Assembly (NCBI GenBank): GCA_013697055.1
Contig: JACCXK010000050.1
Location: forward strand, 1-34,169
Length of the DNA: 34,169 bases
DNA from: Alphaproteobacteria bacterium
Lineage (GTDB): Bacteria > Pseudomonadota > Alphaproteobacteria > Micropepsales > Micropepsaceae
Direction of reading: 5' to 3'
How positions within the stretch are numbered: position 1 is the stretch's first letter; each line of letters opens with the position of its first letter. The notes beneath the pieces are model-generated. The model saw only the letters and a list, made by a program, of their open reading frames with translations. It did no database searches and was not told the DNA's origin. Position numbers and translations under genes: made by a program. This document shows positions 1-34,169 of this stretch, piece after piece.

Positions 1-188
1 GTCTCGAACGCCGCCAAAGCATCCGCGTGGCGTCCTTCCTGGAACCGCAGGATCCCCAAACAATTTCGGGCCAGAATTTGACCGGGATCGAGCGTCAGGA
101 TTTTGACGTAAATCTCAGCCGCGGCCGTCAACTGGTTTTGCGCGTGCAAAGATATCGCGAGGTCGAAAAGCGAAGCCAGATTTTCCAT
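1..188 (-). CDS. TPR-repeat protein, N-terminal part (runs off the window)
   Basis: The first 62 codons of a gene read on the minus strand are present; the 3' part lies outside the window. The product begins MENLASLFDLAISLHAQNQL and contains a TPR-like helix pair, with the pattern A-x2-LH-x6-AAEIY at residues 10-25 and LDPGQ, LG and EGRHADAL further on. It resembles the N-terminus of the TPR-oxygenase protein at 5193-6614, which has DLHRSGRVAEAEALY at the same place, so the two probably belong to one family of TPR proteins with different or similar C-terminal enzymes. The ATG at 186-188 is the first plausible start in this frame; no strong Shine-Dalgarno sequence is seen. It is divergent from the SDR gene at 312. 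The C-terminal domain, and so the function, cannot be told. Confidence 0.6.
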   Translation of the reverse strand, partial: MENLASLFDLAISLHAQNQLTAAAEIYVKILTLDPGQILARNCLGILRFQEGRHADALAAFE

Positions 189-264
189 CGGTCGGCATCT
201 TCACTGTATGGCGGCACTATGGAGGGCTGCTTGACTGCAACCTGCATTATCAACATATAGGAAC

Positions 265-283
265 ATATCACAGAAGATGAGAC
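265..283. promoter_or_regulatory. Weak inverted repeat in the divergent TPR/SDR promoter region
   Basis: ATATCA and TGAGAC face each other across 7 bases. The half-sites resemble those of the operator proposed at 4246-4262 (ATCTCA/TGAGAT), but the spacing is 2 bases longer, so this is only a tentative fifth member of that set. Confidence 0.2.
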
Positions 284-311
284 CGGCCGACGGTTTCCGC
301 GAGAGATTGCC

Positions 312-1061
312 ATGGGAATTTACAAGGAACGATTTGCCGGCCGCGCCGCTGTGATAACCGGCGGTGCTTCAGGCCTTGGTCTTAAGACAGCGAAACGGAT
401 CGTCGCGGAAGGTGGCCGCGTGGCGCTTTGGGACCGCAATGCCGACAGCTTGGCCGAAGCGGGCAGGGAGGTGGGTGCGATCTTCATCCAGGCGCTGGAT
501 GTTTCCGATCACGAGGCAGTGAAGCAAGCCGCCACTCAGGCACGCGATGCGCTGGGCAAGATAGATATTCTGGTGGCAAGCGCAGGCATCACCGGGGCAA
601 CGGTCCCGGTCGTGGAATTTCCGGTTGAAAGCTGGCTACAGGTCATCGCGGTGAATCTCACTGGCCTGTTTTATTGCTGCCGCGAGATTGCGCCGATCAT
701 GATCGAGAATGGCTATGGACGCATTGTCAATATTGCGTCCGTGGCAGGCAAAGAAGGCAATCCGAACGCCAGCGCCTATTCGGCGTCCAAGGCTGGTGTG
801 ATCGGATTCACGAAGTCCCTCGGCAAGGAGCTGGCGACCAGCGGCGTTCTGGTAAATTGCATCACACCGGCAACGTTTGAAAGCGCAATCCTGGAACAAC
901 TTCCGAAAAGCCAAATCGACTACATGCGTTCCAAGATCCCAATGGGCCGCCTGGGCGAGGCCGCTGAAAACGCCGCACTAGTCTGCTGGCTGGCGAGCGA
1001 TGAATGTTCGTTTTCCACCGCAGCGACATTCGATATTTCCGGCGGTCGCACCACTTACTAG
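312..1061 (+). CDS. SDR-family NAD(P)-dependent oxidoreductase
   Basis: This is a 249-residue classical short-chain dehydrogenase, the usual length for the family. Visible signatures are the cofactor glycine motif TGGASGLG (residues 16-23), an acidic D41 at the end of strand 2 that usually favours NAD over NADP, ASAG (89-92, in place of NNAG), N115, and the catalytic S143, Y156 (YSASK) and K160. The C-terminus FDISGGRTTY is typical of FabG-like and sugar dehydrogenases. It is a soluble cytoplasmic enzyme; the substrate (a hydroxyacid, sugar or sugar-acid alcohol group) cannot be read. It precedes the TonB receptor on the same strand by 162 bases, with a separate promoter between them. Together with the nearby aldolase-fold protein it may serve a catabolic pathway for whatever the receptor imports; that link is inference. 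Confidence 0.9.
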   Translation: MGIYKERFAGRAAVITGGASGLGLKTAKRIVAEGGRVALWDRNADSLAEAGREVGAIFIQALDVSDHEAVKQAATQARDALGKIDILVASAGITGATVPVVEFPVESWLQVIAVNLTGLFYCCREIAPIMIENGYGRIVNIASVAGKEGNPNASAYSASKAGVIGFTKSLGKELATSGVLVNCITPATFESAILEQLPKSQIDYMRSKIPMGRLGEAAENAALVCWLASDECSFSTAATFDISGGRTTY

Positions 1062-1153
1062 GCCTCTCGCGATTCTGTTCGGGTTCCCACTGTTAGCACC
1101 TGCAATAAAGCCAAAACGTGTGCGCCTTGTCATGGAGGATGCCCACAGGTGTG

Positions 1154-1185
1154 TTGACAAGCTGTTCAAACGCATGAGATAAAAT
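1154..1185 (+). promoter_or_regulatory. Probable promoter of the TonB receptor gene
   Basis: A perfect -35 hexamer TTGACA lies at 1154-1159. Possible -10 hexamers are GATAAA (1178-1183, 18-bp spacer) or TAAAAT (1180-1185, 20-bp spacer). The inverted repeat ATGAGAT-AAA-ATCTCAT (1174-1190) covers this -10 region, so a bound repressor would block it. Confidence 0.5.
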
Positions 1186-1200
1186 CTCATATATAGAAAT
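1184..1200 (+). promoter_or_regulatory. Proposed regulon operator, site 1 (TonB receptor)
   Basis: The element ATCTCATATATAGAAAT shares its first nine bases exactly with the elements before iclR (4246) and the propeller gene (8598, minus strand). It also keeps the G at position 13 and the final AT found in all four copies. It overlaps a second, perfect 7-3-7 inverted repeat (1174-1190). It lies just downstream of the -10 region and 23 bases before the ATG, a position suited to repression. Confidence 0.6.
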
Positions 1201-1223
1201 AAGAAAGAGTCAGGGGAGAAAAC

Positions 1224-4133
1224 ATGCTCGACCGCCGCACCTCCAATTGCGCCCGATTCACCAAAGCCATTCTGTTATCGGGTTCCGGCCTTGCCCTGCT
1301 GATGATGAGCTCTGGCGCCTGGGCGCAGCAAACCGCCGATTCCAGCTCGGTGGAAAGCGTCGTGGTGTCGGGGTCTCGTCTGGTCACCAATGGCGCCGAA
1401 GCCCCGACCCCGGTCACGGTGGTCTCGACCGAGCAGCTCCAGCTCGCAGCGCCGCGCAACATCGTGGACGGCCTTTTGCAGCTTCCCGCCTTCAAGGGTT
1501 CGGTCAGCGTCGCCAATCAGAGCACAGGCACGACGGGCAGTAATGGCGCTGACTACCTCAACCTGCGTGGTCTCGGCGTTCAGCGCACGCTGGTGCTGAT
1601 GGACGGACGCCGTATCGTGCCGGCCAGCAGCGCGGGCAGTGTCGACGTCGCGCAGATACCAGAAGCCCTGGTGCAGCGGGTCGATGTCGTCACCGGCGGC
1701 GCCTCGGCGGCCTATGGTTCGGATGCCGTTTCCGGTGTGGTAAACTTCGTTCTGGATACCAAGTTCGAAGGCCTGAAGGCGAATGCCCAAGCCGGCGTCT
1801 CCCAGCTGGGCGACAATGTGAACTACAAGGTCTCCGTGACCGGCGGCATCTCGCTGCTGAACGATCGCCTGCATGTCGTGGGCAGCTTGCTGGATTACAA
1901 GAGCCAGGGTGTTTCCTCGGCTGTCGGCCGCGCCTGGACGGACCGGGCCGTCGCCTCGATCACCAACCCCAATTTCAACAAGGCCCTGCCGGTTTCGCCG
2001 ACCAATTCCACTCTGGTTGTGGTGACGCAGCCTTATTCGTCAGTGGCAGCTCTGGGTGGCCTCACCACCAGCGGTCCGCTTGCCGGCACAGCTTTTGATC
2101 CGGGCGGCCAGGCCATTCCGTTCAACTACGGCACGTTGCGCAGCGCTGCCCAAATGTCGGGCGGAGACGGTTACAACCCGAACATTCTGCTGACCCTGCA
2201 GCCGTCCCAGCATCGTTCCCAGTTCTTCACGCATGCCACATATGACGTGAACGAAAACGTTTCAGTGTATGTCCAGCTGACCGGATCGCAAAATCACGTG
2301 CAATACAACAGCTTGCCGACCTTCGAGCTGAGCTCGACCAACTTCACTGTCCTGCGCGACAATGCCTATCTGCCGCAGACCATCAAGAATTTCCTGGCGA
2401 CGCCAGCAGGCTTGGGCGTTGCCAGCTTCACCGTCGGCCGCGACAGCCCGGACTTCGACATTCCGCACATGGATGCGATCACCAATAGCGGCACCGCCAC
2501 CATCGGTTTTGATGGCAAGGTTCCCGGCAGCAGCTGGACCTATCACGGTTATGGCCAGATGGGCCGCGACCTGGACTCCTACAAGACAAAGAACGACCCG
2601 ATCTCCGACAATTTATATCGCGCCTCCGACGCGGTCGTGAATCCGGCCAATGGGCAGATCGTTTGCCGTCAAACGCTGTCCAATCCGGCGGCGACCCCCA
2701 TCAGCAACCCGGTGGGCTGCCAGCCGTTGAATATCTTCGGTGTCGGCAATGCATCCCCCGCAGCCTTGAAATACATCACGGGCACGGCGGTCCAGACCGT
2801 TCGGGTCGCAGAAGACGTGGCCGAAATCAGCGCACAGGGCGAGCTGTTCGATCTTCCAGCCGGCGCAGTTTCGCTGGCGGTGGGTGGCAGCTATCGCCGC
2901 GAAGCCTTCAACCAGGTCACCGATGCCCAGTCGCAGGAAATTCGCACAGGCGCCGGAATCGGCGCCGCGTTCCCGGCTGGCCTGATCAACACGCTGGGCG
3001 GATTCGAACGCACCAACCCGCAGCCCACGCGCGGCAGCTTCAATGTCAAGGAAGCATTTCTCGAAACCGAGGTGCCGCTGCTGAAGGATCAGCCTTGGGC
3101 TCGTTCGCTGACCTTCAACGCCGCGGGCCGTTATGTGGAATACAGTACCTCCGGCGGCGTAGAGCCCTGGAAGCTGGGCCTGGTGTATCTGCCCACGGAC
3201 GGGCTGCGCTTTCGCGCATCGCGTTCGACCGACATTCGTGCCGCCAACCTGGGTGAACTGTACCAAGGCTCTAGTCAAGGCACATCGACCGTACAGGATC
3301 CCGCCAACGGCAATGTCACAACCAACGTCATTACCGGTGCGATCGGCAACCCAGGCCTTGTGCCCGAAAGCGCGAATACCTCCACGGTTGGCATGGTCGT
3401 GACGCCAGACTCGTTGTTCGGCTTCCTACCGGGCCTGGAATTCTCGGTCGACTATTACCAGATCAACATCAGCAAGGCGATCTCCACCCTGACCGCACAG
3501 CAGGAACTGAACTTCTGCGCCAACGGTTCGGTCCAGCAATGTGCCTTCATCACGCGCAATTCGACCGGGACTCTGGCGCGCGTGGCGTTGCCGTTCTTCA
3601 ATGCTGCGGCACGCCAGACCAAGGGCGTGGATTTCGAAGCGTCCTACAGCACGCCGCTTTCCGATATCGACGCAGATTGGGACGGCACGCTGACGTTCCG
3701 CGGCCTCGTCAATTATCTGGGCGAGTTTACCACCCAGGTCCAGGGTGCCGCGCCCATCCAGCTGGCAGGTGATATTGGAGTCAATTCCACGCCGAAATGG
3801 AGTGGGATATTCTCGGCCAACTTGAACATAGGACGCTGGGGCTGGTTCGTGCAGGAACGTTGGATCGGCGGCGGCAAGTTCGACAATACAAACAACAACG
3901 GCCTGGGCGTCTATCCCAACAATGTCGGCGATGTTCTGTACACCGACTCCACCGTGACCTTCGATGTCATGCCGGAGACAGGCCTTTCGACTTACTTCTC
4001 GATCAACAACTTGTTCGACCGTGATCCGCCGGCCACGCCAAGCTTCCTGATCGCCGGCAGCAGCTTCAGCAACCGGACGCTCTACGACCTGATCGGCCGG
4101 CAATATACGCTGGGTGTGCGCTTCAAGATGTGA
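1224..4133 (+). CDS. TonB-dependent outer-membrane receptor
   Basis: This 969-residue protein imports a ligand across the outer membrane using TonB/ExbBD energy. A signal peptide covers residues 1-35 (hydrophobic SGLALLMMSS, ending GAWAQ). A TonB-box-like VESVVVSGS follows, then a plug domain (about 50-175) with the typical LNLRGLG, TLVLMDGRR, VDVVTGGASAAYGSDAVSGVVNF-type signature (quoted in part), and a long beta-barrel ending in YTLGVRFKM; the last residue is Met rather than the commoner Phe. The start is supported by the AGGGGAG ribosome site 6 bases before ATG 1224. The length and plug type fit the large receptors that proteobacteria use for sugars or other organic nutrients rather than small siderophore receptors, but the ligand is not identifiable. 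A strong terminator follows, and a proposed operator overlaps its promoter, so it is probably substrate-induced. Confidence 0.95.
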   Translation: MLDRRTSNCARFTKAILLSGSGLALLMMSSGAWAQQTADSSSVESVVVSGSRLVTNGAEAPTPVTVVSTEQLQLAAPRNIVDGLLQLPAFKGSVSVANQSTGTTGSNGADYLNLRGLGVQRTLVLMDGRRIVPASSAGSVDVAQIPEALVQRVDVVTGGASAAYGSDAVSGVVNFVLDTKFEGLKANAQAGVSQLGDNVNYKVSVTGGISLLNDRLHVVGSLLDYKSQGVSSAVGRAWTDRAVASITNPNFNKALPVSPTNSTLVVVTQPYSSVAALGGLTTSGPLAGTAFDPGGQAIPFNYGTLRSAAQMSGGDGYNPNILLTLQPSQHRSQFFTHATYDVNENVSVYVQLTGSQNHVQYNSLPTFELSSTNFTVLRDNAYLPQTIKNFLATPAGLGVASFTVGRDSPDFDIPHMDAITNSGTATIGFDGKVPGSSWTYHGYGQMGRDLDSYKTKNDPISDNLYRASDAVVNPANGQIVCRQTLSNPAATPISNPVGCQPLNIFGVGNASPAALKYITGTAVQTVRVAEDVAEISAQGELFDLPAGAVSLAVGGSYRREAFNQVTDAQSQEIRTGAGIGAAFPAGLINTLGGFERTNPQPTRGSFNVKEAFLETEVPLLKDQPWARSLTFNAAGRYVEYSTSGGVEPWKLGLVYLPTDGLRFRASRSTDIRAANLGELYQGSSQGTSTVQDPANGNVTTNVITGAIGNPGLVPESANTSTVGMVVTPDSLFGFLPGLEFSVDYYQINISKAISTLTAQQELNFCANGSVQQCAFITRNSTGTLARVALPFFNAAARQTKGVDFEASYSTPLSDIDADWDGTLTFRGLVNYLGEFTTQVQGAAPIQLAGDIGVNSTPKWSGIFSANLNIGRWGWFVQERWIGGGKFDNTNNNGLGVYPNNVGDVLYTDSTVTFDVMPETGLSTYFSINNLFDRDPPATPSFLIAGSSFSNRTLYDLIGRQYTLGVRFKM

Positions 4134-4157
4134 AGTGCGTTGCGCCGTTGGACAGGA

Positions 4158-4191
4158 ATGCCCGGGCTGCCCCTGCAGCCCGGGCATTTTT
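4158..4191 (+). terminator. Rho-independent terminator of the TonB receptor gene
   Basis: A perfect 13-bp GC-rich stem (ATGCCCGGGCTGC with its complement) closes a 4-base CCCT loop and runs into a short T tract. It starts 25 bases after the receptor stop codon. Confidence 0.9.
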
Positions 4192-4245
4192 ATGGGCGCG
4201 GGACTCGACATGGAATCCCGTTGCCTGCGGCGCGGGAAATGCATA

Positions 4246-4262
4246 ATCTCATATGCTGAGAT
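4246..4262 (+). promoter_or_regulatory. Proposed regulon operator, site 2 (iclR autoregulation)
   Basis: ATCTCATATGCTGAGAT is the most symmetrical copy: AATCTCA and TGAGATT (4245-4263) form a perfect 7-5-7 inverted repeat. It lies 75 bases upstream of the chosen iclR start, consistent with autoregulation. Confidence 0.65.
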
Positions 4263-4337
4263 TTTGGACTATTCCCGCCTTCCTTGCCCGTATCCCGATT
4301 GCTTCCGGGGTTTTCACCCACCAGGTTTGATTTGACC

Positions 4338-5189
4338 ATGAAACGACCCCTGCCGAAGGCGAAGTCAGCGCCCGGAGCGACCGGAAAAAGCCCAAAGAAG
4401 AGTGGTGGCCTGGCGGGTAGCCAGACGCTGGTTCGCGGCCTTGATGTGGTTGAAGCGGTGGCATCGGGTGCGACCAACCTGGCGGCACTGGCCGATGCGC
4501 TCGACCTGAACCGCAGCACCGTGCACCGGCTTGCCGCTTCGCTTGTGGAGCATCGCTACCTGACATTCGCACCGCGCGTGGGCTACGCGCTGGGCCCGAA
4601 ACTTGTGGAATTGGGCCATATGGCGCGAGACCAGATGAGCTTTCCCCGCGTTGCGCGGGACTATATCGAGACGCTGGCCGCCAGCACCGGCGATACCGTG
4701 CATTTGGGCATCCTGGACGATACGCGCGCGCTTTATCTGGACAAGATTGCCGGCAGCCGCCGCGTGGAAATTCGCTCGCGGATCGGAGATCGCCATCCGC
4801 TGCGTTCCACCGGATTGGGCAAGGCACTCATTCTCGATCAGCAGGAAAACCGGTGGCGCGAGCTGTACGATACGGAAAACCGGGATGGCAAGCGTTATGG
4901 GGTGCCCCTCAATACATGGCTTCAGCGCATGCGTGCCTATGCCAAGGCGGGCTATGCGCTGGACTTGGAAGAAAATGAGGATCGCATCCGCTGTGTCGCG
5001 GCGCCGGTGCGTGATGCGACAGACCGCATTGTCGGCGCCATCAGTGTCTCTAGTGCCGCGCAATATATGGATGACGCCCGGATGGAAAGCCTGGCGGACG
5101 AGGTGCGTTCCACCGCAAGGGCCATCAGCCGCGCGATGGGCTGGCGGGAAGCGGCGAGCCCGCCGCTGCGGATTGCCAAGCGGGCCTAA
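4338..5189 (+). CDS. IclR-family transcriptional regulator
   Basis: This 283-residue protein has a winged-helix DNA-binding domain at the N-terminus (about residues 25-85; TNLAALADALDLNRSTVHRL is the helix-turn-helix) and an IclR effector-binding domain after it (GDTVHLGILDD, LDKIAGSRRVEIRSRIG, PLRSTGLGKA, DLEENEDRIRCVAAPV, GAISVS). IclR proteins bind small metabolites, often aromatic or sugar acids, and act as repressors or activators near their own gene. I chose ATG 4338; the frame is open back to a TTG at 4284, but that extension has no domain content. It lies between the receptor and a convergent gene that ends 3 bases after it. The shared 17-bp element before it, the receptor, the propeller and the DHDPS-like gene makes it the natural candidate regulator of the locus. 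Confidence 0.93.
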   Translation: MKRPLPKAKSAPGATGKSPKKSGGLAGSQTLVRGLDVVEAVASGATNLAALADALDLNRSTVHRLAASLVEHRYLTFAPRVGYALGPKLVELGHMARDQMSFPRVARDYIETLAASTGDTVHLGILDDTRALYLDKIAGSRRVEIRSRIGDRHPLRSTGLGKALILDQQENRWRELYDTENRDGKRYGVPLNTWLQRMRAYAKAGYALDLEENEDRIRCVAAPVRDATDRIVGAISVSSAAQYMDDARMESLADEVRSTARAISRAMGWREAASPPLRIAKRA

Positions 5190-5192
5190 TGC

Positions 5193-6614
5193 TTAGCGGG
5201 TCGGCGCGCCGCGCCGGCCGAACAGAAGCGAAATATTGATCCGCTTGTTGAGGTATCCCTCTTCGAAGCGACAATCGCTGGTTTTGTGAAACAGGTCGGA
5301 CCGGAAAATGACGGCGCGGTTGGCACGATGCGGTACGCGCGTCATGCGGGCGTTTGACTGCTTGAGGAAGTCGCGTGCATAGGCTTCGTCGCCATTGTAC
5401 CGTCGCATGTCATCGCCTGGCGGCACCCCGACATCCCAAATATCCATGCCGCCGCTGTCCGGATCCAGGTTCGCGTCATCGTGGGTGAGATAGAAATTCA
5501 CGTTCACAGCGGAATTGTCGGCATGGGTGTTGGTGCCGGTCGACAGGGTGCTGTCGTATTTGAACGCCCCCAGATAGTGAAAAGGGTGCGGCGCCAATAT
5601 TCCCGCAAAGTTCTGGAGAATTTCTTCGGCAATCTGTGCCAGCAGCGGGCAGGAAAATCCGTCTTCCGGTGTCGCGCCGATATAGCCGGCTTGGTAGATG
5701 CGCCGCCAGATTGTCGAGCCGGCGCAATAGCGGCGCAGCTGATCGAGAGCCTTGGGCGTGAGGAAATCGTCAATGACGACCATCTGCGGATTGCTGCCAT
5801 GCCACTCCGGCATCAGGCTCGGGCCGGCCGGATTGATGGCGCGGCCGGCAAGCCGCTCTCCGCCGTCCAGGTGAAACAGGTCGGCGACATTGGCAGCATC
5901 GGGAGCGGCCGTGCCGCCGGCCAGATAGTCGCGCTGCTCGTGGTCGTGTTTGCGCTTGTGCTCCGGTTCCGGCTCGGATGGAACAGGCCCTTTGCCGGTT
6001 CCATAAACCAGTGCGGCACGGCGCATATAATGGGCGAAGCCTTCCGCGATCTGCCCATTCTCCGAAAGAATCGAGCCCAGCCGGAAATGGGCTTCCGCAA
6101 AGCCCGGATTGATCGCCAGCGCCTGGCGATAGGCGGCGATGGCATCTTCGAATTTTTCGGCGATTGTAAAGGCATAGCCCAGTTCCAGCAGCAGTGCGGC
6201 ATTGCCCGGCTGCTGCGCCACCGCGCTTTGCAACAGGACGGCGGCTTCTTGAAAGCGGCTGCCCGAGATGAGCGCTTTGGCCATCAGGGCATCCACCGTC
6301 GGCCCGGACAGGCCTTGTTGCCGGCCGCGCTGCAGCAGCGCGGCAGCTTCGGCGGCATGGCCGGACGAGATCAGGGCCCGGGCATAGGAAATCCAGTATT
6401 GCCCAAACGCAGTATCGGCCTGCAGCGCATTCTTGAAGAAGGCCAAGCTCTGCTGCATTTCGCCCCTCTGGGCCAGAAGCGACCCCAGATTGTGGTTGGC
6501 TTCGCCATGGCGTGGATGAGCCTGCAAAAAAGCGCGATAAAGCGCTTCCGCCTCGGCGACGCGCCCGCTCCTGTGCAGGTCGATGGCGTGCTGCAATTGC
6601 GCATCGGCGTTCAT
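5193..6614 (-). CDS. TPR protein with C-terminal 2OG-Fe(II) oxygenase-like domain
   Basis: A 473-residue protein with two parts. Residues 1-200 are TPR repeats (for example AEALYRAFLQAHPRHGEANH and AIAAYRQALAINPGFAEAHF). Residues about 275-470 look like a prolyl-4-hydroxylase-type 2-oxoglutarate/Fe(II) oxygenase: H364-x-D366 (THADNS) and H443 (DLFHKTSD) as iron ligands, and R458 (KRINISLLF) as the 2-oxoglutarate anchor. All four expected residues are present, so it is probably active. No signal peptide is seen, so it should be cytoplasmic and may modify a protein bound by the TPRs. Such TPR-oxygenases often accompany TonB receptors in alphaproteobacteria, though their role is not settled. It starts 33 bases after the cytochrome gene and is likely the last gene of that operon. 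Its 3' end faces iclR with only 3 bases between. Confidence 0.85.
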   Translation of the reverse strand: MNADAQLQHAIDLHRSGRVAEAEALYRAFLQAHPRHGEANHNLGSLLAQRGEMQQSLAFFKNALQADTAFGQYWISYARALISSGHAAEAAALLQRGRQQGLSGPTVDALMAKALISGSRFQEAAVLLQSAVAQQPGNAALLLELGYAFTIAEKFEDAIAAYRQALAINPGFAEAHFRLGSILSENGQIAEGFAHYMRRAALVYGTGKGPVPSEPEPEHKRKHDHEQRDYLAGGTAAPDAANVADLFHLDGGERLAGRAINPAGPSLMPEWHGSNPQMVVIDDFLTPKALDQLRRYCAGSTIWRRIYQAGYIGATPEDGFSCPLLAQIAEEILQNFAGILAPHPFHYLGAFKYDSTLSTGTNTHADNSAVNVNFYLTHDDANLDPDSGGMDIWDVGVPPGDDMRRYNGDEAYARDFLKQSNARMTRVPHRANRAVIFRSDLFHKTSDCRFEEGYLNKRINISLLFGRRGAPTR

Positions 6615-6647
6615 GGGAATGACTTTAACCCGGCCCCGTGCCGCAGG

Positions 6648-7193
6648 CTAGAATTGCAGGCGGTCCTTGAGCAGTTCCAGCACCGAACGGTCGACACCCG
6701 GGATGGCGGCGAGGTCGGCGATGCCGGTGAATTTCTTCTGCCCGCGCCGCATCACGATCGCCGTGGTGGTTTCGTCACCGGTCTGAAGCGTGGGCCCCAA
6801 CTCTTCCATAGGCGATGTGTTGACGTTCACCACCGTCAGGTTTCGCTGGAAATAGCGCACGATCTGCTCGACCTGCGTATCGGTGGGATGGGCGCCTTGC
6901 CGGGCCATCTGGCCGAAAAGGTCTTCCCAGCGGCTGGACGAGCGCGGCGTTCCCAGAAACTGGCTGGAGGAATGGCACACGGTGCAGACCTGCTGGACTG
7001 CCATCGAATCCGCCGGATTGTCGTCCAGCACCGACGCCGTCTTGATGGCTGTCAATTCCCTGGCGGGATCTATGACGGGCCGTGGCGGCAGTTGCGCCGC
7101 AGCGATCCCGACGCCGAGAAGCGCGAAGGCTGCAAAAGAAAAAACAACCCGGCCGCCTTTCAGCGGCCGGGTGCCGTAAATCCATGAAGCCAT
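6648..7193 (-). CDS. Exported c-type cytochrome with helix-hairpin-helix C-terminus
   Basis: A 181-residue protein whose start I place at ATG 7193, one base after the stop codon of the propeller gene (TAG-A-ATG), so the two are translationally coupled; an AAGGAAG ribosome site lies 12 bases upstream. A longer in-frame reading exists but would extend back into the propeller gene. Residues 1-34 form a signal peptide (hydrophobic VVFSFAAFALLGVGIAA). One heme-c site CTVCH is at 70-74, in a domain whose pattern (CxxCH, then RxxxxW, then IVRYF) resembles the haem-binding domain of quinohemoprotein amine dehydrogenase. The C-terminus (about 120-181; VNVNTSPMEEL, FTGIADLAAIPGVD, LELLKDRLQF) is a ComEA-type helix-hairpin-helix fold, probably structural rather than DNA-binding in this periplasmic setting. 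It likely passes electrons from a periplasmic partner. Confidence 0.85.
   Translation of the reverse strand: MASWIYGTRPLKGGRVVFSFAAFALLGVGIAAAQLPPRPVIDPARELTAIKTASVLDDNPADSMAVQQVCTVCHSSSQFLGTPRSSSRWEDLFGQMARQGAHPTDTQVEQIVRYFQRNLTVVNVNTSPMEELGPTLQTGDETTTAIVMRRGQKKFTGIADLAAIPGVDRSVLELLKDRLQF
7131..7171 (-). terminator. Intrinsic-terminator-like hairpin inside the cytochrome gene start
   Basis: On the minus strand a perfect 9-bp stem CCCGGCCGC/GCGGCCGGG with a 6-base loop is followed directly by TTGTTTTTTCTTTT. It starts 24 bases after the propeller stop codon and lies within codons 8-23 of the cytochrome gene. It has the form of a complete Rho-independent terminator and could lower transcription of the two downstream genes. 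Confidence 0.7.
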
Positions 7194-7194
7194 T

Positions 7195-8532
7195 CTAGTT
7201 GCTGGCTTCCTTGGTTTTCTTGGGCGTGGCCGCCATGCGGGCCGCATAGGCCTGGGGATCGCCGATGGCGAACTCGTTCACCTTGCGCACCAGCTTGCCG
7301 TTCAGGTCGAACGCCAGGTCGAGGACTTTTTCGCTGTCCATGTGGCGGCCATATTCGTCTCGCAAAAGGCCCACGATCTTGTGAGTCTTCACATCCACCA
7401 CGTCGCCTGAGGCCATATAGGCCAGCTTGCCGTCGAGCCCCATGGTTATCCAGCCGTTTGGCGCTTCGTACTTGATCGCTTTCTTCATATCAAGAACCGG
7501 CCATTGGCCCGTATTGTCGTACACCAGCACCTGGTTGTTGATCGCGTCGGGAATCCAGATCTCGCTTTCGTCCGGCGTCATGGCGATGCCGTGCATCGGT
7601 GCGCCATGGCCGTAGAAATGCTGGTTGGGATCGGCCCACTTGGCCTTCCACATTTCGGCGGGAACTTCGATGCGCTTGATCACCTTGCGAGTCTTCACGT
7701 CAGCGATTTCGAAACCGTCCAGATTGTTAAGGTTGGCATAGACCCGGCTGGCGTCATGATTGATCACGAAGACCCGCACATGATCGGAGAAGGTGATGGT
7801 GCCGGTCGGCTTCATCGTCGCCATATCGGCAATCGTCATGGTATTGCCGTTGGGCGCGTCGAACACGGTCTTGCCATCCGGGCTCATATTCATGTTGTGG
7901 TTGAACATGCTCTGGGGCGTGGGAATGATGCCCTTGACCGCGCCGGTGCGCGCATCGATGACGCGGTGGAAGTTCTTGAGGTCCGAACCGACTTCCAGGG
8001 TCAGGCCGTCCGGTGTCACCTGGCCGCGTTCGCAGCAGGTGCCGGGCTCATAAGCGTTGGACCACACCACCTTCTCGGTCAGCAGGTTGATGGCATAGAG
8101 ATGGCCGCGGGTGGAAACATACACCATGTTGGTGGCGGTGCTGGCAGCCATGCCGGCGATCGATTCCAGTGGCAGCGTCGCGGGCTTTTCTTCAAAGGTG
8201 ATCCGCTTGACGAAGTTATAGTCGTGCTTGGCGTCCAGCACGACGATGCTCCCCGGCACCGCGGCATAGATCAGTTCCCTTTCCCCCAGGGTAAAACCGC
8301 GACCCGGGCCGTAGCGGCGTCCGTCGGATTCGCCGGCCGTGCGATAGGGATGATCCGCAGTGTTGACGGTCGCGTCTTTCTTGAAACATTGCAGCGCGCC
8401 GTCCAGCACGCCGTTGCAAGGCATGCCGTTGGCGTCGAGCTTGGGCTTGTCCTGCGCGTCGGCCTGCAGGGTGGCGAATATCGCAAGCACCGCACAGGAT
8501 GCCGCGGCCGCGAGCGCGCTTCGAATTTTCAT
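7195..8532 (-). CDS. Exported YVTN-type beta-propeller protein
   Basis: A 445-residue protein with a signal peptide (residues 1-26, ending ADAQ) followed by a beta-propeller. Blade repeats are visible as VVLDAKHDYNFVKRI, VYVSTRGHLYAINLLTEKVV, VTPDGLTLEVG, MSPDGKTVFDA, INHDASRVYANL, MTPDESEIWIPDA and NQVLVYDN. It acts in the periplasm. C166 and C167 form an adjacent cysteine pair (GTCCERG); vicinal disulfides next to the cofactor are known from PQQ alcohol dehydrogenases, but no other PQQ ligand can be assigned here, so a quinoprotein role is only a possibility. The cytochrome gene follows one base after the stop, which suggests a redox pair. The start is supported by GGGAGA 8 bases before ATG 8532. 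The ORF is the first gene of a likely three-gene operon with a proposed operator 50 bases upstream. Confidence 0.87.
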   Translation of the reverse strand: MKIRSALAAAASCAVLAIFATLQADAQDKPKLDANGMPCNGVLDGALQCFKKDATVNTADHPYRTAGESDGRRYGPGRGFTLGERELIYAAVPGSIVVLDAKHDYNFVKRITFEEKPATLPLESIAGMAASTATNMVYVSTRGHLYAINLLTEKVVWSNAYEPGTCCERGQVTPDGLTLEVGSDLKNFHRVIDARTGAVKGIIPTPQSMFNHNMNMSPDGKTVFDAPNGNTMTIADMATMKPTGTITFSDHVRVFVINHDASRVYANLNNLDGFEIADVKTRKVIKRIEVPAEMWKAKWADPNQHFYGHGAPMHGIAMTPDESEIWIPDAINNQVLVYDNTGQWPVLDMKKAIKYEAPNGWITMGLDGKLAYMASGDVVDVKTHKIVGLLRDEYGRHMDSEKVLDLAFDLNGKLVRKVNEFAIGDPQAYAARMAATPKKTKEASN

Positions 8533-8581
8533 GTTGGTGTCTCCCTGACAGCTGGATCTAGCATCCTATAATTGGAATGTT

Positions 8582-8598
8582 ATGCCGTAATATGAGAT
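8582..8598 (-). promoter_or_regulatory. Proposed regulon operator, site 3 (propeller-cytochrome operon)
   Basis: Read on the minus strand it is ATCTCATATTACGGCAT, identical over the first nine bases to sites 1 and 2. It lies 50 bases upstream of the propeller start, in the 143-base gap after the DHDPS-like gene. Confidence 0.6.
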
Positions 8599-8675
8599 TT
8601 AGCAACGGCAGCACCCATTGCTTGAGCGGGCATTTTGCGCCTTTGCCTGCGAGTTGTTGCAGGTGCGAAGAAACA

Positions 8676-9662
8676 TCATGCTTTGGCGTAAGGCTTCAGA
8701 AAACGCTCCATGGCATCGCGAATGAACTGCTTTTGCTGCGGTTCCAGAATCGGGGAGGCATGCGCTCCGGCGGCCTTGCGCAGCACGGTGTCTTCGGAAA
8801 AGACACCGCGCGCGACCAGGACATATTCGTTGGATCCGGGTATCGAATTGAAAGCGCTGATACGGCCGAACATGTCGAACGCGGCTTTGCGGTCCCCGGC
8901 GTGCCACAAGTCGAAGCTGCTTTGGTACAGATCGGCCAATCCGACATAGGGGCAGGATCCGGAAAAGCCCAAACCCATTTCCGCCAGCATGGTGTGGCCG
9001 CCGTTGCCGGAAAAATCCGCGAGCTTGCCTTCGGTTCCCTTCAGGATTTGCGGCGCGCGACCCAGCGGATCGCCCGCTTCGTCTTTTACGGCCTTGAGAG
9101 TCGGTACCTTCTTGGATAGTTCGATCACCAAATCCACGCTGGCATTGCCGACCACCTGCATCATCAAGGGTAGGGGCGTGGCGGCGCCGATTGCCCGGTA
9201 GTAAGCGACAATCTGGGCCTCCGTGGCATTCTCGGGCGGCAGCGAGATGATGCCGTCAGCACCTTGCGCCGCTGCGAGCTTGGTGTAGCGCACAGACTTT
9301 GCCGTATCGCCGCCCACCGTCTGGACGCCGATGACAATCCTGGTCTTGCCGCCCTTGGCTGCCGACAGCAACGCGCGCATCCCGTTCGTCCATTCTTGTT
9401 CCGACAGCGTAGCCCAGGCACTGGCATTCTGCGGCCAGACCAAGCCCGCGACGCCGCCACGCCGGCAAAAAGCGACTTGTGCAGCCATGGCAGAAATATC
9501 CAGTGCGCCATCCGGGGTGCAGGGCGTCCAGGCAATGGGATAGATGCCGCGAAAGCCTGGGGCCTCAGCTGCGGCGACGGGACGAGATGTTACGACCAGA
9601 CTCGCGATGCTCGTAGTTGCAGCAAGAAAATGGCGGCGATCAAAAGCTGAAGCATGTTTCAT
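8676..9662 (-). CDS. Tat-exported protein of the dihydrodipicolinate synthase / N-acetylneuraminate lyase fold
   Basis: A 328-residue protein with a twin-arginine signal (DRRHFLAA, R9-R10, then a hydrophobic stretch ending VAAAEA at about 34) and a DHDPS/NanA-type TIM barrel (GIYPIAWTPCTPDGALD; Schiff-base lysine K193 in TLKAVKDEAGDP). Enzymes of this family are class I aldolases or dehydratases for 2-keto acids. Two usual motifs are altered: the pyruvate-binding GTTGE reads WPQNASAW, and the segment holding the catalytic tyrosine (usually PYY) reads LPPENA. The reaction may therefore differ from that of the classical enzymes. Export is unusual, since family members are mostly cytoplasmic. 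GGGAAGGA before ATG 9662 supports the start. It has its own proposed operator and lies on the same strand as the propeller operon, 143 bases before it. Confidence 0.87.
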   Translation of the reverse strand: MKHASAFDRRHFLAATTSIASLVVTSRPVAAAEAPGFRGIYPIAWTPCTPDGALDISAMAAQVAFCRRGGVAGLVWPQNASAWATLSEQEWTNGMRALLSAAKGGKTRIVIGVQTVGGDTAKSVRYTKLAAAQGADGIISLPPENATEAQIVAYYRAIGAATPLPLMMQVVGNASVDLVIELSKKVPTLKAVKDEAGDPLGRAPQILKGTEGKLADFSGNGGHTMLAEMGLGFSGSCPYVGLADLYQSSFDLWHAGDRKAAFDMFGRISAFNSIPGSNEYVLVARGVFSEDTVLRKAAGAHASPILEPQQKQFIRDAMERFLKPYAKA

Positions 9663-9835
9663 GGGTGCATTCCTTCCCGCAAGTCAGGGAGGCGGATGAC
9701 GAGCTGCAAGTGTTTATCACAGATGGCCCCCGCGGCGGGCGATTGAGCGTGGCGCCCACAATTCCCGTCCGCGCCCCGTTTTCTCGCGCCATCTTAGAGA
9801 CGGTCACCGCCTTTGTACTTGAATAATGAAATGGC

Positions 9836-9852
9836 ATGTCGAAATATGATAT
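9836..9852 (-). promoter_or_regulatory. Proposed regulon operator, site 4 (DHDPS-like gene)
   Basis: On the minus strand this reads ATATCATATTTCGACAT: 14 of 17 bases match site 3, and the symmetric positions (AT..TC at the left, GA.AT at the right) are kept. It lies 173 bases upstream of the start of the DHDPS-like gene, the farthest of the set. Confidence 0.5.
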
Positions 9853-9944
9853 GCAATTGATAACGAGTTGCGAAAGCGATCTTCGCCTCCACGCAATGCA
9901 ACGAACAGTAATACAGGCGTAACCAAGTCTTCTGTGTGTTACGC

Positions 9945-10270
9945 AGGCGGCTCTGTCAGGGTCTTGGCTGGGCTACCGTTGGGGACAAGCCTGCCCAGCC
10001 TGGGATTCGCGCCTGCCGCAGCAACGCGGTTCGCGGCCTGAACAGATCGTCGTCACCAAGGAGCGGTTCAACGCCCCCCAGGCCTCACTGTCGAAGCTGC
10101 CTGAAGCGCTGCTCGACACGCCGCAGTCGGTCAGTATCGTCACCAGCAATCTGCTGAAGCAGCGCGGCACTACCAACTTGAACGACGCGTTGCGCAACAC
10201 GCCCGGCATCAGCCTGGGTGCGGGCGGGTGTGGCTAATTACTACGGCATGCGCGATGGTGCCGTGATACA
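9945..10270 (+). pseudogene. Decayed N-terminal fragment of a TonB-dependent siderophore-type receptor
   Basis: Three reading frames together recall a TonB receptor N-terminus. A signal-peptide-like stretch (VLAGLPLGTSLPSLGFAPAAA) is read from 9961. After a frame change, a clear plug segment runs from 10037 to the stop at 10235-10237; it begins PEQIVVTKERFNAPQ and contains LLDTPQSVSIVTSNLLKQRG and LNDALRNTPGISLGAG. After a further frame change and an apparent deletion, NYYGMRDGA recalls the later part of a plug. The barrel is absent. The plug motifs are those of FecA/FhuA-like siderophore receptors and differ from the intact receptor at 1224, so it is a remnant of a different gene, not a duplicate. 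No intact promoter or start was recognised. Confidence 0.75.
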
Positions 10271-10278
10271 CCGTGGTC

Positions 10279-10548
10279 ATGCAAAAGCCGTGGACTTCAA
10301 AACAGCAGATTGAAATCGACAAGCTCAAATCCGTTAGTACACGCGCTGAGCAGGCAATGGCCGAAGCTGAACAGGAATTCGGAAAGAGCTCGCCCCACTA
10401 TGCGGTTGCGGAAAGACAGAGAGACGAAATATCGGCAAGGATGCAAAGAGCAGCTGGTATTGCGATGGCGCTCTTGAGAGAGACAAAGCCATATGATGGC
10501 CGGGCCGCACCGATTGTTGTCAGAACCAGACGGATTATTCGCCGGTAG
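10279..10548 (+). CDS. Small hypothetical protein, mostly helical
   Basis: An open frame of 89 codons from ATG 10279 (a GTG at 10273 is also possible). The product is charged and helical, with many Glu, Gln, Lys and Ala residues in coiled-coil-like spacing (QIEIDKLKSVSTRAEQAMAE) and a basic C-terminus (RTRRIIRR). No signal peptide, membrane segment or known domain is seen. It follows directly on the receptor remnant, and no good ribosome site was found. Codon use is less GC-biased than in its neighbours. It may be a real orphan gene or a chance frame; I do not recognise it. Confidence 0.4.
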   Translation: MQKPWTSKQQIEIDKLKSVSTRAEQAMAEAEQEFGKSSPHYAVAERQRDEISARMQRAAGIAMALLRETKPYDGRAAPIVVRTRRIIRR

Positions 10549-10612
10549 GAAATGCACGCGTTCAAAGGAAATGGCTCGCATAGAGAGGGTTTTCAGCGCG
10601 GCAATATGGCTG

Positions 10613-10639
10613 GGAACTATTCCTTTTCCTTAGCGTATT
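10613..10639 (+). promoter_or_regulatory. EcfG-type promoter candidate before the glucan synthase gene
   Basis: GGAAC at 10613-10617, a 16-base spacer, and CGTATT at 10634-10639 match the alphaproteobacterial general-stress sigma factor pattern (GGAAC, 16-17 bases, CGTT) except for one base in the second element. It ends 41 bases before the TTG start of the synthase. Confidence 0.45.
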
Positions 10640-10680
10640 CAATTAATTAGGCCTGTTCTACGCCAGTTATCGGATAAACA

Positions 10681-13600
10681 TTGTCCTTTCGCATCGATTT
10701 GAGCGCCGACAGCGCTTTTCCCCCGATCCGTTCTGATTTGTTCAGCGTGGATAGGCTGGAGGAGCATGCTCGTAGCCTCGCAGGAGCCCAGCCTGTCGGC
10801 AAAGCGATCGGGCAATTCACTGCGCTCCCGAAGAAGCTTCGCCAAAACGTCAGCGATCTGACAGAAAATTTCGTGCTGCTGGCCAAAGCCGCCAAGGCTG
10901 GTCACCCAATAACATCAGCCGGAGAGTGGTTTCTAGACAATTTCCACATCGTGGAGGAGCAGGCTCGCCAGGTTCAGCGTGACTTGCCCGCAAGCTTCTA
11001 CCGGGAATTGCCGAAACTGACGGAAGGCCCGCTGGCCGGTTTTCCAAGGGTCTACGGTATTGCTTGGGCGCTGGTAGCGCACACCGACAGTGGCTTCGAC
11101 ATGGAGCGGCTGGAAAGGTTTCTCAAGGCATATCAGCAGGTATCGCCGCTGAAGATCGGCGAGCTGTGGGCGATTTCGATCACTCTGCGACTGGTGTTGG
11201 TCGAAAATATCAAGCGCCTGACCGACCGGGTGGTCCTGCGCGTTCGCGAGAGCGACCGGGCCGATGGCATGGCGCAGCAGGCCCTTGCCGCGCTGGGCGA
11301 TGGCGCGCCGGCCAGGGCGCTCGAACGCATGGCATTCTCCGCGGCGACGCTGGCGCGTTTCGAGCGGCAACTGCGCGACCAGGGCGTGCAGGGCGAACGG
11401 ATTCTGGAATTTGTGGAAATTGAACTGGCGGCGCAGGGAGTCTCAAGCCACGAGATCATTCAAAACGAATATCAGGCCCAATCGGCCGATGACGTCTCGG
11501 TGCGCAATGTCATCACCGCGATGCGTTTGGTGTCGAGCATCGACTGGACGGAATTTTTCGAAAGCGTCAGCCTGGTGGACGGTGTGCTGGGTGAAAACGC
11601 CGGCTTCCATGCGCTGGATTTCACCACCCGCGACCGCTACCGTCAGTCGATAGAGCGTCTGGCGCGGCGGGCGCCCTTCGACGAAATCCAGATCGCCAGG
11701 ATGGCCATCGAACAGGCGGAAGGCCCGGCCGCGCAATCGGCGCGCGAGCGTGATGTCGGCTTCTGGCTGATTGGCAAGGGCCGCAGGTCCCTGGAGCAGA
11801 GGGTTCGCTTTGCACCGTCCGCCAAGTTGCGGCTGATGCGTACGATCTCTGGCTGGGGCATATGGGGATATGTCAGTGCGCTTGCCATCGTAACGGCATT
11901 GTTGGTTGGGGCCGTACTGGCCGCCATGGATGTACTGGGGGCGCCGGCAGCGTGGCTGCCCGCGCTTGCGATCCTTGCGCTGTTGCCGGCCTCCGAGCTC
12001 GCGGTGGCGCTGGTCAACCGCGTGGCGACGAACCGCTGGCGGCCTGAGATCCTGCCCGCGCTGGAGCTCAAGGATGGTGTTCCGGAATCGTTGAGCACGG
12101 TGCTGGTGGTGCCGGTCCTGCTGGGTAACGAGAAAGACATTGCCGAGCAGATCGAACGGCTGGAAGTTCATTATTTCGCCAATGGTGATGCCGGCCTGCA
12201 ATTCGCTCTTCTATCCGACTGGGTGGACAGTGATGCGCAGCTATCCGAGGAAGACACGCGCCGTCTTGATTTCGCCACCGCCCGGATCGCGGCTCTGAAC
12301 CAGCGGCATGCCAGGGGCGAACCACTGTTCCTGCTCCTGCATCGTGCACGACTGTGGAATCCGTCCCAGAACAAGTGGATGGGATGGGAACGCAAGCGCG
12401 GCAAACTCCACGAATTCAACCGCCTGCTTCGGGGGGCAACGGACACGAGTTTCATCGATCCCCCCGTGATGTTTCTGAAGCGCCGCGTCCGCTACGTCAT
12501 TACCCTGGACGCCGACACAAGGTTGCCGCGCGGCGCGGCGCGCCGTCTGATCGGCAAGATGGCCCATCCGCTCAATCAGCCGGAGTTCAATTCTCAAAAC
12601 CGCTGTATCTCGGCGGGATACGGAATTCTCCAGCCGCGAGTGACGCCGTCGCTTCCCATCGGGACGGAAAGCTCGATTTTCCAATGGGCTTTTTCCGGGC
12701 CCAATGGCCTCGACCCTTACGCCTTCGCCGTTTCCGACGTCTACCAGGACCTGTTCAATGAAGGCTCCTTCGTGGGCAAGGGCATCTACGACGTGGATGC
12801 CTTCGAAAAGGCCCTGGAAGGACGCATCCCGGAAAACACCATTCTTAGCCACGATCTTCTGGAAGGCGTCTTTGCCCGCGCCGCGCTGGTGTCGGACGTT
12901 GAAGTGGTGGAGGAGTTTCCCTCCCGTTATGACGTCGAGGTTTCGCGGCAGCACCGCTGGGTGCGCGGCGATTGGCAGCTTGTGCCCTGGATATTCGGCA
13001 GCGGGCACACGGTTCCGCTGCTGGGTCGCTGGAAGATGCTGGACAACCTTCGCCGCTCGTTGACGGCGCCGGCGATGCTGTTGTCCTTTCTGCTCGGATG
13101 GATGTTGCCGCACACGGCCGCGCTGGCCTGGACCGTGTTTCTGACCCTGGTCATCCTTCTGCCGCCACTGCTGCCGATCGCCGCCGGTGTCTTTCCGCGA
13201 CAGCGCGGCTACTCGCTCCGCAGCCATGCGCGCAGCCTGGCGCGCGATACGGTGCTGGCCGTCACCCAGATACTGTTCAGCGTCACCTTCATGGCCCGGC
13301 TGGCATTCCTGGCACTGGATGCCATCACACGCACGATCTTCCGCCTATTCGTCAGCCGCAAAAACCTGCTGCAATGGGTCACCTTCGCCCAGTCAGCCTA
13401 TAGCCGCAGGGCCGGATGGAGCAGCACGCTGCTGCAGATGGCGGGCAGCGTGACGTTTGTTCTGGTCTCGTCAATCCTGATTGGCATGCGCGATATCACC
13501 AACTTGTGGCCTGCGCTGCTCTTTTTGACGCTGTGGGGTTTTTCGCCCGTCCTGGCGCGTTGGGCCAGCCAGTCGCCGCGCGTTGAACCGCACCTGGAAA

Positions 13601-16600
13601 TGTCGGATTCGGATCGAAGCGCGTTGCGGGTCGCGGCGCGGCGCACCTGGATGTTCTTTGAAAGATTCGTGACCACTGGCGACAACGCGCTGCCGCCGGA
13701 TAATTTTCAGGAAGACCCGGCGCCGGTCGTTGCGCACCGCACTTCGCCCACCAATATCGGCGGCTATCTGTGTTCGCTGCTGGCTGCCCATGACATGGGC
13801 TGGATTGGAACGCTGGCGACGGTAGAGCGCCTCGAAGAAACATTTGCCAGCTTGCAGAAGCTGGAGCGGTTTCGCGGCCATTTCATGAACTGGTACGATA
13901 CCGCCAGCCTGCGTTCACTGGAGCCGCGATACATCTCGACTGTGGACAGCGGCAACCTGGCGGGCAACCTGCTGGTCGTCAAAAATGGCTGCCACGAACT
14001 GGCATCACCCCCCACTGCTGCAGTGGTGCGTGGGGGACTGGCCGATGGGCTAGCGATGGTGCGAGAGACTATACAAGCCATGTCCGCAGGCATGTCACGG
14101 AGCGGCCTGGAACAAAAGCTCGAACCGGTAGCCCGCATGCTGCAAGGGGATGGCGTACTCCCAGGGGCGTGGTTTGCAAACCTGCAGGCTGCTGTCCAAG
14201 TGCTGCTCGATGAAGCTGCCTTGGGAGCGCCCTTAGCTGTACAGCTTGCTGTTTCGAGCCTGCTGCATTCCGTCGAAAGCCATGCAAAGCCATTGCCGCC
14301 AGCGGACAAGATGGCGCCGCGGCTGGCCGCTCTGTCCCGCCAGGCCGGCGATTTTGTCCATGACATGGAATTCGGCTTCCTGTTCGATGAGACGCGCCAG
14401 TTGCTGTCCATCGGCTACCGATTGGAAGACCAGGCGCTGGATGCGAATGCCTATGACCTCCTGGCCTCGGAAGCGCGGCTGGCGAGCTTTCTGGCCATCG
14501 CCAAGGGCGATATTCCCACCCGGCACTGGTTTCGCCTGGGCCGTACCCTGACGCCGCTCGGACGCATCCCGGCGCTGCAATCCTGGTCCGGCTCGATGTT
14601 CGAATATCTGATGCCCAGCCTGATCATGCATGAGCCGACCGGCAGCCTGATCAACCTGAGCAATCGCGCGGCGGTTCGCCGTCAGATCCGCTACGCCTCC
14701 TCGCTCAACATCCCCTGGGGCATATCGGAGTCCCAGTATAATGCCCGCGACCGGGATCAGAATTATCAGTATTCCGGATTCGGCGTTCCTGATCTTGGGA
14801 TCAAGCGCGGCCTGGGCGAAAATACCGTCGTGGCGCCTTATGCCACCGGGCTGGCGGCAATGGTGGCGCCTGTCCAAGCGCGCCGCAATCTCGACCGCCT
14901 GACCCGGGTTGGTGCGCTGGGAGATTATGGCTGGTACGAGGCGATTGACTATACGCCCGCCCGGCTTCCCGAAAACACCAAGCGCGTCGTGATCCGCGCA
15001 TACATGGCTCATCACCAGGGGATGATGGTCCTCGGGCTGGCCGATGTCCTCAATGACGGCAGAATGCGCGAGCGTTTTCATGCCGAGCCGATGGTGCAGG
15101 CCGCCGAGCTTCTGTTGCAGGAGCGCATGCCGCGCGACGTGTCCGTGGCGCGCCTGCCGCCGTCCATGAATACTGGTGCCATCACCTATTACGATGCCGA
15201 GCCGCGCGGCCCGCGCACCTTTATCGATCCCGGCACGGATACGCCGCGCACCCATCTTCTGTCCAATGCCTCCTACAGCGTGATGTTGACGGTGGCGGGA
15301 TCCGGCTTCAGTCGCTGGCAGGGCCAGGCGATCACGCGTTGGCGCGAGGATGCGACGCGCGATCCCTGGGGCTCCTTCATCTATTTGCGCGACCTGCGGG
15401 ACGGACGCACCTGGTCGGCCGGGTTCCAACCTGTTGGCGCACGTGCCGAGGAATACAGCGTGGAATTCTCCGAAGACCGCGCCCGCATGCGGCGTCGCGA
15501 CGGCGTGCTGGAGACCGTGACAGAAATAACCGTTTCCCCTGAAGACGATTCGGAAGTGCGCAGGATCACCATCACCAACCACGGGACGCGGTTGCGGGAA
15601 ATCGAAGTTACCTCCTATATGGAGCTTGCGCTTGCGGTGCCGCGTGACGATGACGCCCATCCGGCTTTTTCCAAGCTCTTCGTCCAGACTGAATATTTGC
15701 GCGAGACCGGCGCGTTGATTGCGACGCGGCGGCCGCGTAGCCCGACCGACAAGCCGATCTGGGCGGCACATCTGAGCGTGGTGGACGGCGAATCCGTTGG
15801 GGATGTCCAGTATGAAACCGACCGTTCCAAATTCCTGACGCGCAACAAGTCGGCGCGAAACGCCGGCAGTGTGATGGGCGGATGGCCGTTGTCCAATACG
15901 GCCGGCGCGACCCTTGATCCCTGCTTCAGCCTGCGGCGGCGCATCCAGCTGGGACGCGGAAAAAGCGTTTCGATCGCGTTCTGGACGATGGCCGCTGCCA
16001 GCCGCAAGGAAATCCTGGATCTCGTCGATCGGCACCATGACGGAGCGGCCTTCGATCGCGCGATGACCCTGTCCGCGACGCATTCCGAATCGCAATTGCA
16101 GCACCTGGGTATTTCGGGCGATGAGCCCAACCTGTTCCAGCTGCTGGCGAATGCCATCATCTACATGGATCCTGCCCTGCGCGCGCCGCCCGAGGTGCTG
16201 ACGTGCGTGGCGCCGGCGCAGGTATCCTTGTGGCCCTTTGGAATTTCCGGCGACCTTCCCATCGTGCTGGTACGGCTCCAGGACGAAGGGCAGCTCGGCC
16301 TGGTGCGGCAGATCGTTCGGGCGCGGGAATATCTGCGGGTGAAGGGCCTGGCTTTTGACCTCGTCATCGTGAACGAGCGCGAAGCGTCCTATGCCCAGGA
16401 GCTGCAAAAAGCGCTTGAAGGTATCGTGCACGCCAACGACCGGTCGCCCGATGACGGCCTTGGACATATTCAATTGGTGCGCACCGATCTTGCCGGAGCC
16501 GACGGCGTGGCGCGGTTGCGCGCGGTCGCGCGGGTGGATTTGACCGGGCGGCGGGGAAGCCTGGAACAGCAGCTGGCGATTTCCGCCAAGGATACGCTGG

Positions 16601-19104
16601 CCAGAGACGAAGTTACCCTCCCCACACCGCCTGTTGCGCCGAAGGCTGCGGCGCAGCCCGATCCGAAATTCTTTTCGAATTTGCGCTTCTTCAACAGCTA
16701 TGGCGGTTTCAGTGCAGATGGACGCGAATATGTTGCCATTGCGCGGGCAGGCCGCCCCACACCGGCGCCATGGATCAACGTGATCGCCAATCCGGATTTT
16801 GGCTTCCAGGTCTCGAGCGAAGGCGCAGGGTTTTGCTGGGCTGCAAACAGCCAGCAGAACCAGATCACGCCCTGGTCAAACGATCCGGTGACCAACGAGT
16901 CGGGAGATTTTCTCTATCTCAAGGACCTGGATAGTGGCGATGTATGGTCGCCCGTTTCCACGCCGATTGCACACCCGTCCTGCCTGTATATCAGCCGCCA
17001 TGGCCAGGGTTACAGCAGGTTCGAAACTTCGGGTTTGTGGATTTCAAGCGAACTGACCCAGTTCCTGCCGCGCACTGATGGCGTCAGGATTTCACGCCTG
17101 AAGCTGCGCAACGCCTCGGACAAGCCGCGCCGGCTGGCGGTGACGCAATATGTGTCCTGGGCGCTGGGCGCTGCCGGCACGCGCCAGCCCTTTGTTCAGA
17201 CCTGGATGGATCCGCAGACACGCGTGCTTCTGGCCCGCAATCCCTGGAACGCCGATTTCGGCGAGCGCGTGGGTTTTCTGGACATGCGCGGCGGCCAGAC
17301 GGCTTGGACCTCGGACCGCCGCGAGTTTCTTGGCCGCAATGGCTCTTTCGCGGCGCCGGCCGCGCTTGCCGGCAGCAAGCCTCTGTCAGGCCAGCTGGGT
17401 CCGGCGCTGGACGCCTGCGCTGTCCAGCAACTGGAAATCTTGCTGGCGCCGGGCGAGGAGACCGAGGTCGTCATACTGCTGGGCCAGGGGCGTGATGCTG
17501 AAGATGTTGGCAGGCTGGTGGAAAAATACCGTGGCGCGGACTTGGACGCGGTTCACGCCGATGTTGAGGCCTTCTGGGATGAAACCTTGGGCGCCATCCA
17601 GGTTCACACGCCGGATCCGGCGATGGATATCCTGGTCAATCGCTGGCTGCTCTATCAGACCTTGTCGTGCCGCATGTGGGGCCGGGCAGGGTTCTACCAG
17701 GTCTCCGGCGCTTATGGCTTCCGCGACCAGCTGCAGGACTGCATGGCGATGTGCGTCAGCCGGCCAGATCTTGCACGCGAGCAGATCCTGCGGGCGGCAG
17801 GGCGGCAATTCGAGGAAGGTGATGTCCAGCATTGGTGGCTGCCGGAAAGCGGCAAGGGCATCCGCACGCGCATATCCGATGACCGTGCCTGGCTGGGTTA
17901 TGTCACGGCTTACTACATCGAAGTGACGCAGGATGTTTCCATCCTGGACGAGCAGTTGCCGTTCCTGGTCGCACCGCCGTTGAAAGAGGGCGAGCATGAC
18001 GCATTTTCGCCGCCGCAGGTCACGCAGGAAACAGCCAGCCTGTACGAGCATTGCGCCCGGGCGTTGGACGCGTCGCGCTCGATAGGGATCCATGACCTGC
18101 CCCTGATGGGTACCGGCGACTGGAACGACGGCATGAACCGCGTGGGCGAGCAGGGCAAGGGCGAAAGCGTCTGGCTGGGCTGGTTCCTGCACAATGCGAT
18201 GCGCCGTTTCTCGCCTTATGCCGAATCACGCGGCGATGCCGTGCGCGTGGCCGATTGGCTGGTGCATATGGACGTCCTGCGAAAAGGGCTTGAGATGAAT
18301 GCCTGGGATGGCGCTTGGTACCGGCGCGCCTATTTCGATGACGGCTTTGCGCTGGGTTCGGCAGCAAACCGGGAATGCCGCATCGATTCGATCGCGCAAT
18401 CCTGGGCCGTGATTTCCGGCGTCGCGCCGCAGGACAAGGCGCGGCAGGCGATGGAAGCGGTAGACCGCTACCTGGTCCGCACCGAAGATCGGCTGATGAC
18501 GCTGTTTACCCCGCCCTTCGTGGATAGCATTCACGATCCCGGTTACATCAAGGGGTATCCCGCGGGTATCCGGGAGAATGGCGGGCAATACACCCACGGC
18601 GTGCTTTGGAGCATCGTCGCATACACCATGCTGGGCGAGGGAGATCGAGCGGGTGCGCTGTTCTCCATGCTCAATCCGATCAATCACGCGCGATCGAAGA
18701 CCCAGACGGAGCGTTACCGTGTCGAACCCTATGTCGCGTGCGGTGATGTCTATTCCGTACCGCCGCATGTGGGGCGCGGTGGGTGGACCTGGTATTCCGG
18801 TTCCGCGGCATGGATGTACCGCGTTGCTGTCGAGAGTATTCTGGGCTTGCGCCTGGCGGGCGACACGCTGCTGATCGCGCCAGTCATCCCCAGAGCCTGG
18901 CCGAAGTTCGAGGCCACTGTTCGGAGAGGCAATGCGACCTACAAAATTTTAGTCGAAAACCCGGAAGGCCGCTGCAGCGGTGTTGCGACAGTATCGCTGG
19001 ACGGTAAGCCTGTGCCCTTTGACAATGGTATCCATTTGGCTCGTGACGGCGCAAACCACGAAATCCACATAGTATTGGGCGAACATGGAGCCGTGTCGAC
19101 ATGA
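10681..19104 (+). CDS. ndvB: Cyclic beta-1,2-glucan synthase (NdvB/ChvB/Cgs type)
   Basis: A 2807-residue inner-membrane enzyme that builds cyclic beta-1,2-glucans from UDP-glucose, close in length to known NdvB/ChvB proteins. From the N-terminus: a region starting IRSDLFSVDRLEEHARSLA; membrane segments at about 391-445; a GT84 glycosyltransferase with DAD (610-612), SHDLLEG (723-729) and QHRW (757-760); further membrane segments at about 797-840, 856-885 and 921-960; a central glycoamylase-like region with SGSMFEYLMPSL (near 1304) and MAHHQGMMVLGL (near 1442), which recent work links to ring closure; and a C-terminal GH94 phosphorylase-like part with GDWNDGMN (D2480-D2483), which trims chains. 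The frame is open only from TTG 10681, directly preceded by in-frame TAA and ACA codons, and family conservation begins near there. It overlaps pgm by ATGA, so the two are translationally coupled. A stress-type promoter candidate lies upstream. Confidence 0.95.
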   Translation: MSFRIDLSADSAFPPIRSDLFSVDRLEEHARSLAGAQPVGKAIGQFTALPKKLRQNVSDLTENFVLLAKAAKAGHPITSAGEWFLDNFHIVEEQARQVQRDLPASFYRELPKLTEGPLAGFPRVYGIAWALVAHTDSGFDMERLERFLKAYQQVSPLKIGELWAISITLRLVLVENIKRLTDRVVLRVRESDRADGMAQQALAALGDGAPARALERMAFSAATLARFERQLRDQGVQGERILEFVEIELAAQGVSSHEIIQNEYQAQSADDVSVRNVITAMRLVSSIDWTEFFESVSLVDGVLGENAGFHALDFTTRDRYRQSIERLARRAPFDEIQIARMAIEQAEGPAAQSARERDVGFWLIGKGRRSLEQRVRFAPSAKLRLMRTISGWGIWGYVSALAIVTALLVGAVLAAMDVLGAPAAWLPALAILALLPASELAVALVNRVATNRWRPEILPALELKDGVPESLSTVLVVPVLLGNEKDIAEQIERLEVHYFANGDAGLQFALLSDWVDSDAQLSEEDTRRLDFATARIAALNQRHARGEPLFLLLHRARLWNPSQNKWMGWERKRGKLHEFNRLLRGATDTSFIDPPVMFLKRRVRYVITLDADTRLPRGAARRLIGKMAHPLNQPEFNSQNRCISAGYGILQPRVTPSLPIGTESSIFQWAFSGPNGLDPYAFAVSDVYQDLFNEGSFVGKGIYDVDAFEKALEGRIPENTILSHDLLEGVFARAALVSDVEVVEEFPSRYDVEVSRQHRWVRGDWQLVPWIFGSGHTVPLLGRWKMLDNLRRSLTAPAMLLSFLLGWMLPHTAALAWTVFLTLVILLPPLLPIAAGVFPRQRGYSLRSHARSLARDTVLAVTQILFSVTFMARLAFLALDAITRTIFRLFVSRKNLLQWVTFAQSAYSRRAGWSSTLLQMAGSVTFVLVSSILIGMRDITNLWPALLFLTLWGFSPVLARWASQSPRVEPHLEMSDSDRSALRVAARRTWMFFERFVTTGDNALPPDNFQEDPAPVVAHRTSPTNIGGYLCSLLAAHDMGWIGTLATVERLEETFASLQKLERFRGHFMNWYDTASLRSLEPRYISTVDSGNLAGNLLVVKNGCHELASPPTAAVVRGGLADGLAMVRETIQAMSAGMSRSGLEQKLEPVARMLQGDGVLPGAWFANLQAAVQVLLDEAALGAPLAVQLAVSSLLHSVESHAKPLPPADKMAPRLAALSRQAGDFVHDMEFGFLFDETRQLLSIGYRLEDQALDANAYDLLASEARLASFLAIAKGDIPTRHWFRLGRTLTPLGRIPALQSWSGSMFEYLMPSLIMHEPTGSLINLSNRAAVRRQIRYASSLNIPWGISESQYNARDRDQNYQYSGFGVPDLGIKRGLGENTVVAPYATGLAAMVAPVQARRNLDRLTRVGALGDYGWYEAIDYTPARLPENTKRVVIRAYMAHHQGMMVLGLADVLNDGRMRERFHAEPMVQAAELLLQERMPRDVSVARLPPSMNTGAITYYDAEPRGPRTFIDPGTDTPRTHLLSNASYSVMLTVAGSGFSRWQGQAITRWREDATRDPWGSFIYLRDLRDGRTWSAGFQPVGARAEEYSVEFSEDRARMRRRDGVLETVTEITVSPEDDSEVRRITITNHGTRLREIEVTSYMELALAVPRDDDAHPAFSKLFVQTEYLRETGALIATRRPRSPTDKPIWAAHLSVVDGESVGDVQYETDRSKFLTRNKSARNAGSVMGGWPLSNTAGATLDPCFSLRRRIQLGRGKSVSIAFWTMAAASRKEILDLVDRHHDGAAFDRAMTLSATHSESQLQHLGISGDEPNLFQLLANAIIYMDPALRAPPEVLTCVAPAQVSLWPFGISGDLPIVLVRLQDEGQLGLVRQIVRAREYLRVKGLAFDLVIVNEREASYAQELQKALEGIVHANDRSPDDGLGHIQLVRTDLAGADGVARLRAVARVDLTGRRGSLEQQLAISAKDTLARDEVTLPTPPVAPKAAAQPDPKFFSNLRFFNSYGGFSADGREYVAIARAGRPTPAPWINVIANPDFGFQVSSEGAGFCWAANSQQNQITPWSNDPVTNESGDFLYLKDLDSGDVWSPVSTPIAHPSCLYISRHGQGYSRFETSGLWISSELTQFLPRTDGVRISRLKLRNASDKPRRLAVTQYVSWALGAAGTRQPFVQTWMDPQTRVLLARNPWNADFGERVGFLDMRGGQTAWTSDRREFLGRNGSFAAPAALAGSKPLSGQLGPALDACAVQQLEILLAPGEETEVVILLGQGRDAEDVGRLVEKYRGADLDAVHADVEAFWDETLGAIQVHTPDPAMDILVNRWLLYQTLSCRMWGRAGFYQVSGAYGFRDQLQDCMAMCVSRPDLAREQILRAAGRQFEEGDVQHWWLPESGKGIRTRISDDRAWLGYVTAYYIEVTQDVSILDEQLPFLVAPPLKEGEHDAFSPPQVTQETASLYEHCARALDASRSIGIHDLPLMGTGDWNDGMNRVGEQGKGESVWLGWFLHNAMRRFSPYAESRGDAVRVADWLVHMDVLRKGLEMNAWDGAWYRRAYFDDGFALGSAANRECRIDSIAQSWAVISGVAPQDKARQAMEAVDRYLVRTEDRLMTLFTPPFVDSIHDPGYIKGYPAGIRENGGQYTHGVLWSIVAYTMLGEGDRAGALFSMLNPINHARSKTQTERYRVEPYVACGDVYSVPPHVGRGGWTWYSGSAAWMYRVAVESILGLRLAGDTLLIAPVIPRAWPKFEATVRRGNATYKILVENPEGRCSGVATVSLDGKPVPFDNGIHLARDGANHEIHIVLGEHGAVST

Positions 19105-20729
19105 AGATCGATCCTCGCGCCGGAAGATTGATCTTGCCTGATGATGTGCTGGATGTTTCTCGCCTTATGCAGGCGTTTTTCGACCGCAAGCCGGACGTCG
19201 CCAATCCCGCTCAACGCGTTTCCTTCGGCACATCCGGTCACCGCGGATGTGCGTTCGATACCACCTTCAATGAAAACCACATCGTGGCGATTACCCAGTC
19301 AATATGCCGTTACCGGGCTGCGGCGGGGATCGATGGGCCGCTCTACCTCGGTCGGGACACCCACGCCGTTTCCGAGCCGGCCTTCTATGTGGCGTTGCAG
19401 GTCCTTGCAGCCAACGGCGTGCACGCGATGGTGGACAGCGGTGGCGGATTTACCCCGACGCCCGTCATTTCTCATGCGATCCTATCGTACAACCGCGGCC
19501 GCACGGCCGGCCTGGCCGACGGTATCGTGATCACGCCGTCCCACAATCCACCGCAGGACGGCGGCTTTAAGTACAACCCGCCCCATGGCGGGCCGGCCGA
19601 AGGCGAAATCACCGGCTGGATCGAAAAAACGGCGAACGAATTGCTGAAAGATGATCTGAAGGATGTAAGGCGGCTCGGTTCCGGCCGCAACGCGTCGCCG
19701 AATGTCGGAACGCATGACTACGCGGCGGCCTACATTGAGGACCTGCACAATGTGGTGCGGTTGGAAGATGTCTCGGCCGCTGGCCTACGCATCGGCGTAG
19801 ATCCCCTGGGCGGGGCGGCCGTCGCATTCTGGGCGCCCATTGCGGAACGCTACAAGCTCAATTTGACCGTGACGGACAGCACTGTCGATTCCACATTCAG
19901 GACCGTGCCGATGGACTGGGACGGCAAAATCCGCATGGATTGTTCATCGGCTTACCCTATGACCCGGCTTCTGGCGCGCCGCAACGATTTCGACCTGTCC
20001 TTCGCGAATGACACCGATGCCGACCGGCACGGCATCGTGACGCCGACAGGTTTGATGCCGCCGAACGATTATCTTGCCGCTTGTGCGCTGTACCTCGGCC
20101 GACAGAGACCGCAATTCAAGGGCCGCAGCATCGGCAAGACCGTGGTGAGCAGCTCCGTGATTGACCGGGTCGCCGATACTTTAGGGACGCGCCTGTTTGA
20201 GGTACCGGTTGGTTTCAAGTGGTTCGTGCAGGGCCTGCGGAACGGCGATGTATACTTCTGCGGAGAAGAAAGCGCGGGGTCTTCCTTCTTGCGTCATGAC
20301 GGCGCCGCTTGGACAACTGACAAGGACGGTATTATCGCCGGTCTTCTGGCCTCAGAGATGACGGCTATAACGGGCAAGACGCCGGACCAGCTATTTGCGG
20401 AATTTGTCGCCAGGGTTGGCAAGACCTATTACGGCAGGATCGACAGTCCGGCGCAGCCTGGAGTACGGTCAATCCTAACCAAAATTGACCCTTCCGAGGT
20501 TCAGGGGTCACTTGGTGGCGATGACATCATCCGAAAGTTCTGCCGCGCGCCTGGAAATGGCGCCCCTATCGGCGGAATAAAGCTGGTGACGGCCAATGGA
20601 TGGGTGGCGGCTCGTCCGTCCGGCACAGAAGACATCATCAAGATCTATGGTGAGAGTTTCGTGAGCGCAGAGCACCTGTCGTTCCTTCAGAACGATGCAA
20701 TCAAGCTGCTTAGACTCGATGTTTATTGA
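19101..20729 (+). CDS. pgm: Phosphoglucomutase (alpha-D-glucose-specific)
   Basis: A 542-residue cytoplasmic enzyme of the alpha-D-phosphohexomutase superfamily, close in length to E. coli Pgm. It interconverts glucose-1-phosphate and glucose-6-phosphate. Visible motifs: FGTSGHRG near the N-terminus, the phosphoserine loop TPSHNPPQDGG, the metal-binding DTDADRHG, the sugar-binding CGEESAG, and the phosphate-binding RPSGTEDIIKIYG near the C-terminus. Its ATG overlaps the stop of the glucan synthase gene (ATGA at 19101-19104), which implies joint expression. Glucose-1-phosphate is the precursor of UDP-glucose, the donor for the synthase, and is also the product if the GH94 domain cleaves chains with phosphate, so the pairing makes metabolic sense. 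No clear terminator follows. Confidence 0.95.
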   Translation: MKIDPRAGRLILPDDVLDVSRLMQAFFDRKPDVANPAQRVSFGTSGHRGCAFDTTFNENHIVAITQSICRYRAAAGIDGPLYLGRDTHAVSEPAFYVALQVLAANGVHAMVDSGGGFTPTPVISHAILSYNRGRTAGLADGIVITPSHNPPQDGGFKYNPPHGGPAEGEITGWIEKTANELLKDDLKDVRRLGSGRNASPNVGTHDYAAAYIEDLHNVVRLEDVSAAGLRIGVDPLGGAAVAFWAPIAERYKLNLTVTDSTVDSTFRTVPMDWDGKIRMDCSSAYPMTRLLARRNDFDLSFANDTDADRHGIVTPTGLMPPNDYLAACALYLGRQRPQFKGRSIGKTVVSSSVIDRVADTLGTRLFEVPVGFKWFVQGLRNGDVYFCGEESAGSSFLRHDGAAWTTDKDGIIAGLLASEMTAITGKTPDQLFAEFVARVGKTYYGRIDSPAQPGVRSILTKIDPSEVQGSLGGDDIIRKFCRAPGNGAPIGGIKLVTANGWVAARPSGTEDIIKIYGESFVSAEHLSFLQNDAIKLLRLDVY

Positions 20730-20935
20730 TATCCCGTGGCGGCATTTATTTTGCCCCGCTTAGTCCCGTCCAGCTCGCCACCTCGCCCCTGGGCACCATT
20801 CTCCGGCTATTGACGAATCCAGCTGATAAAACGGCACAAACTCGGCCGGCCTGGAAATGATCGGAAAGCTCGCGAAGACCCTGGCGCGTATGCCGGCTGA
20901 GCTCCTGAAACCTTTGAAACAAAGGCGTCGACCCA
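20730..20935. other. Gap between convergent pgm and ftsB-like genes
   Basis: I see no convincing gene here. A minus-strand frame (20746-20961) overlaps the ftsB-like gene and has no recognisable content. The only structure noted is the hairpin at 20911-20925. Confidence 0.4.
20911..20925 (-). terminator. Small hairpin after the ftsB-like gene
   Basis: CCTTTG and CAAAGG pair perfectly around three bases, 10 bases beyond the ftsB-like stop codon. The stem is short and only three Ts follow, so termination is uncertain. Confidence 0.3.
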
Positions 20936-21253
20936 CTAATGCGCGGTTCGAGGGATGGCAACCTGGTGCGGCGCGCCGGTCAAAAGCTCAGTCCGCGCCA
21001 GTTCCTCCACCAGGTCCAAATCCGCAATCGGCTGTTCCATCAGTGCGATGCGATGTCGAAGTTGGCCGCTGCTTTCTTCGAGCTGTGCAAGTTGCTCGCG
21101 ATGGACGCCAATTTCGGCTTGCGCCGCCTCGAGCGCCAAGGCTCCGCGTTCGCCCCAGATCGCATACATTCCGAAATATCCCACCACGGCCGCCGTTGCG
21201 GCTGGCAAAGCCAATAACCGAATGGAAACGCTGATGGAATGCTTGATTCGCAT
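20936..21253 (-). CDS. ftsB: FtsB/DivIC-family septum formation initiator protein
   Basis: A 105-residue bitopic membrane protein. One transmembrane segment lies at about 10-30 (LLALPAATAAVVGYFGMYAIWG). A coiled coil follows, from about 35 to 75 (LEAAQAEIGVHREQLAQLEE, then SGQLRHRIALM), and the family's closing motif DLDLVEELARTEL comes after it. FtsB links FtsL and FtsQ in the divisome and helps activate septal wall synthesis. ATG 21253 is the only start before an in-frame TGA; an AGGGGA stretch abuts it directly, too close for an ideal ribosome site. A TTGACA lies upstream at 21284-21289 (minus strand). In alphaproteobacteria this gene usually sits between enolase and pyruvate dehydrogenase genes; here it stands alone, so it may be a second copy or a relative with another role. 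Confidence 0.8.
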   Translation of the reverse strand: MRIKHSISVSIRLLALPAATAAVVGYFGMYAIWGERGALALEAAQAEIGVHREQLAQLEESSGQLRHRIALMEQPIADLDLVEELARTELLTGAPHQVAIPRTAH

Positions 21254-21357
21254 TCCCCTAACGACTCACATACGGCGTCACCGTGTCAAGCCAAAAGGCG
21301 CTAGAGCCTGAGCTTTGATGCTGCCTTGTCTGGACCGTTCTGCGAAGCGGCGTTCCA

Positions 21358-23331
21358 TCAGACCGCTGCACGCATGGTGTTTCCCACGCGATCCGGCGGC
21401 AATGTCAGAACCATTGTCGTGCCGATGTTCTGTTCGCTTTGCGCATTCAATGTACCGTTGTGCAACTCAGCCAGCCCGCGGGATATCGGAAGGCCAAGGC
21501 CGGTACCTTTCTGGTGATGTGTCACCTTGGAATCGATTTGGCCGTAAGGCGAGAAGGCGATATCGATTTCCTTGGGGGACATGCCAAACCCGGTGTCGCT
21601 GACCTCAAATCGCAAGCAGCCTTCATGCAGACCCGCACCAGCGGAGACACGTCCGCCCTGTGGCGTGAATTTGATCGCGTTGCTGAGCAGGTTCAGCAGG
21701 ATCTGTTTCATAAGCCGCTTGTCGGCATGAATTTCCGGAAGGTCTTCTGGCAGATGCACGTTGAGAATGCGGTGATTCCGCGCGCGATCCCTGACCATAA
21801 CCACGCACTCCGCCAGCAGCTCCTTTGGAGGGAACCAGGTCTCCCTGAGTTCCATCCGGCCGGCGTCAATCTTTGAAAGGTCGAGTACGTCGTTGATGAG
21901 GTCAAGCAAATGTTCACCGCTCTTGTGCACGTCATGGGCATACTCAATATATTTTGGATGCCCCAAAGGGCCATACAGTTCCGCTTGCAGCACTTCGCTG
22001 AAGCCCAGGATCGCATTGAGGGGCGTCCTGAGCTCATGGCTCATGCTCGCAAGGAATTCGCTCTTGACCTGGTTGGCCGAAACGGCTGCATTCTTTGCAA
22101 TACGCTGCTCCATGACTTCCGCATGGAGACGATCCCGCTCCTTGAGCGCTCGCGCGAACTCACCTATTTCATCGGACCGCTTCTCATAGCCGGGCGTATT
22201 GGCTCCGCCATGGTCGGCCCGCAAGTTGGCCGTCATCCGCTTGATGGGCGTTACGATTCGCAGCGCCACAGTGAGCATTGAAGCCGCGCCGAACGCGATG
22301 CACAGGAGCATCATTGCCATGGCTCTCAGGAACGCATGGTGCGCCTTATCCGCGAGGGCAAGCGCCCTCTCACTGCACTCCCTCAGTGCGGTGGTGGCGA
22401 CTTTCAATATGGAAGAGAGGCCCGAGTTTGACAGCAAAACCCACTGTTCGCCGCTCATGCTTACCTTCTCGCCGGCGATAAGGCGTGTCAGAAGCGCGTC
22501 GCGTGCCCTGAGATTGTGCTTGAAGTAGCTGTCCGCTGCCTCATCTATCGCCGACCGCAGCGGCTTGGGCGTGAATGTGTGATTGGCCTGCGATTGCACA
22601 TTGTTCCAATGCGCCGCAATCATGCCTTTCAGTTCGGCCAAGTATGAAAGCGACTCCAGGCTGGGCGGTTTGTTTTCAATGATCGCGGTCTGCACAAATC
22701 CGCGCTCGCGGCCGGCTTCCATGCGCAAGTTCCAGGCTGCGTCGCTTATGCGAAGATCCGCATCCAGTATTCCATCGATGCCCGCCGCGTCCTGCTCCAG
22801 GAGTTGCGCAAGCGCCGCCAGCGATCGCGTCAGAGCGGTGGTTGTGGTCTTCCATCCCTCGGATGTGGAACTAAGGCGTGCGGCTTTCGCTGACCGGATT
22901 GCGGTGCGCATCTGGGGAAAACGCACCAGAAACTCACGCCGCGCTGCGTCGAATCGCATTGTCGCCGCCACAAAATCCGACGACCGATGGCTTATGTCCG
23001 GCAGAATCTTCGCCAGCGCCATCTCGGACGAGCGCTGCTCCCTGGTGATAAGCGCCACGCGGCTCGATGGCGAGGCCTCTATGCTATCGAGCGCTAGGTT
23101 GGTCAAAGCGAGTTCGCTTCGCACTTGCGCGGAGGCGCCCAGAACCTGCTGCATTCGGCTGACATCCGCCAGGACGTGCCGCGCGGTTTCTTCGCGGTGG
23201 AAGGCATTGAGCGCCGAAAGCGCCAGCACAGCCACGAGCGTTACCACGAGAACGCCGGTAATCGCCGTCAATACAAAGCTGATGGAATGAAACCGCTTCA
23301 CCTGCGAGACCCCCGGATTTGACCAGGACAA
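21358..23331 (-). CDS. Membrane sensor histidine kinase (orphan)
   Basis: A protein of up to 657 residues. A transmembrane segment at about 19-42 is followed by a long, mostly helical periplasmic sensor (to about 335), a second transmembrane segment (about 337-362, AMAMMLLCIAFGAASM), a HAMP-like linker, a HisKA domain with phospho-acceptor H432 (SMSHELRTPLNAILGFSE), and a HATPase domain with N box (NLLSNAIKFT), G1 (DTGFGM) and G2 (GTGLGL). All catalytic motifs are intact. The frame opens at TTG 23331; GTG 23301 (VKRFHSISF), preceded by a GGGGGT ribosome-like site, is an equally good or better start. No response regulator is next to it, so its partner lies elsewhere. The sensor domain is not one I can name, and the signal is unknown. 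Confidence 0.92.
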   Translation of the reverse strand: MSWSNPGVSQVKRFHSISFVLTAITGVLVVTLVAVLALSALNAFHREETARHVLADVSRMQQVLGASAQVRSELALTNLALDSIEASPSSRVALITREQRSSEMALAKILPDISHRSSDFVAATMRFDAARREFLVRFPQMRTAIRSAKAARLSSTSEGWKTTTTALTRSLAALAQLLEQDAAGIDGILDADLRISDAAWNLRMEAGRERGFVQTAIIENKPPSLESLSYLAELKGMIAAHWNNVQSQANHTFTPKPLRSAIDEAADSYFKHNLRARDALLTRLIAGEKVSMSGEQWVLLSNSGLSSILKVATTALRECSERALALADKAHHAFLRAMAMMLLCIAFGAASMLTVALRIVTPIKRMTANLRADHGGANTPGYEKRSDEIGEFARALKERDRLHAEVMEQRIAKNAAVSANQVKSEFLASMSHELRTPLNAILGFSEVLQAELYGPLGHPKYIEYAHDVHKSGEHLLDLINDVLDLSKIDAGRMELRETWFPPKELLAECVVMVRDRARNHRILNVHLPEDLPEIHADKRLMKQILLNLLSNAIKFTPQGGRVSAGAGLHEGCLRFEVSDTGFGMSPKEIDIAFSPYGQIDSKVTHHQKGTGLGLPISRGLAELHNGTLNAQSEQNIGTTMVLTLPPDRVGNTMRAAV

Positions 23332-23693
23332 TGCCCAAAAGAGGTTGGTTTCGACTTAAGGTGCTGAGGAGGGAACTTCCTTTTGTAAACGTCCCGGGCA
23401 GAAACCGAGGCTTTTCAGGCCCGGAGGTTAAGATAACCGGACTGACAATAACCCTGACCTATTGTCGGCGATAATATTTTCCTCCTGTCGCTATCGATCT
23501 CTCGGGGTGGGGATGTTGGCTTTGGCAGTGCGAATATCGCTACAACATTCCCAAAAGCGGCTGGCCCTTCTGCGCCAAAAGTTGCTGGGGTTGACCCGGC
23601 TGGTCCCGTTTCTCCGCTTGTTCACCTCCGATGCTTGCAGGCCTGCCGAAGCTGTGCGAATTGTAAAAAGAGCTTTTAAACATTGGTATCGCC
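23332..23693. other. 362-base intergenic region between divergent kinase and GntR genes
   Basis: It must hold promoters for both flanking genes. It contains the inverted repeat at 23444-23466 and an AAAAG-AG-CTTTT symmetry shortly before the GntR start. Short open frames here show no recognisable protein. Confidence 0.5.
23444..23466. promoter_or_regulatory. Inverted repeat GACAATA-N9-TATTGTC
   Basis: A perfect 7-bp inverted repeat with a 9-base centre, lying about midway between the divergent kinase and GntR genes. With no T tract it is more likely a protein-binding site than a terminator. The TTGTC half recalls the tandem sites at 31756-31787. Confidence 0.4.
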
Positions 23694-24491
23694 GTGAAAA
23701 AGCCGTCCCAGAAGCTGCGCATACCCGGCACCATCGCACGTGATCTTGGCGTCATGATTGTATCGGGCGTGCTGAAGCCCGGGATGGTCCTGGAAGGAGA
23801 GGTCGAAGCCAGCGACCAGCGCAAGGTATCCCGCTCAGCTTATCGTGAGGCAGTTCGCATCCTGGTGGCCAAGGGGCTTGTGTATTCCAAGCCCAAGGTC
23901 GGCACGCGCGTCAATGACCGCGCAGCCTGGCATCTGCTGGATCCGGACGTCTTGTCCTGGATCTTTCAGGTTGAGCCGGACTATACGCTGGTCTACAGCC
24001 TGTTCGAAATGCGCAGCATGGTCGAGCCGGAGGCTGCCGCGCTTGCCGCCGAGCGCCGCACCCCAAACCAGATCAAGGTCATGGCGGCGGCGCTTGAAAT
24101 CATGTCGCGGAACAAGACGACGACCAAAGAGTGGCGCGATGCCGACGAAACTTTTCATTCGGCATTGCTTGAAGCGTCAGGAAACGCGTTTTTGTCCTCC
24201 ATGACGTCAAGCATCAATGCCGCCGTCAGCTGGTCCACCATTTTCAAGCAGCGTCACGAGCCGCTGAAGCGTGATCCGGTTCCGGATCACCGCAGGGTTT
24301 TCAAGGCCATCGCGGCAGGAAGCCCTTCTGCCGCCCGCAAGGCTATGGGCCAATTGGTAAGGTTGGCTCTTATAGATATTACGACGGCTCCGAAATGGCC
24401 TGGTAAGGTGTCCAGGCTCAAAAAGGCTACGGCGCTGCACAAAGCGCAGAAAACACGAAAAACGGCGCGCAAATTATCGCTGTTGGGTTGA
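23694..24491 (+). CDS. GntR-family regulator, FadR/FCD type (first paralog)
   Basis: A 265-residue regulator. The N-terminal winged helix has IARDLGVMIVSGVLKPG and the recognition part VSRSAYREAVRILVAKGLV (about residues 43-61). The C-terminal all-helical FCD ligand domain (about 90-235) has LFEMRSMVEPEAAALAAERR, DADETFHSALLEASGN and PDHRRVFKAIAAGS, with D and H residues that in this family often bind a metal and a sugar acid or other carboxylate. A lysine-rich tail follows. The start is GTG 23694, with only a weak ribosome site. It stands just upstream of the arabinofuranosidase operon on the same strand. Its paralog at 29984-30718 on the far side of that operon aligns almost without gaps and looks roughly half identical. 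It probably controls the operon in answer to a sugar acid; that is inference. Confidence 0.9.
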   Translation: MKKPSQKLRIPGTIARDLGVMIVSGVLKPGMVLEGEVEASDQRKVSRSAYREAVRILVAKGLVYSKPKVGTRVNDRAAWHLLDPDVLSWIFQVEPDYTLVYSLFEMRSMVEPEAAALAAERRTPNQIKVMAAALEIMSRNKTTTKEWRDADETFHSALLEASGNAFLSSMTSSINAAVSWSTIFKQRHEPLKRDPVPDHRRVFKAIAAGSPSAARKAMGQLVRLALIDITTAPKWPGKVSRLKKATALHKAQKTRKTARKLSLLG

Positions 24492-24798
24492 GCAAGCCGC
24501 AGGAGCAAGCGGGTTTCGGGAATATCTCGAACGGCCGTTCCAGTGCTGGGATTTCGGAAATGGTCAGAGCCGATAAAGTTGACGCGCTTTGTTTGCGAGC
24601 GATGTTTGGCAGCTATTGCTGCGCCTGCTTATATCGAGCTTCCGGCTTCACCTCGGCAGAAGGGGGCTCTGCCTTGTCAACGGAATTTGTCTGAGTATAC
24701 TTGTGCGGCACCGCTTTCTCTCATGGCTGGGAAAGTGCCGCAGGGAAGGACGGACTTCCCGTTCGGGAGGTTAAAAAGAAAATCTCTCAGGGGGTATC
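24492..24798 (+). promoter_or_regulatory. 307-base leader and control region of the GH51 operon
   Basis: No gene is seen. TTGTCTGAGTA (24687-24697) matches 8 of 11 bases of TTGTCTGACAA, the complement of the tandem sites at 31756-31787, and overlaps the palindrome AGTATACT (24694-24701). Close to the gene, GGGAAG (24743-24748) can pair with CTTCCC (24755-24760), while the same CTTCCC can instead pair with GGGAGG (24765-24770), giving two mutually exclusive hairpins. An AGGGGG ribosome site precedes ATG 24799. Confidence 0.4.
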
Positions 24799-26370
24799 AT
24801 GAAGATTTCTCGCAGGACCGTCCTGGCCGCGTCGGCATCGGCGCCCTTCATTGGCCGCGCCTCGGCAGCGACAACCGCCGGCATCCGGATCCATAGCGGG
24901 CGCCATCGCGGCCCGATCGACAAGAACATCTTCGGCAATTTCATCGAGCATCTGGGACGCTGCATCACCGGCGGTATTTTCGATGAAGGCTCGCCCTTGT
25001 CGGACAGGGAGGGATTCCGCACCGATGTGATGACCGCCGTCAAGGACATGGGCGTGCCGATGCTGCGCTGGCCGGGCGGCAACTTCTCGTCCAACTACAA
25101 TTGGCGCGACGGCATCGGCCCGCGGAACAATCGTCCGCGCCGGCTGGAAATGGCCTGGGGCACGGTGGAAGACAACCGCTTCGGCACCCATGAATTCATG
25201 GACTATGTCGAAAAGGTCGGCGCCGAGCCTTATATCTGCTTCAACCTGGGCACCGGCAGCTGGAGCGATGCCCAGCAATGGGTCGAATATGTCAACGGCA
25301 CCCAGGACACCGAGATCACCCGCCAGCGCAAGAAGAACGGCCGCGACAGGCCGTGGAAGGTCAAATACTGGGGCCTGGGCAATGAGATGGACGGCTATTG
25401 GCAGATGGGCCATCGCTCGGCCTCCGACTATGGCGCCTTTGCGCTGGAAGCCGCCAAGCTGGCCAAGCTGACCGACCCGGACGTCAAGCTGATCGCCGCG
25501 GGCTCGTCCAATTACCGGCCGGGTTCGGACTGGATCGGCTGGAACCGCACCGTGCTGGATTATCTCAAGGACTATGCCGATTACATTTCGCTGCATCTGT
25601 ATGTCGGCAATGCCGGCAATGATTATGCCGACTTCGTCGCCAGCCCGATCGAGATGGACCAGAAGATCGAGACGGTGGCGGGCATCATCGACTCCGCGAT
25701 GGCGACGCGCACCAACCGCGTCACCGGCCAGTTGGCCAATGACGGCCGCCGCATCTACATCGCATTCGACGAATGGAATGTGTGGTACCGCGCCCGCGGC
25801 GACGGCCAGCGCGGCCGCCGCATTCTGGAAGAGCATTACAATCTGGAAGATGCGCTGGTGGTGGCGGGGTTCCTCAACTCGCTGGTCAATCATGCCGATG
25901 TGGTCAAGATTGCCAATCTGGCGCAGCTGGTGAACGTGATCGCGCCCATCTTTACCAGCGACAAGGGCCTGTTTCTGCAGACCATCTATTATCCGCTGCA
26001 ACTGTTCAGCAAGAACGTCAAAGGCAACAGCCTGGAGCTGCTGGTGGACGGCCCGTTCTACAAGAGCAAGCGCTTTGACAAGGTGCCGTATATCGACGCC
26101 TCGGCCTCCCTCGACGGCGACGGCCTGGTGGTTAATGTCGTCAACCGCCACCAGGACCAGGCCATCGAGGTGGCAATCGGGCTGGAAGACAAAAGCTTTA
26201 CCGGCCCCGTCACCGTGTCGGAGGTCAACGGTCCGGACATCAAGGCGCAGAATGATTTCGGCTCATCGCCCGTCGCCGCCAAGAGCCGCACCGTCGAGGC
26301 ACGCGGCAACAACCTGAGCCTCAGCTTTGCACCCCACTCCTATACCCAGCTCCGGGCCAGGCTGGCCTGA
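24799..26370 (+). CDS. Exported alpha-L-arabinofuranosidase, GH51
   Basis: A 523-residue glycoside hydrolase that removes terminal arabinofuranose from arabinan, arabinoxylan or arabinogalactan. A Tat-type signal (KISRRTVLAASASAPF) covers about residues 1-24. Family GH51 signatures follow: IFGNFIEHLGRCITGGIFDE, MLRWPGGNFSSNYNWRDGIGP (seen in part), WGLGNEMDG with acid/base E196, and IAFDEWNVWY with nucleophile E325. The C-terminal beta domain (about 400-523) ends SYTQLRARLA. Length is normal for the family. Many GH51 enzymes are cytoplasmic; export to the periplasm fits a Gram-negative that trims oligosaccharides there. It begins a three-gene operon: the bicupin gene starts 23 bases after it behind GAGGAA. 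The clean AGGGGG ribosome site supports ATG 24799. Confidence 0.95.
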   Translation: MKISRRTVLAASASAPFIGRASAATTAGIRIHSGRHRGPIDKNIFGNFIEHLGRCITGGIFDEGSPLSDREGFRTDVMTAVKDMGVPMLRWPGGNFSSNYNWRDGIGPRNNRPRRLEMAWGTVEDNRFGTHEFMDYVEKVGAEPYICFNLGTGSWSDAQQWVEYVNGTQDTEITRQRKKNGRDRPWKVKYWGLGNEMDGYWQMGHRSASDYGAFALEAAKLAKLTDPDVKLIAAGSSNYRPGSDWIGWNRTVLDYLKDYADYISLHLYVGNAGNDYADFVASPIEMDQKIETVAGIIDSAMATRTNRVTGQLANDGRRIYIAFDEWNVWYRARGDGQRGRRILEEHYNLEDALVVAGFLNSLVNHADVVKIANLAQLVNVIAPIFTSDKGLFLQTIYYPLQLFSKNVKGNSLELLVDGPFYKSKRFDKVPYIDASASLDGDGLVVNVVNRHQDQAIEVAIGLEDKSFTGPVTVSEVNGPDIKAQNDFGSSPVAAKSRTVEARGNNLSLSFAPHSYTQLRARLA

Positions 26371-26393
26371 GCAACCCGCCGAGGAACCGGATC

Positions 26394-27323
26394 ATGCCCA
26401 TCAAATATCTTGCGCCGCTCGCCGCCGTCTTGCCGGCGCTGTTTTGTCTTGCGGCGTCGGCGCAAACCGCGCGGCCGGCGCCCCTGCATGCCTGGGCGCC
26501 GCAGCCAGTGAAGCCGGCGCCCTTCACCGCGCCGAACAAGCCGCTCAAGAGGCTGGCCGATATCCTGGCGCGTCACAAAGGCAAGAGCGATTGGGCCGAA
26601 ACCGAGGTGCTGACCCGTGACTATGTCGGCCAGTATATTTCCATGGGCCCGGGCCAAAAAACCAAGACCATGTTTTGGGCCGATGACCGTGTGTTCTGGT
26701 GGGTGCAGTCCGGCCAGATGAAAGTCAGCATCGAAGGCCAGGAGCCGTTCATTGCCGGCAAGGGCTTTCTGGTCCAGGTGCCGTATCGCATCCCGTATGC
26801 CATGGAGACGGTCGGCAATGAACCGGCGGTGCGCTTTGAAATCCGTGCGGCGGGCGAAGTGCCCAGCTATCCCGCCGCCGAAACGCCAACCCCGGTCAAG
26901 GGCTGGAAATTCGTGGACACCATCTATACCGGCCGCGGCAAGTATGACGAGATCAACAAGCCCTATCTGGATTTCGAGAAGGATGTCGTGCAGGGCGGCG
27001 CCAAAGGCGGCGGCTTTGTGCGCGACGACCATACCTGGGCCAATGTGATCCGCGCCCCCGGCGTGCCAACGCCGTCGCCGTCCAGCTGGGGTCATTTTCA
27101 CGAGAACTTCGCCGAGTTCTGGGTGGTGATGGAAGGCAAGCTGGAATTCCTGATCGAGGGCGAGCCGCTCATCCGCGCCGAAGTCGGCGACATCGTGTTC
27201 GCGCCGGAGGAACGCTGGCATCGTGCGCTGTCCGCCGGCAGCGGCATGGGCACGCGCCTGGCCATCACGCCGCGCCCGCCGAGCCTGCATTATTATCAGC
27301 CCGGTGCCTCGCTGGGAGATTGA
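26394..27323 (+). CDS. Exported bicupin protein
   Basis: A 309-residue protein with a signal peptide (residues 1-24, ending ASAQ) and two cupin-like halves. The C-terminal half has a full metal-binding cupin motif, GHFHENFAEFW with H234, H236 and E241, then H276 in ERWHRALSAG; these four residues usually bind Fe, Mn or Zn. The N-terminal half (about 75-160; WWVQSGQMKVSIEGQEPFIAGKG in part) keeps the fold pattern but lacks the metal histidines. Cupins in sugar operons can be isomerases, lyases or epimerases, or simply bind ligands; the reaction here is not known. It lies between GH51 and the large glycosidase-like gene, whose ATG overlaps its stop by one base (TGATG), so all three are co-expressed and exported. 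Confidence 0.85.
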   Translation: MPIKYLAPLAAVLPALFCLAASAQTARPAPLHAWAPQPVKPAPFTAPNKPLKRLADILARHKGKSDWAETEVLTRDYVGQYISMGPGQKTKTMFWADDRVFWWVQSGQMKVSIEGQEPFIAGKGFLVQVPYRIPYAMETVGNEPAVRFEIRAAGEVPSYPAAETPTPVKGWKFVDTIYTGRGKYDEINKPYLDFEKDVVQGGAKGGGFVRDDHTWANVIRAPGVPTPSPSSWGHFHENFAEFWVVMEGKLEFLIEGEPLIRAEVGDIVFAPEERWHRALSAGSGMGTRLAITPRPPSLHYYQPGASLGD

Positions 27324-29971
27324 TGCCCATGCCGCAGATGCATCGCAGAAACCTGGTCAAGCTTGCTGGTGCGCTGCCGGTGCTGGGAAGTGGCGCCTCT
27401 GCCGCCACGCCGATGCGGATCGCCGCCGTTATAGCGCCCGGCAACGCTGCTGCCGGCTCGCCGCCGGTTTCCCGGGCACTGGACAAGTTGCGCCAGGCTT
27501 TGGCCGCGCACAACTTGGAGCTTATTAGAGGTGTCCCCGGTGGGATGTATGATGTTGCTCTGATGATCCTCGTTGCGGAGCATGCCGATGGCTTTGCACC
27601 ACCAAGCGGGACCCAAATCTTACCTGAACAGTTCCGGATTGTACCCAATCCAGTATCAGACGCGCGGGCATTGCTGGTCTCGGCGCACGACATTCGTGGC
27701 TTCGTTTATGGGTTGCTGGAATTGGCGGAGCGGGTGCGCTTCGGTGGTTTGGCGGCGTTGTTCCTGCACGATGTCATAGACGAGGCGCCCGCCAACCGGG
27801 TGCGCAGCGTGGCGCGCGCCTTTTGCAGCGAGATCGAGGACAAGCCCTGGTTCTATTCGGAAAGCTTCTGGCACGGCTATCTCGACATGCTGGTGGCCTG
27901 CCGCTTCAACCGGTTCAATTTCTCCTTCGGCATCGCCTATGATTTTCCGCGCGGCGTCACCGACGATTATTTCCACTTTCCCTATCCTTATCTGGTCACA
28001 GTGCCCGGCTATGACGTGCGGGCGGTGCCGCTGGCGGAGGGCGAGCGGGAACGCAATCTGGCCATGCTGCAATTCATCGCGCGTGAGACGGTGGCGCGCG
28101 GGCTGGATTTCCAGCTGGGCATTTGGACACACGCCTATCAATGGACGGACAGCCCGGACTCCACCCACCACATCACCGGCCTGACGCCGCAGACTCATGG
28201 TCATTATTGCCGCGACGCGCTGGCCATGATCCTGAAGGTGTGTCCGGAAATCAGCGGCCTGACCCTGCGCATCCATGGTGAAAGCGGCGTGCCGGAAGGC
28301 AGCTATCCTTTCTGGCAGACGGTGTTCGACACAATTCCCGCCGCCGGCCGCACCATCGAGATCGACATGCATGCCAAGGGCCTCAACCAGGTCATGATCG
28401 ACATGGCGGCCAGGACCGGCATGCCGGTGAAGGCGGGCTGCAAGTATTCGGCGGAACATCAAAGCCTGGGCTATCACCAGGCCGATATCCGGCCGGTGGA
28501 AATTCCCCGGCCGGGAGGCGCCTCCAGCGCGGTGTTCGCGGTCAGCGAAGGCGACCGGCGCTTCACCCGCTATGGCTATGCCGATCTTTATCGCGCCGGC
28601 CAGAAATACGAGCTGCTGTACCGCTTGTGGCCAGGCACGCAGCATCATTTGTTGTGGGGCGATCCCGCCCAGGCCGCCGCTTTCGGGCGCAGCGCGCATT
28701 TTTGCAATGCCGCGGGGTTTGAACTGATGGAGCCCCTGACTTTCAAGGGCCGTGAAGGCTCCGGCCACGCCGGCGGCCGCTGCGCCTATGCCGACAAGAG
28801 CCTGGACCCCGGCCTGGCCGACTGGATGAAGTTCGCCGTCAGCTACCGGCTGTGGGGGCGGCTACTTTACAATCCGCAGGCGACGCCCGACGCCTGGCGC
28901 CGCGACATGAAACGCCGCTACGGCCCGGCAGCGGCGGCCGCGGAGGAGGCGCTGTCCCACGCCAGCCGCATCATGCCGCTGTTGACCTCGGCGCATTTGC
29001 CGTCCGCGTCCAATCACGACCTGGAATATGAGATGGCGATGAACATGCCGATCGTTGCGGGCGGCGACATCCCCTACAGCGACACGCCGGAGCCGAAGGT
29101 TTACGGCCATGTCAGTCCGCTGGATCCGCAGCTTTTCGCCACCATCGCCGATCACGCGCAAGACCTGCTGGCGGGGCGGAGCAATGCCAAATATTCCCCC
29201 ATCGAAGTCGCGGCCTGGCTGGAGGGTTTCGCGGACATTTCGGAAAATGCCCTGGCGCGGGCGCGCAAACAGTCGGATGCAATGGAGGTCCGGCGGCTGG
29301 ATGAAGACACGCGCATCGTCAACGCCATGGGGCGTTTCTACGCCGCCAAATTGCGCGCCGCCTTGCTCTATGAAATCTGGAGCAGCACCCGCGATCCAGA
29401 GGCAGGTAGCCTGGCCTTGTCGCATTACGAAAAGGGACGCGGCGCCTGGGCCGCCATGGCCGAACGCGCCAAGGCCGTCTATGTCATGGACATTTCCTAT
29501 GGCCGGGTGCCGAAGCGGCGCGGACATTGGGCCGACAAGCTGGATGGCATCGACAAGGATATCGCCGCCATGCGCGCCGCCATCGCCGCGGGCGGTTCGC
29601 GCATGGCGGATGTGGGGCAGGCGATCGGGAAGGCGGTCGCCTCCCGCCAACGTCCGACCGTGCCCTGCCGGCATGAGGCGCCGGAGCGTTTCGTTCCCGG
29701 CCAGCCGCTGGCTTTGTTGCTGGCCGCCGCTGGCGTTTCGGTGCGGCTGCATTATCGCCACGTCAATCATGCCGAACGCTGGCTGAGCATGCCGATGACG
29801 CAGCAAGGCGGCGCCTTCACCGCCGCCATCCCCGGCGACTACACGGACTCGGTGTTTCCGCTGCAATATTATTTTGAGTTGTCGCGCGCAGGTGCGGCCT
29901 GGCTTTATCCCGCCTTCAACGCGACGCTTTCCAACCAGCCCTACTATGCGGTCTGGCAGCGAGAACCGTAA
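27323..29971 (+). CDS. Large exported glycosidase-like protein of unassigned family
   Basis: An 882-residue protein. It starts at ATG 27323, overlapping the bicupin stop by one base; a second ATG at 27329 is possible. A twin-arginine-like signal is present (HRRNLVKLAGALPVL, ending SAAT). The N-terminal part (to about 150) has SAHDIRGFVYGLLELAERV, like the domain before the catalytic barrel in GH67 and GH20 enzymes. The middle (about 165-500) looks like a TIM barrel, with RFNRFNFSFG, GIWTHAYQW, LRIHGESGVPEGSYPFW (E320), IEIDMHAKGLNQ and KYSAEHQSLGYHQADIRP. Glutamates and the conserved H, K and D residues there could be catalytic, but I cannot name a family. The C-terminus (about 770-880) is beta-rich. 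The operon suggests action on arabinose- or uronate-containing glycans. Confidence 0.75.
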   Translation: MPMPQMHRRNLVKLAGALPVLGSGASAATPMRIAAVIAPGNAAAGSPPVSRALDKLRQALAAHNLELIRGVPGGMYDVALMILVAEHADGFAPPSGTQILPEQFRIVPNPVSDARALLVSAHDIRGFVYGLLELAERVRFGGLAALFLHDVIDEAPANRVRSVARAFCSEIEDKPWFYSESFWHGYLDMLVACRFNRFNFSFGIAYDFPRGVTDDYFHFPYPYLVTVPGYDVRAVPLAEGERERNLAMLQFIARETVARGLDFQLGIWTHAYQWTDSPDSTHHITGLTPQTHGHYCRDALAMILKVCPEISGLTLRIHGESGVPEGSYPFWQTVFDTIPAAGRTIEIDMHAKGLNQVMIDMAARTGMPVKAGCKYSAEHQSLGYHQADIRPVEIPRPGGASSAVFAVSEGDRRFTRYGYADLYRAGQKYELLYRLWPGTQHHLLWGDPAQAAAFGRSAHFCNAAGFELMEPLTFKGREGSGHAGGRCAYADKSLDPGLADWMKFAVSYRLWGRLLYNPQATPDAWRRDMKRRYGPAAAAAEEALSHASRIMPLLTSAHLPSASNHDLEYEMAMNMPIVAGGDIPYSDTPEPKVYGHVSPLDPQLFATIADHAQDLLAGRSNAKYSPIEVAAWLEGFADISENALARARKQSDAMEVRRLDEDTRIVNAMGRFYAAKLRAALLYEIWSSTRDPEAGSLALSHYEKGRGAWAAMAERAKAVYVMDISYGRVPKRRGHWADKLDGIDKDIAAMRAAIAAGGSRMADVGQAIGKAVASRQRPTVPCRHEAPERFVPGQPLALLLAAAGVSVRLHYRHVNHAERWLSMPMTQQGGAFTAAIPGDYTDSVFPLQYYFELSRAGAAWLYPAFNATLSNQPYYAVWQREP

Positions 29972-29983
29972 GATGCGTAATGC

Positions 29984-30718
29984 CTAGGGGGCGCTCAAAT
30001 TGACGGATGTGCCGTTCACGGCGGCTGCCGTGGTGTCCTCAAACGCCGATCTCACCAGCTGCCGCATTGCCTTGCGGGCGGCCTTGGGGTCGCCTGCCGC
30101 GATGGCGCGTTGAACCCGCCAATGATCGGGAACTGCATCACGCGTCAGCCGCCGGGTCCGCTGCTTGAAGAAAGTGCTTAAATCCACCGCCGCTGAAACA
30201 CTGCTGCTCAGGGTTGCGAGAAACGCATTCTGGGATGCGGCCAACAGAATGCTGTGGAACAGTCGATCCGCAGCGCGGCCTTTTTCCGTCTGCAAGGTTT
30301 CGCGCTCCATTTCCGTCAGCGCGTCTTCCATGGCGTAAAGCTGTGCCTGGCTGCGGCGCTGGGCGGCGAAGGCGGCGGCTTCCGGCTCCACCATAATACG
30401 AAGTTCGAACAGGCTGATCAGAAGCTGTGGGCTGGGATCGCGCGAGCACATCCAGCGGAGCACGTCCGGATCGAGCAGGTGCCACTTCTCGATCTCGCTC
30501 ACCATGGTTCCGATCTTGGTTCGCGATTCGACCAGGCCTTTGGCGCGCAGGATGCGCACGGCTTCGCGGTAGGCGGAACGGGAAACCTGCCGCTGCCCGC
30601 TGGCTTCAACTTCGCCATCCAGCATGGTGCCCGCCTTCAGGCGCCCTGACACGATATTCGCGCCGAGATCGCCCGCGATCTGCGCGGGAATGCGCTGCGC
30701 TTGCTTGCTGCGGTTCAT
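29984..30718 (-). CDS. GntR-family regulator, FadR/FCD type (second paralog)
   Basis: A 244-residue regulator, convergent with the glycosidase-like gene and 12 bases from its end. The winged helix has IAGDLGANIVSGRLKAG and VSRSAYREAVRILRAKGLV; the FCD domain has LFELRIMVEPEAAAFAAQRR, AADRLFHSILLAASQN and PDHWRVQRAIAAGD. It aligns with the regulator at 23694 along the whole length (shared runs such as SRSAYREAVRIL, WHLLDPDVL and MVEPEAAA). I chose ATG 30718 because it gives the same N-terminus as the paralog; the frame is open 80 codons further back, without domain content. An inverted repeat lies 28 bases upstream, suited to autoregulation. Ligands of this subfamily are often sugar acids, matching the nearby acid-sugar dehydratase. 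Confidence 0.92.
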   Translation of the reverse strand: MNRSKQAQRIPAQIAGDLGANIVSGRLKAGTMLDGEVEASGQRQVSRSAYREAVRILRAKGLVESRTKIGTMVSEIEKWHLLDPDVLRWMCSRDPSPQLLISLFELRIMVEPEAAAFAAQRRSQAQLYAMEDALTEMERETLQTEKGRAADRLFHSILLAASQNAFLATLSSSVSAAVDLSTFFKQRTRRLTRDAVPDHWRVQRAIAAGDPKAARKAMRQLVRSAFEDTTAAAVNGTSVNLSAP

Positions 30719-30746
30719 GTGTTCTGCGTGCGCCTGCGGGAACTGA

Positions 30747-30758
30747 TCTGTGTACAGA
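30747..30758 (-). promoter_or_regulatory. Candidate operator of the second FadR-type regulator
   Basis: TCTGT and ACAGA face each other over 2 bases (TCTGTGTACAGA). The core GT-N2-AC resembles sites bound by FadR-type GntR proteins. It lies 28 bases upstream of the regulator start. Confidence 0.45.
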
Positions 30759-30887
30759 CCGGGAGCATGCGATATTGCTGTTCTTTTGGCAAAGCCGGCT
30801 GCCGGTGCGATCACTTTCATGGGCAAGAATGCTATCCCTGTAAACGCCGGGTCCGCTGGGCCGTTGGGCCAAGCCAAACCCCTGTCG

Positions 30888-31727
30888 TTATGCAGCGTTG
30901 TTGAGACGGCCCGGAAAGACCTTGCGTTCCAGTTCCGCCGCAGCGGCCCACAGCGCATCCCGGATCATCATCTGTTGCCGGTAGCCCATTCTGCTGCCGT
31001 GATCGCTGGCTGACATGGCCGCAATCATGCGGCCCTCCGTATCGCAGATGGGAACCGCGATGCAGACGATGTCGGCATCGGCTTCCCCGTTATCCACCGC
31101 ATATTTCTGGCGGCGGACCTTATCCAGTTCTGCCCGCAGCAGATGCGGCGCGGTGATGGTATTGGGGGTCAGGGGGACCAGGTCCCCGTCCAGGATAACA
31201 CTGTCGAGCCGCTCCCGTGAAAGGCCGGAAAGCAGGACTTTGCCCAAGGCGGAACAGTAGGCTTCCAGCTGCGCGCCGACCCGCGTATTGATCGGGTGGG
31301 CGCCCGGCGTGGCCACCTTGCTGACATAGCTGACCATGCCTTCTTCCAGCATGCCCAGATGAATCGTGAGATTGAATTGCTTGGCCAGGCCGACCACCAG
31401 GCTTTGGCTGGAATTGCGCAACAGATCGCCGATCGCGACATTCTGGGACAAGGAAACCAGCAGCATGCCCGGACGGTAACGTCCGCGGGGTCCGCGAATA
31501 ATGGCGCCAATCTTTTCGAGTGTCTGAATCAGCCGGTAGCCCGAAGCCTGGGGCAGGTTGGCCCGGCGGCTCAGTTCGCCGCCGGTAACCCATTCGTCCG
31601 AACTCTGGAAACAGCTCAGCACCGCGAATGCTTTGTGCACGAGCTGGTTTTTCTCCGATTGCACCGGCGGCGGCTTGTAGGCATCCCGCAGCTTTTCACG
31701 TCTTCCGTCCTGGGTATGGGTACGCAT
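30888..31727 (-). CDS. IclR-family transcriptional regulator (second)
   Basis: A 279-residue regulator. The N-terminal helix-turn-helix lies at about residues 25-85 (VHKAFAVLSCFQSS, GGELSRRANLPQASGYRLIQ, GRYRPG), and the IclR effector domain follows (FNLTIHLGMLEEGMVSYVSK, INTRVGAQLEAYCSALGKVL, ADADIVCIAVPICD, MIAAMSASDHG). I chose ATG 31727, with GGGGAGG about 12 bases upstream. Another ATG (31748) gives 7 more residues, and a still longer open frame adds no domain. It differs clearly from the IclR protein at 4338 and is not a recent duplicate. It is divergent from the transporter gene, and the tandem TTGTCAGACAA sites stand directly before it, so it is probably controlled together with the transporter. 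Its own effector is unknown. Confidence 0.9.
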   Translation of the reverse strand: MRTHTQDGRREKLRDAYKPPPVQSEKNQLVHKAFAVLSCFQSSDEWVTGGELSRRANLPQASGYRLIQTLEKIGAIIRGPRGRYRPGMLLVSLSQNVAIGDLLRNSSQSLVVGLAKQFNLTIHLGMLEEGMVSYVSKVATPGAHPINTRVGAQLEAYCSALGKVLLSGLSRERLDSVILDGDLVPLTPNTITAPHLLRAELDKVRRQKYAVDNGEADADIVCIAVPICDTEGRMIAAMSASDHGSRMGYRQQMMIRDALWAAAAELERKVFPGRLNNAA

Positions 31728-31755
31728 GTCGTTGAAACGCCTCCCCATTATTATT

Positions 31756-31787
31756 TTGTCAGACAAGATATCAGATTTGTCAGACAA
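31756..31787. promoter_or_regulatory. Tandem operator: two TTGTCAGACAA palindromes 21 bp apart
   Basis: Perfect 11-bp palindromes TTGTC-A-GACAA occur at 31756-31766 and 31777-31787. The 21-bp centre spacing is two helical turns, so two dimers would bind the same face. The TTGT-N3-ACAA core matches the general FadR-subfamily GntR pattern better than a known IclR one. They lie in the likely promoter of the minus-strand IclR gene and about 50-85 bases upstream of the transporter -35. Confidence 0.7.
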
Positions 31788-31838
31788 GAGCAAACACACG
31801 TCGGGATGCGGGATTCCCGCCCGGTGAGAATCGGCTTT

Positions 31839-31868
31839 TTGACAGGGGCTGCCGCGGTCCGACATATC
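31839..31868 (+). promoter_or_regulatory. Possible promoter of the transporter-dehydratase operon
   Basis: TTGACA at 31839-31844 is followed, 17-18 bases later, by the poor -10 candidates ACATAT or CATATC. The weak -10 suggests dependence on an activator. Confidence 0.35.
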
Positions 31869-31930
31869 GCCTGCGCAAGGAAATCTTGGTTTTCCGGTCG
31901 TTCGTGCTGCAAGCTTTGCGCTTCAACAAT

Positions 31931-31945
31931 GAGGAGGGGACATTG
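31931..31945 (+). promoter_or_regulatory. Ribosome binding site that sets a TTG start for the MFS gene
   Basis: GAGGAGGGG at 31931-31939 contains a full GGAGG five bases before TTG 31943. The upstream part of the same frame (from 31886) has no such site, so translation very probably starts at the TTG. Confidence 0.75.
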
Positions 31946-33199
31946 CAGCAGCGCAGACCCGTACTGGCATGGGGCATCGCATTTCTTGTCGGCGCCGCTA
32001 TCGCGATCAGCTATCTTGATCGACAGACGCTGCCTTGGGCGATCAAGGCCATTCAAGCCGACTTTCCGATTTCCAACCAGGTCAAGGCGGCTTTGGATTC
32101 CGCGTTCCTCGTTACCTACGGCCTGATGTATCTGGGCGGCGGCTGGCTTCTGGACCGTGTCGGTACGCGCAAGGGTTTCCTGCTGGTCATGACCGTCTGG
32201 TCGCTGGCCTGTGCCAGCCACGGGCTGGCCCGCAACGCGATGTCCCTGGCCGCCAGCCGGTTGATGCTGGGCCTGGGCGAGGGCGGGGGATTTCCCGCCG
32301 CCACCCGCGCGGTGGCGGAATGGTTCACGCCCAAGGACAGGGCGCTGGCGATGGGCATCGTCAACGCCGGCACCGCGGTGGGCGCGGTGATCGCGCCGCC
32401 GCTGATTGTGCTGGTTCTCACCCAGGTTCACTGGCTTGAGATCACGAGCTGGCGCTGGGTTTTCTATCTGACCGGAAGCCTGGGGCTTGTCTGGGCCATC
32501 GCCTGGTTTTTCATCTATTTCACGCCCGATACGGGCTCGAAGGATCGTGAGGAAGAGCAACAAGGTCCGGCAATCACCGTCGCGATGCTGGTTGCGCGCA
32601 AGGAAGTGCGCGGCGTCGTCATCGCCAAGTTTCTTTCGGATGCGGCCTGGTACTTCTATCTTTTCTGGCTGCCAAAATATCTCTTCGAAGTCCAGCATTT
32701 CGACCTGAAACAGGCCGGCTCACTCGGCTGGATTCCCTATGCGGCGTCGGGCGTCGGCTGCCTGGTCGGCGGTTTTCTGTCCAGCCACCTGCTTGGCCGG
32801 GGAGCATCCGTCGACACCGCCAGGAAAGTGGCGCTGGGATTCAGCGCGGCGCTGATGCCATGGGTGATGCTGGTGCCGCATATTCCCGGCATCGGCTGGA
32901 TCCTGCTGCTCTTCAGCATGGCGTTCTTCGGCCAGCAATCCTGGTCGACCCTGGTGATGGTGCTGCCCACAGACCTGGTGCCGCGCCAGGCCGTCGGAAA
33001 GCTGGCGGGGCTTGTCGGGCTTGGCGGCGCCATGGGCGGCGTCGTTCTGGGCCAGACCGCGGGATGGCTGCTGGATCACGGTTTCAGCTACACCCCGGTA
33101 TTGACCATCGCGGCATGCCTTCACCTGATCGCGTTCGGCGTCATCTGCCTGTCCATTCCGCGACTGCAACGTCTCACATTCGAAAGGGTACGGTCTTGA
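31943..33199 (+). CDS. MFS transporter, anion:cation symporter (hexuronate/aldonate) type
   Basis: A 418-residue inner-membrane transporter with about 12 transmembrane helices. The first helix ends YLDRQTLPWA, a mark of the ACS family (ExuT, galactonate and similar sugar-acid carriers). The loop 2-3 motif LLDRVGTRKG and GLGEGGGFPAATRAVAEWF are also typical. The start is TTG 31943, set by a strong GGAGG. Its stop overlaps the TTG of the dehydratase gene by four bases (TTGA at 33196-33199), so the two are coupled: the transporter probably brings in the acid sugar that the dehydratase uses. It is divergent from the second IclR gene, with the tandem palindromes between. The exact substrate (rhamnonate, galactonate, hexuronate or another) cannot be told from sequence alone. 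Confidence 0.92.
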   Translation: MQQRRPVLAWGIAFLVGAAIAISYLDRQTLPWAIKAIQADFPISNQVKAALDSAFLVTYGLMYLGGGWLLDRVGTRKGFLLVMTVWSLACASHGLARNAMSLAASRLMLGLGEGGGFPAATRAVAEWFTPKDRALAMGIVNAGTAVGAVIAPPLIVLVLTQVHWLEITSWRWVFYLTGSLGLVWAIAWFFIYFTPDTGSKDREEEQQGPAITVAMLVARKEVRGVVIAKFLSDAAWYFYLFWLPKYLFEVQHFDLKQAGSLGWIPYAASGVGCLVGGFLSSHLLGRGASVDTARKVALGFSAALMPWVMLVPHIPGIGWILLLFSMAFFGQQSWSTLVMVLPTDLVPRQAVGKLAGLVGLGGAMGGVVLGQTAGWLLDHGFSYTPVLTIAACLHLIAFGVICLSIPRLQRLTFERVRS

Positions 33200-34169
33200 A
33201 GATTACAGAAGTGCGTACGCGCGTCGTTCAATGGACTGGAACTACCGCAAAGCTTCCGCCGCATTTCTGCACCAACCCGATGGACCTGGTTGCTCCGATG
33301 CTGTCGCCGGAGACGATGGGAACCTTCACCTTTCATGGCTGGCTGATCGTGGAGATATTCACCGATCAGGGGCTTGTCGGGATCGGCAATGCCGCGCTTT
33401 GTCCGCTTGTCTCCAAGAACCTGATCGATACCTATCTCGCGCCGCTGTTGATCGGCGCCGATCCCTGGGACGTGGAATTCCTCTGGCAGCACATGTACCG
33501 CAAGACCCTGCCGTTCGGCCGCAAGGGTATTGCGATGGTCGCGATCAGCGCCATCGACATCGCGCTGTGGGATCTGATGGGCAAATCGGCCAAGCAGCCT
33601 GTGTTCCGCCTGATGGGCGGGCGGACCAAGCCGCGCATCCCCGTCTATGCCAGCCGGCTCTATTCGATGCCGCTGGAACAGGTCGCAGCCGAGGCCGCGA
33701 AGTACAGAATCGAAGGTTATACAGCGGTGAAAATGCGCTTCGGCTGGGGGCCGATCGATGGCGCCGAGGGCATGCAACGCAATCTCGAACTGGTGCGAAC
33801 CGTGCGCGAAACGGTCGGCGATGGCATCGATGTGATGGCCGACGCTTACATGGGCTGGTCGCTGGACTATGCCAAGCGGATGATGCCGCTGCTGGACCAC
33901 TTCAACCTGCGTTGGCTGGAAGAGGCGATCAATCCCGACGACATCCACGGCTATACCGAGTTGCGCCGCTTTGGCCGCACCCCGATCGCGGCCGGCGAGC
34001 ATGAGTTCACGCTCTACGGTTTCCGCCAGATGATCGAGGCCAAGGCGCTGGACGTTATCCAGTTCGACACCAACCGCGTCGGTGGGCTGACGGCCGCGCG
34101 CAAGATCCAGGCGCTGGCGGAAGCCCATTCCATTCCCGTCGTCCCGCATGCCGGCCAGATGCACAACTA
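33196..34169 (+). CDS. Enolase-superfamily acid-sugar dehydratase, L-rhamnonate dehydratase-like (3' end missing)
   Basis: At least 324 residues, cut by the window end. It starts at TTG 33196 (MKITEVRTRVVQW), overlapping the transporter stop. The capping domain has GTFTFHGWLIVEIFTDQGLVG in part; the barrel follows with AVKMRFGWGPIDG, a segment like that of L-rhamnonate dehydratase. Metal ligands are D216 (MADAYMGW), E242 (RWLEEAINP) and E268 (AAGEHEF); the catalytic pair is D291 (QFDTNRVGG) and H318 (VPHAGQMH). Their spacing agrees with E. coli RhmD. Such enzymes remove water from an aldonic acid to give a 2-keto-3-deoxy sugar acid. Other acid-sugar dehydratases of the superfamily remain possible, so no symbol is given. 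The DHDPS-fold and SDR genes far upstream could in principle act on such products, but they belong to another regulon. Confidence 0.88.
   Translation, partial: MKITEVRTRVVQWTGTTAKLPPHFCTNPMDLVAPMLSPETMGTFTFHGWLIVEIFTDQGLVGIGNAALCPLVSKNLIDTYLAPLLIGADPWDVEFLWQHMYRKTLPFGRKGIAMVAISAIDIALWDLMGKSAKQPVFRLMGGRTKPRIPVYASRLYSMPLEQVAAEAAKYRIEGYTAVKMRFGWGPIDGAEGMQRNLELVRTVRETVGDGIDVMADAYMGWSLDYAKRMMPLLDHFNLRWLEEAINPDDIHGYTELRRFGRTPIAAGEHEFTLYGFRQMIEAKALDVIQFDTNRVGGLTAARKIQALAEAHSIPVVPHAGQMHN

Follow-up and report, generated by a model that had tools for sequence, protein, structure and literature searches.

The window analyzed here is the whole 34,169-nucleotide stretch of an alphaproteobacterial contig (Micropepsaceae, JACCXK010000050.1), in which an 882-codon open reading frame lies in a run with a GH51 arabinofuranosidase gene. 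It raises the question of whether this frame is a gene, to which glycosidase family its product is related, and what the product might cleave. The first-pass annotation had described a large, exported glycosidase-like protein that fits no nameable family.

The gene and its layout

The genes considered in the window are the following:
24799..26370, + strand: GH51 alpha-L-arabinofuranosidase gene, upstream of the gene under study (ArfA 503.5 bits, cut-off 625)
26394..27323, + strand: two-cupin protein gene, between GH51 and the gene under study
27323..29971, + strand: GH138-sister glycosidase-like gene, 882 codons, 882 aa (basis: open reading frame, alignment, profile, fold, tree)
31886..33199, + strand: MFS transporter gene (nearest model the D-galactonate transporter subfamily, under cut-off)
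33190..34167, + strand, start provisional: MR/MLE (acid-sugar dehydratase superfamily) gene, cut by the window end

The ATG at 27323 overlaps the stop codon (27321-27323) of the preceding frame, and the gene's own stop ends at 29971. The GH51, cupin and study genes are co-directional on the + strand, separated by 23 bases and by minus 1 base, which bears out the same-strand run with GH51 described earlier. A profile search finds no PDB match for the two-cupin protein at E 0.01. Long antisense frames exist in the same DNA, e.g., 27656-28768, thus frame length alone proves nothing here. The interval 27323-29971 is coding because an alignment of 30 sequences, the window protein and 29 relatives at 30-77% identity to it, contains 54 invariant columns, and the gene is real. 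Left out of the alignments were L025, whose gene is in two pieces in its record, and the partial L027 and L011; L013 and L002 represent a single locus, which entered each alignment only once.

Within the gene, residues are numbered such that E319 and E377 are E320 and E378 when counted from the ATG:
27323..27409, + strand, end provisional: Tat-like signal region, HRRNLVKLAG (motif only)
27413..27787, + strand: N-terminal alpha/beta domain, approximately residues 31-155 from the ATG, where the 6hze profile match lies
27788..28807, + strand: TIM-barrel region, approximately residues 156-495, with active-site loops of low model confidence
28280..28282, + strand: codon of E319, proposed acid/base in HGESGVPEG (Glu in 30/30; putative GH138 equivalence by the GE motif)
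28454..28456, + strand: codon of E377, proposed nucleophile in KYSAEH (aligned to GH138 KYNGE, E361, by hhalign and MAFFT)
28460..28588, + strand, limits approximate: extra segment following the nucleophile in comparison with GH138, YHQADIRP ... FTRYGYAD (the GH138 sequences are gapped here when aligned jointly)
28820..29602, + strand: helical domain, approximately residues 500-760, a second profile stretch against 6hze
29645..29968, + strand: C-terminal Ig-like beta-sandwich, approximately residues 775-882

The order of N-domain, barrel and beta-rich C-terminus had been recognized from the sequence, whereas the large helical domain (about 500-760) had been missed. The size and apparent export of the protein stand as described, the latter by a Tat-like RRNLV motif close to the N terminus (motif only), which suggests that the 882-aa protein is probably exported. 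The motif is present in 18 of 30 relatives and in none of the Bacilli, rhizobial, Marinovum and Haladaptatus members. For the C-terminal sandwich, the profile search finds no PDB match at E 10; by fold it resembles Ig-like or CBM56-like domains in a generic way (best VIA Z 11.1 among the matches listed), and GH138 is absent from the fold matches listed.

A distant sister of GH138

No Pfam family matches the 882-aa protein at E 10, and the one NCBIfam match, alpha-galacturonidase NF049878 (the curated GH138 model), is sub-threshold at 30.4 against 1300 bits; L071-L075 score 1493-1561 bits with the same model. A profile search against the PDB retrieves GH138 structures at E 2.2e-17, and hhalign against five GH138 sequences gives a probability of 99.8 and an E of 1.8e-27 over residues 29-761, with KYSAE placed on KYNGE. 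Fold comparison agrees: the top five Foldseek rows are all GH138 (E 2.1e-22 to 2.8e-21; the next family is GH67, 1.2e-12), and the VIA score for GH138 is Z 20.4 over 614 residues, with the next fold at 13.8 among the matches listed. The protein shares with BP0997/BT0997 of GH138 (PDB 6hze, 6hzf, 6hzg; NF049878) a three-part core of N-domain, barrel and helical domain, about 610-640 residues long, as well as the nucleophile motif KYxxE; its GE motif may correspond to the GE-type acid/base motif of GH138. Identity to GH138 is only 16-19%, the C-terminal sandwich has no match to GH138, Leu stands in GH138 where the window family has E569, and in the tree the 30 long sequences form a group apart from GH138. 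By profile and fold, the window family is clearly related to GH138 as an unnamed, distant sister; the protein is no orphan, and the earlier description is incomplete on this point.

Profile and fold comparisons rank GH67, GH115 and GH20, the families named earlier for comparison, well below GH138. The GH67 and GH115 alpha-glucuronidases have a similar domain arrangement, but with VIA Z of 13.0 and 13.7 they fall 6-7 Z units under GH138. With 0 Pfam families at E 10, membership was rejected for GH67 (N, M and C domains absent), for GH115 (Glyco_hydro_115 absent) and for GH20 (0 GH20 domains, and fold rows of only Z about 13).

Conserved catalytic residues and an altered pocket

In GH138, we take E361 to be the catalytic nucleophile, E294 the catalytic acid/base, and the mechanism to be retaining. 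One PDB entry name among the profile matches carries E361S. The positions of E294, E361, R332 and R521 were counted from residues printed in the profile alignments. E377 falls in the exact E361 column in two aligners and is Glu in 30/30 long sequences and 6/6 GH138-type sequences. E319 sits one or two columns from E294 in both aligners (hhalign, MAFFT), inside a low-confidence loop; the predicted model has pLDDT below 50 at 319-325 and 374-419. The translation contains the two motifs quoted earlier, and that the barrel motifs define a family was well judged, with E319 and E377 present in 30/30.

The pocket differs from that of GH138. A 2019 structure study reportedly identified Arg332 and Arg521 as the galacturonate specificity residues of GH138, and both are Arg in 6/6 GH138-type sequences. 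In the long family, the R332 site is H in 27/30 (His349 in most relatives) and R in 3/30, and the R521 site is R in 0/30. E569, K351, R389, R415 and R433 are invariant in the long family, although R415 is not peculiar to it, as 4/6 GH138-type sequences have Arg in that column. The first-pass annotation had named an unambiguous match to an established, functionally known family as the outcome that would overturn its reading. Such a match was found in part: GH138 is clearly a relative, but the curated score falls short and the arginines reported for galacturonate are replaced, hence the function of GH138 is not simply transferable. By these tests, the window protein shares fold and nucleophile with GH138 and departs from it in score and arginines, and we do not assign it to GH138. 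Since the key cutting residue of GH138 is kept and the sugar-binding pocket is different, the family may remove some other plant sugar.

A co-located short clade

A co-located, unnamed clade of shorter proteins, about 700-770 aa (Bacilli, Haladaptatus, L097), forms its own group in the tree. It has the fold region, E569 and the R332-site Arg region in common with the long family (profile E 1.2e-54, for a set of 14 including L098), whereas by length it is without the C-terminal sandwich, and its nucleophile position is occupied by A or S in 13/13. The short set for hhalign held 14 sequences; in the tree, L098 grouped with GH138 and was counted there (6 GH138-type, 13 short), and the short-GH138 E-value of 6e-85 is inflated because the set included L098. 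The nucleophile-less clade raises the question of how one fold changes mechanism. One short-clade relative matches Pfam GH67N at 20.2 bits (threshold 24.3).

Genomic context

An MR/MLE gene lies within 10.5 kb of the copy in 10/28 genomes or records among the matches listed, window included (expected 2.6), this limit having been chosen after the distances were seen. At the limits then added, the counts among the matches listed are 8/28 within 5 kb (expected 1.6, P = 1.6e-5) and 5/28 within 2.5 kb (P = 1.2e-3). Without two small plasmids, they are 8/26 at 10.5 kb (P = 7.5e-5) and 6/26 at 5 kb (P = 1.5e-4), likewise among the matches listed; all these P-values ignore kinship among genomes. W03 was added to the counts from neighborhood data, and G026 was not in that search. 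The remaining 18/28 genomes, including all Acidobacteria, have no MR/MLE among the matches listed within 10.5 kb, and the acid route is patchy, with a PQQ enzyme only in L058 and a lactonase only in L068.

Neighbor annotation covered chosen genes, other neighbor-group members being assigned by similarity. GH10 lies beside the gene in L065 and L066; GH67, GH3 and GH43 occur in L020, and GH88 in the Haladaptatus locus. GH137, GH139, GH142 and GH143, the families of the RG-II setting of GH138 in the accessible part of PMC7922503, were not seen among the neighbor genes chosen for annotation. Within the gene's genus, GH67 occurs in 10/11 carriers versus 6/20 non-carriers (p = 0.0015; the carriers include G026, whose gene is partial, and the non-carriers compared are 20 out of 49). 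A replacement of GH67 by the gene finds no support, given this co-occurrence. In the window's own genome, no UxaC, GH67 or GH115 was found (assembly 97% complete; the UxaC search was positive in 7/14 control genomes), and a galacturonate isomerase route there was rejected for want of UxaC.

Proposed function and its alternatives

Homology, fold, residue conservation and gene neighborhood are directly supported, and from them we infer catalysis, stereochemistry, substrate and pathway. We lean toward a retaining exo-glycosidase of an unnamed family sister to GH138, putatively Tat-exported and acting on plant-wall oligosaccharides. The N-domain, barrel and helical domain would form the GH138 core, in which E319 as acid/base and E377 as nucleophile would carry out a two-step, configuration-keeping hydrolysis. 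With the reported galacturonate arginines of GH138 replaced, His349 in most relatives and no Arg at the second site, the terminal-sugar pocket appears altered. The enzyme may release a galacto-configured residue, probably alpha-linked, from the chain end; candidates are galactose, L-arabinopyranose, a methylated sugar, or a uronate bound in a different manner. GH51 could clear arabinofuranose branches of the same oligosaccharides. Taken up as an acid through the MFS carrier, the freed sugar might then undergo dehydration by the MR/MLE enzyme. The family could supply a missing step in plant-wall side-chain breakdown, and the GH138 link makes the proposal directly testable at two specific glutamates and at the changed pocket.

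An alpha-D-galacturonidase or alpha-glucuronidase, gripping the carboxylate by H349, K351, R389 and R415, with fragments of RG-I, RG-II or glucuronoxylan as substrates, seems rather doubtful to us. The nearest characterized relative, BT0997, has RG-II alpha-galacturonidase activity according to the accessible part of PMC7939467. Invariant basic residues lie close to the active site, and the GH10 (L065, L066), GH67/GH3/GH43 (L020) and GH88 (Haladaptatus) neighbors point the same way, as does the GH67 co-occurrence in the genus. Against these stand the loss of the R332 and R521 equivalents as a pair in 30/30, the Bacilli carriers G353-G356 and G358, which have neither GH67 nor GH115, and the own genome without detected UxaC, GH67 or GH115. 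The fold could also serve a non-retaining protein, i.e., an inverting enzyme, a lyase or a binding protein, like the short clade. That clade has lost the nucleophile (A/S in 13/13) yet keeps E569, common to both clades, thus the fold can do without a nucleophile; for the long clade, where E319 and E377 are invariant in 30/30, such a reading is very improbable.

A bolder version of the retaining exo-glycosidase, which we consider unlikely as a whole, would make the long family a new GH family that does not cleave galacturonate and whose product, a galacto-configured sugar that is neutral and perhaps O-methylated, feeds an oxidative acid-sugar route. The short clade would then attack the same glycan by a different mechanism (inverting or lyase) and constitute another new family, and the methylated sugar would be unmasked in Bacilli by an AibH-type oxygenase and its Rieske ferredoxin.

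Occurrence of the long family

Members of the long family were found in Alphaproteobacteria, Acidobacteria, Verrucomicrobia, Bacteroidota, Ignavibacteriae, Phycisphaerales, Bacilli and haloarchaea. Phage records gave no match to the family, and no description of it was found in the titles or abstract openings of the open-access literature searched. In two papers, the apparent mention of GH138 is GH13_8. The gene also occurs in 11 plasmid records; it is annotated in 7 of them, there as "hypothetical protein."

Family assignment and fold

The open reading frame at 27323-29971 encodes 882 residues, and its ATG overlaps the stop codon of the preceding cupin gene; residues are numbered here from the second codon, so that counts from the ATG are higher by one. 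Both barrel motifs quoted in the first-pass annotation were found in the translation. The annotation had also described an exported glycosidase in an operon with a GH51 gene. The motif at the N terminus (HRRNLVKLAG) resembles that of Tat signals, and the GH51 gene does lie upstream on the same strand, the operon being read from the gene layout.

Genes around the window gene
24799-26370, +: GH51 gene upstream of the window gene (PDB 1pz3, E = 4.5e-114)
26394-27323, +: two-cupin gene between the GH51 gene and the window gene
27323-29971, +: window gene
MFS gene, +: nearest model a D-galactonate transporter, 224.8 bits against a cut-off of 395
MR/MLE (acid-sugar dehydratase superfamily) gene, +: PDB 3ssz, E = 9e-122

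The protein had been said to fit no nameable family, which holds for Pfam (no family up to E = 10), yet a relation to GH138, the alpha-D-galacturonidase family, was recovered by profile and fold. A single-sequence PDB search gave no match, and the NCBIfam alpha-d-galacturonidase model NF049878, whose cut-off is 1300 bits, scored 30.4. The profile of the long family (the window protein and its relatives, 30 sequences) matched the GH138 structures 6hze and 6hzf (E = 2.2e-17) over profile positions 25-214 and, separately, 475-750, the sole further PDB match up to E = 1 being an O-GlcNAcase N-domain (5e-4). A structure model of the window protein was built from 14 sequences (pLDDT 72.9, pTM 0.77), and GH138 is its best fold match. 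The top five Foldseek rows are all GH138 (E = 2.1e-22 to 2.8e-21), followed by GH67 at 1.2e-12; VIA aligned 614 residues with GH138 (Z 20.4, rmsd 4.3, 16% identity), the runners-up among the matches listed being Cwp19 (13.8), GH115 (13.7), GH20 (13.2) and GH67 (13.0). The last three, which the first-pass annotation had proposed for structure comparison, thus rank far below GH138. Model confidence is low at 319-325 and 374-419, the segments containing the active site. A separate model of the C-terminal 108 residues (pLDDT 87.5) shows a generic Ig-like sandwich.

Predicted catalytic and sugar-pocket residues

The GH138 enzyme BT0997 is described as an alpha-galacturonidase acting on GalA-alpha-1,2-Rha of RG-II (PMC7939467). 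Five GH138 sequences above the curated cut-off, from 5 of 119 genomes, were used for comparison, and profile-profile alignment with the long family covered residues 29-761 (probability 99.8, E = 1.8e-27). We take GH138 enzymes to be retaining, E294 serving as the acid/base and E361 as the nucleophile; an E361S mutant has been crystallised (PDB entry). GH138 KYNGE falls exactly on KYSAE of the long family in both aligners, and E377 is Glu in all 30 long and all six GH138-type sequences, against none of 13 in the short clade (relatives of ~700-770 residues, with A or S there). E319 is likewise Glu in 30/30 long sequences; both aligners place it one or two columns off the GE of GH138, and its assignment as counterpart of that glutamate rests on the motif.

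The nucleophile motif (KYxxE) is common to both families, whereas the pocket arginines of GH138, R332 and R521, presumably its galacturonate-binding residues, are replaced. By residue counts in the printed alignments, the R332 site corresponds to H349 (H in 27/30; R in the three Haladaptatus sequences) and the R521 site to position 564, where none of the 30 has R. E569 is Glu in 30/30 long and 13/13 short sequences and Leu in 6/6 of the GH138 type. The best-supported reading, which we consider reasonably probable, is that the window protein is a predicted retaining exo-glycosidase with the GH138 nucleophile and an altered sugar pocket. Its sugar may be a neutral one; a uronate gripped in a new way is a rather doubtful alternative. 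Because the predicted glycosidase would work like GH138 but lacks some of the features tested for membership, we place the long family as a sister family of GH138.

A FastTree analysis of 49 sequences, unrooted and thus giving splits and not rooted clades, separates the 30 long sequences (support 1.0, branch 1.46), six of the GH138 type (1.0) and 13 short ones (0.999). The window protein is 16-19% identical to the GH138 type.

Gene neighborhood and genus comparison

Two regulator genes on the opposite strand separate the window gene from the MFS and MR/MLE genes. Of 28 genomes or records, 10 (G000, G052, G353-G356, G358 and W02-W04) have an MR/MLE gene, among the matches listed, no more than 10.5 kb from a long-family copy; the other 18 have none listed. 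Uniform placement expects 2.6 of 28 (P = 1.7e-5, kinship ignored). This limit was chosen after the distances had been seen; at 5 kb, computed as well, the count is 8/28 against 1.6 expected (P = 1.6e-5, kinship again ignored).

Other neighbors in the window and in the loci of relatives (L numbers) were as follows. GH51 genes occur in the window, L057 and L058, the last with GH127 and PQQ-propeller proteins; GH10, a TonB receptor and MFS in L065 and L066; GH67, GH3 and GH43 in L020; GH42- or GHL6-type proteins in L022, L023, L026, L029, L030 and L032; and one type of ABC permeases in 10/32 loci. Several neighbors lack a family match, among them three large genes (L063:11748-14138, L063:14313-16577 and L015:4592-6175) that match neither Pfam nor NCBIfam. 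An SDR-like gene, a lactonase and a Gfo/Idh gene surround two long-family copies in L068 (4904-9606), and L058 has PQQ-propeller proteins (12460 and 14140), which hints at an oxidative aldonate route. In the window, a DHDPS-family gene (8676-9662, -), whose nearest NCBIfam models, 5-dehydro-4-deoxyglucarate dehydratases, score far below cut-off, might be part of an acid-sugar route. The 2807-aa product of 10681-19104 (+) joins a GH94 supersandwich and catalytic domains to a glycoamylase-like domain, an architecture we take to be that of cyclic beta-glucan synthases.

Within the window's own genus, GH67 was present in 10/11 carriers of the long family versus 6/20 non-carriers tested (p = 0.0015; 9/11 and p = 0.008 without a 49-residue fragment in G052), GH115 in 6/11 versus 4/20 (p = 0.06) and GH10 in 10/11 versus 12/20 (p = 0.08). 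In this genus, carriage of the family thus tends to go with xylan use; searches of the window's genome for GH67, GH115 and UxaC (the galacturonate isomerase route) found none. Xylan is not the common theme of carriers, because neither GH67 nor GH115 was found in the Bacilli carriers G353-G356 and G358.

Distribution

The long family was found in 11 of 100 genomes, the window's included, all among the 60 of its own genus, and in 2 of a class-wide sample of 289, both in that genus. Fifteen loci in named contigs carry it: four each in Acidobacteria and Paenibacillus, and one each in an alphaproteobacterium, Verrucomicrobia, Chitinophagaceae, 'bacterium BMS3Abin03', Ignavibacteriae, Phycisphaerales and Bacilli. 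It also occurs in 11 plasmid records (Rhizobium, Neorhizobium, Sinorhizobium, Marinovum, Haladaptatus), annotated as hypothetical protein in seven and unannotated in four; none was found in the phage records searched. The family is real, widespread and, as far as these searches show, unnamed.

Short relatives and Bacilli loci

Short-clade genes (L021:2046, L022:2993, L031:11960 and 31595, L089-L097) adjoin the long family or share genomes with it. Profile-profile alignment of the two gave E = 1.2e-54, the short set of 14 including L098, which groups with GH138. With A or S for the nucleophile in 13/13 and E569 kept, the short clade is possibly a second new family with another mechanism.

Five Bacilli loci (L021:15534; L022:1463, 2546; L024:14588, 15414; L026:14492, 15627; L067:7951, 8364) carry an Amidohydro_2 gene close to their glycosidase genes, adjoined by a Rieske ferredoxin in four; L021 ends nearby. 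Among PDB chains, 8sm7 (E = 2.5e-118) is nearest to the L021 protein; a more distant match is 6m1w (5.4e-56), AibH1H2, an amidohydrolase-fold oxygenase supplied by a Rieske ferredoxin. A sugar oxygenase or demethylase is a possible role. The product of L098:1658-4441, from Paenibacillus radicis, is of the GH138 type: it has the nucleophile as well as both arginines and falls in one group with GH138 of Bacteroidota.
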